Shown one piece after another: positions 1 through 64,000 of a DNA stretch of 64,000 nucleotides. The notes under the pieces are model-generated. The model had not been told where the DNA came from. It ran no database searches and saw only the letters and a program-made list of their open reading frames with translations. Where the stretch lies: positions 3,113,001 to 3,177,000 of the forward strand of contig NZ_CP039690.1 in assembly GCF_005144885.1 (NCBI RefSeq), written 5' to 3'. This stretch comes from Phreatobacter stygius (lineage in GTDB: Bacteria; Pseudomonadota; Alphaproteobacteria; Rhizobiales; Phreatobacteraceae). The first letter of the stretch is position 1. Every line of letters begins with the position of its first letter. The position numbers were made by a program, and so were the translations under genes.

Positions 1-1554
1 TTTGGCGATGCCTGTGTCGCGACCAGCCAGCCGCTGGCGGCGCAGGCCGGCCTCGCCATGCTGGCGCGCGGCGGCAATGCCATCGACGCGGCGGTTGCGA
101 CGGCGATCGCGCTGACCGTTGTCGAGCCGACCATGAACGGCCTCGGCAGCGACCTCTTCGCCATCGTCTGGGACGGCACGCGCCTGCATGGGCTCAATGC
201 CTCCGGGCGGGCGCCACTGCGGCTGGAGCGACGGCGTTTCGCCCATGCGGCGGCGATGCCGCTGACCGGATGGGACACCGTGATGACCCCGGGCGCGGTG
301 TCCGGCTGGCTCGCCCTGTCCCGGGCGTTCGGCCGGCTGCCTTTCGCCGATCTGCTCGAACCGGCGATCCGTTATGCCGCCGATGGTTTCCTGGTGCCCG
401 TCGTGGTCGCGCGCCATTGGCAGATGCAGGCGTCATGGTTTGACGGCCAGCCGGGCTTTGCCGACAGCTTCCTGCCCGGCGGGCGGGCGCCGCGTCCTGG
501 CGAACGGTTCCGCCATGCCGGTCTGGCGACGACCCTTGAGCGGATCGCCGCGAGCGACGGCCGCGACTTCTACGAGGGACGCCTTGCCGAGGCCATGGCC
601 GCTTTCGCCGCGGCCCATGACGCGCCGCTCGGCGCCGCCGATCTGGCCGCCCATGAGGTCGCCTGGGTCGCGCCGATCAGCCAGCGCTATCGCGGCGCGG
701 TCGTGCATGAGCCGCCGCCCAATGGCCAAGGCATCGCGGCGCTGGCAGCACTCGGCATTCTCGGCCATTTCGACCTTGCTCGGTTTGCGCCCGACGATCC
801 GGAGCGCCTGCACCTGATGATCGAGGCGACCCGCCTCGCCCTGCGCGACCTCGCCGACCATGTCGGCGACCCCCGGTCGATGACCCTGACGCCGGCCGAC
901 CTCCTGGCGCCGTCGCGTCTGGCTGAAGCGGCCGGCGCGATCGATCTCGCGCGGACCATGGATCTCGGCCATGAGACGGGCCGCGCCCAGGGCACGGTCT
1001 ATCTGGCATCGGCCGATCGCGACGGCTTGATGGCTTCCGTCATCCAATCCAACTTCCGCGGTTTCGGCTCCGGCGTGGTCGTGCCGGGTACCGGCATCGC
1101 GCTCAACAACCGGGGCTCGGGCTTTTGCCTGACACCTGGCCATCCGAACGAGGCCGGCGCCGGCAAGCGGCCGCTCAACACCATCATCCCGGGTTTCATG
1201 ACACGCCTGGCCGACGGCGCGCCGCAGGCCGCCTTCGGGGTCATGGGTGGTACCATGCAGGCGCAAGGCCATGTCCAGCTCGTCTCGCGCATGATCGATC
1301 ATGGCGAGAACCCGCAGGCAGCCATCGACGCGCCGCGCTGGCGTATCGCCGGCGACGGCACGGTCATGGTCGAGGCCGGCCTGCCGGCGGCGACCGCGAC
1401 AGCGCTGGCTGGCAAGGGCCATCGCCTGGTCGCGATGCCGGGCTGGTCGCATGAAGCCGGCGCCGCGCAGCTGATCATGCGTCTCGGCGAGGCCGGGGCA
1501 GGTTATGTCGCGGCGACCGAAAGCCGGCGCGACGGGCTGGTCGCGGCGCTCTGA
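1..1554 (+). CDS. Gamma-glutamyltransferase family protein, 5' end cut by window
   Basis: The reading frame is open from the first base, so the N-terminus lies outside the window. The visible part covers most of a gamma-glutamyltranspeptidase-family N-terminal nucleophile hydrolase. Near its start is LARGGNAIDAAVATAIALTV, typical of the family. The GTVYLAS segment places the probable autoprocessing nucleophile Thr at codon 994-996, which separates the large and small subunits; downstream are GSGVVVPGTGIALNNRG and the glycine-rich PLNTIIPGF and GVMGGTMQAQGH segments. Family members hydrolyse gamma-glutamyl compounds such as glutathione, or related amide bonds, usually in the periplasm. I cannot see the signal peptide. 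The gene ends 7 bp before the convergent LysR gene. The family is secure; the substrate is not. Confidence 0.9.
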   Translation, partial: FGDACVATSQPLAAQAGLAMLARGGNAIDAAVATAIALTVVEPTMNGLGSDLFAIVWDGTRLHGLNASGRAPLRLERRRFAHAAAMPLTGWDTVMTPGAVSGWLALSRAFGRLPFADLLEPAIRYAADGFLVPVVVARHWQMQASWFDGQPGFADSFLPGGRAPRPGERFRHAGLATTLERIAASDGRDFYEGRLAEAMAAFAAAHDAPLGAADLAAHEVAWVAPISQRYRGAVVHEPPPNGQGIAALAALGILGHFDLARFAPDDPERLHLMIEATRLALRDLADHVGDPRSMTLTPADLLAPSRLAEAAGAIDLARTMDLGHETGRAQGTVYLASADRDGLMASVIQSNFRGFGSGVVVPGTGIALNNRGSGFCLTPGHPNEAGAGKRPLNTIIPGFMTRLADGAPQAAFGVMGGTMQAQGHVQLVSRMIDHGENPQAAIDAPRWRIAGDGTVMVEAGLPAATATALAGKGHRLVAMPGWSHEAGAAQLIMRLGEAGAGYVAATESRRDGLVAAL

Positions 1555-1561
1555 CGGCCGC

Positions 1562-2467
1562 TCACATCTGCGCCACTGCGGTCGTCCGCATATGGGCGAT
1601 CAGGAATTCGGTGAACACCTTGATCTTGACCGGCAGCCGCCGCTTGTCCTGATAGGCGATATTCATGGTCAGCGGCGGCAGGTCCCAGTCGTCGAGGATG
1701 ACCTTGAGCCGGCCGGCGGCGATCTCGTCATGGACGATATAGAGCGGCTGGATCAGGATGCCGTGGCCGGCAACCGCGGCGGCCCGGATGATCTGCCCGT
1801 CATTGCTGTCGAGCACGCTGGTGATCCGCACGTGCCGGGATGACGCGCCCTTTTTCAGGTGCAGCACATAGGGGTCGTTGGCGAGGTTGTAGACCAGCAT
1901 GTCGTGGCTCGCGAGCTCGTCGGGCGCGGTTGGCGTGCCGCGCCGGGCGAGATAGTCCGGCGCGGCCGCCAGCACGCGCCGCGTCCGGCTCAGCCGGCGC
2001 ACGATGATGTTGGAATCGGGTTCGTGCTCGCGGGTCCGGATCGCGACGTCGATGCCGGCCTCGATGAAGTCGGGATACCGGTTGGCGGCGATGATCTGGA
2101 CGCCGAGTTTCGGATAAAGCGCGCGGAAGGCCGGCAGGATCGGCGCCAGATAGATCAGCGCAAACGACAGGGAACTGGTGACGCGCAGCAGGCCGGCCGG
2201 GGCCACCGCGCGTTCGTTGACAGCCTGCTCGGCATCGGCGAGCTCGGTCAGTACGCCGGTGCAGCGCTGGAAGAACTCCTGGCCGGCCTCGGTCAGCCAC
2301 AGCCGGCGGGTGTTGCGTTCGATCAGCCGCGCCGCCAGCCGGTCCTCCAGCGCGCTCAGGTGCCGGCTGGCCGCGGCATTGGACATGCCGAGGAACTCGG
2401 CGGCCTTCGACAGGCTGCCGAGTTCGGCGGTCTTGACGAAGATCTCGACCTGTTTGAGGCGGTCCAT
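1562..2467 (-). CDS. LysR family transcriptional regulator
   Basis: This 301-residue protein has a winged helix-turn-helix at residues about 1-60 (VEIFVKTAELGSLSKAAEFL, then AAASRHLSALEDRLAARLIE) and a LysR substrate-binding domain in the remainder. I chose the ATG at 2467 because the family pattern begins with MDRLKQVEIF; the frame stays open upstream but has no family similarity there. It is divergent from the Dabb/maleylacetate reductase genes, with a perfect 19-bp palindrome beginning 4 bp from its start codon, so autoregulation and control of the hydroxyquinol-type cluster are likely. LysR proteins usually bind a pathway intermediate as co-inducer; which one cannot be read from the sequence. 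Confidence 0.93.
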   Translation of the reverse strand: MDRLKQVEIFVKTAELGSLSKAAEFLGMSNAAASRHLSALEDRLAARLIERNTRRLWLTEAGQEFFQRCTGVLTELADAEQAVNERAVAPAGLLRVTSSLSFALIYLAPILPAFRALYPKLGVQIIAANRYPDFIEAGIDVAIRTREHEPDSNIIVRRLSRTRRVLAAAPDYLARRGTPTAPDELASHDMLVYNLANDPYVLHLKKGASSRHVRITSVLDSNDGQIIRAAAVAGHGILIQPLYIVHDEIAAGRLKVILDDWDLPPLTMNIAYQDKRRLPVKIKVFTEFLIAHMRTTAVAQM

Positions 2468-2470
2468 GAT

Positions 2471-2489
2471 TTTTCCATCTGATGGAAAA
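2471..2489. promoter_or_regulatory. Perfect 19-bp palindrome, probable LysR operator
   Basis: TTTTCCATCTGATGGAAAA is a perfect 9+1+9 inverted repeat. Inside it TCCATCTGATGGA fits the T-N11-A core recognised by LysR-type regulators. It lies in the short intergenic gap between the LysR gene and the divergent catabolic genes, almost touching the regulator's start codon. The symmetry is directly visible; binding by the adjacent regulator is inference. Confidence 0.6.
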
Positions 2490-2569
2490 GTATCTTTCCG
2501 ATTACACGCTTTTCTTCCATTTCCCGCAAGCCGATGCTGCACTCGGATCAACGGTCGCAGCAGGACATC

Positions 2570-2884
2570 ATGGCCAGTCCGATCAAGCATATCGTCATGT
2601 GGCGCCTGCGCGGCGAAACGCCCGAGGAGCGCGCCGCCGCCCGGCGCAAGGTGAAGGCTGCCTTCGAGGGCCTGATCGGCCTGATCGAGGGCCTCAACTG
2701 CATCGAGGTCGGCGTCGACATCAGCAATGTCGACTATGCCTGCGACGTCGTGCTGGTCTCGGAATTTGCCAATGCCGCCGATCTGGAGCGCTATGCGACC
2801 CATCCGGAACATCTGCGGGTCCGGCGCGAGCTCGGCGACCTGCGCATCGACCGGCACCAGGTCGACTACATTCCGGGTGCTTGA
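2570..2884 (+). CDS. Dabb (stress-responsive alpha/beta barrel) domain protein
   Basis: A 104-residue protein beginning IKHIVMWRLRGETPEERAAA and containing LIGLIEGLNCIEVGVDIS and LERYATHPEHLRVR, the pattern of Dabb dimeric alpha-beta barrel proteins (ferredoxin-like fold). The start at 2570 is preferred over an in-frame ATG at 2534 because AGGA at 2562-2565 is correctly spaced and homologous Dabb sequence begins there. Family members include small cyclases and accessory proteins of aromatic degradation clusters, and many have no assigned activity. As first gene of the operon divergent from the LysR gene and upstream of maleylacetate reductase, it probably acts on an aromatic or dienelactone-like intermediate; that is inference. 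Confidence 0.82.
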   Translation: MASPIKHIVMWRLRGETPEERAAARRKVKAAFEGLIGLIEGLNCIEVGVDISNVDYACDVVLVSEFANAADLERYATHPEHLRVRRELGDLRIDRHQVDYIPGA

Positions 2885-2956
2885 ACCAGAAAGACGGGCG
2901 GGCGCTGTCGCGAACCGCCCGGCAGGCAGGGGACGGAACGATCGAGGAGACGCGCC

Positions 2957-4024
2957 ATGGTTGGCTCTTTCGTCTATGGCGGTCTGCCGACCCGGGTGGT
3001 GTTCGGCAGCGGCACGCTGGCGCGATTGCCGGACGAGGTGGCGCGGCTGGAAGCGCGGCGGGTGCTGGTCCTGACCACGCCGCACCAGGCGGTCGAGGGC
3101 GAACGCGTCGTGCGCCTGCTCGGCGATCTCGCGGCCGGCGTCTATTGCGGCGCGGTCATGCACACGCCGGCCGAGGTCACCCGCGATGCCATGGAGACCT
3201 TGCAGGGCGCCGGGGCCGACTGCGTCGTGTCGCTCGGCGGCGGCTCGACCATCGGGCTCGGCAAGGCGCTGGCCCTGCGCACCGGCGTCAACCAGATCGC
3301 GGTGCCGACGACCTATGCCGGTTCCGAGATGACGCCGATCCTGGGCGAGACCAAGGACGGCCTGAAGACCACGGTCCGCACCCTCGACGTGCTGCCGGAA
3401 ACGGTCATCTACGACGTCGATCTGACCCTGTCCTTGCCGGTCGGGCTGACCGGCACCTCCGGCATCAACGCCATCGCTCATGCCGTCGAGGCCTTGTACG
3501 CGCAAGACCGCAATCCGATCGTCTCGCTGATGGCCGAGGAGGGCATCCGGGCCCTTGCCGCCGCCCTGCCGCGGATCGTCGAGCGTCCGTCCGACGCTGA
3601 GGCCCGCGCCGAGGCGCTTTATGGCGCCTGGCTCTGCGGTTCCTGTCTCGGCACGGTCGGCATGGCCCTGCACCACAAGCTCTGTCACACGCTCGGCGGC
3701 TCGTTCGACCTGCCGCATGCCGAGACCCATACGGTCGTCCTGCCGCATGCCGCCGCCTATAACAGCGCCGCCGCGCCCGAGGCTCTCGCCCGCGTCGCCA
3801 CGGCGCTCGGCGTTGCCGATGCACCCCAAGGGCTGTTCGATCTTGCCGGAAGCGTGGGCGCCAAGCGTGCCCTGAAAGATCTCGGCATGGCGGAAGCCGG
3901 CATCGAGCAAGCCGCCGATCTCGCCGTCAAGAATCCCTATTGGAACCCCCGGCCGGTCGACCGCGCGGCGATCCGGGACCTGATCGCCAGGGCCTGGGCC
4001 GGCGACCGCCCCGTGGCGGCCTGA
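2957..4024 (+). CDS. Maleylacetate reductase (iron-type alcohol dehydrogenase family)
   Basis: The 355-residue product belongs to the iron-containing alcohol dehydrogenase superfamily. The N-terminus FVYGGLPTRVVFGSGT is characteristic of maleylacetate reductases, the nucleotide loop SLGGGSTIGLGKA lies at about residues 92-104, and VPTTYAGSEMTPILGETKDG follows. The C-terminal half carries conserved His residues (HHKLCHTLGG, LPHAETH). The enzyme reduces maleylacetate to 3-oxoadipate with NAD(P)H, the step after hydroxyquinol ring cleavage. GAGGAGA lies just upstream of the ATG. The intradiol dioxygenase encoded 2.3 kb downstream would supply its substrate. Confidence in family and reaction is high. 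Confidence 0.9.
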   Translation: MVGSFVYGGLPTRVVFGSGTLARLPDEVARLEARRVLVLTTPHQAVEGERVVRLLGDLAAGVYCGAVMHTPAEVTRDAMETLQGAGADCVVSLGGGSTIGLGKALALRTGVNQIAVPTTYAGSEMTPILGETKDGLKTTVRTLDVLPETVIYDVDLTLSLPVGLTGTSGINAIAHAVEALYAQDRNPIVSLMAEEGIRALAAALPRIVERPSDAEARAEALYGAWLCGSCLGTVGMALHHKLCHTLGGSFDLPHAETHTVVLPHAAAYNSAAAPEALARVATALGVADAPQGLFDLAGSVGAKRALKDLGMAEAGIEQAADLAVKNPYWNPRPVDRAAIRDLIARAWAGDRPVAA

Positions 4025-4034
4025 GGTCGCGACG

Positions 4035-5423
4035 ATGACGCGTACCCTGATCCGTTCGGCCATCATCGTCTCGATGGATCCCGCCATCGGCGATTTCCGC
4101 CAGGGCGACATCCTGATCGACGGCACGACGATCGCGGCGGTGGCTCCGTCGATCGAGGCCGCCGATGCCGAGATCGTCGACGCCCGCGACCGCATCGTCA
4201 TTCCCGGCCTCGTCAACGCCCATATGCACACCTGGCAAACCGGCCTGCGCGGCATTGCCGCGAACTGGACGCTGCTCGAATATTTCGCCTGGGTTCATCG
4301 TGGGTTGGCGACCCGCTTCCGGCCCGACGACATCCATGTCGCGACGCTGGCCGGCGCGCTCGGCCAGATCGATGCCGGCGCGACCACCCTGGTCGACTGG
4401 TGCCACAACAATCCGACCCCGGCCCATACCGATGCCGCCGTCGACGCCTTGTTCGAGAGCGGCATCCGGGCCGCCTTTTTCCACGGCTCGCCGAAACCCG
4501 ACCCGAAGCCGGGCGAGCCGCATTTCTCCGAAGTGCCGCATCCGCGCGCCGAAATCGACCGGCTGACGAGAACCCGCTTCTCAGGGCCGGACCAGCGCGT
4601 CACGCTCGGCATGGCGATCCTCGGGCCGCATTATTCAACCCTCGAGGTTGCGCGCCGGGACCTGAAGCTTGCGCGCGACTTCGGCCTGGTCGCGTCGATG
4701 CACCAGGGCGGCGGACCCGCCAGGACGCCGGGCGGCTGGGAGACACTGCTGGACGACCAGCTGGTCGGTCCTGCGGTCAATATCGTTCACGGCAACGACC
4801 TGAGCGACACCCTGCTGGACCGGCTGGTCGACAAGGGCGTGTCATTTTCGGTGGCGCCGGAAAACGAGATGGCCCAGGGCCATGGCGTGCCGATCACCGG
4901 CCGGCTCATTCGCCGTGGCGTCGCGCCCTCGCTCGGCGTCGATATCGAAAGTGTCGTGTCGTCGGATCTGTTCACCGTCATGCGCATGGCGCTGGCGGGC
5001 CAGCGGCTGATCGACAATGCCGAAAGCCGGGCGCAGAACGGCACCATCCCGGAAACATCGACCGTCACCACCCGGCAGGCGCTCGCCTGGATCACCATTG
5101 AAGGCGCCCGGATGCTCGGCCTCGCGCACCGCATCGGGTCGCTGACACCCGGCAAGCAGGCCGATCTCGTGGTGCTCGATGCCAGCCAGCTCAACCTCTG
5201 GCCGGTACACGATCCAGTGTCCAGCGTGGTGATGCAGGCCGGCGCCCGCAATGTCGAAAGCGTCATGATCGCCGGCCGCTTCGTCAAGCGCAACGGCAAG
5301 CTGGCCTTCGGCGATACCCGAAACCTTCGCGAACGGCTGGCCGCATCCGGCAGCAGGATCCTGAGCGAGCTCGGTCTTGGCCAAGCGCAGCATGAGGATG
5401 GTCACATGAGGATGGTCACATGA
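4035..5423 (+). CDS. TRZ/ATZ-type amidohydrolase
   Basis: A 462-residue metal-dependent amidohydrolase of the cytosine deaminase/TRZ-ATZ group. The metal-binding H-x-H is His63-Met-His65 (GLVNAHMHTWQTG). Further probable ligands are His223 (SMHQGG), His252 (IVHGND) and Asp303 (GVDIES), and the C-terminus has the family's TPGKQADLVVLD segment. Relatives remove amino, alkylamino or chloro groups from heterocycles or deaminate purine-like compounds. Ten bp separate it from maleylacetate reductase. Its 3' end contains a 14-bp tandem duplication that changes the last codons and creates the present stop. The substrate is unknown; an N-containing ring compound feeding the hydroxyquinol route is possible but unproven. 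Confidence 0.87.
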   Translation: MTRTLIRSAIIVSMDPAIGDFRQGDILIDGTTIAAVAPSIEAADAEIVDARDRIVIPGLVNAHMHTWQTGLRGIAANWTLLEYFAWVHRGLATRFRPDDIHVATLAGALGQIDAGATTLVDWCHNNPTPAHTDAAVDALFESGIRAAFFHGSPKPDPKPGEPHFSEVPHPRAEIDRLTRTRFSGPDQRVTLGMAILGPHYSTLEVARRDLKLARDFGLVASMHQGGGPARTPGGWETLLDDQLVGPAVNIVHGNDLSDTLLDRLVDKGVSFSVAPENEMAQGHGVPITGRLIRRGVAPSLGVDIESVVSSDLFTVMRMALAGQRLIDNAESRAQNGTIPETSTVTTRQALAWITIEGARMLGLAHRIGSLTPGKQADLVVLDASQLNLWPVHDPVSSVVMQAGARNVESVMIAGRFVKRNGKLAFGDTRNLRERLAASGSRILSELGLGQAQHEDGHMRMVT

Positions 5424-5426
5424 GGA
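5391..5426. repeat. 14-bp tandem repeat (2.6 copies) over the amidohydrolase stop codon
   Basis: The unit CATGAGGATGGTCA occupies 5391-5404 and 5405-5418, and a partial third copy CATGAGGA follows at 5419-5426. Because 14 is not a multiple of 3, each copy is read in a different frame; the stop codon (5421-5423) is read out of the third copy, which also supplies the GAGGA ribosome-binding sequence for the next gene. Confidence 0.95.
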
Positions 5427-5433
5427 CTCGGGC

Positions 5434-6318
5434 ATGACCAGGATCGGCTTCATCGGGCTCGGCAAGCTCGGACTGCCCGTTGCCATGCGCCTCGCCAAGG
5501 CCGGCCATGACGTCATCGGCTTCGACCGGTCCGCCGACCGGCGCGGCGAGGCGGCCGGACGGGGGCTTGGCCTCGCTGGCGACGGACCGGCGGCTGTCGC
5601 CGGCGCCGCCTTCGTCTTCACCTCGCTGCCCGACGACGCCGCCTTGAAGGGCGCGCTTCTTGCCGACGCCGGCCTGGTGCAGGCGCTCGCGGGCGGAGCC
5701 ATTCTGGTCGAAACCTCGACGGTGTCGCCGGAAGCCTCGGCCAGCGTCGCCGAAGCACTCGCAGCCCGCGATGTCGGCTATCTTCGCTCGCCCGTGTCGG
5801 GCAATCCGGTGCTGGCCGAGGCCGGCACGCTGACGGCCATGGCCTCCGGCCCGCGCGCCGCCTTCGATCTCGCCGTCCCGGTTCTCGAGGCCTTCACCAA
5901 GGCGCAGGTCTATCTCGGCGAGGCCGAACAGGCGCGTTACGCCAAGCTCGCGATCAACCTGATGATCGCGGTCAGCGCGGGAATGATGGCCGACGCGCTG
6001 GTGCTGGCCGAAAAGGGCGAAGTGCCCTGGGCCGCCATGCTCGACCTGATGGCGGAGAGCGCGGTCGGCTCGCCCATGGTCAAATACAAGGTGCCGCCGC
6101 TCAAGACCCGGGACTATTCATCGACCTTTTCCTGCGGCCAGATGGCCAAGGACCTGGATCTGATCCTCGGCGCCGCCTCGGCCGCCGGCCTGTCCCTGCC
6201 TTATGGCGACCTCGCACGAGCGACCTATCGCGACCTGATCGAGAGCGGCCGAAGCGACGCCGATTTCATTGCCGCGGTCGAGCGTGCGGAAGAACGCGCC
6301 GGCCTCGGCCCGCGGTGA
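5434..6318 (+). CDS. NAD(P)-dependent beta-hydroxyacid dehydrogenase
   Basis: A 294-residue member of the 3-hydroxyisobutyrate/6-phosphogluconate dehydrogenase superfamily. The N-terminal Rossmann motif is GFIGLGKLG (residues 5-13). The substrate-binding segment RSPVSGNPV (about 118-126) and the probable catalytic Lys171 in YAKLAINLMI are present; the usual PVSGG motif reads PVSGN here. Such enzymes oxidise 2- or 3-hydroxyacids or reduce semialdehydes such as tartronate semialdehyde or imines. It sits between the amidohydrolase and the ring-cleavage dioxygenase in a tight operon, 10 bp after the amidohydrolase stop. The exact hydroxyacid is not deducible. Confidence 0.86.
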   Translation: MTRIGFIGLGKLGLPVAMRLAKAGHDVIGFDRSADRRGEAAGRGLGLAGDGPAAVAGAAFVFTSLPDDAALKGALLADAGLVQALAGGAILVETSTVSPEASASVAEALAARDVGYLRSPVSGNPVLAEAGTLTAMASGPRAAFDLAVPVLEAFTKAQVYLGEAEQARYAKLAINLMIAVSAGMMADALVLAEKGEVPWAAMLDLMAESAVGSPMVKYKVPPLKTRDYSSTFSCGQMAKDLDLILGAASAAGLSLPYGDLARATYRDLIESGRSDADFIAAVERAEERAGLGPR

Positions 6319-6336
6319 ATGTGAGGAGATGCGCCC

Positions 6337-7215
6337 ATGCTGAGCTTCAATGAGCACAACCTGTCCGAAGAGGTCGTGGCGCGCTTCGACGGCTGCGACA
6401 ATCCTCGGCTGAAGCAGATCGTCCAGGCGCTGGTCCGTCACAGCCATGCCTTCGTCAGGGAGGTCGAGCTGACCCAGGACGAATGGGCCTTCGCCATCGA
6501 TTATCTCACCCGCACCGGCCACATGTGCGACGACAAGCGCCAGGAATTCATCCTCCTGTCCGATGTCATGGGCGTGTCGATGCTGGTCGATGCGATCAAT
6601 CACCGGATGCCCGACGGCGCCACCGAGACGACCGTGCTCGGGCCGTTCTACCTCGGCGAGCATCGGGTCACGCCGCATGGCGCCGATATCGCGGCCGGAC
6701 TGGACGGCGAGCCGATGTATGTCGAGGGCAAGGTCAGCACCGCCGACGGCGCGCCGCTCGCCGGCGCGGTCATCGACATCTGGCATTCCGACGATGACGG
6801 TTTTTATGACGCCCAGAAGAGCGAGGCCGACGAAGCCTCGCTGCGCGCCCGGTTCATTTCCGACGCAGCCGGCCGCTTCCACTTCAAGTCGATCGTGCCG
6901 TCGAGCTATCCCATTCCCCATGACGGGCCGGTCGGCCAGCTCCTGGAGGCGACCAAGCGCCATCCGATGCGGCCGGCCCATGTGCATTTCCACGTCTCCG
7001 CGCCAGGTTTCGAAACCCTCGTCACCCATGTCTTCATATCGGGCGACCCGTGGCTGGAGAGCGACGCGGTCTTCGGCGTCAAGGAAAGCCTTATCGCCGC
7101 TCTGCCCGGGCGCGAAGGGCCGATTTTTCCCGACGGATCGCCGTCGCCGGATCGCTGGCGCCATCTGAAATACGATTTCGGGCTGAAAGCCGTCGGGAGG
7201 CGCGCCGTCGCCTGA
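6337..7215 (+). CDS. Intradiol ring-cleavage dioxygenase, hydroxyquinol 1,2-dioxygenase type
   Basis: The 292-residue product has the N-terminal dioxygenase dimerisation domain (about residues 15-90) followed by the intradiol catalytic domain. The non-haem Fe(III) ligands are recognisable as Tyr157 (DDGFYDAQ), Tyr191 (VPSSYPIP), His215 and His217 (RPAHVHFHV). The length, the SSYPIPHDGPVG segment and the neighbouring maleylacetate reductase favour hydroxyquinol (benzene-1,2,4-triol) over catechol as substrate, giving maleylacetate. GTGAGGAG precedes the ATG. No aromatic hydroxylase is visible in the window, so the compound funnelled into hydroxyquinol must be made elsewhere or by unrecognised enzymes here. 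Confidence 0.9.
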   Translation: MLSFNEHNLSEEVVARFDGCDNPRLKQIVQALVRHSHAFVREVELTQDEWAFAIDYLTRTGHMCDDKRQEFILLSDVMGVSMLVDAINHRMPDGATETTVLGPFYLGEHRVTPHGADIAAGLDGEPMYVEGKVSTADGAPLAGAVIDIWHSDDDGFYDAQKSEADEASLRARFISDAAGRFHFKSIVPSSYPIPHDGPVGQLLEATKRHPMRPAHVHFHVSAPGFETLVTHVFISGDPWLESDAVFGVKESLIAALPGREGPIFPDGSPSPDRWRHLKYDFGLKAVGRRAVA

Positions 7216-7268
7216 CCCATGCCGAAGACAAGAAGGGCCAAAAATGGCCATCGTCCAGGGAGGATCCG

Positions 7269-8796
<1,528 letters not shown>

Positions 8797-8804
<8 letters not shown>

Positions 8805-9753
8805 TCTCGCCTTGCCGACCGGCCTGTCCAGGCGGTTGCATGTTCGATCACCGGGCATCTGGGTGATCCTCGCCCTGTTGATCCTGGTCTTCGCGGTGAC
8901 CGCGCCGGGCTTTCTCAGCCAGCGCAACATCACCAATATCGGCCAGCAGTCGTCGATCCTGTTGATCCTGGCGCTGCCGATGACCCTGATCATCCTGACC
9001 GAAGGGCTGGACCTGTCGATGGGCGCGCTGACCGGGCTCGTCAGTATGGGCATCGCGCTGACCTCCAGCCTCGGCTATCCCGTGCCGGTGGCGATCCTGG
9101 TTGGCCTGTCCATTGGTTTCGCCGGCGGGCTGTTCAACGGCGTCCTGGTCGCCAAGCTCCAGATCCCGCCCTTTGTCGGCACGCTCGGTACGCTCGGCAT
9201 GGCCCAGGGCCTTGCCGTCGTGATGACCGATGGCCAGAGCATCGTCGATATCGCCGATGCCATTCCCGACTTCTATTCCGCCCGCGTCCTTGGCATGCCG
9301 GCGCCGGTGCTGGTCGCCGTCATCGCTTACGCGGTCACCCATTTCCTGCTCTATCGGACCCAGTTCGGCGTCGCGGTCTTTGCGCTGGGCGGCAATCGCG
9401 AGGCCTGGAAGCTCGCCGGCGGCCATGTCGATCGCTGCCTCATTGCGGTCTATGGTTTTGCCGGATTGATGGTTGGCATTGCCGGCTTCCTGTTCACCGC
9501 CCGGATGAGCGCCGGCCATCCCACCGCGTCGCTCGGCATGGAGTTCGATGCGCTGGCAGCGGTTGCTCTTGGCGGCACGTCGTTCGAGCGCGGCAACGGC
9601 TGGCTGTTCGGCACGGTGCTCGGCGTGCTCGCCATCGGGGTCTTGCGCAACGGCCTCAATCTCCTCGGCTTTGCCTCGTCCATGCAGGTCGTCAGCGTCG
9701 GTCTTCTGGTTCTGGTTGCGCTGTTCATCGACGGTTTCAGGAGGGGATCATGA
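8797..9753 (+). CDS. Sugar-type ABC transporter permease (RbsC type), first copy
   Basis: A 318-residue integral membrane protein with many hydrophobic segments and the RbsC-family patterns TEGLDLSMGALTGLVSMG, GLFNGVLVAKLQIPPFVGTL, FGVAVFALGGNREAWKLAG and AVALGGTSFERGNGWLFGTV. The ATG lies inside the 3' end of the ATPase gene (8-bp overlap), and the stop overlaps the second permease start by 4 bp, so the three are probably translationally coupled. Two different permeases imply a heterodimeric membrane channel rather than the single RbsC homodimer of E. coli. Confidence 0.92.
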
Positions 9754-10757
9754 CCGATCTTGGCCTCGACCGGCGAGCTGAGGTCACACCCGCGCCGCCC
9801 ATGCGCTTCATGACACGTGTCGCCGCGGGCATCCTGGCCGCGCCGGTCATCCTGCGCCTTGCCACCGTGCTGCTGCTTTGCGCCTGCCTGACGGTCGCGA
9901 CGCCGAACTTCCTGACCGAGATGAATATCCTCAACGTGCTCCGGCAGACGGCGCTGTTGTTCCTGGTCGCATCCGGACTGACGCTGGTGCTGATCGGCGG
10001 CGGCATCGATCTGTCTGTTGGAGCCAATCTCGGCTTGAGCGCCTGCGTCTCCGCCCTGGTCCTGCAGGCGACCGGATCGCTCGCCCTGACCCTGGCCGCG
10101 GGCATTGCGATCGGAACCCTGGTCGGCTTTGCCAACGGCCTTTTGGTCGCGGTCATGCGCATCCCGCCCTTCATCGCCACCTACGGCATGCTTTGGGTGC
10201 TGCTCGGCATCACCTATCGGGTGATGGCCGGCGAAAGCGTCCACGGCTTTCCGGCCAGCTTCCGTTTCCTCGGCTCCGGCCACCTCTTCGGCGTGCCGGT
10301 GCCGGTCTATCTGATGTTCCTGTTCCTGGGCGTCGGCGGGCTGTTCCTCAGCCGTACGCGCTGGGGCCAGGAGGTCTATGCCATGGGCGCCAATCCGGAG
10401 GCCGCCCGCCTCTCGGGGATCCCGATCCGGTCGCGCCAGATCCTCACCTATACCTTGAGCGGCGCTATGGCCGGCCTCGCCGCGTTGGTCCTGCTCGCCC
10501 GGGTCAATTCGGCCGAAGGCGATATTGGCGAGGCCATGACCTTGCCGGCGATCACCGCGGTGCTGATCGGCGGCACCTCGCTGTTCGGCGGCCTCGGCAC
10601 GGTGTCCGGCACCTTTGTCGGCGCGCTGATCCTGACCCTGGTGATCAATGGAATGAACCTGCTGTCGGTCCATTCGAACTGGCAGCCGTTCGTGGCGGGC
10701 GCGATCGTCATTCTGGCGGTGCTCGTCGATAGGCTGACAAGCCAAAGGCAAAGCTGA
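9750..10757 (+). CDS. Sugar-type ABC transporter permease (RbsC type), second copy
   Basis: A 335-residue multi-spanning protein with the same family signatures as its neighbour (GGGIDLSVGANLGLSACVSA, GFANGLLVAVMRIPPFIATY, VYAMGANPEAARLSGI, GGTSLFGGLGTVSG). It starts in an ATGA overlap with the first permease. It is preceded by about 30 cytoplasmic residues and ends shortly before a stem-loop that separates it from the binding-protein gene. The partner permease and the ATPase are directly upstream. Confidence 0.92.
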   Translation: MTDLGLDRRAEVTPAPPMRFMTRVAAGILAAPVILRLATVLLLCACLTVATPNFLTEMNILNVLRQTALLFLVASGLTLVLIGGGIDLSVGANLGLSACVSALVLQATGSLALTLAAGIAIGTLVGFANGLLVAVMRIPPFIATYGMLWVLLGITYRVMAGESVHGFPASFRFLGSGHLFGVPVPVYLMFLFLGVGGLFLSRTRWGQEVYAMGANPEAARLSGIPIRSRQILTYTLSGAMAGLAALVLLARVNSAEGDIGEAMTLPAITAVLIGGTSLFGGLGTVSGTFVGALILTLVINGMNLLSVHSNWQPFVAGAIVILAVLVDRLTSQRQS

Positions 10758-10786
10758 GAAGGGCGCTCGATCGCCCCACATCACGA

Positions 10787-10803
10787 GCTCTCGCAACGAG
10801 AGC
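10787..10803 (+). promoter_or_regulatory. Intercistronic stem-loop before the binding-protein gene
   Basis: GCTCTCG-CAA-CGAGAGC forms a 7-bp stem with a 3-nt loop in the 65-bp gap between permease and binding-protein genes, with no T-run after it. Hairpins here are common in ABC operons, where they stabilise or set the level of the highly expressed binding-protein message. The function is inferred from position only. Confidence 0.45.
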
Positions 10804-10822
10804 CATCAAGGAGGAACGTCCG

Positions 10823-11785
10823 ATGCGACTGATCATTACGGCGACCATGGCGACCCTTGCCCTTGCCAGCGTGGCAAGGGCCGACGGCGAGCGGATCGCG
10901 GTCTTCACCAAGAACCAGACCAATCCCTTTTTCCAGGTGGTCAGGCTCGGCGCCGACAATGCCGCGCGCCAGATGGGCGCAACCGTCACCCATTATATTC
11001 CAACCCGCCCCGACAGCATTCCCGAGCAGATCAGCCAGATCGAGGACGTCACCGTGCGCCGTCCGAATGCCGTGGTCTTCACGCCCGTCGACTTCAAGGC
11101 GTTGACCCCGGCCATTCGCCGGCTCAACGAAGCCGGCATACCCGCCGTCAACATGACCGACCGGGCCGAGCGCGGCAATTTCGTCGCCTTCGTCGGCGCG
11201 GCCGATTACGATCTTGCGCTGACGACGGCGCGCTACCTGTTCCAGAAGATGGGCGGCCAGGGCAATGTCGTGGCGCTCGAGGGCATCAAGGGCACCCTGG
11301 TCTCGACCGAGCGCATGCGCGGCTTCACCGACGCCCTGAAGGAATTCCCCAATATCAAGGTGGTGGCGACACAAGCCGCGAGCTTTCAAAGGCTCGCGGC
11401 GCTTCAGGTGATGGAGAACCTGATCCAGGCCCATCCCAGGATCGAGGGGATTTTCGCCGCCAATGACGCCATGGCGACCGGCGCGATCGAAGCGCTGGAG
11501 GCCGCCAAACGCCAGTCGCTGGTGGTTGGCATCAACGGCACCAAGGAAGCCATCGACGCCATCAAGGCCGGCAAGATGTTGGCCAGCGGCGACTACAGCG
11601 CCTTCCTCCATGGCTGTTTCGGCATGATGGCGGCGATCCGCAATCTGCGCGGCTTGCCGGTGCCCCGCGAGATCGTGTTCCCGGCCCGCGTGGTCGACAA
11701 TACCAACTACCAGAGCCTCGATATCGCGCCGGATCAAATGACCTGCCCGGCCTGGGACAGCGTCGTGACGCCAGGACGGTCCTGA
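10823..11785 (+). CDS. Periplasmic sugar-binding protein of the RbsB type
   Basis: A 320-residue secreted protein. A short signal peptide (MRLIITATMATLALASVARA) precedes the mature start DGERIAVF. The body is a periplasmic-binding-protein type I fold: KNQTNPFFQVVRLGADNAAR, IEDVTVRRPNAVVFTPVD, GIFAANDAMATGAIEAL and VVGINGTKEAIDAIKAGKM are family landmarks. AAGGAGGAACG lies upstream of the ATG. It would deliver substrate to the two RbsC-type permeases. The ligand is probably a sugar, polyol or sugar-like acid. The gene order ATPase-permease-permease-binding protein places the binding protein last. Confidence 0.93.
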   Translation: MRLIITATMATLALASVARADGERIAVFTKNQTNPFFQVVRLGADNAARQMGATVTHYIPTRPDSIPEQISQIEDVTVRRPNAVVFTPVDFKALTPAIRRLNEAGIPAVNMTDRAERGNFVAFVGAADYDLALTTARYLFQKMGGQGNVVALEGIKGTLVSTERMRGFTDALKEFPNIKVVATQAASFQRLAALQVMENLIQAHPRIEGIFAANDAMATGAIEALEAAKRQSLVVGINGTKEAIDAIKAGKMLASGDYSAFLHGCFGMMAAIRNLRGLPVPREIVFPARVVDNTNYQSLDIAPDQMTCPAWDSVVTPGRS

Positions 11786-11845
11786 GGCGATCCCGGGCCG
11801 TGGCAGGCTCGCCGCGGCCCGCTTTTCATCAACGACGAGGCCGCC

Positions 11846-12133
11846 ATGCTGTTCACCATCCACGCGCTCGACAAGCCGGGTGCGCTGCCGACCCGGCTTG
11901 CCCATTACGACGCGCACAAGGCCTTCCTCGCCGACACCGCGGATCATGGCGTCAGGATCGTCATGTCCGGGCCGCTGGTCGAGGACGACGGCGTCACCGC
12001 CAAGGGATCGTTCTTCCTGGTCGAGGCAGCCGATCGCGCGACGGTCGAGACGTTCAACCGGGCCGACCCGTTCCATGCCGCCGGAATCTGGAGCGCGGTG
12101 ACCATTGTCGCCTTCCTGCGCCGGCAAGGATGA
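11846..12133 (+). CDS. YciI family protein
   Basis: A 95-residue protein with the full YciI pattern: MLFTIHALDKPGALPTRLAH, AHKAFLADTADHGVRIVMSG, FFLVEAADRATVETFNRADP and the ending F-x-A-G-IWS. The fold is a dimeric ferredoxin-like barrel with a conserved His-Asp pair. YciI-like proteins recur next to hydroxyquinol and chlorinated-aromatic genes, where some act as dehydrochlorinases; others have no known function. Its TGA overlaps the next gene's ATG (ATGA), so the two are co-translated. Whether it belongs functionally to the hydroxyquinol genes or to the transporter operon is open. Confidence 0.87.
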   Translation: MLFTIHALDKPGALPTRLAHYDAHKAFLADTADHGVRIVMSGPLVEDDGVTAKGSFFLVEAADRATVETFNRADPFHAAGIWSAVTIVAFLRRQG

Positions 12134-13155
12134 GCCCGATGAAACTCGCGATCGTCGGCCTCGGCTGGTGGGGCAAGCAGATCATTGCCGCGCTGGCGCC
12201 GAGCACCAGGCTGACGGTCGTCTGCGGTGTCGACCCCGCGGCCCCTGGCGGGACAGCCGAATTTCTCGCCGCGCATGGCATCCGGCTGGAGCCGGAATTC
12301 GACCGGATGTTGCGCGATCCCGTGATCGATGGGGTGGTGATCGCCACGCCCCATGCCTTGCATGAAGAACAGGTCCTGGCGGCGATCGCAGCCGGCAAGC
12401 AGGTGTTCTGCGAAAAGCCGGTCGCCATGTCGGCCGAAGGTGCCCGGCGGATCGCCGGCGCCTGCGCGGCCAAGGGCCTGGTGCTGGGCGTGGGCCACGA
12501 GCGCCGTTACGAGCCGGCGTTCCGCGCGCTCGTCGCCATGGTCGAAGCCGGCAAGCTCGGCCGCCTTTTGCATCTCGACGCCAATGTCAGCCATGATCTG
12601 TTCCGAAAGCTCGATGCTGCGAACTGGCGGCTCAAGGCCCAGGATGCGCCGGCCGCCATGATGACCGCGGTCGGCATTCACGTGACCGATCTGTTCGTCC
12701 GGCTGGCCGGCCCGGTGAACGAAGTCCAGGCCGAAACCGCGTCGCTGGTCTTTGCGCCGCCGGCGGAGGATTTCGTCTCGGCACGGTTCAGCTTCATCAA
12801 CGGCGCCAGGGGGTCGCTGACCTGTCTCTCCGCGACGCCCTTTTATGGGCGCGTGACTGTTTATGGCGATGCGGGCTGGGTCGAGATCGTCAGCGAAGGC
12901 AATGTCGATCAGGGCAAGCCCACGATCATGACGGTTGCGACCGCGACCGGCGAGCCGCGGCTGGTTCGCCAGTTTGCCGCGACCGATACGGTGATCGAGA
13001 ATTTCGAGGCCTGGGCTGCCGCCGTCGACGGCGGCGCTGCCTATGATTTCACCGCCGCGCAGATCCTTGCCAATTCCGAATTGCTCGAGGCCATCGTCCG
13101 GTCGGCCGCGCGCTCAGGCGAGCGTATCGTGATTGGCGCCATCGGCGCGCCATAA
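12130..13155 (+). CDS. Gfo/Idh/MocA family oxidoreductase
   Basis: A 341-residue NAD(P)-dependent oxidoreductase. The N-terminal Rossmann motif is AIVGLGWWGKQII, followed by GVVIATPHALHEEQVLAAI and the family's FCEKPVAMS with its catalytic-region Lys-Pro pair, then VLGVGHERRYEPAF and the C-terminal beta-sheet domain. Members oxidise or epimerise sugars, inositols and related cyclic polyols, and some act on aromatic-derived ring compounds. The ATG at 12130 overlaps the YciI stop; a second ATG at 12139 is possible. With the sugar-type transporter upstream, a sugar- or cyclitol-like moiety as substrate is plausible. Confidence 0.9.
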   Translation: MSPMKLAIVGLGWWGKQIIAALAPSTRLTVVCGVDPAAPGGTAEFLAAHGIRLEPEFDRMLRDPVIDGVVIATPHALHEEQVLAAIAAGKQVFCEKPVAMSAEGARRIAGACAAKGLVLGVGHERRYEPAFRALVAMVEAGKLGRLLHLDANVSHDLFRKLDAANWRLKAQDAPAAMMTAVGIHVTDLFVRLAGPVNEVQAETASLVFAPPAEDFVSARFSFINGARGSLTCLSATPFYGRVTVYGDAGWVEIVSEGNVDQGKPTIMTVATATGEPRLVRQFAATDTVIENFEAWAAAVDGGAAYDFTAAQILANSELLEAIVRSAARSGERIVIGAIGAP

Positions 13156-13166
13156 GGCGGTTCGGG

Positions 13167-15410
13167 CTACCGCTCCGCCTCTTTCGGCGCAGGGAAGGGG
13201 GTCGGATCGGCGAAGCGCCTGACGATATTGGTGATCAGCCGGGCCACCGGGTTGTCGTAGTTGTCGATCGGCAAGGCACCGATGAAATTCATCGAGCCGA
13301 CCGAGAACACCGCGCCGCCATTGGCGGTTTCCATGAAGGTCAGGTCGGAGCGGATGATGTCCGCGCGCTGGCCCGGCCAGGTATGGTCGCGGCGTTCTTC
13401 GTTGACCGGCTGATAGGAGGGATCCTCGACCACGGCACGGCCGACGATAATGGCATGGGCTGGCGTGCCCAGGCGTTCGTCGGCCCGGTCGAGTTCATGG
13501 CCCGCCGCGCCGCCGCCCATCAGTCCGCGTTCGCCGAACACCGTGCCGGGCACCGCCTTGTCCTCCATGCCCGCGCGCATGAAGGCGACGCGTGGGTCCA
13601 GGATCCCGTCCAGGAAAGTATAGGGGTAGCCCTTGTATTCGCCCTGGGTGCTGAAACCGACGCCGACGAGCGCCTGCGGCGGCCGGCCGAGCCGCCGCCA
13701 GAGCCCGCCATAAGAGCCGTCGAAGGCGTGGTAGCTCTCTCCGGGTAAGGTCTCCCACAGGCGGATGCCGCCCTCGGCCCGGCGCAGCTCGAACGCCCAG
13801 GGACCGTCGGCATGCGGCACCACCTTCCAGTAGAAACCGTTGCCGCCGAGATAGACGAAGCGGCCGCCGCCGTCGAAATAGGTGGCCAGCGCGTCGAGCG
13901 TCTGGGTGGTGTGATATTCCGGATGCTGGCCGGTCAGCACCACCTGGTATTGCGACAGGAGTTCGACGCCTTCGGCATGGACATCGTGGTCGGTGATCAC
14001 CTCGAAGGCGATGCCTTTCCGGGTCAAAAGATCGGTGATGTAGCTGTCCGCCGATATCCAGTAGAGGCCGGAGCTGTCCGGGCTCGGATCGACCAGGTGG
14101 ATCTGGTTGACCCGCTTGTCGATCAGCGGCCGGCGGGTGGTCGACATGACCACGCCGCTGCCGTCGGAATGGAAATTATAGGGTGACACGCCATATTCGG
14201 GATGGCCGTCGGGCGCCTGGGCGAGCGCCCCCCAGGCCAGCGACCGCTCGGTGATCAGCGCCTGCCGGCCGGGCTTCTGATATTGGCTGTAGACGGTGTA
14301 GCTGAAGGTCGGCGCCAGGAAGGCGACCTTCGCCTGGGATCCCGGCACGGCGGCGCGGACATAAAACACGATATTGTCGCGTGCGCCGTCCTTGTCGAGA
14401 TGCAGGGCATAGACGCCGCTCACCCAGTCGTCCGGCACGGTGAAACGGAGCGAGGTTTTCCAGCCGGCATCGCCAATGTCGTCGTCATGGAAGTGAATCG
14501 CTGCCCATTGGTCCGGCGCCTCGGTCCAGCGATGCAGCGCGCCGGTCCAGCGCGAGCCGGTCATGGCGCGTGTCGGCAGATTGACGCAGCGGCCGTGAAA
14601 CCCGTGGGGGCCGATATCGGCCGCCCTGTCGGTCGGGATATCCACGGCGAAATCCCATTCGGCAATCAGGCCGCTCGCGGCGAGCGCGATGCCGGAGCCT
14701 TGCGAGGCCAGGATGGATTCGAGGCCGTCGGTGCCGCCGAGCAAACGCGGCCGCTCGATCTTGCCGTTAAAATGAGCCGTCACCGCCGTGCCGACCCGCT
14801 CCGCGGCGATGGCGACGCGGCCGTTGCCGGCCAAGGCGCCGGCTGCCGTGGCCTGGCTGAGAGTTCGCCGCTCGTCGCGGTCGAGCCGGAGCTTGCGCGG
14901 CACCTGGCCGAGCTCGAGCGTGTGGCTTGCCGGATCATAGCGGCAGGCGATGTCGTGCCAGGCCCGTTCGGTCAGCGGCATGCCGGCCTCGATCTCGGTC
15001 GTACCGGCGGCGGTCGCCAGCCGGCAGAAGGCGCCTGCCGGGCCAATGCCGAGCGTCAGCGCGGCGCCGTTGCCGGCCCAGTTCAGCACCGTCTGCCGGC
15101 CGGCGCCGAGGAGCGTCGGCCAGACCGTCGCCGCGAAGGCGACCGGCGGTCCGCCGGCGCCGAGGTCGAGTTTCGGCACGTCGACCCAGGATCCCCTGGC
15201 GATCAGCTGTTCTTCGCCAGGGTGCTCGCCCTCGAGCTGCCAGGCCACCGGCACCTCACGATAGCCGGGCCCCTTGGGGTTGGGGTCGCCGCACAGCACG
15301 CGGGCGATCCGGGCCGAATAGCGCCCGCCGCCACGCACGCCGATCTTGAAGCTCAACTCCTCTCCCGGGCGCACGCTCCAGCGGTCGACATAACCAGTAA
15401 TGGGCAGCAT
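13167..15410 (-). CDS. N,N-dimethylformamidase large (beta) subunit-like protein
   Basis: A 747-residue protein, close to the roughly 760 of the dimethylformamidase large subunit. The N-terminus ITGYVDRWSVRPGEELSFKI, a central LamG-like region (about residues 150-260), the segment FLAPTFSYTVYSQYQK and the glutamine amidotransferase-like part with LLSQYQVVLTGQHPEYHT and GGRFVYLGGNGFYW all fit that family. The known enzyme uses a mononuclear iron held by two Tyr and one Glu and needs a small alpha subunit. No small-subunit gene is visible beside it here. It probably hydrolyses an amide or formamide bond in another compound. It ends 11 bp from the convergent Gfo/Idh/MocA gene. Confidence 0.8.
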   Translation of the reverse strand: MLPITGYVDRWSVRPGEELSFKIGVRGGGRYSARIARVLCGDPNPKGPGYREVPVAWQLEGEHPGEEQLIARGSWVDVPKLDLGAGGPPVAFAATVWPTLLGAGRQTVLNWAGNGAALTLGIGPAGAFCRLATAAGTTEIEAGMPLTERAWHDIACRYDPASHTLELGQVPRKLRLDRDERRTLSQATAAGALAGNGRVAIAAERVGTAVTAHFNGKIERPRLLGGTDGLESILASQGSGIALAASGLIAEWDFAVDIPTDRAADIGPHGFHGRCVNLPTRAMTGSRWTGALHRWTEAPDQWAAIHFHDDDIGDAGWKTSLRFTVPDDWVSGVYALHLDKDGARDNIVFYVRAAVPGSQAKVAFLAPTFSYTVYSQYQKPGRQALITERSLAWGALAQAPDGHPEYGVSPYNFHSDGSGVVMSTTRRPLIDKRVNQIHLVDPSPDSSGLYWISADSYITDLLTRKGIAFEVITDHDVHAEGVELLSQYQVVLTGQHPEYHTTQTLDALATYFDGGGRFVYLGGNGFYWKVVPHADGPWAFELRRAEGGIRLWETLPGESYHAFDGSYGGLWRRLGRPPQALVGVGFSTQGEYKGYPYTFLDGILDPRVAFMRAGMEDKAVPGTVFGERGLMGGGAAGHELDRADERLGTPAHAIIVGRAVVEDPSYQPVNEERRDHTWPGQRADIIRSDLTFMETANGGAVFSVGSMNFIGALPIDNYDNPVARLITNIVRRFADPTPFPAPKEAER

Positions 15411-15437
15411 GTGAGAGGTCCTCGATACGGTCGTGTC

Positions 15438-17042
15438 TCAGGCGCGGCGGACGTTCCAGAACAAAGGCAGGCCTTTCAGGATGCCGGAGAGCTCCTTCTT
15501 GTAGGCCGTCGGCTGATAGAACACGCCAAGCGGCACATAGGGCACGTCGACGAAGGCCTGGCGTTGCATCTCCGTGCCGATCTTGCGCTGCGCCTCGGCA
15601 TCGGGTGCGACGAACCAGGCGTCGCGCAATTCCTCGAGCTTGGGGCTCGACGACCAGCCGAAGGTCGCCTTGTCGCCCGATCCGCGCAGGAAGTTGTGCG
15701 CCGAGGGGTTGAGCTGGGTGACGCCGGCCGAATAGGTGCAGAAGGCGTTGTAGCCGCCCTTGTCCGGGGTCTCGCGGTTGGCCATGCGGCGCAGCATCGA
15801 GCCCCAGTCCATGACAGCATAGTCGACATTGATGCCGATCTTGCGGAACAGGTCGGCGGTGACCTCGCTCATCGCGCCAATGACCGGGAAATCGCCCGGC
15901 GCGATCAGCATCACCTTCTCGCCTTTGTAGCCGGCTTCCTTGATCGCCCTGGTGGCGGCGGCCAGATCGCGCGGACCGGTGAGCGCCGACATGCCCGCGT
16001 CGCTCGCCATGTTGGAGCCGGGCGGAAAGAAGCCGATCCCGTCGCGCCACAGGCTCTTGTCGTCGCCGGCAATCGCCGACATGAAATCGCTCTGGCTGAT
16101 CGCCGACAGCACCGCCCGGCGGATCGCCGGATTGTCGAAGGGAGCCTGCGTATGATTGAAGCGCAGCACGCCGACATTGCCGATCGGGTCGAGCAGCTCG
16201 ACCTTCAGCGCATTGTTGCGCTTGAGCGGCGGCAAGAGATCCATGATCGGCTGGTCCCACCAGTCGATCTCGCCCCGCTGCAGGGCCGCGGCGGCGGTCG
16301 CGGCATCCGGCAGGATCTGCCATTCGACCCGGTCGAAATGCACCTGCTTCGGTCCCGCCAGCAGGCTGGTGGTGCCCTCCGGCCGCGGCACGTAGTTGTC
16401 GAAGCGCGAATAGACGATACGCGACCCCGGAACATGCTGGTCGGCCTGGAAGCGGAACGGGCCGCTGCCGATCAGTTCCTTCACCGGCAGGTTGCTGTCG
16501 GTCAGGGCAAGTCGCTCCGGCATGATGAAGGCGATGATCGCGCCGACCTTGCCGAGCGCCTCCGGCAGCATCGGGAACGGGCTCTTCAGCCGCCAGCGCA
16601 CGGTGCGATCGTCCGGCGCCGAGAGCTCGTCCACCACGGTGAACAGCGAATTGCCGAAGGCGTCGCGCGAAGCCCAGCGGCGCAGGCTGGCGACCACGTC
16701 GCGCGCCCTGACCGGTTCGTTGTCGTGGAACTTCAGACCCTCGCGCAGCGTCATCACCCAGGTCTTGCCGTCATTGTCGACCGTGTGGCCCGCGACCATT
16801 TGCGGCTGCGGCCGAAGCTGCTCGTCGACGCCATAAAGCGTGTCGAAGACCAGGAAGCCGTGATTGCGGTTGACCAGCCCGGTGGTGATCATCGGGTCGA
16901 GGATCGCGGCATCCGCCTGCGGCACGAAGCGCAGCGTCCGTGCGGCCTGGGCCTGAGCGATGGCGGGGCTTGCGAGGCGGGATCCGAGGGCGGCGCAGAC
17001 AGCGCCACCAAGCGTGGAACGAAGCAGGTCTCGACGGTGCAT
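15438..17042 (-). CDS. ABC transporter substrate-binding protein, family 5 (peptide/nickel type), orphan
   Basis: A 534-residue secreted binding protein. The N-terminus MHRRDLLRSTLGG carries twin arginines before a hydrophobic stretch ending at ASPAIAQA, a Tat-like signal. Mature sequence shows RTLRFVPQADAAILDPM, GLKFHDNEPVRARDVVASL and the long family 5 architecture of DppA/OppA proteins. No DppBCDF permease or ATPase genes are adjacent, so it is an orphan component or uses a distant transporter. A clear paralogue (same LRFVPQA, NHGF-x-VFDTLYG motifs) lies at 54674-56254. It is sandwiched between the dimethylformamidase-like and aminotransferase genes on the same strand, suggesting uptake of an oligopeptide- or amine-like substrate. 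Confidence 0.9.
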   Translation of the reverse strand: MHRRDLLRSTLGGAVCAALGSRLASPAIAQAQAARTLRFVPQADAAILDPMITTGLVNRNHGFLVFDTLYGVDEQLRPQPQMVAGHTVDNDGKTWVMTLREGLKFHDNEPVRARDVVASLRRWASRDAFGNSLFTVVDELSAPDDRTVRWRLKSPFPMLPEALGKVGAIIAFIMPERLALTDSNLPVKELIGSGPFRFQADQHVPGSRIVYSRFDNYVPRPEGTTSLLAGPKQVHFDRVEWQILPDAATAAAALQRGEIDWWDQPIMDLLPPLKRNNALKVELLDPIGNVGVLRFNHTQAPFDNPAIRRAVLSAISQSDFMSAIAGDDKSLWRDGIGFFPPGSNMASDAGMSALTGPRDLAAATRAIKEAGYKGEKVMLIAPGDFPVIGAMSEVTADLFRKIGINVDYAVMDWGSMLRRMANRETPDKGGYNAFCTYSAGVTQLNPSAHNFLRGSGDKATFGWSSSPKLEELRDAWFVAPDAEAQRKIGTEMQRQAFVDVPYVPLGVFYQPTAYKKELSGILKGLPLFWNVRRA

Positions 17043-17080
17043 GCACGCTCTCCTCGCAAGGGTGGAAGGGATCGGTGGTG

Positions 17081-18538
17081 CTACTCCGCGGCTTGGCTGG
17101 GGTTGGGCCGGAGCTGTGCTTCGCGGACCTGTGCTTCACGGACCTGTGCGTCGCGGACCTGTGCGTCGCCGACCTGGGTTTCGACCTGGCCGAGCGTCCG
17201 CGCGAACAGGTCCAGGATCTCGTCGACCTCGGCGGCCGTGATGATCAACGGCGGGCAGAAGCCGATCGTGTCGCCCATGGCGCGGATGATCAGGCCGTTC
17301 TGCAGCGCCAACGCGTCGAACCGCGCGCCGACCTTCAGGCCGGGATCGAAGGCGGCGCGTGTCGCGGGGTCGGCGACCAGCTCGACGCCGATCATCAGGC
17401 CTTCGCCGCGCACCTGCCCGACAATGGCGGAACGGTTGGCGATCGCCTCCAGGCCGGTCTTCAGCCGGGTTCCCATGGCGCGGACATGCTCGACCAGGTC
17501 CATCTCGTGATAGATGCGCAGCGTTTCCAGCGCGACGGCGGCGCCGACCGGGTGGCCGGAATTGGTGAAGCCATGGCCGAACAGTTCGCCGGCCTTGTTC
17601 ATCTCGGCGAGCGCGTCGCGGACCGGCCGGCCGAGCAGCACGGCGGAGATCGGGAAATAGGACGAGGACAGGCCCTTGGCGAGCGCCATCATGTCGGGCT
17701 GCATGCCCACCGTCTGGCAGCCGAACCAGTTGCCGGTGCGGCCGAAACCGCAGACCACCTCGTCGGCCAGGACAAGGATGTCATGGCGGCGCAGCACCGC
17801 CTCGATCTTGGCGAAGTAACCCTGGGGCGGCACGACGATGCCGCCGCCGGCATTGATCGGCTCGGCGATAAAGGCGGCGATCGTGTCGGGACCTTCGGCC
17901 ACAATCATTGCCTCGAGATCATCGGCGAGACGGGTGGCGAAAGCCTCGTCGGTCTCGTCGGGCAGGGCGCCATGATAGGCATCCGGACAATGGGTGTGCA
18001 GGAAACCCGGCAACGGCAGGCCGTATTCGCGATGCATCCGCGGCAGGCCGCACATGGAGGCCGCGACGATGGTCGAGCCGTGGAAACCCCGGTCGCGGGC
18101 GATGATCTTGCGTTTGGCCTGATGGCCGCGGGCGGCATGATAGACCCAGGCGAGCTTGACCATGGTCTCGGTCGCTTCCGACCCGGACGTGGCGAAATAG
18201 GCCTGGGCATGCGGAATGGGGGAGATCGCGACCAGCTGTTCGGCGAGGTCGATGGTGACGTCGGGCGTCTTGTGGTTGAAGCTGTGGTAGAAGCCGAACT
18301 TGTCGTAAGCCGCGGCGGCGGCGGCCTTCAGGCGCTCGTTCGAAAAGCCGAGCGACGTGCACCAGAGCCCGGCCATGGCCTCGAGGTAACGCTTGCCCTG
18401 GGCGTCGAAGACATAGACGCCTTCGCCGCGCGCCATGATCAGCGGCCCGACCTCGGCATGCCGGCCGGGATTGGTCTGCGAATGCAGGTGAAACAGCACG
18501 TCGCGTGCTTCGGCCGAATTCGGCTTCAGGTTCGCCAT
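17081..18538 (-). CDS. Class III PLP-dependent aminotransferase (omega-amino acid:pyruvate type)
   Basis: A 485-residue fold-type I aminotransferase. Landmarks are GLWCTSLGFSNERLK, the Asp of LVLADEVVCGFGRTG that contacts the PLP ring nitrogen, and the Schiff-base Lys in MALAKGLSSSYFPI. I place the start at 18538 (MANLKPNS) because GAGGAG lies 7 bp upstream; the longer in-frame form lacks this. It transfers amino groups from amines or omega-amino acids to pyruvate or 2-oxoglutarate. The C-terminus is unusual: four 15-bp repeats encode a run of QVR(D/E)A units beyond the normal fold. It is divergent from a GntR regulator, with matching operators between. Confidence 0.91.
   Translation of the reverse strand: MANLKPNSAEARDVLFHLHSQTNPGRHAEVGPLIMARGEGVYVFDAQGKRYLEAMAGLWCTSLGFSNERLKAAAAAAYDKFGFYHSFNHKTPDVTIDLAEQLVAISPIPHAQAYFATSGSEATETMVKLAWVYHAARGHQAKRKIIARDRGFHGSTIVAASMCGLPRMHREYGLPLPGFLHTHCPDAYHGALPDETDEAFATRLADDLEAMIVAEGPDTIAAFIAEPINAGGGIVVPPQGYFAKIEAVLRRHDILVLADEVVCGFGRTGNWFGCQTVGMQPDMMALAKGLSSSYFPISAVLLGRPVRDALAEMNKAGELFGHGFTNSGHPVGAAVALETLRIYHEMDLVEHVRAMGTRLKTGLEAIANRSAIVGQVRGEGLMIGVELVADPATRAAFDPGLKVGARFDALALQNGLIIRAMGDTIGFCPPLIITAAEVDEILDLFARTLGQVETQVGDAQVRDAQVREAQVREAQLRPNPSQAAE
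17114..17173. repeat. 15-bp coding minisatellite, four copies
   Basis: Four in-phase copies of a 15-bp unit (consensus CTGTGCGTCGCGGAC, one to three changes per copy) run from 17114 to 17173, and a degenerate fifth of 12 bp follows. Read on the minus strand they add pentapeptides of the type QVR(D/E)A to the aminotransferase C-terminus. The 15-bp length keeps the frame. Confidence 0.95.
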
Positions 18539-18609
18539 GGGGTCAGCTCCTCGTGCCGCCGCGACCGGCGTCACGCATCCCGAGAGGAAGACGGGGCTGC
18601 TGCCCTCTT

Positions 18610-18636
18610 TTTGGTCATACCAAATTGGCCTGACCA
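18610..18636. promoter_or_regulatory. Two GntR/FadR-type operators
   Basis: TTTGGTCATACCAAA (18610-18624) is a perfect palindrome containing TGGT-N3-ACCA, the core recognised by FadR-subfamily GntR proteins. Directly after it, TGGCCTGACCA (18626-18636) matches the same core with one mismatch. They lie between the divergent aminotransferase gene and the FadR-type regulator gene, so binding by that regulator is the natural reading. Confidence 0.7.
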
Positions 18637-18693
18637 GATTGTCTCGGCTATATCTGGCTTGTCAAACTCAAAAACCGGACGGTTCAACCCGCC

Positions 18694-19413
18694 ATGCTGC
18701 CTGATCCGCCTCCATCGCCGCCGCGCAGTTTCGAGATTGTCGCCCGGCAAATCGCCGCCATGGTCCAGTCCAGCTACAAGATCGGCCAGCGATTGCCCGC
18801 CGAGCGCGATCTGGCCAAATCTTTCGGTGTGTCCCGGCCGACCATCCGCGAGGCGATCCTGTCGCTCGCCATGGCAGGCATGCTGAAAGTGCGGAGCAAC
18901 AGCGGTGCCTATGTCATCAGCCGGCACGAGGCGCCCGAGGTCCAGGCGCTGGAGGGTTTCGGGCCGTTTGAAAACCTGGAGGCCCGCCGGCTGATCGAGC
19001 CGCAGATCGCCGCGATCGCCGCCCAGCGCGCCTCGGAGGCGATCCTCGCCCAGCTTGCCGAGACGCTCGCCATGATGCGCTGGGAACATGCGCAGGGAAA
19101 CGAAGCCGACGGCCCGGACCATCGCTTCCATATCCTGCTGGCGGAGGCGTCCGGCAATGGCGCCCTGGTGTCGATCTCGGATTCGCTGTGGCGTGGCCAG
19201 ATCGAGTCGCGCATCTGGCGCGAGATCCATGTCCACATGCGGATGGAGGACTACCGCCCGATGTGGCTCAGGGATCACGAGGCGATCTACGAGGCTGTGC
19301 GCGCCAGACATGCCAGGAAGGCGAGCGCCGCCATGACCCGGCATCTCGACAATATCCGCGAGGCCTTGATGACCGCCTCCAACGCCAGGGCGATGGCTGC
19401 GCCGCGATCTTGA
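18694..19413 (+). CDS. GntR family regulator, FadR subfamily (FCD domain)
   Basis: A 239-residue regulator. The winged helix-turn-helix spans about residues 10-78 (GQRLPAERDLAKSFGVSRPT, then IREAILSLAMAGML). The C-terminal all-helical FCD ligand domain follows, with R-x-x-IEPQIAAIAAQRAS and DHRFHILLAEASGNG; FCD domains often bind a metal through Asp/His residues and sense a carboxylate. It is divergent from the aminotransferase gene with two TGGTNNNACCA-type sites between, so it probably represses that gene, and perhaps the binding protein and amidase-like gene behind it. Confidence 0.92.
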   Translation: MLPDPPPSPPRSFEIVARQIAAMVQSSYKIGQRLPAERDLAKSFGVSRPTIREAILSLAMAGMLKVRSNSGAYVISRHEAPEVQALEGFGPFENLEARRLIEPQIAAIAAQRASEAILAQLAETLAMMRWEHAQGNEADGPDHRFHILLAEASGNGALVSISDSLWRGQIESRIWREIHVHMRMEDYRPMWLRDHEAIYEAVRARHARKASAAMTRHLDNIREALMTASNARAMAAPRS

Positions 19414-19593
19414 ACGGCGGACCGCCGGGCGCCACACCTGTGCCGCTGGCGATTGACCGATATGCGCGAATGCCAATCAATCAAAGAAAGGCATTTGCCA
19501 ATAGATTGCGCTATCGGCATTGCGAATGCGTCCGGCGCCATGGCCGCGAGCCGCGGATATGCTGGATCATTCGACCTCGGAACGGAGAGAACA

Positions 19594-20514
19594 ATGCGTT
19601 TATTGGTGGTCGGGGCCGGATCGACCGGCGGCTATTTCGGCGGTCGTCTGGCTCAGGCCGGCCGTGACGTGACCTTCCTGGTCCGGCCGAAGCGGGCAGC
19701 TGAGATCGAGGCCAACGGGCTGCAGATCGTCAGCCCCCATGGTGACGTGACGCTGACGCCGAAACTCGTCACGGCGGGCCAGCTGACCCAACCGTTCGAC
19801 GCGGTCCTGCTCACCGTCAAGGCCTTTGCGCTGGAGCGGGCGCTCGACGACCTCATCCCCGCCATCGGGCCCGAAACCATGATCCTGCCGGTGCTGAACG
19901 GCATGAGGCATGTCGATGTGCTGGCCACGCGTTTCGGCGAAAAGGCGGTGCTCGGCGGCGTCTGCAAGATCGCCGCGACGATCGACGGCCAGGGCCGCAT
20001 CGTTCAGCTCGCCAAGTTCCAGGAGCTGGTTTACGGCGAGCTGAACGGCCAGCCGTCGGCGCGCACCGAGGCGCTCGATGGCTTCATGCAGGGTGCCGGT
20101 TTCGACGCCCGGCTGTCGCCGGCGGTCGAGCGCGAGATGTGGGAAAAATGGGTGCTGCTGGCAACGCTCGGCGGCATCACCTGCCTGATGCGCGGCACGG
20201 TCGGGGATATCGCCGCGGCGCCCGGCGGCACTGATTTCGTGCACGGCTTCCTCGATGAGGTCGTGACTGTCGTCAAGACGGTCGGCAAGGCGCCGAACCC
20301 GGATTTCCTCGCCAATGTCAGGGCGCAGATGACCGCCGCCGGCTCGCCCCAGGCTTCCTCCATGTATCGGGATCTGCAGGCCGGCAACGCGGTCGAGGCT
20401 GATCAGATCATCGGCGACCTCTTGGCCCGGGCCCGCAGCGCCGGCATTGCCACGCCGCTGATCGCCACCGCCTATACCCATCTGTCGGTCTACCAGAACC
20501 GGGTCACCGCCTGA
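19594..20514 (+). CDS. Ketopantoate reductase family protein (PanE/ApbA-like)
   Basis: A 306-residue NADP-dependent reductase. The Rossmann motif is VVGAGSTGGYFGG (G7, G9, G12), the probable catalytic Lys76 lies in VLLTVKAFALE, and the C-terminal domain has EKWVLLATLGGITCLMRG and SSMYRDLQAGNAVEADQIIG, close to the PanE signature. GGAGAGA precedes the ATG at 19594; an in-frame ATG 141 bp upstream lacks family sequence. It may be the pantothenate enzyme or one of the many PanE paralogues acting on other 2-oxoacids; the catabolic setting favours a paralogue. Its stop codon lies inside an 11-bp tandem duplication. Confidence 0.88.
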   Translation: MRLLVVGAGSTGGYFGGRLAQAGRDVTFLVRPKRAAEIEANGLQIVSPHGDVTLTPKLVTAGQLTQPFDAVLLTVKAFALERALDDLIPAIGPETMILPVLNGMRHVDVLATRFGEKAVLGGVCKIAATIDGQGRIVQLAKFQELVYGELNGQPSARTEALDGFMQGAGFDARLSPAVEREMWEKWVLLATLGGITCLMRGTVGDIAAAPGGTDFVHGFLDEVVTVVKTVGKAPNPDFLANVRAQMTAAGSPQASSMYRDLQAGNAVEADQIIGDLLARARSAGIATPLIATAYTHLSVYQNRVTA

Positions 20515-20525
20515 TCACCGCCTGA
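20504..20525. repeat. 11-bp tandem duplication spanning the PanE-like stop codon
   Basis: TCACCGCCTGA occurs twice head to tail (20504-20514, 20515-20525). The first copy ends with the stop codon TGA of the reductase gene, so the second copy is entirely non-coding. Confidence 0.95.
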
Positions 20526-20620
20526 TCCCGGGCGTCGCGGCGCCAGGCCGGAGCGGGGGCGCATGGCCATTGCCGGCCGGCTTGCTCCGGCTGATCGCCC
20601 GCAGGCCCGCCTCGCTCAGG

Positions 20621-21058
20621 TCAGCTGCAGCCGACCGGCGGGCGGCTGCCGCGTGGGCAGGACCGGCCGAAGTTCCGGCCGGTGCCGTACCACTCGCCGC
20701 TGCGACGGCGCTCCCAGCCGGCTCCGAAGTTCGAGCCGGTGCCGACGATGCGGCCGCGCTCGACATCGTAGCCACCGCCAAAGCGCGTGCCCGTGCCGGT
20801 GATTCGATTGCCCCGCTGTTCGTAACCGCCGCCAAAATTGCGCCCGGTGCCGCGATAGGTCGTCGTGCGGCCGTGGCGCGAACGGTCGACGTCATAACCC
20901 CGGCCGAAACGGCGGCCCTCGCCGCGCAGGTTGCCGCGGCTGTCCTGGACATATTGGACCTGCTCGATGCGATAGCCGTCGATCGGCGCCGGCGTGGCGG
21001 CCAACGTGGCGCCGGCGATCTGTCCTGCGACGAGCAGTGAAAGGGCGAAGCTCATCAT
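20621..21058 (-). CDS. Exported glycine/arginine-rich repeat protein, unknown function
   Basis: The 145-residue protein starts with a hydrophobic signal-like segment (MMSFALSLLVAGQIAGATLA). Four or five imperfect repeats follow around the motif GTG-R/S/T-NFGGGYE (for example GTGRNFGGGYE, GTGTRFGGGYD, GTGSNFGAGWE, GTGRNFGRS), rich in Gly, Arg and aromatics, ending with two Cys. The coding direction is supported by the signal peptide, the regular repeat and the stop just before convergent panE-like DNA. Either of two adjacent ATGs (21058 or 21055) could start it. I recognise no known family. The repeats resemble beta-turn or polyanion-binding modules; an envelope or nucleic-acid-binding role is only a guess. 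Confidence 0.7.
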   Translation of the reverse strand: MMSFALSLLVAGQIAGATLAATPAPIDGYRIEQVQYVQDSRGNLRGEGRRFGRGYDVDRSRHGRTTTYRGTGRNFGGGYEQRGNRITGTGTRFGGGYDVERGRIVGTGSNFGAGWERRRSGEWYGTGRNFGRSCPRGSRPPVGCS

Positions 21059-21094
21059 CTCGGTTCCCGTGCCTGGTCTTTTGGATCGACTTTA

Positions 21095-21133
21095 TGGCTT
21101 GACGTTGTGGCTTGACGTTATGGCTTGACGTTG
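21095..21133. repeat. Three tandem 13-bp repeats upstream of the glycine-rich gene
   Basis: TGGCTTGACGTTG, TGGCTTGACGTTA and TGGCTTGACGTTG follow one another without gaps. They begin 37 bp upstream of the glycine-rich repeat protein's start, in promoter position for that minus-strand gene. On the plus strand each contains TTGAC. They could be a reiterated regulator site or simple slippage. Confidence 0.9.
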
Positions 21134-21427
21134 CCTGGGCCTTTTGCGGCCAAGGTCGTTTCAGCGCTGTGCCGCCTGGCGATCAACCAATTTCGGCCTG
21201 CAACAGGACGGAGACGCGGCTTTTCCGATCCGGTCACGCCGTTTCGCGAGACCTGAGTGCCATGATGGCACTGGTCCGGCGCAAAGCCGGAGGCCGAGTG
21301 AGCCGATTTGGCACAGGCGCACGATCAAGGCGGGCCGTGGACCGTTGCCGGACGACAGCGACGCCCAAATCCCGGCGCGCAAGTCCCGGCATCCAGGTTT
21401 TGGCAGGCTGACGTATCAGGGGAGGAT
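21134..21427. other. Intergenic region between glycine-rich gene and tRNA-Gly
   Basis: No convincing gene is present; short frames here look like chance reading through GC-rich DNA. It contains a 17-bp perfect palindrome (21256-21272) and a weak CCGG-N7-CCGG hairpin just after it. Otherwise I see nothing. Confidence 0.6.
21256..21272. promoter_or_regulatory. 17-bp perfect palindrome, operator-like
   Basis: AGTGCCATGATGGCACT is a perfect 8+1+8 inverted repeat in non-coding DNA, about 200 bp from the glycine-rich gene start and 155 bp from the tRNA. Its short spacer suits a dimeric DNA-binding protein better than an RNA hairpin. No regulator gene is adjacent. Confidence 0.45.
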
Positions 21428-21501
21428 TGGAGCGGGCGGCGGGAATCGAACCCGCATATTCAGCTTGGGAAGCTGACGTTCTACCACTGAACTACGCCCG
21501 C
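21428..21501 (-). tRNA. tRNA-Gly (anticodon CCC)
   Basis: The minus strand reads a complete cloverleaf: acceptor GCGGGCG pairs with CGCCCGC, the D arm is GTTC...GAAC, the anticodon stem TCAGC/GCTGA encloses loop TTCCCAA (anticodon CCC), and the T arm GCGGG-TTCGATT-CCCGC is intact. Discriminator T and CCA are encoded. The sequence closely resembles E. coli glyU. It reads GGG codons. Confidence 0.97.
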
Positions 21502-21591
21502 TCAGGATCGGGCGCGACCATAGCCACAGCCATGCCGGCTTCGCAAGAGGCGTGGCGCGTCGGCGTCCTGGGCTTCGGCCCAAAAACGCAG

Positions 21592-21619
21592 ACGGCCCGC
21601 GGCGGCGGCCGCGGGCCGT
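21592..21619 (-). terminator. Rho-independent terminator of the 55-residue gene
   Basis: A perfect 12-bp stem (ACGGCCCGCGGC / GCCGCGGGCCGT) with 4-nt loop is followed on the minus strand by CTGCGTTTTT. It lies 33 bp after the small gene's stop codon. A second hairpin (GGAGTGACC / GGTCACTCC, 21625-21659, 17-nt loop) overlaps that stop codon. The U-run begins 5 nt after the stem, so termination may be imperfect. Confidence 0.65.
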
Positions 21620-21652
21620 CCTTCGGAGTGACCCTGGAGGAACGAGGAGCGG

Positions 21653-21820
21653 TCACTCCTCCGCCCGGACGACGGATTCCCTGGGCAGGGATCCATCGGT
21701 GGTGGCCCGGACGGGGATCTGGAGCAGGAAGGAGCAGCGGCCGTCCTGCGCGACGAGCACGTCGAGCAGGCTTCGCGTGGCGCGATCGTCAGGTTTTTGG
21801 GCCTTTCGATCTCTCGTCAT
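21653..21820 (-). CDS. Small hypothetical protein, 55 residues
   Basis: An ATG at 21820, preceded by GGGGAAGGA at about 10 bp, opens a 55-codon frame ending TGA at 21653. The peptide begins MTRDRKAQKPDD and continues with RSLLDVLVAQDGRCSFLLQI, a plausible amphipathic helix or strand, and an acidic C-terminus VVRAEE. A strong terminator follows at once. Ribosome site, compact frame and terminator together make it a credible gene, although I recognise no family. It is divergent from hrpB, whose GTG start lies 160 bp away. Confidence 0.55.
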   Translation of the reverse strand: MTRDRKAQKPDDRATRSLLDVLVAQDGRCSFLLQIPVRATTDGSLPRESVVRAEE

Positions 21821-21979
21821 CGCGTCTCAGTCCTTCCCCTTGAGGGACGCCCTGTCCCAGGTTGGAACGGCGGGCGTCTTCGTCAGGACATCTCGCAAGG
21901 GCGGGGCCTGCCAGCCGGTTTTTGAGCGGTCTCGACCACGGCGCTTGCGGATGCAGTGAAGGAACCGTAAACGCGCTCG

Positions 21980-24439
21980 GTGTTCACTTCAGCGCTCCCC
22001 ATCGATGAGGCCTTGCCCGGGTTGAAGGCGGCGCTCGCCGCCACGCCGTCCGCCGTGCTGGTGGCGCCGCCCGGCGCCGGCAAATCGACCCGCGTGCCGC
22101 TGGTGCTGGCGGGCGAGGCCTGGGTCGGCGACGGTAAGATCCTGGTGCTCGAGCCCCGGCGCATCGCGGCCCGCGCGGTCGCCGACCGGATGGCCAGGAC
22201 GCTCGGCGAGCCGGTCGGCGCGACCGTCGGCCTGCGTGTGCGCTTCGGCTCCAAGATCTCGGGCCGCACCCGCATCGAGGTGGTCACCGAAGGCATTTTC
22301 ACCCGCATGATCCTGGACGATCCGGCGCTGTCGGGCGTGTCGGCCGTGCTGTTCGACGAATTCCACGAGCGCAGCCTCGATGCCGATCTCGGCCTTGCCC
22401 TGGCGCTCGACGCCCAGGCCGGCCTGCGCGAGGACCTGCGCATCCTGGTCATGTCGGCAACGCTCGACGGTGCGCGGGTCGCAAGGCTGCTCGGCGACGC
22501 GCCGGTGGTCGAGAGCGCCGGCCGGGCCTATCCCGTCGAGACCCGTTTCACCGGCCGCGATCCGGCCGCCCGGCTCGAGGACGAGGTTACCCGCGTGGTG
22601 CGACGCGCCTTGGCCGAGGAACCGGGCTCGGCCCTGGTCTTCCTGCCCGGCACAGCCGAGATCCGGCGGGTCGCCGACCTGTTGAAAGCCACGATCAAGG
22701 ACCCGGCCGTCGACATCGTGCCGCTTTATGGCGCGCTCGAACCGCGCGAGCAGGACCGTGCGGTTGAACCAGCCGCGAGCGGCCGGCGCAAGGTGGTGCT
22801 GGCGACCTCGATCGCCGAGACCTCGCTGACCATCGAGGGCGTGCGCATCGTGGTCGATTCAGGCCTTGCCCGGGTGCCGCGCTTCGAACCGGACCTCGGC
22901 CTGACCCGGCTCGAAACCGTGCGCGTGTCGCGCGCCGCAGCCGACCAGCGCCGCGGCCGCGCCGGCCGCACGCAGGCGGGTGTCTGCTACCGGCTCTGGG
23001 ACGAGGCGCAGGAGGGCTCGTTCCCGGCCTATGCCGCACCCGAGATCCTGGCCGCCGATCTCTCGTCGCTGCTGCTCGACTGCGCGTCCTGGGGTGTCAC
23101 CGATCCCTTGACCCTGGCCTTTCTCGATCCGCCGCCGAAACCGGCTCTGGCCGAGGCGCGTGTCCTGCTCGAAAGCCTCGGCGCGCTCGAGCCGGACGGC
23201 CGGATCAATGCCGAGGGCGAGAGGCTGCGCGCCCTGCCGCTGGCGCCAAGGCTCGCCCGCATGGTGGTCGATGCCGCCAGGCGCGGCGAGGGCCGGCTGG
23301 CCGCCGATCTCGCGCTCATCGTCTCGGAACGGGGCCTTGGCGGCGACGACGTCCATCTCGGCCACCGGCTCGACCGGCTGCGCTCCGATCGCGGCAAGCG
23401 CGCCGAAGAGGGCCGGCGCATGGCCGCCGGCTGGCTCCGCGACGTCAATGCCGTCAGGGACGAAGGCGCCGGTCCCGAACGCGCCGGCGCCGTGCTGGCG
23501 CTGGCCTTCCCCGATCGCATTGCCAAGGCGCGTGGCCGCGACGGCGAATTCCTGCTGGCCAATGGCCGGGGCGCGGCGGTCGATGCCGCCTCGCCCCTGG
23601 CGCGCGAGCCGTTCCTGGCCATTGCCGAAATCGGCGGCGTTGCCGCCCGTTCGCGGATCTTCTCGGCCGCGCCGATCACCCTCGCCGAGATCGAGGCCGA
23701 TTTCGCCGACCGCATCGCGACGCGCGAGGAGGTGGTCTTCGACAAGACGGCGGCCGCCTTGCGGGCGCGCCGGGCGCGCCGCCTCGGCGCCATTGCGCTC
23801 GGCGTCGATACGCTGGCCGTGCCGGCCAATGAGGCGAGCGCCGTGGCGCTCGCCGAAGGCATTGCCGGGCTCGGCATCGGCCGGCTGCCCTGGTCGAAGA
23901 CCCAGCTCGCCATGCGCCATCGTGTCGCCTTCCTGCGCCGTGTCGACCAGAGCTTTCCCGATCTCTCCGACGAAACCCTGGCGGCAACCGCCGCCGCATG
24001 GCTGCCCCACCATATTCTCGGCAAGACCGCACTGGCCCAGATCGGCGCCGACGATCTCGGCGCGGCGCTCGACCAGCTGGTGCCCTGGGACGTCAAGCGA
24101 CGGATCGAGACCGACCTGCCATCCCATTTCGATGCGCCCTCGGGCCAGCGCCATCCGATCGACTACGAGGGCGGGGAGCCGACCTTGTCGATCCGGGTCC
24201 AGGAGCTGTTCGGGCTCGCCGTCCATCCAAGCGTCGCCCGCGGCAAGATCCCGCTGGTGGTCGAGCTCCTGTCGCCGGCGCACCGGCCGGTGCAGGTGAC
24301 ACGCGACCTGCCGGGCTTCTGGAAAGGCTCCTATCAGGCGGTGAAGAGCGAGATGAAGGGGCGTTATCCACGCCATCCCTGGCCGGACGACCCGGCGGCC
24401 GCGGCGGCGACCCACCGGGCCAAGCCACGCGGGACTTGA
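21980..24439 (+). CDS. hrpB: ATP-dependent helicase HrpB
   Basis: The 819-residue product has the full DEAH-box helicase HrpB layout. Walker A is VAPPGAGKST (about residues 28-37), the DEAH variant DEFHERS sits near residue 124, motif III is VMSATLDGARV, and the arginine-finger motif QRRGRAGRTQ lies near residue 320. The HrpB-specific C-terminal part ends with the SYQAVKSEMKGRYPRHPWPDD type of tail. The frame starts with GTG at 21980, and LPIDEALPGLKAAL matches the usual HrpB N-terminus. The family consists of DExH RNA helicases of unclear physiological role. Confidence 0.93.
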   Translation: MFTSALPIDEALPGLKAALAATPSAVLVAPPGAGKSTRVPLVLAGEAWVGDGKILVLEPRRIAARAVADRMARTLGEPVGATVGLRVRFGSKISGRTRIEVVTEGIFTRMILDDPALSGVSAVLFDEFHERSLDADLGLALALDAQAGLREDLRILVMSATLDGARVARLLGDAPVVESAGRAYPVETRFTGRDPAARLEDEVTRVVRRALAEEPGSALVFLPGTAEIRRVADLLKATIKDPAVDIVPLYGALEPREQDRAVEPAASGRRKVVLATSIAETSLTIEGVRIVVDSGLARVPRFEPDLGLTRLETVRVSRAAADQRRGRAGRTQAGVCYRLWDEAQEGSFPAYAAPEILAADLSSLLLDCASWGVTDPLTLAFLDPPPKPALAEARVLLESLGALEPDGRINAEGERLRALPLAPRLARMVVDAARRGEGRLAADLALIVSERGLGGDDVHLGHRLDRLRSDRGKRAEEGRRMAAGWLRDVNAVRDEGAGPERAGAVLALAFPDRIAKARGRDGEFLLANGRGAAVDAASPLAREPFLAIAEIGGVAARSRIFSAAPITLAEIEADFADRIATREEVVFDKTAAALRARRARRLGAIALGVDTLAVPANEASAVALAEGIAGLGIGRLPWSKTQLAMRHRVAFLRRVDQSFPDLSDETLAATAAAWLPHHILGKTALAQIGADDLGAALDQLVPWDVKRRIETDLPSHFDAPSGQRHPIDYEGGEPTLSIRVQELFGLAVHPSVARGKIPLVVELLSPAHRPVQVTRDLPGFWKGSYQAVKSEMKGRYPRHPWPDDPAAAAATHRAKPRGT

Positions 24440-24477
24440 GATACGGAACCTGAGAGAAGGGCCGTGGGCTGACGGTT

Positions 24478-24520
24478 CCACCTCGTCATGGCCGTGCTTG
24501 TCACGGCCATGACGAGGTGG
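24478..24520. repeat. REP-like palindrome: 19-bp perfect stem, 5-nt loop
   Basis: CCACCTCGTCATGGCCGTG - CTTGT - CACGGCCATGACGAGGTGG is a perfect hairpin between hrpB and the lyase gene. The GTCATGGCC...CTTGT...GGCCATGAC core is the type of dispersed palindrome I know as frequent in rhizobial genomes, where GGGCTTGTCCC usually forms the tip. Here the tip has a paired G-C change. It could also stop hrpB transcription, but there is no T-run. Confidence 0.75.
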
Positions 24521-24608
24521 CGTCTGCGGCGAAGGGCAGCCTCGCCCGATCGGCGGGTTGCTTTCGCCGGGACCATTTCCGACAAAGAGGCCTGTCCCGG
24601 AGGTGGTC

Positions 24609-25517
24609 ATGTCCCGATCGGTTGAGCTCATCGAGGTCGCGCCGCGCGACGGCCTGCAGAACGAGAAGGTACCGGTCTCGACCGCCGACAAGATCGCGCT
24701 GATCGAGCGCTCCTTCGCCGCCGGCTTCCGCAAGGTCGAGGTGACCAGCTTCGTCAATCCGAAACGGGTGCCGCAAATGGCCGATGCCGAGGCTGTCATG
24801 GCCGGCATCCTGCCGCGCTATGCCGACCGCACGCTGGTTGGCCTGGCGCTCAATGTGAAGGGCGCCGAGCGGGCCCTGGCCGCCGGCTGCAACCAGATCA
24901 ATTATGTCTGCGTCGCCAGCGAGACCTTTGCGCGGAAGAACCAGAACGCCAGCACCGCCGAACTGGTGGCCGGCGCCGGCGAGGTGGCGCGCCTGGTCAA
25001 GGCCGCCGGCAAGCCGCTGGCGATTTCCATTGCCACCGCCTTCGGCTGCCCGTTCGACGGCGAGGTGCCGGTCGAGCGCGTCATGGCGATCGCGGCTGAA
25101 GTGCTGCGCCTCGACCCCTATGAGATCGGTTTCGCCGACACCATCGGTTGCGGCGTGCCGAGCCAGGTCACCGACATGCTGGCGCGCGCCAAGGCCTTGT
25201 CGGCGACCGTCAAGCTGCGCTGCCACTTTCACGACACCCGCAACACCGGCGTCGCCAATGCGATCGCTGCGGTCGCGGCGGGTGTCGACTATCTCGACGC
25301 CTCGGTCGGCGGCGTCGGCGGTTGCCCGTTCGCGCCCAATGCGACCGGCAATGTCGCGACCGAGGACCTGGTCTACACCTTCAACCGCATGGGCATTTCG
25401 ACCGGCCTCGACATCGACCGGCTGATCGATACCGCGCATTGGCTGTCGGGCGTGCTCGGCAAGCCGCTGCCGGCGGCGCTCAGCCGGGCCGGCGTGTTCC
25501 CGCCGCGGGCTGCCTGA
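24609..25517 (+). CDS. Hydroxymethylglutaryl-CoA lyase
   Basis: A 302-residue HMGL-like TIM-barrel lyase. It has EVAPRDGLQNEK with the catalytic Arg13-Asp14, SFVNPKRVPQMADAEAV, the metal-binding HFHDTRN, and the active-site Cys loop GVGGCPFAPNATGN. The ATG at 24609 follows GGAGGTGGTC. The enzyme splits HMG-CoA into acetyl-CoA and acetoacetate in leucine breakdown; close relatives cleave other 3-hydroxy-3-methylacyl-CoAs. The dehydratase-like gene follows after 2 bp, so the pair is an operon. No leucine-pathway partner genes are beside it. Confidence 0.9.
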   Translation: MSRSVELIEVAPRDGLQNEKVPVSTADKIALIERSFAAGFRKVEVTSFVNPKRVPQMADAEAVMAGILPRYADRTLVGLALNVKGAERALAAGCNQINYVCVASETFARKNQNASTAELVAGAGEVARLVKAAGKPLAISIATAFGCPFDGEVPVERVMAIAAEVLRLDPYEIGFADTIGCGVPSQVTDMLARAKALSATVKLRCHFHDTRNTGVANAIAAVAAGVDYLDASVGGVGGCPFAPNATGNVATEDLVYTFNRMGISTGLDIDRLIDTAHWLSGVLGKPLPAALSRAGVFPPRAA

Positions 25518-25519
25518 CC

Positions 25520-26497
25520 ATGACCCTGTTCTCACGCGACGACCTCGACGCCGCGGCTCGCCTGGTCCACGCCGTCATGCCGCCGACGCCGGCCTATGCC
25601 TGGCCGCTATTGGCCGAGCGTTTTGGCCTGCAAGTCGTCGTCAAGCACGAGAACCACACGCCGATCGGCGCCTTCAAGGTGCGCGGCGGCATCGTCTATC
25701 TCGACCGGCTGAAGCGTGAACGGCCCGAGGTCAAAGGCATCGTCTCGGCGACCCGCGGCAATCACGGCCAGAGCCTGGCTTTTGCTGCGCGCCATGCCGG
25801 GCTGCCGCTCGCCGTCGTCGTGCCCCATGGCAATTCGGTCGAGAAGAACGCCGCGATGAGGGCCTTCGGCGCCGAGCTGATCGAACATGGCCGCGACTTC
25901 GACGAGGCGCGCGAGCGCGCCGCCGCGATCGCCGCCGAGCGTGGCTTCGAGTTCGTACCGTCGTTCCACCGCGACCTGGTCATGGGGGTGGCGACCTATG
26001 GGCTGGAGCTGTTCTTAGCCCATCCGGATATCGACATTCTCTACGCGCCGATCGGCCTCGGCTCGGGGCTTTGCGGGCTGATCAGCGCGCGCGACCTGCT
26101 CGGCCTGAAGACCCGTATCGTCGGCGTGGTTTCGGAAGATGCCGCGGCCTATGCCCTGTCGGTCGAGGCCGGTCGCGTCGTCGAGGTCAATGCCACCAAT
26201 ACCTTTGCCGACGGCATCGCCGTGCGCATTCCCTCGGCCGAGGCGCTGGCGATCATCATTGATGGCGCCGAGCGCATCGTCAAAGTCTCCGAGGACGCGA
26301 TCGCCGAAGCCGTCAGAACCTATTGGACCGATACCCACAATGCCGCCGAGGGCGCTGGCGCGGCAGCCCTCGCCGCACTCGCCAAGGAGGCGCCGGCGCT
26401 CAAGGGCCTGAAGGCTGCCGTGATCCTCAGCGGCCAGAACATCGACCGGCCGGTGATGCTGGAGATCCTCAGCGGGCGCACGCCGAAGGCGATGTGA
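25520..26497 (+). CDS. Threonine dehydratase-like PLP enzyme (fold type II)
   Basis: A 325-residue fold-type II PLP enzyme. The Schiff-base Lys53 lies in PIGAFKVRGG, the SATRGNHGQSLA loop binds substrate carboxylate, and the phosphate-binding glycine loop is seen as PIGLGSGLCGL. There is no C-terminal ACT domain, so it is a short catabolic-type serine/threonine dehydratase, or a relative such as hydroxy-aspartate dehydratase or diaminopropionate-type lyase. The start lies 2 bp after the HMG-CoA lyase stop, implying coupled translation. The substrate is not fixed by the motifs. Confidence 0.87.
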   Translation: MTLFSRDDLDAAARLVHAVMPPTPAYAWPLLAERFGLQVVVKHENHTPIGAFKVRGGIVYLDRLKRERPEVKGIVSATRGNHGQSLAFAARHAGLPLAVVVPHGNSVEKNAAMRAFGAELIEHGRDFDEARERAAAIAAERGFEFVPSFHRDLVMGVATYGLELFLAHPDIDILYAPIGLGSGLCGLISARDLLGLKTRIVGVVSEDAAAYALSVEAGRVVEVNATNTFADGIAVRIPSAEALAIIIDGAERIVKVSEDAIAEAVRTYWTDTHNAAEGAGAAALAALAKEAPALKGLKAAVILSGQNIDRPVMLEILSGRTPKAM

Positions 26498-26512
26498 GAG
26501 ATTCGCGCCGGG

Positions 26513-27367
26513 TCATCGCCGTGACAGATCGCGGCGGAGAAAATCGTTCAGCCGATCGACCGCCGCCGTGGCTGGGGCCGGGCCGCGCAGGATGCCGATC
26601 TCCATATCGTCCAGCGGCGGCAAGCCTTCATTCTCGCCAATGATGCTGAGCGACGGCGGTGCGCTGCACGCGGCAAGGCCTGCAACGGCAAGTCCGGCCT
26701 GAACCACGGCGATCAGGCCGAGCAGGCTGGCGCTGGAATAGGTGCAGCGATAGGCGCGGTCGGCATTTTCGAGCGCCCGCAGAACATGGATGCGGGCGGC
26801 GCATCCCGGTTCGAACAGGGCAACCGGCAGAGGATCGTCCTCCCACGCCACATGGTGCGGCGAGGCAACCCAGACCAGGCGTTCCCGCCGCATCACTTCG
26901 AGCGGCTGCGCGGGCGAGCGTGTGACGATCGCCAGATCGAGCCGTCCCTCGCCGATGGTTTTCACCAGCGTGGTCGACGGTTCGCAGATCAGTTCCACCG
27001 TCACCAGGGGATGCTCCGCCGCGAAGCGCGACAGCACCGGCGGCAGCAGGAAAGCCGCGTAATCATCCGGCACGCCGAGACGCACCGAGCCGGCCTCTTC
27101 CGCGCGGCTGACGCTGGCCCAGGCCTCATCCGACAGTCTGAGCAGCCGGCGGGCATAGGTCAGGAAGCCTTCGCCGGTCTGGCTGAGGGTCACCGCTCGC
27201 GGCGAACGGATCAGCAGCTGTTTGCCGACCGCCAGCTCCAGCCGCTGCATCTGCATGCTGACGGCCGACTGACTGCGCCCGATCCGTGGCGCAGCGTTCG
27301 AGAAGCTGCCGGTCTCGACGACGGCAACGAAGGTTTTGACAAGATCGAGGTCGAGGGGCGGGGCCAT
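26513..27367 (-). CDS. LysR family transcriptional regulator
   Basis: A 284-residue LysR regulator. The N-terminal HTH reads LDLVKTFVAVVETGSFSNAA and GRSQSAVSMQMQRLELAVGK, and the C-terminal substrate domain includes RLGVPDDYAAFLLPPVLSRF. The ATG at 27367 fits the family N-terminus; a longer in-frame form would add 28 residues without similarity. It is divergent from the EamA transporter gene 101 bp away and probably controls it. It is convergent with the dehydratase gene. Confidence 0.92.
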   Translation of the reverse strand: MAPPLDLDLVKTFVAVVETGSFSNAAPRIGRSQSAVSMQMQRLELAVGKQLLIRSPRAVTLSQTGEGFLTYARRLLRLSDEAWASVSRAEEAGSVRLGVPDDYAAFLLPPVLSRFAAEHPLVTVELICEPSTTLVKTIGEGRLDLAIVTRSPAQPLEVMRRERLVWVASPHHVAWEDDPLPVALFEPGCAARIHVLRALENADRAYRCTYSSASLLGLIAVVQAGLAVAGLAACSAPPSLSIIGENEGLPPLDDMEIGILRGPAPATAAVDRLNDFLRRDLSRR

Positions 27368-27468
27368 ATCGCTATCAGAATATCGAATGGCAACATCCAG
27401 GTCTATTCGTTTGCTTGGGGTGAAACCTGCTGGCTCACTGCCTGCCCGCACGGCGTGCAGGAGGCCTC

Positions 27469-28365
27469 ATGCAACACGCACCTTCCGCCCGGTTTCCGGC
27501 CGCCGGTCTTGCCCTGGCCATGGCGATCACCGGCACCGTCGGCGCCTTCGCCACCGAGGCCGGGCTTGATCCGGTCACGACGGTGTTCTGGCGCTGCGTC
27601 TTCGCCACGGCGTTTCTCGCGACCTGGTGCATCCTTGCCCGCTCTCTGCCGGATCCGACACTTGCCGCATCGGGGCTCATCCGCGCGACGCTCGGCGGCG
27701 TCTGCATGGTGCTCAGCTGGACCGCTTTTTTTGCTGCCTTCGCCATGACCTCGATCGCGACGGCGACGATCGTCTATCATGTCCAGCCGTTTTTCGTGGT
27801 CCTGCTCGGCATCGTCTTTCTCGGCGAGCGGGTCACCCTCGACCAGGTCGTCTGGATGATCGGGGCCTTTGTCGGCCTCGTGCTGGCGAGCGGTCTTGTC
27901 GCCTCCTCCACGGCCGTCGGCGCGTCATGGGCGCTCGGGATCGCCACGGCGCTCGGCGGGGCGATGCTCTACGCGATCGCGACGATCCTCGCCAAAGGGC
28001 TCGATGGCCAGCGCCCGGACATCACCACGCTGTGCCAGACCGCCGCTGGAATCGTCATGCTTGCGCCGTTTGCCGACTTTGTCCGGCCCGTGTCGCCGGC
28101 GTCATGGGGCTGGCTGATCGGCATCGGAACGCTGCACACCGGCATAGCCTATATGCTGATGTACCGGGCCTATCCGCAGCTGACGACGCCGGTGATCGGC
28201 GTCCTCACCTTCATCTACCCGCTGGTCGCGATCATCATCGACTGGACCATCTATGGCCACCCGCTGGGATGGATGCAGGCGGTCGGCATGGCGCTGATCG
28301 CACTCGCGACCTTTGCCGTCCGGCTCGGCTGGCGCCTGCCGGGCCGGCCCGTGTGCCCGGTCTGA
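27469..28365 (+). CDS. DMT superfamily (EamA) transporter
   Basis: A 298-residue membrane protein with ten hydrophobic segments in two repeats of five, each carrying the EamA pattern (DPVTTVFWRCVFATAFLA in the first half, TPVIGVLTFIYPLVAIIIDW in the second). GGAGG lies 6-10 bp before the ATG. EamA proteins export amino acids or related metabolites, or import nucleotide-like compounds. The divergent LysR gene suggests inducible efflux of a small metabolite. The substrate is unknown. Confidence 0.9.
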   Translation: MQHAPSARFPAAGLALAMAITGTVGAFATEAGLDPVTTVFWRCVFATAFLATWCILARSLPDPTLAASGLIRATLGGVCMVLSWTAFFAAFAMTSIATATIVYHVQPFFVVLLGIVFLGERVTLDQVVWMIGAFVGLVLASGLVASSTAVGASWALGIATALGGAMLYAIATILAKGLDGQRPDITTLCQTAAGIVMLAPFADFVRPVSPASWGWLIGIGTLHTGIAYMLMYRAYPQLTTPVIGVLTFIYPLVAIIIDWTIYGHPLGWMQAVGMALIALATFAVRLGWRLPGRPVCPV

Positions 28366-28382
28366 CCGTCAGCCTCCTCGTC

Positions 28383-30245
28383 TCAGCGCGCACCGGTCTT
28401 CCGCGCCAAGGCCGCATCCCACCACCAGATGGCCGGGAAGGCCGGGCTGCCATAGTCGGGCATGCGATCGGGCCGGCCGAAGCGGTTCCAGCGGGCGGTG
28501 CGGGTCTCGGCCGAAAACCAGGTCGGGATCACGTATTGGTTGGCCAAAAGGACCCGGTCGAGCGCCTTGGTCGCCGCCACCAGCTCGGCCCGGTCCTTGG
28601 CGAAGATGACCCGGCTGATCAATTGGTCGACGGCCGGGTTCTTGATGCCGGCGCTGTTCAGCGTGCCGGGCCGGTCGGCGGCTTCCGAGCCGAAGAAGTC
28701 GCGCTGCTCGTTGCCCGGCGACAAGGACTGCGGATAGCCGCCGATGATCGCGTCGAAACGGCGCTCGTTCAGCCGGTTGATATATTGCGCGGTATCGACC
28801 AGCCGCGGGGTCAGTTCGATGCCGAGCCGGTCGAGCGCCGCCTTATAGGCCAGCGCATGGCGTTCGAAGGTCGGTCCGTTCAGCAGGAGTTCGATCTTCA
28901 GCGGCTGGCCGGTGCCGATCTCGACCATCCGCCGGTTGCGAACCTCGTAGCCCGCCTCGCGCATCAGCCGGATGGCCTCGCGCAGGTTCGCCCGCTGGGC
29001 GTCCTGGCTGCCATTGACCGGATTGGCATAAGGCGTGGTGAACACCTCGGGTGGCACCTGGGCGCGCACCGTTTCCAGAATGGCCAGCTCCTGGCCGGTC
29101 GGCAGGCCGCGGGCCGCGAGCTCGGTATCCTCGAAGAAGCTCGCCGTGCGCCGATAGGCGCTGAACATCAGGTTGGCGTTCATGCTCTCGAAATCGAACA
29201 TCAGGTTGAGCGCCCGGCGCACCCTGACATCGCCGAACTTGGCCAGCCTGAGATTGAGGATGATCGCCTGCATGCCTGCCGGCATGCGGTCGGGAAAGGT
29301 TTCCAGCTTCACCCGGCCGTCGCGCACCGCCGGAAAATCGTAACCGGTCGCCCAATAGCGCGCGGTGTTCTCGTTGCGGAAATCGACCTGGTCGGCTTTG
29401 AACCCTTCGAGCTCCACGGTGTCGTCGCGATAGACCTCGAAGCGCAGCTCGTCGAAATTGTGCTGGCCGACATAGATCGGCAGGTCCCTGGCCCACCAGT
29501 CGGTCACCCGCTCCATCACCACGTTGCGGCCGGCCTCGAAGCTCCTGATCCGGTAGGGGCCCGAGCCGAGCGGCGGTTCCAGCGTCGTCTGCGAGATGTC
29601 GCGCCGGCGCCCCTGGGCATCGGTGCCTTCCCACCAATGGCGCGGCAGCACCTGCAACTGGCCGACGATCTGCGGTTTTTCCCGGTTGCCGGCACTGTCG
29701 AAGCTGAAGGTCACCTCGCGCTCGGCGGTTTTTTCCACGCGCACCACGTTGCGATAATAGAAACCCATGCGCGGGTCGTTCTTTTTCACCTGCTCCATGG
29801 TCCAGATCACGTCTTCCGGGGTGATCGGCCGGCCATCATGCCAGCGGGCGCTCGGATTGATCCGATAGGTGGCGGAGGAAAAATCATCGGGATGGCGCAC
29901 GGCATCGGCGACCGCGCCATAAGCGGTGGAGATCTCGTCCGTCGCGTCCTCGAACAGCGGCATATAAAGCAGGCCGGCAATCGGCGGCGTCGCGCCGCGC
30001 GGCAGGATCTGGTTGAAACTGTCGAAGGCGCCGTCGATCGACAGGCGCGCCACGCCGCCTTTCGGCGCCTCGGGGTTGACATAACCGGTGTGCCGGAAGT
30101 CCGGCGGGTAGCGCAGCGCGCCGACCAGCGAGAGGCCGTGTCGCCAGGGCGGGGCATCCGCCGCCCGCACCTGGCCAAGGCCTGCGACCAGGCCGATGGA
30201 AAGGGCGCCGAAGGCGCGTCGGGTGGTGGGCATGGCGGTTCTCAT
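28383..30245 (-). CDS. ABC transporter substrate-binding protein, family 5 (YejA-like), orphan
   Basis: A 620-residue secreted binding protein. TTRRAFGALSIGLVAG near the N-terminus looks like a Tat signal, cleaved around QVRAADA. The mature part has the YejA/oligopeptide-binding pattern WRHGLSLVGALRYPPDFRHT, DSFNQILPRG, SARWHDGRPITPEDVIWTME and the late LFGSEAADRPGTLNSAGIKN-like segment. A second ATG at 30233 could be the start. YejA proteins take up oligopeptides, but no yejBEF genes are next to it. It is convergent with the EamA gene and divergent from fxsA. Confidence 0.9.
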   Translation of the reverse strand: MRTAMPTTRRAFGALSIGLVAGLGQVRAADAPPWRHGLSLVGALRYPPDFRHTGYVNPEAPKGGVARLSIDGAFDSFNQILPRGATPPIAGLLYMPLFEDATDEISTAYGAVADAVRHPDDFSSATYRINPSARWHDGRPITPEDVIWTMEQVKKNDPRMGFYYRNVVRVEKTAEREVTFSFDSAGNREKPQIVGQLQVLPRHWWEGTDAQGRRRDISQTTLEPPLGSGPYRIRSFEAGRNVVMERVTDWWARDLPIYVGQHNFDELRFEVYRDDTVELEGFKADQVDFRNENTARYWATGYDFPAVRDGRVKLETFPDRMPAGMQAIILNLRLAKFGDVRVRRALNLMFDFESMNANLMFSAYRRTASFFEDTELAARGLPTGQELAILETVRAQVPPEVFTTPYANPVNGSQDAQRANLREAIRLMREAGYEVRNRRMVEIGTGQPLKIELLLNGPTFERHALAYKAALDRLGIELTPRLVDTAQYINRLNERRFDAIIGGYPQSLSPGNEQRDFFGSEAADRPGTLNSAGIKNPAVDQLISRVIFAKDRAELVAATKALDRVLLANQYVIPTWFSAETRTARWNRFGRPDRMPDYGSPAFPAIWWWDAALARKTGAR

Positions 30246-30419
30246 TCCCGGCTGAAACTGGTCCGGGCTATCATAACCGGTGACGGTGCGACCGAAAGTC
30301 TGCTTGAATCTTGCGCGCCGGCACCACAGCTAAGGCGCTCGCCGGGATTTTTCTCAAAGGGGCTCATGGCCGGTGCGTGCCATAACCCTTGGGAGACATC
30401 CGGGCATAAGGGGAGTTTG

Positions 30420-30890
30420 ATGATCCGGTTGCGCTGGCTGATCCTGGGAGTGATCGCACTTCCTTTTGTCGAATTTGCCGCCTTCTGGTGGGTCGCCGGA
30501 CGTGTTGGCTTCTTCACGGCCCTGATCAGCGTCATTGCCACCTCGATGATCGGCGTGATGATCCTGAAGGGCGGTGCGCGGCTCTTGTTCACCCAGCTCG
30601 CCGCCGGCCGGGTCGTGCTGTTGAACCAGGGTGCGGCGCGCAGCGGCATGCTGACCGCCCTTGCCGGTCTGCTCCTGGCCATTCCCGGCTTCGTCACCGA
30701 CCTGGCGGCCGTCGCGTTGCTGCTGCCGGCGCTCAAGGCGCTGCTGTTCGGCACGCGGGCGCTGACGCCACATGGCCCAAGCCGGACCCCGCCGCCGCCC
30801 GGCGTGGTCGATCTCGATCCGGGCGACTGGCGCGAGGAGACCGAACCGGCGCGGTCGCGCCGCCGGACCCGCCGCATCGATCGGGACTGA
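30420..30890 (+). CDS. fxsA: FxsA family membrane protein
   Basis: A 156-residue protein with the FxsA layout: three hydrophobic segments in the first 110 residues (RWLILGVIALPFVEFAAFWW, FFTALISVIATSMIGVMILK, LTALAGLLLAIPGFVTDLAA) and a charged cytoplasmic tail rich in Pro and Arg. GGGGAG precedes the ATG at 30420. E. coli FxsA affects exclusion of phage T7 by the F plasmid; its general role is unknown. Being upstream of secB is common in alphaproteobacteria. The stop codon begins a 15-bp tandem repeat. Confidence 0.9.
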   Translation: MIRLRWLILGVIALPFVEFAAFWWVAGRVGFFTALISVIATSMIGVMILKGGARLLFTQLAAGRVVLLNQGAARSGMLTALAGLLLAIPGFVTDLAAVALLLPALKALLFGTRALTPHGPSRTPPPPGVVDLDPGDWREETEPARSRRRTRRIDRD

Positions 30891-30917
30891 CCGCCGTCGG
30901 ATTGACCGCCGCCGGAT
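30888..30917. repeat. 15-bp tandem duplication starting at the fxsA stop codon
   Basis: TGACCGCCGTCGGAT and TGACCGCCGCCGGAT are adjacent with one mismatch. The first TGA is the fxsA stop, so the duplication repeats the stop codon. Confidence 0.92.
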
Positions 30918-31014
30918 CGAGCAGCGTTCTTGCCGGCTCCAGCCGCGCGTGCTAGCGAGCGCGCCGATCGCGCATTTTCTGCCGCCCGATGCGGCGTGAA
31001 CGGAGACGACCCTG

Positions 31015-31497
31015 ATGACCCCCAACGGCGGCAATGAAACGGAAGCCGCGCCTCAGCTCAACGTGCTGGCGCAGTATATCAAGGATCTCTCCTTCGAGAA
31101 TCCCAACGCCCCGCGCTCGCTGATGCCCCAGCAGGAGCAGCCGGCGATCAATATCCAGATCAACGTCAACGCCAATCCGATGAGCGAGACGGAGTTCCAG
31201 ATCGAGCTGACCATCGATGGCGATGCGCGCACCAAGGATCTGATCCTGTTCAAGTTCGAGCTGGTCTATGGCGGCATCTTCCGCATTGCCGGCGTGCCGG
31301 CCGAGGCGGTCCATCCGATCGTGCTGATCGAGTGCCCGCGCCTGCTGTTTCCCTTCGCGCGCCAGATCATCGCCAATTCGACCCGCGACGGCGGCTTCCC
31401 GCCGCTCTATCTCGACCCGGTCGATTTCGCCGCGCTCTATCGCCAGCGCATTGCCGAGAACCCGCAGGCTCCGGCCGGCCCGGCTTTGACCCAGTAA
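31015..31497 (+). CDS. secB: Protein-export chaperone SecB
   Basis: A 160-residue protein matching SecB along its length: [81 protein letters not shown] and [17 protein letters not shown]. SecB is a cytosolic tetramer that keeps precursors unfolded and hands them to SecA. It is preceded by fxsA and followed by a strong terminator, so it probably has its own or a shared fxsA promoter. Confidence 0.97.
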
Positions 31498-31558
31498 GGG
31501 CTTTGGCTCGCTAGGATTTGGCGGAGCCAGCAAGACTGGACGATCTCGTGACACGCGG

Positions 31559-31585
31559 AAAGCCGGGCTTCGCGCCCGGCTTTTT
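31559..31585 (+). terminator. Rho-independent terminator of secB
   Basis: AAAGCCGGGC-TTCGC-GCCCGGCTTT forms a perfect 10-bp stem, and its T-run continues to five T. It lies 61 bp after the secB stop. The methyltransferase ribosome site begins only 10 bp further, so that gene needs readthrough or a promoter inside this region. Confidence 0.88.
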
Positions 31586-31607
31586 GCATTTTTTGAGGTA
31601 ACGGCCC

Positions 31608-31638
31608 GATGGTGACGGCATGATGGTGACGGCATGAT
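31608..31638 (+). repeat. 14-bp tandem duplication forming mini-cistrons before the methyltransferase
   Basis: GATGGTGACGGCAT is present twice (31608-31621, 31622-31635), and GAT begins a third copy. GAGG at 31595-31598 is spaced for the ATG at 31609, which reads MVTA and stops in an ATGA overlap with the ATG at 31620. That frame reads MMVTA and stops in a second ATGA overlap with the methyltransferase ATG at 31634. Confidence 0.85.
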
Positions 31639-32281
31639 CTTGGATCGCGCGGCCTTCATCCGCGACAACACCCGGCTGCTCGCGGTGCCCCATGCGCCCG
31701 AGATCCGGCTGCATCTGGCAGACGAAGCGACCACGCTTTGGCAGAAGACCGAAGACGAGCTCGGTTCGATCGGCCTGCCGCCGCCGTTCTGGGCCTTTGC
31801 CTGGGCCGGTGGCCAGGCGCTGGCCCGCTATGTGCTGGATCAGCCGGCCCTCATTGCCGGCAAGTCGGTGCTCGATGTCGCGACCGGCTCCGGGCTTGTC
31901 GCCATTGCCGCCGCCAAGGCCGGTGCGTCCCGCGTCAGCGCGGTCGATATCGACGCCTTCGCCGAGGTCGCGGTGGCGCTCAATGCCGCGGCGAACGGGG
32001 TCGCGATCGAAGCCAGAACCGGCGATCCGACCGGCACCGATGACGGCTGGCAGGTGATTCTGGCCGGCGACATCTGCTATCAGCGCGACATGACGCAAGC
32101 CATGCTCGGCTGGCTCGGGCCGATCGCCGCGGCCGGCCGGACCGTATTGATCGGTGATCCCGGGCGCACCTATCTGCCGAGGGAGCGGCTTGAAAAGCTT
32201 GCCGAATATGAGGTTCCGGTGACCCGCGCGCTCGAGGATCTCGAGATCAAACGGACCGGGGTCTGGCGATTGATCGCGTGA
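31634..32281 (+). CDS. Class I SAM-dependent methyltransferase (ETFB/Nnt1-like)
   Basis: A 215-residue Rossmann-fold methyltransferase. SAM motif I is VLDVATGSGLVAIAAAKAGA (about residues 76-95), the acidic loop is SAVDIDAFA, and the motif IV region reads VILAGDICYQRDMT. The N-terminal PEIRLHLADEATTLWQKTED and PPFWAFAWAGGQALARY belong to the lysine methyltransferase group that includes ETFB-KMT; such enzymes modify electron-transfer flavoprotein beta or small molecules. Translation probably begins by reinitiation from overlapping mini-cistrons. It is also possible that an upstream ATG is used with very inefficient frame change, which I think unlikely. Confidence 0.85.
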   Translation: MILDRAAFIRDNTRLLAVPHAPEIRLHLADEATTLWQKTEDELGSIGLPPPFWAFAWAGGQALARYVLDQPALIAGKSVLDVATGSGLVAIAAAKAGASRVSAVDIDAFAEVAVALNAAANGVAIEARTGDPTGTDDGWQVILAGDICYQRDMTQAMLGWLGPIAAAGRTVLIGDPGRTYLPRERLEKLAEYEVPVTRALEDLEIKRTGVWRLIA

Positions 32282-32296
32282 GCCCGTCAGGCTGCG

Positions 32297-32326
32297 TTGT
32301 CTAATTGCCATGTTTTCGCGTATTAT
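32297..32326 (+). promoter_or_regulatory. Sigma-70-like promoter for rsfS
   Basis: TTGTCT (32297-32302) and TATTAT (32321-32326) are separated by 18 bp, a good housekeeping promoter. Transcription would begin near 32333, downstream of the TTG at 32297 that would otherwise be the longest in-frame start of rsfS. Confidence 0.5.
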
Positions 32327-32371
32327 GAGGTTTGTGCGCCCGAGAGGCGCGAAGCAGAGAGGATCGGACCC

Positions 32372-32785
32372 CTGTCCACCACCAACCTGCCGGGACCGGC
32401 GAAGAGTGCGCCGCTGACCGGGACCCCCGCGACGAGCCCCGCTCCTGCCGAGGTCCTGAAAATCGTTCTCGAGACCCTTGAAGACAACAAGGCCGAGGAA
32501 ATCCAGACAATCGACCTGAAGGGCAAGACTTCCATCGCCGACGCGATGGTGGTGTCGTCGGGACGTTCGCACCGTCATGTCGGCGCGCTCGCGGACTATC
32601 TGGTCCAGGCGCTGAAGGATGCCGGCGTGGTCCAGGTCCGGGTCGAAGGCGTACCCGCCTGCGACTGGGTGCTGGTGGATGCCGGCGACGTGATCATTCA
32701 CGTGTTCCGCCCGGAAGTCCGCAGCTTCTACAATCTCGAGAAGATGTGGTCGGCGGCGCGTCCGGCCGAGCGGCTGGCCGGCTGA
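32372..32785 (+). CDS. rsfS: Ribosome silencing factor RsfS, probable CTG start
   Basis: The protein has the RsfS/Iojap domain: VLKIVLETLEDNKAEEIQTI, DLKGKTSIADAMVVSSGRSH, RHVGALADYLVQALKDAG, CDWVLVDAGDVIIHVF and RSFYNLEKMW. It binds ribosomal protein L14 and blocks subunit joining in starvation. Start choice is difficult: the only in-frame ATG, GTG or TTG upstream of the domain is a TTG at 32297 that coincides with a -35 box. CTG at 32372 is preceded by AGAGGA at 8 bp and gives 137 residues, so I use it. rlmH follows after 27 bp, a conserved pair. Confidence 0.9.
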   Translation: MSTTNLPGPAKSAPLTGTPATSPAPAEVLKIVLETLEDNKAEEIQTIDLKGKTSIADAMVVSSGRSHRHVGALADYLVQALKDAGVVQVRVEGVPACDWVLVDAGDVIIHVFRPEVRSFYNLEKMWSAARPAERLAG

Positions 32786-32812
32786 GCCCTCAGCGCTCGG
32801 GCCGGAATTCTC

Positions 32813-33289
32813 ATGCGGCTGATCCTGGTCGCCGTCGGGCGGACGAAAGCCGGCCCGGAGACGGAACTGGCCGCGCGTTACCAAGATCGCGCGGCAAAAG
32901 CCGGCAAGGCGCTCGGATTTCGCGGCCTCGACGTGGTCACGCTCGACGAAAGCCGGGCGGCCGACGGCGCGCAGCGCAAGGCGGAGGAGGCCGGCGCCAT
33001 TCGCCGCCAGCGCGTCGGCCGTCTCATCCTGCTCGACGAACGGGGAAAGAGCCTCGGCAGCGAAGCCTTCGCCGAGCGGCTCGGCCGCTGGAAGGACAAG
33101 AGCGAGGAGGCGGCGACCCTGGTCATTGGCGGTCCCGACGGTCTCGATCCGGCGCTCCACGCCGAGGCTGATCTGGTGCTCTCGTTCGGCGCCATGACCT
33201 GGCCGCACCAATTGGTGCGCGTCCTGGCGCTCGAGCAGCTCTATCGGGCCATGACGATCCTCGCCGGCCATCCCTATCACCGGGCATGA
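32813..33289 (+). CDS. rlmH: 23S rRNA (pseudouridine1915-N3)-methyltransferase RlmH
   Basis: A 158-residue SPOUT-family methyltransferase. It has MRLILVAVGRTKAGPE, the knot-forming LVIGGPDGLDPALHAEADLV, LSFGAMTWPHQLVRVLALEQ and the invariant C-terminal AGHPYHRA. RlmH methylates pseudouridine 1915 in helix 69 of 23S rRNA. The gene follows rsfS in the usual order. Confidence 0.97.
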   Translation: MRLILVAVGRTKAGPETELAARYQDRAAKAGKALGFRGLDVVTLDESRAADGAQRKAEEAGAIRRQRVGRLILLDERGKSLGSEAFAERLGRWKDKSEEAATLVIGGPDGLDPALHAEADLVLSFGAMTWPHQLVRVLALEQLYRAMTILAGHPYHRA

Positions 33290-33326
33290 CCGGCGCCACG
33301 GATCGGGAAAGATCGACAGGCCGTTC

Positions 33327-34496
33327 GTGAATGAACCTCGCATGACAGCCGCCGCCGGGGCAGGGCGCGCTCGCGCGATGCCTGCCTTGGCCGAGGCATC
33401 GACCCGGGCCGCCTTTTTCCTGGGGGGTTTCGGCATGGCGGCCTGGGCGCCACTGGTTCCCTTTGCCAAGGAGCGCGCCCATCTCGACGACGGTGCGCTC
33501 GGCCTGCTGCTGCTTTGCCTGGGCGCGGGTTCGCTGATCGCGATGCCGCTGGCCGGCGCCCTGGCGACCCGTCTCGGCTGCCGTGCGGTCATCTGGGCCG
33601 CCAGCCTGATGATCTGCGCGGCACTGCCATGGCTCGCCATCGGCGCAAGCCCGCTGTGGCTGGCCGCGGCGCTGCTGGTTTTTGGCGCCGGCGTCGGCGC
33701 CGTCGATGTCGCGGCCAACATCCAGGCGGTGACGGTCGAAGGGGCCGCCGGCCGCACCTTGATGTCGGGTTTCCATGGCCTCTTCAGCCTCGGCGGCATT
33801 GCCGGAGCCGGCGGCGTCAGCTTGCTGCTCTGGCTCGGAGCCTCGCCGTTATGGGCCATGCTGGTGGCCGCGGCGATCATTCTCGGCCTGATGGCGGGTT
33901 TTGGCCACGGCCTCCTGTCCCATGGCGGGGCTGACGGCGCGCCACTTTTCGTGCTTCCGCACGGCCGGGTGGTCCTGATCGGATGGCTCTGCTTCATCGT
34001 TTTCCTGGCCGAGGGCTCGATGCTCGACTGGAGCGCGGTCTTCCTGACCTCGGTGCGCGACGTCGCGCCGGCCCATGCCGGGCTCGGTTATGCGGGTTTT
34101 GCCGTCGCCATGACGCTCGGCCGGCTCAATGGCGACCGCGTCGTCCAGGCTCTGGGCGGACCGGCCGTTCTGGTCTTCGGCGGCATCTGCGCCGCATCGG
34201 GGTTCGGCCTGGCGATCCTGGTTCCTTCGTCCGCGGCGGCGCTCGCCGGCTTCACCATGGTCGGGCTCGGCGCCTCCAATGTGGTGCCGGTGCTCTATTC
34301 GGCGATCGGGCGGCAAACCGCGATGCCGCCGCCGCTCGCCGTGGCGGCGGTCACCACGGTCGGTTATGCCGGCATTCTGGCGGGCCCGGCCCTGATCGGT
34401 TTCCTGGCCCACGCGACCAGTCTGCCCTGGGCCTTCGCGGCGGTCGCGGGGCTGTTGGTGGCCGTCGCCGCCAGCGCCCGGATCGCCGGGCCTTAA
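33327..34496 (+). CDS. MFS transporter
   Basis: A 389-residue membrane protein with about twelve hydrophobic segments and MFS features: FFLGGFGMAAWAPLVPFAKE in helix 1, LATRLGCRAVIW in the loop 2-3 position, FGAGVGAVDVAANIQAV, and a second half with FIVFLAEGSMLDWSAVFLTS. This pattern is that of the YbjJ/FucP-like subgroup. The frame can start at GTG 33327, ATG 33342 or ATG 33378; ribosome-site evidence is weak for all. The substrate is unknown. Confidence 0.85.
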   Translation: MNEPRMTAAAGAGRARAMPALAEASTRAAFFLGGFGMAAWAPLVPFAKERAHLDDGALGLLLLCLGAGSLIAMPLAGALATRLGCRAVIWAASLMICAALPWLAIGASPLWLAAALLVFGAGVGAVDVAANIQAVTVEGAAGRTLMSGFHGLFSLGGIAGAGGVSLLLWLGASPLWAMLVAAAIILGLMAGFGHGLLSHGGADGAPLFVLPHGRVVLIGWLCFIVFLAEGSMLDWSAVFLTSVRDVAPAHAGLGYAGFAVAMTLGRLNGDRVVQALGGPAVLVFGGICAASGFGLAILVPSSAAALAGFTMVGLGASNVVPVLYSAIGRQTAMPPPLAVAAVTTVGYAGILAGPALIGFLAHATSLPWAFAAVAGLLVAVAASARIAGP

Positions 34497-34540
34497 GCGC
34501 CGTTGCGCGGCCGGGGAAATCTGCCGGACCGCCTCTTACT

Positions 34541-34569
34541 CTGTCATCGAAGCTTCACTAGAGTGTCAT
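34541..34569 (+). promoter_or_regulatory. Pho box upstream of ugpBAEC
   Basis: CTGTCAT-CGAA-GCTTCAC-TAGA-GTGTCAT shows three PhoB half-sites at exact 11-bp intervals (34541, 34552, 34563). The first matches the CTGTCAT consensus perfectly and the third with one change. It lies 91 bp before the ugpB start. PhoB control of ugp operons is established in other bacteria. Confidence 0.75.
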
Positions 34570-34659
34570 CTGTCCGTCGTTCGGCGGACCCAAGAACGGC
34601 ACGGGTTTCGCCCGCAAAGCCGCATTGGCGCTCAGCCGCGCCCTTTGGGAGGTCTATCG

Positions 34660-35979
34660 ATGTTGAATCGCCGTTTCATGCTGGCGGTTGCTGCCGCCGC
34701 CGCGCTCGTGTCCAGCCCCGCCTCGGCCCAGGTCGAGATCCAGTGGTGGCATGCGATGACCGGCGCCAACAACGAGGTGGTGGTCAAGCTGGCCGAGGAG
34801 TTCAACGCGTCGCAGCGCGAATTCCGGGTCGTGCCGACCTATAAGGGCTCCTATCCCGACACGATGAATGCCGGCATCGCCGCCTTCCGCGCCGGCAATG
34901 CACCGCACATCCTGCAGGTTTTCGAGGTTGGCACCGCCACCATGATGGCTGCCCGCGGCGCCATCAAGCCGGTCTACCAGTTGATGAGCGAGGCCAACGA
35001 GCCGTTCGACCCGCAAGCCTATCTGCCGGCGGTTGCCGGCTATTATTCGACCTCGCGCGGCGAGATGTTGTCCTTCCCGTTCAACTCCTCGTCCTCGGTC
35101 ATGTGGTACAACAAGGACGCCTTCCGCCGCGCCGGCCTCAATCCGGATCAGCCGCCGCGCACCTGGCCTGATGTCTTCGAGGCGGCAAAAAAGCTGCGCG
35201 CAGCCGGTTACGACAAATGCGGCTTCTCGTCGGCCTGGATCACCTGGCTCAATATCGAGCAGTTCTCGCTCTGGCATAACGTGCCGCTGTCGACCCGGGC
35301 CAATGGCATTGACGGCTTCGACACCGAGCTCAGGTTCAATTCGCCGCTGCATGTCCGTCACCTGCAGAACCTGGTCGAACTGCAGCGCGACAATACCTTC
35401 AGCTATTCCGGCCGCACCAATACCGGTGAGGGCCGCTTCACCTCGGGCGAATGCCCGATCATGCTGACCTCGTCCGGCTTCTACGGCAACGTGCGCGCCA
35501 ATGCGAAGTTCGAATGGGCCAACGCGGCGATGCCCTATTATCCCGACGTCGCCGGCGCGCCGCAGAACTCGACGCTGGGCGGCGCCTCGCTCTGGGTCAT
35601 GGGCGGCCGGCCGGCCGCCGAATATCGTGGCGTGGCGCGCTTCTTCACCTTCCTTTCCGATGTCGACCGGCAGGCCAAGCTGCATACCGATTCCGGCTAT
35701 CTGCCGATCACCCGGGCGGCTTACGCGAAAGTGAAGGCTTCGGGCTTCTACGTGCAGAACCCCTATCTCGAGACGCCGCTTCTGGAGCTGACCAACAAGG
35801 AGCCGACCGAGAATTCCCGCGGCCTGCGGCTTGGCAACATGGTGCAGCTGCGCGACGTCTGGGCCGAAGAGATCGAAGCCGCGCTGGCCGGCCAGAAGCC
35901 GGCGCAGGCCGCGCTCGACGCGGCCGTGGCGCGCGGCAACACCATGCTTCGCCAGTTCGAGCGTACCGTCACGCGCTGA
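34660..35979 (+). CDS. ugpB: sn-Glycerol-3-phosphate ABC transporter binding protein UgpB
   Basis: A 439-residue periplasmic protein. A signal peptide ([20 protein letters not shown], cleaved after ASA) is followed by [20 protein letters not shown], the UgpB hallmark, then [40 protein letters not shown] and [26 protein letters not shown] lies 8 bp before the ATG at 34660. It binds glycerol-3-phosphate and glycerophosphodiesters for use as phosphate source. It is the first gene of ugpBAEC, behind a Pho box. Confidence 0.96.
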
Positions 35980-36037
35980 TCGAGGCGATGCCGGAGCGGG
36001 CTTAAGGCCCGCTCCGGAACGTGCCTTCGGGGGGATC

Positions 36038-36919
36038 ATGGAAAAACGGGTCGTTTTCGACGGCAAGTTGCTGCCCTACATGCTGCTTCTGCCGCAGCTC
36101 GCCGTCACGCTGGTCTTCTTCTATTGGCCGGCGGGCCAGGCGGTCTGGCAGTCGTTCCTGATCCAGGATGCCTTCGGCCTATCGACGGAATTCGTCTGGC
36201 TGGAAAACTATTCCGACCTGTTGTCCAAGCCGGAATATTACAAGTCGATGGTGACGACCGCGATCTTTTCCGCCCTGGTCGCCTGCCTGTCGCTGTCGCT
36301 GTCGCTGTTCCTGGCGATCCAGGCCGACAAGCAGATCCGCGGCACCGGCGCCTACAAGGCCTTCCTGATGTGGCCTTATGCGGTTGCCCCCGCCATTGCC
36401 GGCGTGCTCTGGCTGTTCATGTTCCAGCCCTCGCTCGGCCTGATCGCCCAGGCGCTCCGCTCGCTCGGCTTCGACTGGAACCCGCTGTTGAACGGCAATC
36501 ACGCCATGACGCTGGTGGTCATGGCCGCGACCTGGAAGCAGATCAGCTATAATTTCCTGTTCTTCCTGGCCGGCCTGCAGTCGATTCCGAAGAGCGTCAT
36601 CGAGGCCGCCGCGATCGACGGCGCGGGGCCGATGCGCCGGTTCTGGACCATCATCTTCCCGTTATTGTCGCCGACCACCTTCTTCCTGCTGGTGGTCAAC
36701 ATCGTCTACGTCTTCTTCGACACGTTCGGCATCATCGACGCGACCACCAGCGGCGGCCCGGCCAAGGCCACCGAAACCCTGGTCTACAAGGTCTATTCCG
36801 ACGGTCGCCTGGGCGGCGATCTCGGCGGTTCGGCGGCGCAGTCGGTGATCTTGATGATCATGGTGATCGGGCTCACCGCCATCCAGTTCCGCTATGTCGA
36901 GCGCAAGGTCCAATACTGA
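36038..36919 (+). CDS. ugpA: sn-Glycerol-3-phosphate ABC transporter permease UgpA
   Basis: A 293-residue permease with six hydrophobic segments. The EAA loop [20 protein letters not shown] (about residues 187-206) contacts the ATPase. [20 protein letters not shown] and [12 protein letters not shown]-like sequence match UgpA. The ATG at 36038 follows GGGGGATC; frame upstream is not homologous. Its stop shares one base with the ugpE start. Confidence 0.95.
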
Positions 36920-37767
36920 TGGTCGAGCGCAAGCGTTTCCTGGATTTCCTGCCGCACCTGGTGCTGCTCGTCGGCATCATGATCGTGGCCTTCCCGGTCT
37001 ATGTCGCCTTCGTCGCCTCGACCTGGGACGCCTCGACCATCTCCAACGGCCAGATGCCGCTGCGGCCCGGGCCCTATTTCCTGGAGAACTACTACAAGAC
37101 CATTTTTGTCGGCACGGCCTCGTCGACCCGCGAGCCGGTCGGCGGCATGATGCTGAACAGCCTGGTGATGGCGCTGACCATTGCCATCGGCAAGATCATG
37201 ATCTCGATCGTTTCGGCCTTCGCCGTGGTCTATTTCCGCTTTCCGTTCCGGATGACCGCCTTCTGGGTGATCTTCATGACCCTGATGCTGCCGGTCGAGG
37301 TGCGCATCTATCCGACCTACAAGATCGTCGCCGATCTCGGCCTGCTCGACACCTATGCCGGCCTGACCATCCCGCTGATCGCCTCGGCGACCGCGACGCT
37401 CTTGTTCCGCCAGTTCTTCATGACCGTGCCGGACGAACTGGTCGAGGCCTCGAAGATCGACGGCGCCAGCGCCATGCAATTCTTCAAGGACACACTGCTG
37501 CCGCTGTCGATCACCTCGATCGCGGCGATGTTCGTGATCCAGTTCATCTATGGCTGGAACCAGTATCTCTGGCCGCTCCTGATCACCACCCGCGACGACA
37601 TGCAGACCATCGTCATCGGCATCAAGAAGATGATCGTCACCCAGGATGCGCTGACCGAATGGCAGCTGGCCATGGCGACCGCGATCCTCGCCATGCTGCC
37701 GCCGGTCCTGGTGGTGGTGATCATGCAGAAGCTCTTCGTGAAGGGCCTCGTCGAGACGGAAAAATGA
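36919..37767 (+). CDS. ugpE: sn-Glycerol-3-phosphate ABC transporter permease UgpE
   Basis: A 282-residue permease, six hydrophobic segments, with the EAA loop [20 protein letters not shown] and the UgpE patterns [15 protein letters not shown] and [21 protein letters not shown] couples it to ugpA. It forms the channel heterodimer with UgpA. Confidence 0.95.
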
Positions 37768-37777
37768 GGACATATCG

Positions 37778-38848
37778 ATGAGCGAGGTCATTCTCGACCA
37801 GGTCCGCAAGGTCTATCCCGGCGGCGTCGAAGCCGTGAAGGGGGTCGATATCAAGGTGCCGACCGGCGCGTTTTGCGTGCTGGTCGGACCGTCCGGCTGC
37901 GGCAAATCCACACTCCTGCGCATGATCGCCGGGCTGGAAACCATCACCGGCGGCTCGATCACCATTGGCGGGGTCGTCTGCAACCAGCTGGAGCCGGCCG
38001 AACGCGACATCGCCATGGTGTTCCAGAACTACGCGCTCTATCCGCATATGAGCGTCTACGACAACATGGCCTATGGCCTGCGCAACCGCGGCACGCCCAA
38101 GCCCGAGATCGACACGCGCGTCCGTGAGGCGGCCCGTATCCTGGAAATCACGCCGTTCCTCGAGCGCAAGCCGCGCGCGCTCTCCGGCGGCCAGCGCCAG
38201 CGCGTCGCCATGGGCCGCGCCATCGTGCGCAAGCCCAAGGCTTTCCTGTTCGACGAGCCCCTGTCCAATCTCGATGCCAAGCTGCGCATGCAGATGCGGG
38301 TCGAGATCAAGAAGCTGCAGCGGGCGCTCGGGACCACCTCGGTCTATGTCACCCATGACCAGCTCGAGGCCATGACGCTGGCCGACATCCTGGTGGTGAT
38401 GAACCGGGGCGAGGTCGAGCAGGCCGGCAGTCCGCTCGATCTCTACGAGCGGCCGGCGACCACCTTCGTCGCGAGCTTCATCGGCGCGCCGCCGATGAAC
38501 CTGATCAAGGTTGCCCAGGGACCGAACGGGCCGGTGCTTGCAGGCGTCACCGGTGGCAAGGGCCTGGCCGTACCGGCCGGCGGTGCGCTGCTCGGCATTC
38601 GGCCCGAGCACCTGACCCTGGTGACCGGGCCGGTGCCGGACGACGCGGTCGGCCTGACCTTTCCGGTTTCGGCGGTCGAGGCGGTCGGTGCCGAAACCTT
38701 CGTCTACGGCCCGCTCGACGGCAACGGTTTGGAGATCATCGCCCGGCTGCCGGGCAAGGCGCTGCTGGCCCCCGGCACGCCGGTCTCGGTCATGGCGACC
38801 GCCGATCACCTGCACCTGTTCGATCCCGACAGCGGCAAGCGGCTGTAG
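37778..38848 (+). CDS. ugpC: sn-Glycerol-3-phosphate ABC transporter ATP-binding protein UgpC
   Basis: A 356-residue ABC ATPase of the MalK/UgpC type. Walker A is GPSGCGKST (about residues 36-44), the signature is [14 protein letters not shown], Walker B is [15 protein letters not shown], and the switch His lies in [14 protein letters not shown]. The C-terminal regulatory beta domain (about 240-356) contains [10 protein letters not shown]. It starts 10 bp after ugpE. In related systems this subunit responds to intracellular phosphate. Confidence 0.96.
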
Positions 38849-38890
38849 GATTGCAGCCCTGCCACCGGATGGCTCCCACGCCGCGCCGAT

Positions 38891-38919
38891 CTTGAACCTG
38901 CTCGCCGCGACCTCCATAT
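38891..38919 (+). promoter_or_regulatory. Sigma-32 (RpoH) type heat-shock promoter for hsp20
   Basis: CTTGAAC (38891-38897) and CTCCATAT (38912-38919) are 14 bp apart, close to the RpoH consensus CTTGAAA-N(13-17)-CCCCATNT. The predicted start is near 38927, leaving a leader of about 70 nt. A 10-bp inverted repeat (38905-38914 / 38924-38933) flanks the -10 element. Confidence 0.65.
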
Positions 38920-38981
38920 TCCAGAGGTCGCGGAACGCTCCGTGACGCTGGGCGCCTTCGGGGCCCGGCCGATGTCGCTCA

Positions 38982-38996
38982 GTCGAGGACCTCGAC
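38982..38996 (+). promoter_or_regulatory. Hairpin over the hsp20 ribosome-binding site, possible RNA thermometer
   Basis: GTCGAGGACCTCGAC is a 7+1+7 palindrome ending two bases before the ATG. In RNA a GTCGA/TCGAC stem with GGACC loop would hold the GAGGA ribosome site. Another hairpin can form in the leader (GGGC...GCCC near 38950-38967). Rhizobial small heat-shock genes often have ROSE-type thermometers; this is a candidate only. Confidence 0.4.
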
Positions 38997-38997
38997 C

Positions 38998-39426
38998 ATG
39001 TCGCGTGTGCCGTCTCTCTCGTCGCCGTTTCTGCTCGGTTTCGATCAGCTCGAGCGGGTGCTCGATCGGGTCACCAAGGCAGCCGACGGCTATCCGCCCT
39101 ACAATATCGAGCGGATCGCTGCGGAAGCGGGCCTGCCGGACCGGCTTCGGATCACCCTGGCTGTTGCGGGTTTCACCCGCGATCAGCTCGATGTGACGGT
39201 GGAAGAAAGCCAATTGACCATTCGCGGCCGTCAACAGGACGACGGCGAGGGTCGGACCTTCATCCATCGGGGGATTGCGGCACGGCAATTCCAGCGCGTC
39301 TTCGTGCTGGCGGATGGCATGGAAGTGATGGGAGCAGACCTGAAGAACGGGTTGCTCTCGGTTGATCTTGCCCGCCCGGAGCCTGAACGGATCGTGCGGC
39401 GCATTGATATAGCGGCTCACGACTGA
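38998..39426 (+). CDS. Small heat-shock protein, Hsp20/alpha-crystallin family
   Basis: A 142-residue IbpA-type chaperone. The N-terminal SSPFLLGFDQLERVLDRVTK and PPYNIERIAAEAG are typical of alphaproteobacterial class A Hsp20 proteins. The alpha-crystallin domain runs from about residue 48 to 130, with ITLAVAGFTRDQLDVTVEES, IRGRQQDD and a GLLSVDL segment equivalent to the usual G-L-L motif. It holds unfolding proteins in the cytosol. A sigma-32-like promoter and a hairpin at the ribosome site point to heat control. The DUF1150 gene follows, a common pairing in this order. Confidence 0.93.
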   Translation: MSRVPSLSSPFLLGFDQLERVLDRVTKAADGYPPYNIERIAAEAGLPDRLRITLAVAGFTRDQLDVTVEESQLTIRGRQQDDGEGRTFIHRGIAARQFQRVFVLADGMEVMGADLKNGLLSVDLARPEPERIVRRIDIAAHD

Positions 39427-39461
39427 GCCTTGTTCGACCTGCCTATGGAGGAGGTTTGACC

Positions 39462-39704
39462 ATGAATACGATCATGACCCCTGAAGTGCTTGCCCAGATC
39501 GGCCTGTCCAAGGTCGCTTATGTCAAAGCCATCCGCTCCGACGATATGGCCCGGATGTTTCCGCAGGCCCCGCCGCTGCCGCCGGGGCTCGACCTGTTCG
39601 CGCTGATTTCTGCCGATGGTTCGCCGATCATGGTGACCGACCGCCGCGAAGAGGCGGTGGCCAATGCCTGGCAGAACGAACTCGAGACCGTCAGCCTGCA
39701 CTGA
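39462..39704 (+). CDS. DUF1150 family protein
   Basis: An 80-residue protein with the DUF1150 pattern: VLAQIGLSKVAYVKAIRSDD, FPQAPPLPPGLDLFALISAD, GSPIMVTDRREEAVANAW. GGAGGAGG lies 6-13 bp before the ATG at 39462, so I prefer it to a TTG 6 bp upstream. It is restricted to alphaproteobacteria and usually lies behind an hsp20 gene, suggesting heat-shock co-expression. Function is unknown. Confidence 0.9.
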   Translation: MNTIMTPEVLAQIGLSKVAYVKAIRSDDMARMFPQAPPLPPGLDLFALISADGSPIMVTDRREEAVANAWQNELETVSLH

Positions 39705-39775
39705 CCGACCCATCTCCGGCAATGATGCCGGCCGCGCCGCCCATGCCGCGGCGTCGGGTGAACCATGTGCGGTGG

Positions 39776-40873
39776 TCAGTGCATCTTGGCTGACTTGCCG
39801 CGCACCTGCCAGAAGCGCAACACGCGCAGTGCCGTGTTGGTGGTCAGCTTGTCATAGCTCTCGCGCGCCAGTTCGAGCGCTGCGGGAGCCATGCTGGCGC
39901 CGTTCGGACGCACTTTCAGCACATGTTTGAGCGCCGACCAGGACAGGCCGGCGGCGCGCGCCAGGATCAGGATCGGGTCGGCGCGCTCGCCCAGGAACAG
40001 CCGTTCGACCATGTCGACCGGCACGCCGCAGAGCACCGACAGCGCACAGACCGTTTCCTCGAACTTGTCCTGCTTGGCATAGGCCTTGAGCTCGGCCTCG
40101 CCGAGCTTGCCCTTGTGGTGCAGCCCGACGATCGCCCGGTGAATGGCGGTATAGTCGCGCCGCTCCGGGCCGGAGCCAACCGCGATCCGGTCGGCGATGC
40201 CGGCAAGCGCGGTGCGCACCTGGGCGCGGTCCTTGGCGGCGGTCGAGGCCAGCAGGCGCTCCTGGACGCCCTCCTTGGCGCTCGCCAGGATCACCCGGAA
40301 CAGATAGGGCGGAATGTCCTTGCGCAGGCCAATGCATTCGGCGAGCACGTCGTCGTCCTTGGCACGCGACACCAGGGCGCCATAGCCTTCGGTGGAGAAG
40401 GCGGCGCCCTCATTGGCTGCGACCGTCAGCGCGACCTTGTCGTTGCCACGCTTGACCAGCACGTCGGTCACCACTTCCGAGACCTTCTTGCGGCAGGCAA
40501 TCGCCTGCATGTGGTCCTGGCTCTTGGTCTCCGCGATATCGGCGAGCAGGCTGTCGTCGAGCTGGGCGGCCAAAAGCAGGATCGGCCGGGCGACATCGAT
40601 CTCGTCGTCCTGGGCAAGGCTGCGCAGCACCGTCGGCGGGGCGTTCTCAACCGGTGCCAGGCGCTCGGACAGCTCCTGGCGGACGGCTTTTTCCATCGCC
40701 GCGGACAGGCGCATGATGACGTTGTCGAACAGCGAGATCTGCGTCTGGGTATAACGCGCGGCGTCGCCGAGAAAGAGATCGGTGACCTTGCGCAGCGTCT
40801 CGACCCGCCGGTCGCTCGGACCGCGGGCAATGACATGTTCGAGTTCCTCGATGATCGTCGCGGCGGCTGCCAT
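39776..40873 (-). CDS. DUF2336 domain protein
   Basis: A 365-residue, mostly helical protein matching DUF2336: IIEELEHVIARGPSDRRVET at the start, then repeated helical hairpins (for example FSTEGYGALVSRAKDDDVLA and IAVGSGPERRDYTAIHRAIV). It has no signal peptide. I choose ATG 40873 (MAAAATII); TTG 40903 would add ten residues. DUF2336 proteins are found in alphaproteobacteria, some linked to motility or cell-cycle regulation, but no activity is known. It converges on the DUF1150 gene. Confidence 0.85.
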   Translation of the reverse strand: MAAAATIIEELEHVIARGPSDRRVETLRKVTDLFLGDAARYTQTQISLFDNVIMRLSAAMEKAVRQELSERLAPVENAPPTVLRSLAQDDEIDVARPILLLAAQLDDSLLADIAETKSQDHMQAIACRKKVSEVVTDVLVKRGNDKVALTVAANEGAAFSTEGYGALVSRAKDDDVLAECIGLRKDIPPYLFRVILASAKEGVQERLLASTAAKDRAQVRTALAGIADRIAVGSGPERRDYTAIHRAIVGLHHKGKLGEAELKAYAKQDKFEETVCALSVLCGVPVDMVERLFLGERADPILILARAAGLSWSALKHVLKVRPNGASMAPAALELARESYDKLTTNTALRVLRFWQVRGKSAKMH

Positions 40874-41227
40874 CGACACCCCAATCTGCGATTTGCTCGG
40901 CAATGCTGTTCCCTGGGGAACCCTAGCCGCCGCGCCATTAAGAAGAGGTTTCGCTCACGCTGCGTAATGTGGAAAACCGCGCCATTGGCTGGAAATGGCG
41001 GGTTTTCGCGGTGGATGCAGCGCTTCGGCCACGGCCTGGAGGGCCGCATGGCGGTTCCCCTCCCGACTTGGTGAAATTCGTCGGAACGGTGCTTGATGCG
41101 CCGGAGGAAATGTGCGAGACACGCGCTCCGCAACGCGAGCCGCCTTGGCCCGCGCTGCTTAGGGCCCTCCTCGGGGCCCTCCTGGCGGATACCCCAAGAT
41201 CCGCCCGAACGTCCGACAGGGACGTGT
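40874..41227. other. Intergenic region upstream of tRNA-Ala
   Basis: No gene is convincing here. A hairpin at 40973-41006 (AAAACC/GGTTTT and GCCATT/AATGGC around a 7-nt loop, one small internal loop) ends in TTTT and could terminate transcription. A 12-bp tandem pair GGGCCCTCCTCG/GGGCCCTCCTGG is at 41162-41185. A tRNA promoter must lie in this stretch but I cannot place it. Confidence 0.5.
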
Positions 41228-41303
<76 letters not shown>

Positions 41304-41404
41304 AATCTCTCCGCATGAACAGTTTCAGCCGGCGCGCCGGTGTGGCGTCCGGTGTGGCTCGCGCCTGATCGGCAGGCGTTTCATCGCTGCTGCCCGCCCT
41401 TCGA

Positions 41405-42181
41405 CTAGGGCAGCATGGCCGACATGCGCGCCGCGCCCTCCTTCAGCCGTGGCAGGATCTCGTTGAGCAGCCGCTCGTCCGATGTCCTGAGCGCGCTGGC
41501 GCTGGCATTGAGGGAGGCGACCACCAGTCCGCCGCGATTTCGCACCGGCACGGAAATACCGATCAGGCCCTCCTCGAGCTCTTCCCGGTTGATCGCATAA
41601 CCGTCGGCGCCGGCCGCCGTGATGATCTTCAAGAGCTCGGCGCGGCTGGTGACGGTGCTCGGCGTCAGCTTTTCCACCTTGCTCCGCGCCAGCAGGGCTT
41701 CCAGCTCGCCGGGCGGCAGGGCCGCCAACTGCACCCGGCCCGAGGCGGCGGTGAAGGCCGGCAGCCGCATGCCCATGGTGATCACATAGGCCATGCGGCG
41801 CCCGGGCATGTCGGAGCGCGCGACAAAAATCACCTCGGCCTCGTCGAGCACCGAGATCGAAACGGTTTCTTCGATGGTTCGCGACAGCTCGTCGAGATAG
41901 GGCTGCAAGGCCGCGCCAAGGCCAACCGAGGCGAGGAAGGAATAACCGAGCCGGAGCACGCGGGTGGTCAGCTCGAACTGCTTGCCATTGACCTTGGCGA
42001 AGCCGAGCTCGGTCAGCGTCAGCAGCAGCCGGCGCGTCACCGCGCGATCGAGCTTGATGCGCTGGGCGACCTCGGCGACCGACATGCTGCGGTGGCCGGG
42101 TCCGAACGCCTCGATGACCGAAAGGCCGCGGGCGAACCCCGTCACGAAGGTCTGACTCTGCCGTGTTTCGCCGTCCGTCAT
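41405..42181 (-). CDS. IclR family transcriptional regulator (first of a tandem pair)
   Basis: A 258-residue IclR regulator of the PcaR/PobR-like branch. The N-terminal winged HTH is SFVTGFARGLSVIEAF-like (here TFVTGFARGLSVIEAFGPGH), with SVAEVAQRIKLDRAVTRRLL as recognition part. The C-terminal effector domain includes VRFVARSD-like IFVARSDMPG, AFTAASGRVQLAAL and GLIGISVPVRNRGGLVVASL. The next gene upstream is a paralogue, about half identical by eye. They probably control the adjacent transporter and catabolic operons, sensing an aromatic or other carboxylic acid. Confidence 0.92.
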   Translation of the reverse strand: MTDGETRQSQTFVTGFARGLSVIEAFGPGHRSMSVAEVAQRIKLDRAVTRRLLLTLTELGFAKVNGKQFELTTRVLRLGYSFLASVGLGAALQPYLDELSRTIEETVSISVLDEAEVIFVARSDMPGRRMAYVITMGMRLPAFTAASGRVQLAALPPGELEALLARSKVEKLTPSTVTSRAELLKIITAAGADGYAINREELEEGLIGISVPVRNRGGLVVASLNASASALRTSDERLLNEILPRLKEGAARMSAMLP

Positions 42182-42275
42182 GATGCCCCCCGGGGCGCGA
42201 ACCGCGGCCCGCCCCCGCTGCTTGCATAATGGGCGAGCCGCCGCTTGGGCAAGCCGGATGCGGCGGGGATGGCGC

Positions 42276-43067
42276 CTAGAGCAGGATGCCGGTGAGCTGC
42301 TCGGCGCAGGCCTGCAGTTTCGGGATGACGTCGGCGACCATGCGTTGCCTGTCGATCCGGCCGAGATAGGAGCTCGTGTTGAGTGCTGCGACCGGGCGGC
42401 CGGAACGGCTGCGCACCAGCACCGAGGCGCCGAGCAGATCGAGCTCGGTCTCCTGCTCGTTCAGGGCATAACCCTGCGCGCGGGCCTCGGCGATCAGCGC
42501 GGCCAGCCGGGCCGGATCGGTTTCGGTATGCGGCGTCAGGCGTGTCAGGTCGCTGCGCGCCAGGATGGCCTGGGCGTCCGCCGGCGGCAGCGCACTCAAC
42601 AGCATGCGCCCGGAGGCCGAGGCGTAAGCCGCCACCGTCATCCCCGGCGTGATCGTGTAGGAGATGCGGCCCGCCTCGGCATGGCCGGCAAAGGCATCGG
42701 AGCGCGCGATGAACACGACCCGGTCGCCGGACAGGACCGACAGCGACACCGTGTCGCCGATCTCGCGCGACAGTCTGTCGAGGAACGGCTGGGTCGCGCC
42801 GTCGAGCCCGACTGTGGCGAGATAGGAATAACCGAGATGCAGGATGCGCGGCGTCAGTTCGTATTTGCGCCGGTCGACCGTGACAAAGCCGAGCTCCTGC
42901 AGCGTCAGCAGGAGCCGGCGGGCCACCGCCCGGTCGAGCCCGGTCCTGACGGCGACATCGGCAACCGTCAATTGCCGGGCCGTCGGCCCGAAGGCCTCGA
43001 TGACCGACAGGCCACGGGCAAAGCCTGAAACGAAACGATAGCTCTTCTTCTGGTCGGCTTCGGCCAT
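42276..43067 (-). CDS. IclR family transcriptional regulator (second of a tandem pair)
   Basis: A 263-residue IclR regulator with RFVSGFARGLSVIEAFGPTA, LDRAVARRLLLTLQELGF and effector-domain sequence VFIARSDAFAGHAEAGRISY, AYASASGRMLLSAL and LGASVLVRSRSGRPVAALNT. It is divergent from the TRAP transporter operon, 206 bp away, and a 17-bp palindrome sits in that gap at the operon's transcription start region. It is therefore the best candidate for the regulator that binds the three related palindromes in this block. Confidence 0.92.
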   Translation of the reverse strand: MAEADQKKSYRFVSGFARGLSVIEAFGPTARQLTVADVAVRTGLDRAVARRLLLTLQELGFVTVDRRKYELTPRILHLGYSYLATVGLDGATQPFLDRLSREIGDTVSLSVLSGDRVVFIARSDAFAGHAEAGRISYTITPGMTVAAYASASGRMLLSALPPADAQAILARSDLTRLTPHTETDPARLAALIAEARAQGYALNEQETELDLLGASVLVRSRSGRPVAALNTSSYLGRIDRQRMVADVIPKLQACAEQLTGILL

Positions 43068-43170
43068 TCTTGTCCCTTTGGCGCGTTCGTGCTGGCGAAT
43101 CCACCGTTTCGGCCGTCTGGCTGGCGGACCCTAGTCGAGTTCGGCCGGATCGTCAGCGCGCCGCGTCCGT

Positions 43171-43224
43171 TTGACGGCACATTCCATTTTGCTATATAAC
43201 GCACAAATGAGCGCTAAGCGCTCA
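43171..43224 (+). promoter_or_regulatory. TRAP operon promoter with IclR-type operator
   Basis: TTGACG (43171-43176) and TATATA/TATAAC (43193-43200) form a good promoter, 16-18 bp spacing. CGCACAA lies at 43200-43206 and a perfect palindrome TGAGCGCT-A-AGCGCTCA at 43208-43224, covering the expected transcription start. The CGCACA and CGCTCA half-sites start 19 bp apart, as at the two related sites near 48.4 and 54.4 kb. Confidence 0.65.
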
Positions 43225-43273
43225 AACCAATGAGACGCGGCAAAGCAGCGTCCGTCCAGACGGGAGAAGATCC

Positions 43274-44293
43274 ATGCCGATATCGAGACGCGACATCATG
43301 CGCGCCCTGCCCGTGCTCGGCGCGGCGGGCGCCCTGGTCCCCGGCATCTTCGAGGCCCAGGCCCAGGACCTCTGGCGGGTCGCCTCCGCCGCGCCGCCGA
43401 CCGGCATCCTGCGCGAGCATCACGAGCGCATCGCGCTGCAGATCGGCGCCGCCAGCCAGGGCGGGATCCAGTCGGCTTTCCAATATGTCTCCAGCGAGCA
43501 GGAGGCGCTGCAGCAGATCACCCGCGGCCGTCTGCAGGGCGGCGTCATCTCGATGATCGCGCTCGGCGCCATCGTGCCCGAGGCCGGTGTCCTGCTGACA
43601 CCTTTCCTGTTCGAATCCGAGGCCGAGGCGGAATGGGTGATCCGCAACCGCCTGGCCGACAAGCTGCGTCCCTTGCTGGAGGCGAAAGGCCTGGCCCTGA
43701 TCGGCTTTGCCGCCGGCGGCTGGATCAATGTGGCGACCAGGACCGCCGTGAAATCGCCGGCCGACGTGCGCGGCCGCAAGATCCGGGCGTCACCCGCGCC
43801 GGCCTCGCAATTTTTCTGGTCGACCCTTGGCGCCAATCCCGTGCAATTGCCGATCGGCGAATTGTTTTCCGCGCTCGAACAGGGCCTGGTCGAGGGCGCC
43901 GACCTGCCCTTCACCTTTTATGTCGCCTCGCCCGCCGCGGTCAGCACGCCGCACTACACGCTGACCCGTCACGGCTACAATTTCAGCGGCGTGATCGTGA
44001 ACCTCGGTGCCTGGAACAAGCTGCCGGCGGCACGCAAAGCCGCCATCCTGGCGGGCCTGCCGACACTCGAGACGCTGAACCGCGAGTTCGACCAGTCGGA
44101 GACGGCGCTGGCCGAAAAATTCCGCGGCACCGGCGGCAGCATCCACGCCTTGAGCCAGGAGGAGCGGCAGGGCTGGATCGGCGCCATCGCGGCGCGCCAG
44201 CAGGCCTTTGTCGGCGGTCTGGGCGCGCCGTCGGCAGCCTTTTTCGAGGTGGTCCAGAGCGGCCGGCGCGATTTTGCGGCAACCCGGTCCTGA
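43274..44293 (+). CDS. TRAP transporter substrate-binding protein (DctP family)
   Basis: A 339-residue periplasmic protein. SRRDIMRALPVLGAAGA looks like a twin-arginine signal, cleaved after AQAQ. Family landmarks are GGRLQGGVISMIALGAIVPE-like sequence, ALIGFAAGGWINVATRTAVK, the conserved DVRGRKIRASPAP with the ligand-binding Arg, and GELFSALEQGLVEGADLPF. It captures an organic acid for the DctQ/DctM permease encoded next. The operon starts behind a promoter with an IclR-type operator. Confidence 0.92.
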   Translation: MPISRRDIMRALPVLGAAGALVPGIFEAQAQDLWRVASAAPPTGILREHHERIALQIGAASQGGIQSAFQYVSSEQEALQQITRGRLQGGVISMIALGAIVPEAGVLLTPFLFESEAEAEWVIRNRLADKLRPLLEAKGLALIGFAAGGWINVATRTAVKSPADVRGRKIRASPAPASQFFWSTLGANPVQLPIGELFSALEQGLVEGADLPFTFYVASPAAVSTPHYTLTRHGYNFSGVIVNLGAWNKLPAARKAAILAGLPTLETLNREFDQSETALAEKFRGTGGSIHALSQEERQGWIGAIAARQQAFVGGLGAPSAAFFEVVQSGRRDFAATRS

Positions 44294-44354
44294 CCGGCCG
44301 CGTCGCCGCAAACCACTCAGGCAATCGACAACGTCATCTAGAGGGGGCGACGTC

Positions 44355-44858
44355 ATGGTCGCAACGGCCCGCCGCATGCTCGCGGCCTTGTTCTGGCTTG
44401 AATCCGCCATTGCGGTCGCGGCTCTTCTGGCGGTGGCGGCGATCCTGTTCGCCGATGTCGTCGGCCGTGAGCTGTTCGGCCAAGGCCTGTTCGGCGCGCT
44501 GCGCGCCGCGGTCTATGCCACCGCCATTGCCGGTCTGATCGGTTTCGGCCTGTGCACGGCAGCCGGCGCCCACATGCGGGTCAACCTGCTCGACAAATTG
44601 CTTCCGGCGCGCCTGGAGCCGTCGATCGAACGCATCGCCGACGGCCTGTCCTTCGTCATCTGCGCGGCCTTTGCCTATTGGTCGGTGCTCTATGTCCTCC
44701 AGACCTACGCGCAAAATGAGCAGGCGCTGTCGCTCGGCGTACCGGTCTGGCCGTTTCAGGTCGTCCTGCCCTGGATGTTCATCTCGGCCGGCATCCGCTA
44801 CCTGATCTTCGCCCTGCTGCCGGTCCTGCGTCCGGTCGAACAGGAGCCGACGCCATGA
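44355..44858 (+). CDS. TRAP transporter small permease (DctQ family)
   Basis: A 167-residue protein with four hydrophobic segments: ESAIAVAALLAVAAILFADV, AVYATAIAGLIGFGLCTAAG, LSFVICAAFAYWSVLYVLQT and WPFQVVLPWMFISAGIRYLI. DVVGRELFGQG and the closing W-x-LP-like motif are family features. The ATG at 44355 follows GAGGGGGCGA; the longer in-frame form is not homologous. It ends in an ATGA overlap with dctM. Confidence 0.9.
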   Translation: MVATARRMLAALFWLESAIAVAALLAVAAILFADVVGRELFGQGLFGALRAAVYATAIAGLIGFGLCTAAGAHMRVNLLDKLLPARLEPSIERIADGLSFVICAAFAYWSVLYVLQTYAQNEQALSLGVPVWPFQVVLPWMFISAGIRYLIFALLPVLRPVEQEPTP

Positions 44859-46117
44859 TGGCCCTGGCCCTTCCCGCCGTCATTCTCGGCCTTCTGGTGC
44901 TGCGCCAGAACGTCATCCTCACCGTCGCCGCGGCGGTCGCCTTCGTGCACGCTTTCCTCGCCCGCGGCAGTTCGGTCGAATATCTCGTCCAGGACCTCTG
45001 GTTCACCGTCGACCGCGAGGTTCTGCTGTCGATCCCGATGTTCATGTTCGCCGGCGTGCTGATGTCGCGCGGCAGCATTGTCGGCCGCCTGGTGCGCGTC
45101 ATGGTCGCGCTGACGTCCTGGATTCCCGGGGGCCTCGGCGTTGCCACCGTGCTGGCCATGGCCGCCTTCTCGGCCATTTCCGGCTCGTCGGTGGTGACCA
45201 TGCTGGCGATCGGCACGCTGATGTATCCGGCGCTGCTCGCCAACGGTTATGGCAAGAACTATTCGCTCGGCGTGCTCTGCGCCGGCGGCACGCTCGGCAT
45301 CATCATCCCGCCCAGCATCCTCATGGTGCTCTATGGCATCACCACCAATGTCTCGATCACCGACCTGTTCAAGGCCGGCTGGGGACCGGGCCTGCTGCTG
45401 ACCGGCGCGCTCTGCCTCTACACCGTCGTCATCGGCTGGCGGCGTGAGACGACTCCGTTCGACTGGCGCGAGCTCCTGACCGCGACCAGGACCGGGGTCA
45501 CCGCCATCCTGATGCCGGTGATCCTGCTCGGCGGCATCTATACCGGCCGCTTCACGGTGACTGAATCGGCAGCCTTGTCGGTTGTCTATGCGCTGCTCGT
45601 GGAGCTCGCCATCCATCGCGAGGTGAGGCTCGGCGACATCAGGGATATCGCGGTCGAAACCGTCAAGCTGCTCGGCAACATGCTGCCGCTGCTGGCGGTC
45701 GCCGGCAGCCTCAACGTCATCCTCGATTATGAGGGCGTGCCGAAGGCACTGGTCGACATGGCCCAGACCGTCGTCCATGACCGCTGGGCGATGATCCTGG
45801 CCATCAATGTCCTGCTCTTGATCGCCGGCGCCATGATGGACGAGGGCTCGGCCATCGTCATCTTCGCTCCCCTGATCGCGCCGCTCGGCGCGGCCTATGG
45901 CTTCGACCCCGTGCACTTCGCGATCATCGTCATCGTCAACCTGCAGGTCGGTTATGTCGCGCCGCCGGTGGCGATCAACCTGATCGTGGCGACCGCCGCC
46001 TTCAAGGAGAGTTTCGGCCTGATCTGCCGGTCGGTCATGCCGTTCGTCGCCATCATGCTGGCTGTGCTCGCCGTCACCGTCCTGGTGCCCGGCCTGTCGC
46101 TGGTCTTCGTCAAATGA
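44855..46117 (+). CDS. TRAP transporter large permease (DctM family)
   Basis: A 420-residue membrane protein with about twelve segments. SIPMFMFAGVLMSRGSIVGR, GTLGIIIPPSILMVLYGITT and EGSAIVIFAPLIAPLGAAYG are the DctM hallmarks; the sodium-driven transport path lies in this subunit. It is coupled to dctQ upstream and, by another ATGA overlap, to the amidase downstream, so uptake and hydrolysis of the substrate are co-translated. Confidence 0.94.
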   Translation: MMALALPAVILGLLVLRQNVILTVAAAVAFVHAFLARGSSVEYLVQDLWFTVDREVLLSIPMFMFAGVLMSRGSIVGRLVRVMVALTSWIPGGLGVATVLAMAAFSAISGSSVVTMLAIGTLMYPALLANGYGKNYSLGVLCAGGTLGIIIPPSILMVLYGITTNVSITDLFKAGWGPGLLLTGALCLYTVVIGWRRETTPFDWRELLTATRTGVTAILMPVILLGGIYTGRFTVTESAALSVVYALLVELAIHREVRLGDIRDIAVETVKLLGNMLPLLAVAGSLNVILDYEGVPKALVDMAQTVVHDRWAMILAINVLLLIAGAMMDEGSAIVIFAPLIAPLGAAYGFDPVHFAIIVIVNLQVGYVAPPVAINLIVATAAFKESFGLICRSVMPFVAIMLAVLAVTVLVPGLSLVFVK

Positions 46118-47499
46118 CCGGTATGACAGCTGCCGAGGCCGACGACGACAATGTGGCCGATCTCGGCCTTGCCGAGTCCGCGCGCCGGATCGCCGCCGGC
46201 GCGCTCGATCCGGTCGAGCTCATCGACGCCTGCCTCGCCCGCATCGGCGCGCGCGATCCAGAGCTCGGCGCCTTCGTGCATCTGGACGAGGGTGCGGCGA
46301 GACAAGCCGCGATGGCGGCACGGCAGAGGCTGCGAAGCGGAGCGCCAGTCGGTCCGCTGCACGGCATTGCCATCGGCATCAAGGACATCATCGACGTCCA
46401 GGGGCAGCCGACGCGCAGCGGTTCGCTGGCGCGTTCCGGCCTTGCCGTGGCGCGCGACGCCGTCGTCTGCGCGCGGCTGAGGGCGGCCGGGGCGATCATC
46501 GTCGGCAAGCTCGCGACCTATGAGCTGGCTTACGGAACGATCGAGCCCGACCGTCCCTTGCCGGGTGTGAATCCGTGGAACCCCAGGCGCTGGACCGGTG
46601 CCTCGTCGAGCGGTTCGGCCGTCGCGGTGGCGGCCGGCCTGGTGCCGGCGGCGCTCGGGACCGACAGCGCCGGTTCGATTCGCGGCCCGGCCTCGTTCTG
46701 TGGCGTCACCGGCTTCAAGCCGTCTTATGGCCGGATCCCGCTCGACGGCATCGAGCCGCTGGCGCCTTCGCTCGACCATTGCGGCGTGTTCACCCGATCG
46801 GCCGAGGATGCCGCGCTGCTGTTCGCCGTGCTGGCCGATCCAGCCGTCGCGGCGGAACGGCGCCTGGAGCCGGATCCCGGCGCGGGCCTCAGGATCGGCC
46901 TGCCGATGCCCTGGCTTGGCGCCACGCTGCCGCTCGACCGCGAGACCCATTCCGCCTTCGCGCGGGCAATCGGTCAGTTCGAGACCTTGGGTGCATCCGT
47001 CCAGGAGGTCACCTTGCCGCCGCTCGGTGACTATCACGCCGCCTGTTTCGCCATTCTCATGGACGAGGCGCTGGCGATCCACGGCGGCGAACTGGACGCC
47101 AGGCCGGGCCTGTTCGGCGCGACGCTGAAGAGCCGGCTTCATGACGGGCCGGCCCGGCTCGGCGTCACGGCGGCCGCGGCGCGTGCGATGCGCGCCGCAC
47201 TCGGTGGTGCGCTCGATCGGGCCTTCGATCGGGTCGACGTCCTGATCACGCCGACCTCGCCGGGACCGGCGCCGGACCTGTCGTCGCTCTCGACGCTCGG
47301 CTTTCTCGATCATCCGCAATTGACTGCGCCGGCCAATCTCGCCGGGCTGCCCGCCGTGTCGCTGCCCTGCGGGCTGACCGGCAATGGCTTGCCGATCGGT
47401 CTTCAGATAATGGCGCGCCGCGGCGGCGACCGGCTCCTGCTGCGGGCCGCCGGCCGGATCCAGGCCGCGACCGATTGGCATGACGCCCGGCCGTCCTGA
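46114..47499 (+). CDS. Amidase (amidase-signature family)
   Basis: A 461-residue amidase-signature enzyme. The Ser-cisSer-Lys triad is readable: Lys90 (GIAIGIKDIID), cis-Ser164 (TGASSSGSA) and nucleophile Ser188 (GTDSAGSIR). The GASSSGSA motif departs from the usual GGSSGGS. Such enzymes hydrolyse carboxamides, carbamates or related esters. Its start overlaps the TRAP large permease gene by 4 bp, implying that the imported acid carries an amide bond, or that the amidase releases the acid. It ends 9 bp from the convergent aroE-like gene. Confidence 0.92.
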   Translation: MTGMTAAEADDDNVADLGLAESARRIAAGALDPVELIDACLARIGARDPELGAFVHLDEGAARQAAMAARQRLRSGAPVGPLHGIAIGIKDIIDVQGQPTRSGSLARSGLAVARDAVVCARLRAAGAIIVGKLATYELAYGTIEPDRPLPGVNPWNPRRWTGASSSGSAVAVAAGLVPAALGTDSAGSIRGPASFCGVTGFKPSYGRIPLDGIEPLAPSLDHCGVFTRSAEDAALLFAVLADPAVAAERRLEPDPGAGLRIGLPMPWLGATLPLDRETHSAFARAIGQFETLGASVQEVTLPPLGDYHAACFAILMDEALAIHGGELDARPGLFGATLKSRLHDGPARLGVTAAAARAMRAALGGALDRAFDRVDVLITPTSPGPAPDLSSLSTLGFLDHPQLTAPANLAGLPAVSLPCGLTGNGLPIGLQIMARRGGDRLLLRAAGRIQAATDWHDARPS

Positions 47500-47508
47500 C
47501 CGACCCGC

Positions 47509-48342
47509 TCAGCCGGCCCGGCCGAGGTCGAAAAAGGCGATCTGCATGGCGACCTGGGCATCCGACATGGCAAGCCCGGTCTGCACCCGGCAGCCATGGG
47601 CGCGGGCCGCTTTCAGAAGCGGCGTCTCGACCGGCTCGGTGACGACGTCGGCAACCAGCGCGTCCCGCGGCAGGCTCGTGGGATCGAACGGCATGCGCCC
47701 GTCCTCACCCATGCCGACCGGGCTCGCGTTGATCGCCAGGTGATAGGCGCCGAGATCCGCTCCGACATCGGTGCCGAGGCGGTCGGCGACACCGGCGGCC
47801 TTCGCCAGCGCGGCGAGAGCTTCGCGGCGCGCATCATCGGGCTCATGGAACGCGATGCGGCTCACGCCGGCTTCGGTGAGGCTGAGCAGCAGAGCCCGGC
47901 CGACCGCGCCGGCGCCGAACACCACGGCGTTCTTGCCGGCCGGATCGAAACCGCCAGCGGCGAGCGCCTTCAGAAATCCCGGGCCGTCGCTCATGTCACC
48001 GGCGAGCCGGCCATCCGGCCGCCGCCGGATCAGGTTGACCGCGCCGAGCAGGCGTGCCCGGTCGGTCAGGTCGTCGACGAGGCTGGCGCAGGGCATCTTG
48101 TGCGGCACCGTGACGATCGTGCCCGGCGCATTGCGCCAGCCGCGCAGGGTTCTGATGAAGTCGGGCAGCGCCGCCGGTTCCAGATCGACCGGCACCAGAA
48201 CCGCGTCGACCCCGCTGCGGCGGAATTCCGGATTGAGCGTGGTTGGCGAGCGGACCTGGGCAATGGGGTGCCCGATAATGGTCAGGACGGTCGTCCGGCC
48301 CGACAGGGCGGGCGCCGGCGCAAGGTCGGTCTCAGTCGTCAT
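47509..48342 (-). CDS. Shikimate/quinate dehydrogenase-like protein
   Basis: A 277-residue member of the AroE family. The substrate pocket is visible as IGHPIAQVRSPTTLNPEF and IVTVPHKMPC with catalytic Lys82, and LLGAVNLIRRRPDGRLAGDM holds the conserved Asn. The NAD(P) domain has VFGAGAVGRALLLSL. Final motif LAMSDAQVAMQIAFF replaces the more usual G-x-M-L-x-x-Q. Because it lies in a catabolic regulon behind an IclR-type operator, a degradative dehydrogenase for a cyclohexane carboxylic acid is more likely than biosynthetic shikimate dehydrogenase. Confidence 0.85.
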   Translation of the reverse strand: MTTETDLAPAPALSGRTTVLTIIGHPIAQVRSPTTLNPEFRRSGVDAVLVPVDLEPAALPDFIRTLRGWRNAPGTIVTVPHKMPCASLVDDLTDRARLLGAVNLIRRRPDGRLAGDMSDGPGFLKALAAGGFDPAGKNAVVFGAGAVGRALLLSLTEAGVSRIAFHEPDDARREALAALAKAAGVADRLGTDVGADLGAYHLAINASPVGMGEDGRMPFDPTSLPRDALVADVVTEPVETPLLKAARAHGCRVQTGLAMSDAQVAMQIAFFDLGRAG

Positions 48343-48353
48343 TGGATTTCCTC

Positions 48354-48391
48354 TTGTGCGTAGAGCGCACGTTTGTATATATATCGCACAA
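48354..48391. promoter_or_regulatory. Divergent promoter with IclR-type operator (aroE-like / FAD oxidoreductase)
   Basis: TGTGCGTAGAGCGCACG (48355-48371) is the second copy of the 17-bp operator, and CGCACAA follows at 48385-48391 with 19 bp between half-site starts. For the rightward gene TTGTGC (48354) and TATATA (48376-48383) can serve as -35 and -10. The alternating TATATATA also fits a leftward -10 for the aroE-like gene. Confidence 0.6.
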
Positions 48392-48474
48392 AGCAGCTTC
48401 TAGCATGATGGCGGAAGCGACGACAATGCACCGCCGCGCAGGATAGCCGGCGGCGAGAAGCAGAGGTCAGTTTC

Positions 48475-50094
48475 ATGCATACGGACGTGCTTGTTGTCGG
48501 CGGCGGGCTCGGCGGCGTTTCGGCGACGCTTGCGGCGGCGCGCCTCGGTCGCCGGGTCATTCTGGTCGAGGAGCTCGACTGGCTCGGCGGCCAGCTGACC
48601 GCCCAGGGCGTGCCGCTGGACGAACACCCCTGGGTCGAGCTCGATGTCGGTTCGCGCAGCTATTCGCGTTTCCGCCGGCTGATCCGCGACTATTACCTCA
48701 CCCATTACCCGGTTACGGCGAAAGCCCGCGCCCGCGTGCCGTTCAATCCCGGCATGGGCAATGTCGGCACGCTCTGCCACGAGCCGAAAGTGGCGGTCCG
48801 GGTGATCGACGACATGCTGGCGCCGTTCGAGAGTTCGGGGCGGCTCAGGGTGTTGCGCCGGCATTCGGCGGTGACGGCCCATCTCGATGGCGACCGCATC
48901 ACCGGCCTGACGCTGCGCAACCACGAGACCGGTGCGCTCGTCGATGTCGAGGCCCTGCTGGTGGTCGATGCCACCGAGACCGGCGAATTGCTCGAACTCG
49001 CTGGCGTGGAACATGTCATTGGCGCCGAATCGGCCGCCGAGACCGGCGAACTGCATGCCCTTCCGGTGGCCGATCCGATGGACCAGCAGGCGCTGACCTG
49101 GTGTTTCGCGATGGATCACCTGCCCGGCGAGGACCACACCATCGCGCGGCCGGAGCGTTATGCCGAATTCCGCGACCTGAAGCTCGATTTCTGGCCGAAC
49201 CGGCAGTTCAACTGGACGGTCAGCAATCACGTCACCCATCAGCCGCTGACCCGCGCCTTGTTTGCCGGCGACAGCGACGAGGACTATCTGTTCGACCTCT
49301 GGCACGCGCGTCGCATTGCCTGCCGGCGCAGTTTCGAGCCGGGCGCCTATGCGAGCGACATCACGCTCGCGAACTGGCCGCAGATGGACTACTGGCTGAA
49401 GCCGGTCATTGGCGTTTCGCCCGAGGCGCGTGACGCCGCGCTCGCGGAATGCCGCCAGTTCAGCCTGGCCTTTCTGTTTTGGATGCAGACCGAGGCGCCC
49501 CGCCACGACCGGGGTTACGGCTATCCGGGCCTGCGCCTGCGCGGCGATGTGCTCGGCACATCCGATGGCCTCGCCAAGCAGGTCTATTACCGCGAGGGCC
49601 GGCGGATCAAGGCCGAGTTCACCGTCAAGGAACAGCATATCGGCGTCGCCGCGCGGCCTGGCGCGACAGCGGCCGAATCCTTCTTCGACAGCGTCGGCAT
49701 CGGCGCCTATCGCATCGACCTGCATCCGCCGACCAGCCGGGCGCGCGATACCGTCGACATCGACAGCTATCCCTTCGAGATCCCGCTTGGCGCGCTCATT
49801 CCGGTGCGCGTCGAAAACCTGCTGCCGGCCTGCAAGAACCTCGGCACCACGCGCATCACCAGCGGCGCCTACCGCGTCCATGTGGTCGAATGGAGCATTG
49901 GCGAGGCGGTCGGAACGCTCGCCGCCTATGCGGCGAAGCACGGCGTGCCGCCGCGCGCGGTGCGCGCCGATGCCGGGCGGCTCGCCGACCTGCAGGCGCT
50001 GATGGGCGATGTCGGCGCGCCGATCCGCTGGCCGCAGTTCGGTGCGCTGACGCCCGGCAGCCGGCGCGGCTATCGCCCGCCGCCGCAACTCTGA
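48475..50094 (+). CDS. FAD-dependent oxidoreductase (FAD_oxidored family)
   Basis: A 539-residue flavoprotein. The dinucleotide-binding motif VLVVGGGLGGVSATLAAARL opens the protein, followed by LVEELDWLGGQLTAQGVPLD, the usual sequence of the FAD_oxidored family, with conserved His and Trp in EHPWVELDVGS. A C-terminal GALIPVRVENLLPACKNLGT segment re-forms the FAD site. There are no visible Cys clusters for Fe-S. Members are poorly characterised and may oxidise ring or amine substrates. It is the first gene of a three-gene operon behind an IclR-type operator. Confidence 0.87.
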   Translation: MHTDVLVVGGGLGGVSATLAAARLGRRVILVEELDWLGGQLTAQGVPLDEHPWVELDVGSRSYSRFRRLIRDYYLTHYPVTAKARARVPFNPGMGNVGTLCHEPKVAVRVIDDMLAPFESSGRLRVLRRHSAVTAHLDGDRITGLTLRNHETGALVDVEALLVVDATETGELLELAGVEHVIGAESAAETGELHALPVADPMDQQALTWCFAMDHLPGEDHTIARPERYAEFRDLKLDFWPNRQFNWTVSNHVTHQPLTRALFAGDSDEDYLFDLWHARRIACRRSFEPGAYASDITLANWPQMDYWLKPVIGVSPEARDAALAECRQFSLAFLFWMQTEAPRHDRGYGYPGLRLRGDVLGTSDGLAKQVYYREGRRIKAEFTVKEQHIGVAARPGATAAESFFDSVGIGAYRIDLHPPTSRARDTVDIDSYPFEIPLGALIPVRVENLLPACKNLGTTRITSGAYRVHVVEWSIGEAVGTLAAYAAKHGVPPRAVRADAGRLADLQALMGDVGAPIRWPQFGALTPGSRRGYRPPPQL

Positions 50095-50109
50095 GCTTGC
50101 AGGTTCGTG

Positions 50110-50991
50110 ATGCTCGATGGTTTCACCTATCAGACCGTGGAGACCGGCGAAGCCTCGATCCGGGTGGCGGTCGCGGGCTCCGGCCCACCGGTCCTGCTGC
50201 TGCATGGCTATCCGCAGACCCATATGGCCTGGCACCGGATCGCCCCCGTGCTGGCACGCGAGTTCACCGTGGTCGCGCCGGACCTGCGCGGTTATGGCGA
50301 TAGCACCGCCGCGATCCATCTCTCCGGCCCGGACAGCATGGCCAAGCGCGCCCTGGCCCGCGACCAGGTGGCGGTCATGAGCCATCTCGGCTTCGACCGT
50401 TATGCCGTGGTCGCGCATGACCGCGGCGCCCGGGTCGGCTACCGGCTGGCGCTCGACCATCCGGCAAGGGTCAAGGCCTTTGCCTCGCTCACCGTCGTGC
50501 CGACCATCGAGGTCTGGCAGCGGGTCGACATGGCCTTCGCCATGGGTGCCTGGCACTGGTTCCTGTTCGCCCAAGCCTTCGACCTGCCCGAGCGGTTCAT
50601 CGGCGCCGACCCCGACGATTTCCTGGACCGGACCTTGCGGAAGATGACACGCTACCGCGACCGGCTCGGCCCGCAAGCGGTCGCCGCCTATCGTGCGGCG
50701 TTCCGGCGCGACGCGGTGCGCCATGCCATGATGAACGATTACCGGGCCGCCGCGACCATCGACCTCGACCACGACAAGGCCGACCGCGCGGCGGGGCGAA
50801 AACTTGGCTGTCCGGTGCTGGTCACCTGGGAAGCCGGCCGGCATCAAAGCGGCGAGACGCTCGCCGATATCTGGCAGGGCTGGGCGGACGAGGTCGAGGG
50901 CGGTCCGATCGATGCCGGCCATCTGCAGGCCGAGGAGGCGCCCGGCGAGGTCCTGGCGCTGCTCATGCCGTTTCTCAATCGAAACACCTGA
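50110..50991 (+). CDS. Alpha/beta hydrolase with Asp nucleophile (haloacetate dehalogenase/epoxide hydrolase-like)
   Basis: A 293-residue alpha/beta hydrolase. The oxyanion motif is LLLHGYPQTHMAWH, then VAPDLRGYGDS. The nucleophile elbow reads VVAHDRGARVG, so the nucleophile is Asp104 rather than Ser, as in haloacetate dehalogenases and epoxide hydrolases. The C-terminal His lies in IDAGHLQAEEAP. The DRGARVGYRLALDHP pattern is especially like fluoroacetate/haloacetate dehalogenases. GTG at 50107 directly precedes the chosen ATG. It sits 15 bp after the FAD oxidoreductase. The physiological substrate may be an ester, lactone or epoxide rather than a halide. Confidence 0.87.
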   Translation: MLDGFTYQTVETGEASIRVAVAGSGPPVLLLHGYPQTHMAWHRIAPVLAREFTVVAPDLRGYGDSTAAIHLSGPDSMAKRALARDQVAVMSHLGFDRYAVVAHDRGARVGYRLALDHPARVKAFASLTVVPTIEVWQRVDMAFAMGAWHWFLFAQAFDLPERFIGADPDDFLDRTLRKMTRYRDRLGPQAVAAYRAAFRRDAVRHAMMNDYRAAATIDLDHDKADRAAGRKLGCPVLVTWEAGRHQSGETLADIWQGWADEVEGGPIDAGHLQAEEAPGEVLALLMPFLNRNT

Positions 50992-51054
50992 AGCTCGAAA
51001 CCCACAACCGACCACCAAGAAACCAGACTCAAGAAACCAACGAGGAACCCCGCC

Positions 51055-52029
51055 ATGACCCGTTTCATCTCCACAGTTGCGGCTCTCCTGGGCCTCGTTC
51101 TCGCGCCCGTGGCGGCGCTGGCGCAGCCGCCGCTGCTGAACCGGCCGATCAATCTCCATGTCGGTTTTGCCGCCGGCGGCCCGGCCGACGTGCTGGCCCG
51201 GGTGATCGCCGAAAAGCTGCGCGAGACGACCGGGCAAACCCTCGTGGTGGTCAACCGCTCCGGCGCCGGCGGCACGCTGGCGGCGGCGACAGTGGCCAAA
51301 GCCCAGCCCGACGGCGCCAACCTCTTGCTGGTGACCAGCGGCCATGCCGGCGCGCCGGCGCTCTATCCCAACCTGAGCTTCGACAACCAGAGGGACTTCG
51401 CGCCGGTCATCGCGCTCGCCGAGTCGCCGATTGTCGTGCTGGTCAACGGCAAGTCGCGCTATCGCACCTTGCAGGACCTGCTCGAGGCCGCGCGCGCCAA
51501 TCCCGGCAAGCTCAATTTCGGCACCGGCGGCGGCGGCGCCACCTTGACCGCGCTATCGGCCATGCTGCTGCGCAAGGAGGTGGGTTTCGACGCCGTCGTC
51601 ATCAATTTTCCGGGCTCCGGACCGGCCAATGTCGCCTTGATGGGCAATGTCATCGATTTTCAGTTCGACACACTCTCGGGCGCCGTCGGGCTGTTGAGTT
51701 CCGGCGACCTCCGGGCGCTGGCGGTCAGCACAGCCAGGCGGTCGAGCATCCTGCCCGACGTGCCGACGGTGGCGGAGGCGGTCAGGCCCGGCTTCGACGT
51801 CACCGGCTGGTTCGGCATCCTGGCGCCGGCCGGCACCGACCCGGCCTTTGTCGGCCGCCTGAACGCCGCCATCAATGCCGCACTTCAGGCGCCCGATGTC
51901 CGCCAGAAACTCGCCGTGCTCGGCATCGAGCCGATCGGTGGCACGCCGCAGCAGTTCGGCGCGCTGATCGCCTCCGAGACGGTCCGCTGGGGCGGGCTCA
52001 TTCGCGAGCTTGGGCTGAGGGTCGACTGA
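51055..52029 (+). CDS. Bug-type (TctC) periplasmic solute-binding protein
   Basis: A 324-residue secreted protein. The signal peptide (MTRFISTVAALLGLVLAPVA, cleaved after ALAQP) precedes PINLHVGFAAGGPADVLARV, the Bug signature that holds the ligand carboxylate. LVVVNRSGAGGTLAAATVAK, NFGTGGGGATLTALSAMLL and VAEAVRPGFDVTGWFGILAP follow. No TctA or TctB membrane genes are near. Bug proteins bind carboxylates such as nicotinate, aspartate or aromatic acids, and many are orphans acting as sensors. It is last gene of the FAD oxidoreductase operon. Confidence 0.93.
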   Translation: MTRFISTVAALLGLVLAPVAALAQPPLLNRPINLHVGFAAGGPADVLARVIAEKLRETTGQTLVVVNRSGAGGTLAAATVAKAQPDGANLLLVTSGHAGAPALYPNLSFDNQRDFAPVIALAESPIVVLVNGKSRYRTLQDLLEAARANPGKLNFGTGGGGATLTALSAMLLRKEVGFDAVVINFPGSGPANVALMGNVIDFQFDTLSGAVGLLSSGDLRALAVSTARRSSILPDVPTVAEAVRPGFDVTGWFGILAPAGTDPAFVGRLNAAINAALQAPDVRQKLAVLGIEPIGGTPQQFGALIASETVRWGGLIRELGLRVD

Positions 52030-52045
52030 CGCGCTCGGCGGTATT

Positions 52046-52882
52046 TCAGCGCTGGCCGAGGGCTTCCAGCGTGGCGCGGGTGCGTTCTCCGCAGAGCCGG
52101 GCGCGCTCCATCGCCGAAAGTCCGGCATGGCCGGCGACGGGCGCTTCGATACTGAGTGGGATGCCGGCCGGCAGCGCGTCAAGCAGGCCGGCGATGTCGA
52201 GTTCGCCGTCGCCCGGATAGAGCCGGTCGCCCCGCGCCTCGCGGCGCAGGTCGTCCGGGAAGGGGGGCTCGCGCCTTGCGTCGCAGAGCTGGATATAGCT
52301 CAGGCGATCGGGCGAAATGCCGGCGAGATCCTGGGGCCCGCCGCCCGAGCGCCGCAGATGCAGCGCGTCGATCATGATGCCGCTGCCGGCAACCACCGCG
52401 GCATCGACCACGGCCTCGGCCGCGGCGAGCGTGTTGACCACGCAATAGGGAATGAATTCGAGCATGGTGCCGAGCCCGTGCTGGCGGGCGGTCGCCGCCA
52501 GCCGGCCGAAATTCTCGACCTGGCGGCTCGGCTCGGGATCATGACCGATGGCCAGGACCTGGGTGGCGCCGAGCCGCGCCGCCGTTTCGGCGATGGCCGT
52601 AAAGGCGGCGGGGTCGGTGTCCGGCGTCAGCCAGATCGCCTCGACGTCGAGGATGCTGACGCCGGTTGCCGCCATCGCGTCCAGGATGGCGCGGATCATC
52701 GTTTCGTCGCCGATGACCGGCACGATCCGGTCGGATGCGGTGGGCGCGACGATCCTGAGGCCGACATGGTCGAAACCGCCGGCCGCCGCCGCCCGGATCA
52801 GTTCGACCGGCCCGGCATCGATGACGGTCAGGTGCGCCAGCGACAGCCGGCGTCCGGAGGGATGTGTCGGGGACGGTGTCAT
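52046..52882 (-). CDS. Sugar phosphate isomerase/epimerase-like TIM barrel
   Basis: A 278-residue xylose isomerase-like TIM barrel. Probable metal ligands are the Glu of TMLEFIPY, the Asp of IMIDALHLRR, the His just after, and the Glu of PLSIEAPVAG. YIQLCDARREPPFPDD and YPGDGELDIAGLLDAL are family features. Members isomerise or epimerise sugars and related keto-acids, or act as hydrolases or decarboxylases on ring-derived compounds. It ends the NIPSNAP operon and converges with the Bug gene. Confidence 0.88.
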   Translation of the reverse strand: MTPSPTHPSGRRLSLAHLTVIDAGPVELIRAAAAGGFDHVGLRIVAPTASDRIVPVIGDETMIRAILDAMAATGVSILDVEAIWLTPDTDPAAFTAIAETAARLGATQVLAIGHDPEPSRQVENFGRLAATARQHGLGTMLEFIPYCVVNTLAAAEAVVDAAVVAGSGIMIDALHLRRSGGGPQDLAGISPDRLSYIQLCDARREPPFPDDLRREARGDRLYPGDGELDIAGLLDALPAGIPLSIEAPVAGHAGLSAMERARLCGERTRATLEALGQR

Positions 52883-52891
52883 GTGCGGCCC

Positions 52892-53683
52892 TCAGCCGAT
52901 CAGTTGCAAGAGCGTATCCGACAGCAATTGCGGATGGGTGACCATGGCGTCATGGGGGGCTTGCAAACCGACATAACGCCATGACCCGTCGGCCTTGATC
53001 CGGTCGCGCGTCCCGTCAAAAAACACCATGCCCGGGGCGTCGCAGGAAATATAGGAACGACGCGGCAGGTGAGCCACGCCCTTCTCGATCCGGATCGGCT
53101 GGGCATAGGTGCCGAACGGCTGCGCACTCATGCGGCCGTCGAGCCAGGCGGCATCCGTCTTGTCGGTCACGCCGAAATCGGCCGCGGTCAGTGCCGGGAT
53201 GTTCCAGTTCGGGTCGGCGACCGCCTTGGCGTTGCGTTCGATGGTCGATTGTTCGCCGGCATATTGGTTCACCGTCTCGCCGTTCAGCGGGAAGAAGGCG
53301 TCGAGCAGGATGAGATGCGACACCCGCTTGCCCAGCAACTCCACGGCCCCGGTGACGACGAAGCCGCCATAGCTGTGGCCGACCAGCACGACGTCGTTCA
53401 GCTCCTCGTTTTCGATATGCTGCACGACATCCTGGATATGGGTGTCGAGCACGACCGACCGCGATATCAGGTGCCGCCTTTCGCCGAGCCCGGTCAGCGT
53501 CGGGGCGCTGACCGGGTGGCCGGCGGCCTCCAGCCGTGGCTTGACCCGCGACCAGCACCAGCCGCCATGCCAGGCGCCGTGAACCAGCACGATCGGCGCG
53601 CGCCGTGCCGGGGCCGGCTGCGCCGCGGCATCGCCCGCAAAGGCGGCGAGGCCGCCGCCGACAACCAGAGTCCGCCTGTTCAT
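52892..53683 (-). CDS. Exported alpha/beta hydrolase (esterase)
   Basis: A 263-residue alpha/beta hydrolase. MNRRTLVVGGGLAAFAGDAA looks like an export signal. The mature enzyme has IVLVHGAWHGGWCWSRVKPR, the nucleophile elbow VVLVGHSYGGFVV (Ser104) and a late His in LQAPHDAMVTHP, the pattern of methyl salicylate esterase-like hydrolases. GGGGAG is 8 bp before the ATG at 53683. It would hydrolyse an ester outside the cytoplasm before uptake. It lies between the NIPSNAP and TIM-barrel genes, in the same operon. Confidence 0.86.
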   Translation of the reverse strand: MNRRTLVVGGGLAAFAGDAAAQPAPARRAPIVLVHGAWHGGWCWSRVKPRLEAAGHPVSAPTLTGLGERRHLISRSVVLDTHIQDVVQHIENEELNDVVLVGHSYGGFVVTGAVELLGKRVSHLILLDAFFPLNGETVNQYAGEQSTIERNAKAVADPNWNIPALTAADFGVTDKTDAAWLDGRMSAQPFGTYAQPIRIEKGVAHLPRRSYISCDAPGMVFFDGTRDRIKADGSWRYVGLQAPHDAMVTHPQLLSDTLLQLIG

Positions 53684-53727
53684 CGGATCATCTCCCCTAT
53701 CGATTGCTGATGGTTTGTCGATCAAGG

Positions 53728-54405
53728 TCACTTCACGAAGGACCAGGCGGTCGGCCGCATGACCACGCCGACATGGTCCTGTTCATGCTCGCGCGATTGC
53801 CGGATCCAGGCTGCCCATTCCGGAAAATCCTCTGGCCGGGATTCGGCCCGGGTCAGCGCCAGGACATTGGGGAACGACCAGACGAGGATGACTTCGCCGC
53901 CATTTCGGAAGGCCACCTCGTAAGCGCCGAGCAAGCTGAAACCATAGGCCGTGCCGATCGCCTGACGCGCCTCGCCGAGACGGGCGAGGTAGCCGGCGCC
54001 GCCGCCGGGTTTGAGGCGGATGGTCTGGTGCAGCACCACCGGCGCACGCTGGCCGCGGCCGATCAGCGCCTCGCGTGTCGGCGTGTAGTCGGTGCCGACA
54101 AGCACGCGGTCGAAGCCGCCGCTGCGTTCGCCATACCAGCGCTCCAGCGGCTTGTGGAACAGGTCCTGGTGGCTGTCGAAATGCGCGCCGAAGCCGGCCC
54201 AGCTGCCCGGTCCCTGCCAGAACGACACCATTTGCGGCCAGTGCCCGGTCAGGAAGATCGGAATCCACATGGCGATCAGTTCGCCGCCGGCCGAACCCTC
54301 GGCATTGCCCTCGCGATGGACGATCTCGCCGAGCTGGTCGAGATAGCGGCTATGGGCGCCCAGTGCGCGCACCGGATCGAGCGTCTCGTGGAAATAGATC
54401 TGCAT
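53728..54405 (-). CDS. NIPSNAP-like protein
   Basis: A 225-residue protein with two ferredoxin-like halves. VVLHQTIRLKPGGGAGYLAR and LLGAYEVAFRNGGEVILVWS are of the NIPSNAP dimeric alpha-beta barrel type; the first half begins MQIYFHETLDPVRALGAHSR. There is no signal peptide. Such proteins are frequent in catabolic clusters with no defined reaction. It is first of a three-gene minus-strand operon, just behind the third copy of the IclR-type operator. Confidence 0.75.
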   Translation of the reverse strand: MQIYFHETLDPVRALGAHSRYLDQLGEIVHREGNAEGSAGGELIAMWIPIFLTGHWPQMVSFWQGPGSWAGFGAHFDSHQDLFHKPLERWYGERSGGFDRVLVGTDYTPTREALIGRGQRAPVVLHQTIRLKPGGGAGYLARLGEARQAIGTAYGFSLLGAYEVAFRNGGEVILVWSFPNVLALTRAESRPEDFPEWAAWIRQSREHEQDHVGVVMRPTAWSFVK

Positions 54406-54432
54406 CGCGGGTCCGTGGCTCGTCGTGTCAAA

Positions 54433-54487
54433 TGTGCACTAAGCGCACATAAGAGCGATATACGCACAAGACAAAACAAGCTGTCAA
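54433..54487 (-). promoter_or_regulatory. NIPSNAP operon promoter with IclR-type operator
   Basis: On the minus strand TTGACA (54487-54482) is followed after 18-19 bp by GTATAT/TATATC as -10. CGCACAA (plus strand, 54463-54469) overlaps this -10 side, and the near-perfect palindrome TGTGCACTAAGCGCACA is at 54433-54449, over the expected start point. Its half-sites keep the 19-bp phase seen at the other two sites. Confidence 0.62.
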
Positions 54488-54673
54488 GATCGGCGCGCGC
54501 CGCGGGGCTCCCACGGCGCAGGGTCGGCGGTTCTGGATGAGAGCGGCCGAAAGCCGCGTAATCGGCGATGTCGGTGGCTCACCCGCCCTTCGGCACAGCC
54601 ATCGGCCGGGAAGAGCCGACGCCCGGCATCGGGTACGATCGCGCTCCTCCGCGACGGGCGACGACCGAACCGG

Positions 54674-56254
54674 TCAGGTGCGACGAACGCCCCACGGGAA
54701 CGGGCTGACCCCCTCGACCATGCCGGTAATGCTGTTGCGATAGGCCGTGCGGATCCGGAACAGGCCGAGCGGCACGACCGGCGCTTCTTGCGCCGCGACA
54801 GTCTGAATGTCTAATGCCAGCCTGATCCGCTCCGCCTCGGTGGCTGCCGTCAGCCATTGCTGGTTCAGCGCCTCGGCGGCCTTGCTTTCGTACCAGCCGA
54901 ACCAGCCGGCGGCGCCCTGGCCGCGGGTGTAGCTGAGCATCGGCGGCAAGGTATTGCCGACCGCCTGGAACCAGGTGTGGAAAATGCTCCAGCCACCCTT
55001 GTCCGCCGGTTCCCGGCTGCCGCGGCGCTGCAGCACCGTGCCCCAGTCGGTCTCGAGCAGTTCCGAGTTGAGGCCGAGCTTGAGCAATGTGTCATGGGTG
55101 ATCTGGCCCATCGGCCGGATCGTCGGAAAGTCGGCAGGGTTCAGGATGACGATCTTTTCGCCGTTATAGCCCGACGCCTTGACCAGGTCCCGGGCGCGGG
55201 CCAGATTCGGCTTGTCGGACATCGCTTGATTGGCCGGCGTGGCGGTATAGGGCGTCCCGCACGGAATGGTCGTGTGGCAGGTCTGGTAGGCGCTCGGATC
55301 GTTGTTGGTGATCGCGCCGAGATAGTCGACCTGGTTGACGGCCCTGAGCACCGCTTCGCGCAGCTTGACGTTGTTGAAGGGCGCCTGGGAACTGTTGAAC
55401 CTGACGACGCCGATATAGCCGTTCGGATCGCCGTCGCCGAGGGTGATATTGCGGTTTCGCTTCAACAGCGGAACCGTATCGGCGAGCACCTGCTCCCACC
55501 AGTCGATCTCGCCGGTCTGCAGCGCCGCGAGCGCCGTGGCGCTGTCCGGCATGGCAGTCCATTCGATCCGGTCGAAATGTGCGATCTTTCCGCCCGAGGT
55601 TCGCTCAGGGTTTCCCGGGGCCGGACGGTAGCCCGCGAACTTCGCATAGGCCGCGCGGGTGCCGGACACGAAATCTTGCGCCAGGAAGCGGTACGGCCCG
55701 GAGCCGACCATCTCGGTGACCTGTTTCAGGGGGTCCGTCATCGCCAGCCGCTCGGGCATGATGAACGGCACGTTGGTGGCGGGTTTCGCCAAGGCGAACA
55801 GCATCAGCGGGAACGGCTGCCTGAGCCGGATGACGAGGGTCTTGTCGTCCTTGGCGAGCCATTCATCGACCGATGCCGCGAGCAATTGGCCGAGCACGTC
55901 GCGGGCCGCCCAGCGCTTCAGGCTGGCAATGCAATCGACGGCCCTGACCGGCACGCCGTCGTGGAACATCAAGCCGTCGCGTAGCGTCACGGTCCAGGTC
56001 AGCTTGTCGTCGGAGACGCTGTGTCCCGCCGCCATCTGGGGCATGACGTTGAACCTGGCGTCCAGCCCGTAGAGCGTGTCGAAGACGTAAAAGCCGTGGT
56101 TCTGGACGACGGCGGCGGTGGTCCAGATCGGGTCGAGCGAGGACAGGCCCGCCTGCGGCACGAAGCGCAAGGTCTTGTCTCTGGTCGACTGGGCGATGGC
56201 AGGCGCCGCCACCGAAGCTGCTGCGATCGAGAGAAGTGAGCGACGGCTTAACAT
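54674..56254 (-). CDS. ABC transporter substrate-binding protein, family 5, orphan
   Basis: A 526-residue secreted protein. LSRRSLLSIAAASVAAPAIA is a Tat-like signal. The mature part reads DKTLRFVPQAGLSSLDPIWT, NHGFYVFDTLYGLDARFNVM and GLMFHDGVPVRAVDCIASLK, closely paralogous to the protein at 15438-17042. No dpp/opp permease or ATPase genes are adjacent. It lies on the same strand as the NIPSNAP operon but 268 bp upstream, with that operon's own promoter between, so it is probably a separate transcript. Ligand unknown. Confidence 0.91.
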   Translation of the reverse strand: MLSRRSLLSIAAASVAAPAIAQSTRDKTLRFVPQAGLSSLDPIWTTAAVVQNHGFYVFDTLYGLDARFNVMPQMAAGHSVSDDKLTWTVTLRDGLMFHDGVPVRAVDCIASLKRWAARDVLGQLLAASVDEWLAKDDKTLVIRLRQPFPLMLFALAKPATNVPFIMPERLAMTDPLKQVTEMVGSGPYRFLAQDFVSGTRAAYAKFAGYRPAPGNPERTSGGKIAHFDRIEWTAMPDSATALAALQTGEIDWWEQVLADTVPLLKRNRNITLGDGDPNGYIGVVRFNSSQAPFNNVKLREAVLRAVNQVDYLGAITNNDPSAYQTCHTTIPCGTPYTATPANQAMSDKPNLARARDLVKASGYNGEKIVILNPADFPTIRPMGQITHDTLLKLGLNSELLETDWGTVLQRRGSREPADKGGWSIFHTWFQAVGNTLPPMLSYTRGQGAAGWFGWYESKAAEALNQQWLTAATEAERIRLALDIQTVAAQEAPVVPLGLFRIRTAYRNSITGMVEGVSPFPWGVRRT

Positions 56255-56377
56255 GGTGGCTCTCCGTGCGGGGCAGACCTGCTCCGCACGATCTCAGACC
56301 GTCCAAGGGTTCCTTCACAGGACCACTTTTGCCGATGCGGTGAACCACGCCTGCCGCCGCCGGCGGCGCTGTCATGC

Positions 56378-57052
56378 TCAGACGCGGCAGTCCTCCAGCC
56401 GCCGCTTCTGCTGGCCGGCCGCGTCGAAATTCGCCGGATCCAGCCAGGCTTCATAAGCCTGGCGAAGCGCCGGCCATTCCTTGTCGATGATCGAAAACCA
56501 GGCCGTGTCGCGGTTCTCGCCCTTCACGATGAGATGCTGGCGGAACAGGCCCTCGTGTTGAAAGCCGAACCGTTTTGCCGCCCGCTTGGACGGTTCGTTG
56601 CGGTTGTTGCACTTCCACTCGTAGCGCCGGTAGCCCAGCTCTTCGAAGGCATATTGCATGAACAGGAACTGGGCCTCGGTTGCCGCCGGCCGGCGCGACA
56701 TCAACGGCCCCCAGTAGATATTGCCGATCTCGATGGAGCCCGACGCCGGATCGATGCGCATCAATGTCTGTCGGCCGGCCGCCTTGCCGGACGCCTTGTC
56801 GATGACCGCAAAAAACAGCGGGTCCTCGCTGCGCTCCACCCGTTCGAGCCAGGCCTGGAAGGACGTGCGGTCCTCCGGCGGCGACTCGTAGAGATAGGCG
56901 AAGCGGCTGGCCGCATCCGGCACATCAGACGCTTCGAACAGATCGTCGCCGTGCTTTCGGGCGTCGAGCGGTTCGAGCCGGACGTAACGGCCATCCAGAA
57001 CGTTGCGAACCGGGCGCGGGCGGGGCTGCCAATCTTTCAGATCGTCGGACAT
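56378..57052 (-). CDS. GNAT family N-acetyltransferase (RimJ/RimL-like)
   Basis: A 224-residue acetyltransferase. GRYVRLEPLDARKHGDDLFE starts the domain. PLFFAVIDKASGKAAGRQTL, SIEIGNIYWGPLMSRRPAAT and the acetyl-CoA region EAQFLFMQYAFEELGYRRYE follow, with RAAKRFGFQHEGLFRQHLIV at the end. It resembles the YdaF/RimJ-like group that also includes antibiotic- and amine-modifying enzymes. ATG 57052 fits the family start; a longer frame is open upstream. The substrate is unknown. Confidence 0.87.
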   Translation of the reverse strand: MSDDLKDWQPRPRPVRNVLDGRYVRLEPLDARKHGDDLFEASDVPDAASRFAYLYESPPEDRTSFQAWLERVERSEDPLFFAVIDKASGKAAGRQTLMRIDPASGSIEIGNIYWGPLMSRRPAATEAQFLFMQYAFEELGYRRYEWKCNNRNEPSKRAAKRFGFQHEGLFRQHLIVKGENRDTAWFSIIDKEWPALRQAYEAWLDPANFDAAGQQKRRLEDCRV

Positions 57053-57229
57053 GTGCTTCCAGAATGCTCTCGGGTGAGGATGGGGCGAGGTCTTGGCCGT
57101 CGCGGCGTCGACCATGACCGGCGCCGGGCGACACGATGGGAACGGCGGACCACCGAGGCGGCCGGCCCTGTTCGGAGATGAGCTTGGAGTGCCGGCGGCG
57201 CCGCAGCGGCGCGCCGCTGAGGACGGATG

Positions 57230-58642
57230 TTATGTCAGTGCGTAGCGCCTGGACAATTGGTCGATGACAAAGTGGACGTTGCGCGCGGTTATCTTGGACA
57301 GTCCGATCGCCATCTTGCCGGTATGCTGGCCCCTGATCGAATAGTCGCCGATATTTTTTGCACCCAGCAAGCCGTTCGGCGCCCCCTGAGAGGCTTGTCG
57401 ACGGCCGTCGCCGGCAGCCGCGCTGGGGATCGCGACATGAATGCCCGGATCATCGGAAAAATGCTCGCCCGGGGCCAGGTTGGCGGCCCGCCATGCATCG
57501 AAGAACAGCTTCTTTCGTTCGGCCATCGTGGTCCTGACATTGTCGATATGGTCGTCCATGTAGCCCCGGCCGATGAACTCGGCCATCACCGACAGGGCGC
57601 CGTTCTCGGGCGACAGTCCGAGAAAAGATTGAAGGTTTTGAAGCGTGTCGACGATCTCTTTCGGCGCCAGCAGGAAGCCGAGCTGGTTTCGATAGGAGAA
57701 GAACTTGCTTAAGGAGCCGATATAGATCGTGCCGCCCGCCTCGGTCAGCGAATAGTAGGGGTTTCGGTTTTCCGTATAGACGCCGAGACAGCCTTCGTAA
57801 TCGTCTTCCACGATCATGATGTGGTGGGCGCGCGCCCATTCGACGATCTCCAGCTTTCGCGCGAGGGTGACCCGCGTGCCGGTCGGAAACTGCACCGCCG
57901 ATGAGGTCAGGATCATTCTGACGCCGGCCGGGTCGATGTCGAACGGAGCGGCGCCCTCGGCGTCATTGCCGACCGGGACGATGACCAGGCCGGCAAATCG
58001 CAAGGCCGCGCAGGACAGGGGGTGTCCGGGATCCTCGGCCATGCAGCGTTCGCCGGGGTTGGCCAGCGCCATGCCGAGCAGCGACAGCGACGGCCAGGTC
58101 CCCTTGGTCACCAGGATGTTGTCCGGATGGGCATCGACGTTGCTGCAGGTCCTGAGCCGGCTGCTGACGAAAGACTTGATCTGCCACAGGCTGTCGGTCC
58201 GATGGGTCCGCAGCGCGCGCGTCGCGCTCTCGGCCAGGCGCTCCGCTGCCCGCCACTGGGCCAGTGGAAACAGATCCGGATGGTTGTTCCCCGGCAGCAG
58301 CAATGTGCCGTCCGAAAGCGCGACCTCGCGCGCGGCCCCGCGGAAGCTGGTGATCCGGCTGGAATAGCGGACGGGCGGGGTCTCGCCCTTCGGCTTGTAG
58401 TCGAAATTGACGAAGGTCCCGGATCCGTTCTGCGAGACCAGCAGACCGTCGATGATCAGCTGTTCGTAGACCTCGACGATGACCCCGCGGGACACGCCGA
58501 GGAGTTTCGCAAGCGCCCGCTGCGACGGCATGCGGGCATGCCTGGGAATGTGCCCGGCGATGATCTTGTCGCGGATCCCGCTGGCGAGCTGTCGCGTCAC
58601 CGAGCCGGCCGAAAGCGGAATGCTGCGGAACAGGGCGTGCAT
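57230..58642 (-). CDS. MocR-type GntR/aminotransferase regulator
   Basis: A 470-residue fusion. The N-terminal GntR winged helix is at about residues 14-80 (MPSQRALAKLLGVSRGVIVE, then VYEQLIIDGLLVSQNGSGTF), then a linker, then a fold-type I aminotransferase-like domain with PLP Lys313 (YIGSLSKFFSYRNQLGFLLA) and EDDYEG at about 279-284. MocR proteins use PLP to sense amines or vitamin B6 forms. ATG 58642 is assumed; GTG 58684 would add 14 residues. It is divergent from the double-cupin gene. Direct repeats of AGGACC in the gap are likely binding sites. Confidence 0.88.
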   Translation of the reverse strand: MHALFRSIPLSAGSVTRQLASGIRDKIIAGHIPRHARMPSQRALAKLLGVSRGVIVEVYEQLIIDGLLVSQNGSGTFVNFDYKPKGETPPVRYSSRITSFRGAAREVALSDGTLLLPGNNHPDLFPLAQWRAAERLAESATRALRTHRTDSLWQIKSFVSSRLRTCSNVDAHPDNILVTKGTWPSLSLLGMALANPGERCMAEDPGHPLSCAALRFAGLVIVPVGNDAEGAAPFDIDPAGVRMILTSSAVQFPTGTRVTLARKLEIVEWARAHHIMIVEDDYEGCLGVYTENRNPYYSLTEAGGTIYIGSLSKFFSYRNQLGFLLAPKEIVDTLQNLQSFLGLSPENGALSVMAEFIGRGYMDDHIDNVRTTMAERKKLFFDAWRAANLAPGEHFSDDPGIHVAIPSAAAGDGRRQASQGAPNGLLGAKNIGDYSIRGQHTGKMAIGLSKITARNVHFVIDQLSRRYALT

Positions 58643-58830
58643 CTCTTCACCGAACGGGTCTTTGGCAATCCGGAACAATTTCACCTGCAGACATGGTCCC
58701 CACCGAGGCGTCCCCAAAAGGCGTTCCCAAAGACGTCCGACAGCCGATCGGACAATCGCCGCGAGCTGCTCTCTCCGCCGGTTTGCCCGGCGCGACGGTT
58801 CCCTGGCGGGGCCGCAACCACGGCATGATA

Positions 58831-58954
58831 AGGACCGCTTCCCGGTCGGCACAGGACCGGTTTCCTGCGCCCGGCAGGACCACTCGCCGGCCGCGGCGAT
58901 GGCCTCTCCGGCGCAACCGAAGGGTGGACCACCGGCTGCGTCTGAAGTGGTCCT
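58831..58954. promoter_or_regulatory. AGGACC direct repeats, possible MocR operator
   Basis: AGGACC occurs at 58831, 58853 and 58876, about two helical turns apart (22 and 23 bp), in the first two followed by a TTCC a few bases on. An inverted copy GGTCCT is at 58949-58954. They lie in the otherwise unassigned 330-372 bp between the MocR gene and the cupin gene. MocR proteins typically bind direct repeats. Apart from these I see nothing in the gap. Confidence 0.45.
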
Positions 58955-59014
58955 GTCCGCCGCATCATCTCTGCGCTTCCGTGCGCTCCAGACGTTTCCG
59001 CGCAAGGGTGGCCC

Positions 59015-59845
59015 ATGACCGGTTCGATGCTGACAGCCAACTCGATGTTTCCAGACGACCTCATCTTCGTTCGGCCCGACCAGCGCGAGCCGGGCCCGGT
59101 GACGCGCGGCCAGGTTCGCGAGAAGGCCTTCGTCAATGACGATATCTGGGTTGGCTATTGCGACATCACGGCGCGCGACGAGCCCGGCCAATGGCATCAC
59201 CACGCCAATTACGACAGCATCATGTATCTGATGTCCGGCCGCTGCCGCATCGAGTGGGGTGACGGCGGCAAGCAGGCGATCATGTCGGCGGGCGATTTCG
59301 GCTTTTTCGGCAAGGGCGTCGTCCACCGCGTGCAGATCATCGACGACGGGCGCTGCGACTACGTCTTCGTCCGCTTGGGCGAGGGCGAGAGCGTCGTTGC
59401 GGTCGACCAGCCGGGACCGCGCGTTCGCTCAGGGCCGGGGCCTGACATGTTCCCCGACGATCTCATCTTCGTCCGGCCCGACCAGCGCGAGCCGGGTCCG
59501 GTCACGCGTGGCCAGCTGCGCGAGAAGGCCTTCGTCAATGACCACATCTGGGTTGGCTATTGCGACGTCACCGCTCGCGACGAACCCGGCCAATGGCATC
59601 ACCACGCCAATTACGACAGCATCATGTATCTGACCTCCGGCCGCTGCCGCATCGAGTGGGGCGACAGCGGCAAGTCGGCGATCATGTCGGCCGGCGATTT
59701 CGGCTTTTTCGGCAAGGGCGTCATTCACCGCGTCCAGGTCATCGACGATGGGCGCTGCGACTATGTCTTCGTCCGGCTGGGCCAGGGCGAAAGCGTCGTG
59801 CCGGTGGCGGGGCCTGGCAAACGGCTCAGGACCGGGACGGCCTGA
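59015..59845 (+). CDS. Double-cupin protein made of two near-identical halves
   Basis: A 276-residue protein containing two cupin domains, residues about 11-130 and 145-264. The halves differ at only 10 of 120 aligned positions (92% identical). Each has the metal-binding QWHHHANYDSIMYLMSG-type motif 1 and GDFGFFGKGVVHRVQ-type motif 2, with His residues that could hold Fe, Mn or Zn. Single-domain relatives may be dioxygenases, isomerases or sugar-binding proteins; I cannot assign a reaction. AAGGGTGG precedes the ATG. It is divergent from the MocR regulator and ends in two tandem terminator-like repeats. Confidence 0.85.
   Translation: MTGSMLTANSMFPDDLIFVRPDQREPGPVTRGQVREKAFVNDDIWVGYCDITARDEPGQWHHHANYDSIMYLMSGRCRIEWGDGGKQAIMSAGDFGFFGKGVVHRVQIIDDGRCDYVFVRLGEGESVVAVDQPGPRVRSGPGPDMFPDDLIFVRPDQREPGPVTRGQLREKAFVNDHIWVGYCDVTARDEPGQWHHHANYDSIMYLTSGRCRIEWGDSGKSAIMSAGDFGFFGKGVIHRVQVIDDGRCDYVFVRLGQGESVVPVAGPGKRLRTGTA
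59045..59845 (+). repeat. 402-bp in-frame tandem duplication (cupin halves)
   Basis: Copy A begins at the ATG at 59045, copy B at the ATG at 59447, an exact period of 402 bp (134 codons). Nucleotide identity is high along the cupin segments, and many differences are at third positions, so both copies have been kept under protein-level selection since a fairly recent duplication. The linkers (59405-59446) have diverged more. Confidence 0.93.
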
Positions 59846-59920
59846 ACCGCGCAAGTGCGCTGGTCTTTTCATTAGACCGCGCAATAGCGCTGGTCTTTTC
59901 ATTAGACCGCGCAATAGCGC
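59846..59920. repeat. 30-bp tandem repeat: copies of the livF 3' end acting as tandem terminators
   Basis: A 30-bp unit (accgcgcaatagcgctggtc then ttttcattag) occupies 59846-59875 and 59876-59905, and its first 15 bp recur at 59906-59920. The livF stop (59902-59904) and last codons lie in the second/third copies, so the units are duplicated livF ends. On the plus strand each full copy forms GACC-GCGC-AATA-GCGC-T-GGTC followed by TTTTC, a terminator for the cupin gene. Confidence 0.85.
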
Positions 59921-60615
59921 TCCTGGATCGCCCTGTCGGCGAGCAGGGCGGCGGCGCTGCTTTCGTGCACCACTTCGCCCTGGTCGATGATCACGGCGCG
60001 GCTGGCGAGCTTCAGTGCCCATTCGACATTCTGCTCGACCAGGAGAAGGGTGATGCCCGCGTCGCGCATGCGGCGGAACAGGACGCCCATTTCCTCGACC
60101 AGCACCGGCATGATGCCTTCGGACGGTTCGTCGAGCAGGATCATCTTCGGCCGGGCGATCATGGCGCGGGCGATCGCCAGCATCTGCTGTTCGCCACCGG
60201 ACAATGTCATGCCCTGCTGGTCGAGCCGTTCCTTCAGCCGTGGGAAGCTCAGGGCGATCTCGTCGATGGCGCTGGCCATGTCGATCTTGCCCGAGGTCGC
60301 CACCAGCCCGAGCTGCAGGTTCTCGCGCACGGTCAGGCCGGGCACGATGCGCCGCTCCTCGGGCACATAAGCGAGGCCCAGCCGGAACCGGGCATGGGCC
60401 GGCAGGGCCAGGAGATCATGGCCGTCGAACCGGACGCTGCCGGTCACCTTGGGCATCAGCCCCATGGCGGCGCGCATGGTGGTGGTCTTGCCGGCGCCGT
60501 TGCGCCCGACCAGCGCGACGATCTCGCCGGCCTCGACCGTCAGCGAGACGCCGTGCAGCACGTGGCTCGCGTCGTACCAGGCGTTCAGTCCTTGGATCTC
60601 AAGCATAGCCATCAT
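59902..60615 (-). CDS. livF: Branched-chain amino acid/amide ABC transporter ATP-binding protein LivF
   Basis: A 237-residue ATPase. MLEIQGLNAWYDASHVLHGV, Walker A GRNGAGKTT (about residues 38-46), the LivF-type YVPEERRIVPGLTVRENLQL, signature LSGGEQQMLAIARA and Walker B ILLDEPSEGIMP are present. Three ATGs lie close together (60615, 60612, 60606), all overlapping the livG 3' end. Its last codons are part of a 30-bp tandem repeat. The livHMGF set imports branched-chain amino acids, urea, amides or aromatic acids. Confidence 0.94.
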   Translation of the reverse strand: MMAMLEIQGLNAWYDASHVLHGVSLTVEAGEIVALVGRNGAGKTTTMRAAMGLMPKVTGSVRFDGHDLLALPAHARFRLGLAYVPEERRIVPGLTVRENLQLGLVATSGKIDMASAIDEIALSFPRLKERLDQQGMTLSGGEQQMLAIARAMIARPKMILLDEPSEGIMPVLVEEMGVLFRRMRDAGITLLLVEQNVEWALKLASRAVIIDQGEVVHESSAAALLADRAIQERYCAV

Positions 60616-61354
60616 TCTGTCCGAGATAGACGCGCCTGACTTCGGTATCGGCCTGGATCGCCTGCGGGCTGCCGTCGGCGATCACCCGGCCGTGGTGCAG
60701 CACCAGGATGCGGTCGCTGAGCCCCAAGATCATCTTCATCTTGTGCTCGACCAGCAGGATGGTGCGGTCGCGCGCGAGCTTTTCGATCAGCGCCACCATG
60801 TCGCGGGTCTCTTCCGGGCCCATGCCGGCGGTCGGTTCGTCGAGCAGCAGCAAGGCCGGGTTGGCGACCAGGGCGACCGCAATCTCCAGCGCCCGCTGTT
60901 CGCCATGGGCGAGGAACTTGGCGGTGCGGGCGCCTTTGGCCGCAAGCCCGACGGCGTCGAGCGCCGCTTCCGCCTTGGCGTCGAGCTCGCCGAGATGGGC
61001 CCGGTTGATCAGGATATTGTAGCGCGAGCGGAACGCCTGGGCCGCCACCCGGACGTTCTCATGCGCGCTCAGTTCCGGGAAGATATTGGTGATCTGGTAG
61101 GAGCGTGAAATGCCGAGATGGGCGAAACGGTGCTGCGGCGTCCCGGTCAGGTTCTGCCCGCGGAAATGAATGGTCCCGGTGGAGGGCGGCAGCACGCCGG
61201 ACAGCACGTTGAACAAGGTGCTCTTGCCGGCGCCGTTCGGTCCGATGACGGCGGTCACCTTGTTGGCCTCGAAAGCGGCGGTGACGCCTTCCAGCGCGAT
61301 GAAGCCGCCGAAACGCCGGCCGATATTGTCGACAGTGAGCAGCGGCGTGCTCAT
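60599..61354 (-). CDS. livG: Branched-chain amino acid/amide ABC transporter ATP-binding protein LivG
   Basis: A 251-residue ATPase: LLTVDNIGRRFGGFIALEGV, Walker A GPNGAGKST, the LivG-type LGISRSYQITNIFPELSAHE, Walker B LLLLDEPTAGMGPEE and switch-His region TILLVEHKMKMILGLSDR. The signature is degenerate, LAHGEQRALEIAVAL, as usual for this subgroup. GGAGG lies 8 bp before the ATG at 61354, which overlaps the livM stop by 4 bp. Confidence 0.94.
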   Translation of the reverse strand: MSTPLLTVDNIGRRFGGFIALEGVTAAFEANKVTAVIGPNGAGKSTLFNVLSGVLPPSTGTIHFRGQNLTGTPQHRFAHLGISRSYQITNIFPELSAHENVRVAAQAFRSRYNILINRAHLGELDAKAEAALDAVGLAAKGARTAKFLAHGEQRALEIAVALVANPALLLLDEPTAGMGPEETRDMVALIEKLARDRTILLVEHKMKMILGLSDRILVLHHGRVIADGSPQAIQADTEVRRVYLGQNDGYA

Positions 61355-62376
61355 CGGCCGGTCCTCCACGCAATGAAGGTGCCCCAGATGCCCTTGGGCA
61401 GGAACAGCACGCAGAGGATGAACATCGAACCGACGATGATCTGCCAGTGCGAGGTCCAGAGCGAGGCGACGTCCTCGACCAGAAGGAAGACCAGCGCGCC
61501 GACGAAGGGGCCGAAGAAGCTGCCGGCGCCGCCGAGCAGGGTCATCATCACGACAAGCCCCGAGGTGTTGTAGTGCAGGGTGTCGAGCGGCACGATGGCG
61601 AGATGCAGCGCCGACAAGGTGCCGGCCAGACCGCAGATCAGGCCGGACAGCACGAAGGCGATGAGCTTGGTGCGCTCCACGTCGTAACCGCAGGCGCGGG
61701 CGCGCACCTCGTTCTCGCGGATCGCCTCGATCACCGCGCCGAAGGGCGAGTTGAGGATGCGCGAGACGAACCAGAGGGCTGCCGCCGCGAACAGCATGAT
61801 GACGTAATATTTGTTGACCGGATCGAGGAAGTCGACCGACAGCCCGGCGAGGTCGAGCCTGCCGACGGTGAAGCCGCGCAGGCCGTTCTCGCCGCCGGTC
61901 CAGGACGAGGCCTGCAGTGCGGTGTAATAAACGAGCTGCGACAGGGCGAGCGTCACCATCGAGAAATAGATGCCGCGGGTGCGGATCGACAGCGCCCCGA
62001 TGACCAGCGCCAGCAGGCCGGCGACCAGGATGCCGGTGGCGACCGCCGCGTACCAGGGCAGGCCGAAATGGGCAATCGCGATGCCGGTGACATAGGCGCC
62101 GGCGCCGAAGAAGGCGGCATGGCCGAAGGACAGAAGGCCGGTGTAGCCGAACAGCAGATTATAACCGACGGCATAGATGCCATAGATCAGCACGTTCACG
62201 GCGAGCGCCTTGGACGGCAGGATCCAGGGCAGAAGGCAGAGCGCGACGACGCAGAGCGGCACGCGCCAGCGGGTGAAGGCGGCCTTGAGCCGGCTCGCCT
62301 GGCCCGCGCCGGTGCCTGCGGCGTGGCGTATTTGGCGCAGCGGGGTCTCGACAGCCATGGCCGGTTTCTCGGTCAT
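61351..62376 (-). CDS. livM: Branched-chain amino acid/amide ABC transporter permease LivM
   Basis: A 341-residue permease with eight to ten hydrophobic segments. YAVGYNLLFGYTGLLSFGHA, GAYVTGIAIAHFGLPWYAAV, ALSIRTRGIYFSMVTLALSQ and VIEAIRENEVRARACGYDVE are LivM hallmarks. The first 30 residues are cytoplasmic. It overlaps livG and livH by 4 bp on each side. Confidence 0.94.
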   Translation of the reverse strand: MTEKPAMAVETPLRQIRHAAGTGAGQASRLKAAFTRWRVPLCVVALCLLPWILPSKALAVNVLIYGIYAVGYNLLFGYTGLLSFGHAAFFGAGAYVTGIAIAHFGLPWYAAVATGILVAGLLALVIGALSIRTRGIYFSMVTLALSQLVYYTALQASSWTGGENGLRGFTVGRLDLAGLSVDFLDPVNKYYVIMLFAAAALWFVSRILNSPFGAVIEAIRENEVRARACGYDVERTKLIAFVLSGLICGLAGTLSALHLAIVPLDTLHYNTSGLVVMMTLLGGAGSFFGPFVGALVFLLVEDVASLWTSHWQIIVGSMFILCVLFLPKGIWGTFIAWRTGR

Positions 62377-63248
62377 GCGCCACCGCCCGTCTTGCCGAAC
62401 AGGCCCTGGGGCCGGATCAGCAGAACCAGGGCCATCAGGGCGAACATCACGATGGTTGCCATTTCGGGTGCGATGAGCGCGGTCAGGCTGACCGCGATGC
62501 CGACCAGCAGGCCGGCGACAACAGCGCCGAGCAGCGAGCCGAGCCCGCCGATGACGGTGACCACGAAGGCTTCCGCCAGCACCAGCGACCCCATCTCGGG
62601 ATTGACGTTGCGCATCGGCGCCGACAGCACGCCGCCGAGCGCGGTGAGACCGACGCCGAGGCCGAAGACCAGCAGCCAGAGCCGGCCGATATCGACCCCC
62701 AGCACACGCATGATCAGGGGATCGCGCGCGCCGGCCCGGACGATCAGGCCGAAGCGGGTCTTTTCCAGGCCGAGCCAGAGTGCGAGCAGCACCACCGCGA
62801 CCACCGCCACGACGAACAGCCGGTAGATGGGGAAGAAACCGATGCCGAGATCGACCACGCCCTGCAGCGCCTGGGGCGTCGAGAACGGGATGCCGTCGGA
62901 ACCGAAGATGATCCTAACCGCTTCGACCAGGACATAACCGAGCCCGAAGGTGAGCAGCAGCGGATCGTCGGGCGAGCGCTTGTAGAGCGGCCGGATCAGC
63001 ACGCGCTCGATGATCACCCCGAACAGCCCGATGGCGATGGGCGCGACGATCAGCGCCCACCAGAAGCTGCCGGTGAGCGACGCCACCCACAGGCCGGCAT
63101 AGGCACCGACCATGAACAGCGCGCCATGGGCGAAGTTCACGATGCCGAGCATGCCGAAGACGATCGTCAGCCCGAGCGCGACCATGATCAGGATCGCGCC
63201 GAGGGCGACGCCGGCGACGAGCTGCATGGCGATGAGTTCGACGTCCAT
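62373..63248 (-). CDS. livH: Branched-chain amino acid/amide ABC transporter permease LivH
   Basis: A 291-residue permease with LALGLTIVFGMLGIVNFAHG-like sequence (here VALGLTIVFGMLGIVNFAHG), LLTFGLGYVLVEAVRIIFGS, RAGARDPLIMRVLGVDIGRL and EAFVVTVIGGLGSLLGAVVA. AGGAGCCGGG lies before the ATG. It forms the channel with LivM. The binding-protein gene is 26 bp upstream. Confidence 0.94.
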   Translation of the reverse strand: MDVELIAMQLVAGVALGAILIMVALGLTIVFGMLGIVNFAHGALFMVGAYAGLWVASLTGSFWWALIVAPIAIGLFGVIIERVLIRPLYKRSPDDPLLLTFGLGYVLVEAVRIIFGSDGIPFSTPQALQGVVDLGIGFFPIYRLFVVAVVAVVLLALWLGLEKTRFGLIVRAGARDPLIMRVLGVDIGRLWLLVFGLGVGLTALGGVLSAPMRNVNPEMGSLVLAEAFVVTVIGGLGSLLGAVVAGLLVGIAVSLTALIAPEMATIVMFALMALVLLIRPQGLFGKTGGGA

Positions 63249-63274
63249 CCCGGCTCCTCTGGGTCTTCAGGCGG

Positions 63275-64000
63275 TCAGGCCGGGAAGCCGAGTTCGGCGC
63301 AGCTGCGCAGCGCTGCCTCCGAACCGGCTTCTTCGACCAGCACGTTGAACAGGTCCATGTCGCTCTTCATGTCGGTCTTCTTCTTCGACTCGAGCACCAG
63401 CACCGACTGCACCGACTGGTGGTCGCAGGCGCGATAGCTCTGCGGCCCCTTGGCGATGTCGTATTTCAGGCCTTCGAGCGCCTTCGCCACCTTGTCGGTC
63501 TCTGTGCCGCCGGCCGCCTGCATGGCGAGCAGCAGCGAATAGACGCCGGTGAAGCCATAGGCGCCGTAATCGGTCGGCACGGCTCCGCCATTGGCGGCAC
63601 GGAAGGCATCGTTGAAGCTCTTCGCCGAGGCGATCGTCCGCTCCAGGCCCCAGTAATAGTTGGCGCCGCCGACGACGCCCTCGAAGGCATCGGGGCCGAT
63701 GGCCAGGCGCTGGTTGTGCAGGAGCACCGGCACGACGATCTTCATCTGCTGCTTCATGCCGAAATCGACCGCCTGCTTGATCGCATTGGCCTGGTCGCGG
63801 CCGAAATTGCAGATGCACAGGATATCCGGCCGCATCGAGCGCAGGCGCGGCATGAAGGTCGAATAGTCGGCGGCACCGAACGGATGCAGGATCTCGCCGA
63901 CGCTCTGCGCGCCGATGGCGGCCTGCGCCCGCTTGAAGCCGCGCAGCATCTCGTGGCCATAGGCGTAGTCGGCGACCAGATAGGCCACCTTGGAGCCGGG
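63275..64000 (-). CDS. ABC transporter substrate-binding protein (Leu/amide type), 5' end cut by window
   Basis: The frame is open to the window's right edge, so the N-terminus and signal peptide are missing. The visible 241 residues are the C-terminal two thirds of a Peripla_BP_6 protein: KVAYLVADYAYGHEMLRGFK, DYSTFMPRLRSMRPDILCIC, NFGRDQANAIKQAVDFGMK and YGAYGFTGVYSLLLAMQAAG. A Cys-containing tail (LRSCAELGFPA) ends it. The subgroup often binds short amides, urea or aromatic acids rather than leucine. It leads the livHMGF operon. Confidence 0.92.
   Translation of the reverse strand, partial: PGSKVAYLVADYAYGHEMLRGFKRAQAAIGAQSVGEILHPFGAADYSTFMPRLRSMRPDILCICNFGRDQANAIKQAVDFGMKQQMKIVVPVLLHNQRLAIGPDAFEGVVGGANYYWGLERTIASAKSFNDAFRAANGGAVPTDYGAYGFTGVYSLLLAMQAAGGTETDKVAKALEGLKYDIAKGPQSYRACDHQSVQSVLVLESKKKTDMKSDMDLFNVLVEEAGSEAALRSCAELGFPA

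Follow-up and report, generated by a model that had tools for sequence, protein, structure and literature searches.

Predicted tandem operators of a PcaR/PcaU-like IclR regulon in an uptake-and-breakdown gene cluster of Phreatobacter stygius

The window, a stretch of 64,000 nucleotides from Phreatobacter stygius, contains a cluster of uptake and breakdown genes next to two genes for IclR paralogues, with three palindromic sites in front of its transcripts (Table 1). The cluster proteins that were searched against pca-gene models gave no match over cut-off, the hydrolase at 50107-50991 giving weak PcaD-type matches only.

Table 1. Genes and candidate operator palindromes of the cluster, in window positions; palindromes are scored over two six-letter half-boxes
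Feature	Position	Strand	Remarks
IclR paralogue 1 (P0001), PcaR/PcaU-like	41405..42181	-	TIGR02431 267.7 bits, cut-off 284.75
IclR paralogue 2 (P0002), PcaR/PcaU-like	42276..43067	-	TIGR02431 246 bits
Site 1 weaker palindrome TTGCTATATAACGCACA	43189..43205	+	right box 6/6, left 1/6; over -10-like TATATA
Site 1 strong palindrome TGAGCGCTAAGCGCTCA	43208..43224	+	12/12; before TRAP-amidase transcript, divergent from IclR pair
TRAP transporter solute-binding protein (DctP)	43274..44293	+	PF03480
TRAP small permease (DctQ), start uncertain	44208..44858	+	PF04290, matched residues 77-202
TRAP large permease (DctM)	44855..46117	+	
Amidase	46114..47499	+	PF01425
Shikimate/quinate dehydrogenase-like (aroE-like)	47509..48342	-	below cut-offs; best structure 4k28, 2.5e-62
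Site 2 strong palindrome TGTGCGTAGAGCGCACG	48355..48371	+	11/12; divergent aroE-like/FAD oxidoreductase promoter region
Site 2 weaker palindrome TGTATATATATCGCACA	48374..48390	+	right box 6/6, left 3/6; over TATATATAT stretch
FAD-dependent oxidoreductase	48475..50094	+	PF12831
Alpha/beta hydrolase	50107..50991	+	weak PcaD-type matches among others, all below cut-off
TctC-type solute-binding protein	51055..52029	+	PF03401
Xylose-isomerase-like TIM barrel	52046..52882	-	weak similarity to 3-dehydroshikimate dehydratase QuiC, 2.8e-8, below cut-off
Alpha/beta hydrolase	52892..53731	-	
NIPSNAP-like, first gene of minus-strand transcript	53728..54405	-	PF07978 20.4 bits, below cut-off 22.3
Site 3 palindrome TGTGCACTAAGCGCACA	54433..54449	+	11/12; before NIPSNAP transcript
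Site 3 second palindrome AGAGCGATATACGCACA	54452..54468	+	11/12; 19 bp from first

The best NCBIfam model for both IclR paralogues is PcaR/PcaU/PobR (TIGR02431), under whose cut-off both score, and on sequence similarity they are PcaR/PcaU-like proteins that we do not file as members of that subfamily. The best solved structure for P0002 is 8eju (Pca regulon; 4.3e-46), and the protein matches PF09339 and PF01614, the HTH_IclR and IclR_C domains, above their cut-offs; P0001 matches IclR-family NCBIfam models. The paralogues share 51% identity and differ at one residue in the recognition-helix stretch (DRAVARRLLLTL/DRAVTRRLLLTL), so both could bind, and either or both may read the operators.

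An earlier sequence-only reading had proposed three 17-bp palindromes, the first of them perfect, each accompanied by an additional CGCACAA half-site, and all of these are exactly where it placed them. The extra boxes start at 43200, 48385 and 54463; measured from the CGC in the right half of the palindrome, the distance is 19 bp in every case, and the site 1 17-mer does match at 12/12 positions. The same reading had taken each site for a palindrome with a third, directly repeated half-site, as bound by PcaU-type proteins. That description fits sites 2 and 3. Site 1 is arranged differently: on the + strand its extra box lies 5′ of the palindrome rather than 3′, and the orientation of this box relative to the nearest half-box differs from that at sites 2 and 3. 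Because both side and orientation differ between sites, the "third half-site" is not one common arrangement. At all three sites the extra box lies within a second 17-mer whose centre is 19 bp from that of the first palindrome. The extra half-site is therefore more aptly taken as the well-matched half of another 17-bp palindrome, one that is good at site 3 but degenerate at the other two sites, and the three sites as one predicted type of 36-bp, four-box operator. Published tandem IclR sites have a spacing of 18-22 nt, mainly 19-21 (Suvorova and Gelfand 2021, PMC8222616); taking 18-22 nt between centres as the mark of a tandem operator, the 19 bp found at 3/3 sites agrees with it.

We consider it doubtful that the operator is instead a single palindrome with a direct half-site and lacks a second dimer site. 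PcaU, PobR and HmgR are described as having an external direct half-site repeat (PMC8222616), and at sites 1 and 2 the second palindrome has a poor left half. Such an operator would, however, require two arrangements where the tandem model requires one, and at site 3 the second palindrome equals the first. The comparison with Acinetobacter baylyi PcaU, as cited in PMC8222616, reads the same way: palindrome plus extra half-site recur here, the latter being required in PcaU, whereas the extra box of site 1 lies on the opposite side, inverted with respect to its neighbour.

The palindromes can be compared with other described operators. Within IclR group 1, the TGT-11-ACA subgroup has the consensus TGTYCRYW3RYGRACA (PMC8222616), likewise a 17-bp pseudo-palindrome; the outer TGT/ACA is exact here at site 3 only, site 1 has TGA/TCA instead, and positions 4/14 are G/C rather than Y/R in all three strong palindromes. 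The MhpR operator tabulated in that study also contains GTGC...GCAC. The operator given for Pseudomonas putida PcaR, an IclR protein of clear similarity (8eju), is GTTCGATAATCGCAC (PMC12455658); it shares the CGCAC half-box and AT-rich centre with our sites, but has GTTCG in place of GTGCG/GAGCG and is described there as a single 15-bp box.

The G+C-rich genome might be expected to yield such palindromes by chance. By itself, CGCACAA shows no enrichment in the window (8 found versus 9.67 expected), and the loose 17-mer with 3 mismatches is mildly so (11 versus 5.74 expected, with 3/100 shuffles reaching 11). In the 7.35-Mb genome, TGWGCNNWNNGCGCWC occurs at 11 distinct places, 3 of them in the cluster. 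With at most one mismatch, TGWGCG-N5-CGCWCA occurs at 48 places genome-wide against 27 for the reversed-pattern control, numbers that leave room for chance occurrences (in the relative G003, considered below, 62 against 23). Nevertheless, 4/48 of these places fall within the 11.3-kb cluster, which is 0.15% of the genome and would be expected to hold ~0.07, and when all 48 are ranked, a 6/6 partner half-box at 18-21 bp accompanies solely the 4 cluster places, the best among the other 44 being 5/6. The motif is thus not randomly spread, whereas a random spread would have counted against the sequence-only reading. Because the search patterns were derived from the sites themselves, part of this enrichment arises by construction. 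The conservation evidence does not depend on how the patterns were derived. In G003, the 36-bp sites are identical at 36/36 (site 1), 34/36 (site 2) and 36/36 (site 3) positions, compared with 117/170, 69/96 and 67/99 in the flanking intergenic sequence (68-72%; the site 3 flank taken up to 54540). Both palindromes are invariant at sites 1 and 3, and at site 2 the weaker palindrome is invariant and the strong one is 15/17 identical. Synteny of the cluster is kept, including both IclR genes, and its DNA is ~85% identical. The sites thus stand in front of the orthologous operons as conserved islands, a second point on which the sequence-only reading could have failed, and with the clustering and the 6/6 partner boxes this makes the probability of chance palindromes negligible. 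A scan of genome contigs with the IclR alignment for further orthologous clusters confirmed one locus, whose contig is as long as contig C1 of G003; with one other genome found to have the cluster, the conservation is that of a single species pair.

Related motifs also lie upstream of homologous IclR genes in the order. A homologue search gave 45 matches in 41 genomes, the source genome and G003 included, which resolved into 30 loci, or 28 after setting aside those of the window and G003. The 28 are not independent of one another, as their genomes are related and several belong to a single genus; 20/28 carry a motif of at least 10/12 in the 330 bp upstream, where shuffles expect 1.87. In 18/20 of the motif-bearing loci, spanning 8 families, the motif is within ~160 bp of the match start. 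The count is a slight underestimate, as L062, which starts at a contig end, has an 11/12 motif at its true upstream position. The remaining 8/28 score below 10/12 despite the same helix signature, RAxxRR, which is found in 27/28 homologues, the 28th, L062, being mis-framed. At least one of the 20 motifs, that at -322 of locus L065, is probably due to chance; the same letters recur in other loci beside tRNA-like sequence. The nearest IclR protein outside the genus (G040, 53% identity, L053/L081) has only a 10/12 palindrome ~310 bp upstream, and the window proteins compared, which were others than the two IclR paralogues, find in the surrounding 18 kb of G040 only an amidase match at 33%, so this locus lends the regulon no support. 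Among the 385 sampled genomes of the class, 5 others have relatives of the FAD oxidoreductase (E up to 1e-30; 45-49% identity); four of these relatives are nearly full-length and one is partial, and their flanks (up to 1.5 kb) contain no site of at least 11/12. Relatives also occur in 37 plasmid records; in the two examined (H1 and H3), the oxidoreductases adjoin LacI-type regulators and sugar ABC transporters, so this enzyme is not generally tied to the regulon.

A parallel comes from rhizobial plasmids. Among 206 plasmid records matched, two were examined (H21 and H30), and in both the intergenic region between the IclR gene and the 3-oxoacid CoA-transferase-pcaF genes carries TTTGTGCG-N11-TTGTTC[AG]TATATCGCACAAA. 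This putative operator (L125/L126) has a TTTGTGCG box, a TATAT stretch and a CGCACAAA box in nearly the layout of site 2, spanning 37 bp from TTGTGCG to CGCACAA inclusive versus 38 bp at site 2. There it precedes pca genes rather than a TRAP-amidase cluster.

The proteins of the source genome bear on which regulator reads the sites. Motifs occur upstream of 2/21 PcaR-like matches, roughly as often as chance would give, and site 1 itself accounts for one of the two. RAxxRR is present in three proteins of this genome and in 0/18 of its other relatives. One protein with this helix type lies outside the cluster (L086, C1:2899091-2899828), and it would be the main reader in trans, or one of several readers with overlapping specificity, in a reading that we regard as quite improbable. 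L086 scores 336 bits, over the TIGR02431 cut-off, and has its own palindrome, CGTGCGGTGACCGCACG, ~70 bp before the match start. Moreover, a conserved site outside the cluster at C1:4012468, AGAGCGATTATCGCACA, agrees with the second site 3 palindrome at all but 3/17 positions, and it has no neighbour among the 21 TIGR02431 matches of this genome. Against this, two PcaR-like genes are present in the cluster itself, divergent from site 1, and are retained in G003; L086 is just 38% identical to P0002, and its palindrome differs in the centre and outer bases.

The sites are thus very probably tandem 36-bp operators, read by a PcaR/PcaU-like IclR protein that is the product of one or both of the paralogous genes. 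That a single IclR regulon covers the TRAP-amidase, aroE-like, FAD-oxidoreductase and NIPSNAP transcripts, as the sequence-only reading had proposed on a different operator architecture, is a prediction well supported by motif specificity, conservation, regulator family, the motifs upstream of homologues and the rhizobial operator. Each operator would comprise two 17-bp TGWGCG-N5-CGCWCA pseudo-palindromes with centres 19 bp, or about two helical turns, apart, a spacing at which two IclR dimers (a tetramer) can occupy the same face of the DNA.

How the sites would act depends on the promoters, in which transcript starts and -35/-10 positions were assigned by eye. A TATAT-type -10 had been proposed at each site; by eye, a -10-like TATAT stretch lies within the second palindrome at all three, and a sigma-70 consensus scan of the three regions found no promoter match. 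Two terminator-like matches at 48355 were discarded as the palindrome itself. For the TRAP, aroE-like and NIPSNAP genes alike, the TATAT-bearing palindrome comes first and the other next, where it would surround the expected transcript start; seen from the FAD-oxidoreductase gene, the order at site 2 is reversed. The simplest mode would be repression through blocking of RNA polymerase. Activation of these promoters is a possibility to be taken seriously, though we do not favor it: PcaR is reported to repress or activate by promoter context (PMC12455658) and the scan gave no good sigma-70 match, but blocking would be favored by where the sites lie, across the -10-like stretch and the expected start. 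Repression would be relieved when the C-terminal domain of the IclR protein binds an intermediate formed from the imported substrate. Such a switch would co-ordinate import through the TRAP transporter and TctC-type receptor with breakdown by the amidase, aroE-like dehydrogenase, FAD oxidoreductase, two hydrolases, TIM-barrel isomerase/dehydratase and NIPSNAP-like protein. In this scheme, we infer the binding, the tetramer, the ligand and the choice of repression over activation. Because regulons with this IclR motif type are described as enriched for aromatic-compound genes (PMC8222616), the motif indicates a likely substrate class, and the ligand is perhaps a hydroaromatic or aromatic acid. 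The sites are real and conserved, but the predicted regulation is of an ordinary kind, and knowledge of IclR regulation is unchanged by it. The model joins the four transcripts in one regulon, for a cluster whose part in uptake and breakdown is uncharacterised, and defines precisely which 36-bp stretches a simple binding test should use.

A more elaborate arrangement, which we think unlikely, would have the paralogues, with near-identical recognition helices but diverged ligand domains, use the same operators as mixed tetramers. The cluster would then answer two ligands, and there would be cross-talk both with the other PcaR-like protein and with a catechol 2,3-dioxygenase/ABC-transporter locus, which carries a related conserved site.

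The 17-bp palindromes and extra CGCACAA boxes of the sequence-only reading were all found where it had placed them, and its spacings hold: half-box starts lie 11 bp apart inside each palindrome, and the extra box lies 19 bp from the CGC of the right half. That reading had also taken the extra box for a third half-site in a single arrangement; its presence and spacing stand, but the single arrangement does not, since the box comes ahead of the palindrome at site 1 (TRAP-amidase) but after it at sites 2 (divergent aroE-like and FAD oxidoreductase transcripts) and 3 (NIPSNAP), and its orientation towards the neighbouring half-box at site 1 differs from that at the other two. Read as the right-hand part of another 17-mer, the extra box makes the three sites one and the same object, a pair of 17-mers at one fixed distance. 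The left and right boxes of the second 17-mer score 1 and 6 (site 1), 3 and 6 (site 2) and 5 and 6 (site 3) out of 6, and at site 3 both 17-mers reach 11 of 12.

Positions of the paired 17-mers and of related operators (sites 1-3 in window coordinates; L, extracted loci; C1, a contig of the same genome)
Feature	Position	Detail
Site 1 17-mer pair	43189-43205 / 43208-43224	centres 19 bp apart
Site 2 17-mer pair	48355-48371 / 48374-48390	centres 19 bp apart
Site 3 17-mer pair	54433-54449 / 54452-54468	centres 19 bp apart
Fourth site, tandem-like	L127:5950-5985 = C1:4012449-4012484	~845 kb from cluster
Rhizobial three-box operator	L125:6894-6932 and L126:6945-6983	intergenic, IclR gene vs 3-oxoacid CoA-transferase/pcaF genes

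For IclR proteins, Suvorova and Gelfand (PMC8222616) described 17-bp TGT-11-ACA palindromes, tandem sites spaced 18 to 22 nt from centre to centre in 94 orthologous groups, and also three-box sites. Sites 1-3 fit their tandem class, varying from the published consensus at two positions and differing in the outer bases at site 1 and at one end of site 2. The operators and their putative regulators would be another case of this already known tandem-site regulation by IclR proteins.

In the window, CGCACAA by itself is not enriched (8 found, 9.67 expected), and the 17-mer with three mismatches is in mild excess (11 found, 5.74 expected). Because the search patterns were derived from the sites themselves, genome-wide counts speak to specificity rather than to discovery. 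There are 11 distinct places with TGWGCNNWNNGCGCWC in the 7.35-Mb genome, three being sites 1-3 and the other eight all falling within frames that run for 336 codons or more without a stop, such frames being frequent in G+C-rich DNA. If up to one mismatch is allowed, TGWGCG-N5-CGCWCA is found at 48 places, against 27 for the reversed pattern, and CGCWCA boxes paired 19 bp apart occur at four, among them sites 1 and 3. The motif is not randomly placed, as four of the 48 places fall in the 11.3-kb cluster stretch (about 0.07 expected) and, with all 48 ranked by a partner half-box 18-21 bp away, only these four reach 6 of 6, the other 44 reaching 5 of 6 at best.

Among 61 genomes, including its own, a full-length FAD oxidoreductase was found in one other, G003, of the same genus (94% identity), which also keeps the 41405-54405 genes in synteny. 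In this one relative with the cluster, the operators before the orthologous operons are conserved above the surrounding intergenic sequence: 36, 34 and 36 of the 36 positions are identical at sites 1, 2 and 3, compared with 117/170, 69/96 and 67/99 other intergenic positions (to 54540 for site 3) and with 30, 28 and 29 of 36 in the best-matching 36-bp stretch that does not overlap the operator. Also kept in G003 are TTGACG at site 1 and TTGACA on the minus strand at site 3, which by eye are -35 elements; a formal promoter scan of the three site regions returned no match. Most likely, two IclR dimers would occupy the two palindromes on the same DNA face, the TATAT-bearing palindrome lying over a -10-like element and the other just downstream, and because these regions would be covered, the TRAP-amidase, aroE-like and NIPSNAP units would be shut off without inducer. 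The site 2 operator would also serve the divergent FAD-oxidoreductase transcript, with the palindrome order reversed. Activation in place of repression, for which the dual role of PcaR as repressor and activator according to promoter context, as reported in PMC12455658, would speak, seems less likely given this coverage.

The two IclR paralogues, P0001 and P0002, lie side by side, are 51% identical and point away from the TRAP operon on the other side of site 1. Their top model is TIGR02431 (267.7 and 246 bits), which places them near the PcaR/PcaU/PobR subfamily but under its cut-off of 284.75, and the closest solved structure to P0002 is 8eju, a Pca-regulon regulator. TIGR02431 has 21 matches in the genome, a single one of them over the cut-off (C1:2899091, 336 bits), outside the cluster. 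The gene for this distant PcaR-like protein (L107:8083-8883 = C1:2899082-2899882, minus strand) adjoins mutS and has its own upstream palindrome, CGTGCGGTGACCGCACG; a search of six neighbouring ORFs recognised no pca genes.

Across 397 genomes of the order, P0002 is matched at E ≤1e-45 in 41, its own and G003 included. The motif, at 10 of 12 or better, is present in the 330 bp upstream of 20 of 28 homologous IclR loci, which are not independent because the genomes are related; dinucleotide shuffles predict 1.87. Of the 20, 18 lie within ~160 bp of the match start, spread over 8 families, and one of the eight loci counted as lacking the motif (L062) does in fact carry it. RAxxRR in the recognition helix is shared by all 27 correctly framed homologues, by P0001 and P0002 and by the distant PcaR-like protein and is absent from the other 18 TIGR02431 matches of the genome; as the homologues were picked by similarity to P0002, it marks a clade and does not prove contact. 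An own-genome control was neutral, the motif standing upstream of 2 of the 21 TIGR02431 matches, one being site 1 itself. On two rhizobial plasmids, TTTGTGCG-N11-TTGTTC[A/G]TATATCGCACAAA lies between a P0002-type IclR gene and 3-oxoacid CoA-transferase/pcaF genes, a three-box operator closely resembling site 2 (TTGTGCGTAGAGCGCACGTTTGTATATATATCGCACAAA).

There is a fourth conserved site at C1:4012468, AGAGCGATTATCGCACA; its partner box, at a distance of 19 bp, scores 5/6, and its 17-mer is identical in G003. It is flanked on one side by an ABC-transporter operon (branched-chain amino acid/urea type) and on the other by a catechol 2,3-dioxygenase gene (334.9 bits, cut-off 320.2), and it may belong to the regulon as well or be read by the distant PcaR-like protein. 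The aroE-like dehydrogenase and a TIM-barrel protein weakly similar to QuiC are weak hints, from sequence similarity, that the ligand may be a hydroaromatic acid, against which we count the sugar transporters that adjoin FAD oxidoreductase relatives in two plasmids.

Just past the IclR pair is a tRNA-Ala (GGC) gene (41228-41303); the interval between them is ~370 bases longer in G003 and is possibly an insertion point at the cluster edge. A minus-strand ORF at 57230-59326, with GntR and aminotransferase domains, is MocR-like; its first ~180 residues match G003 only as a separate, weaker piece, and its start may lie further in. Two stretches of ~350 bases (59045-59397 and 59447-59796) match each other's G003 counterparts in the same orientation, which suggests an internal duplication, and are followed by a 30-bp repeat in 2.5 copies at 59846-59921.
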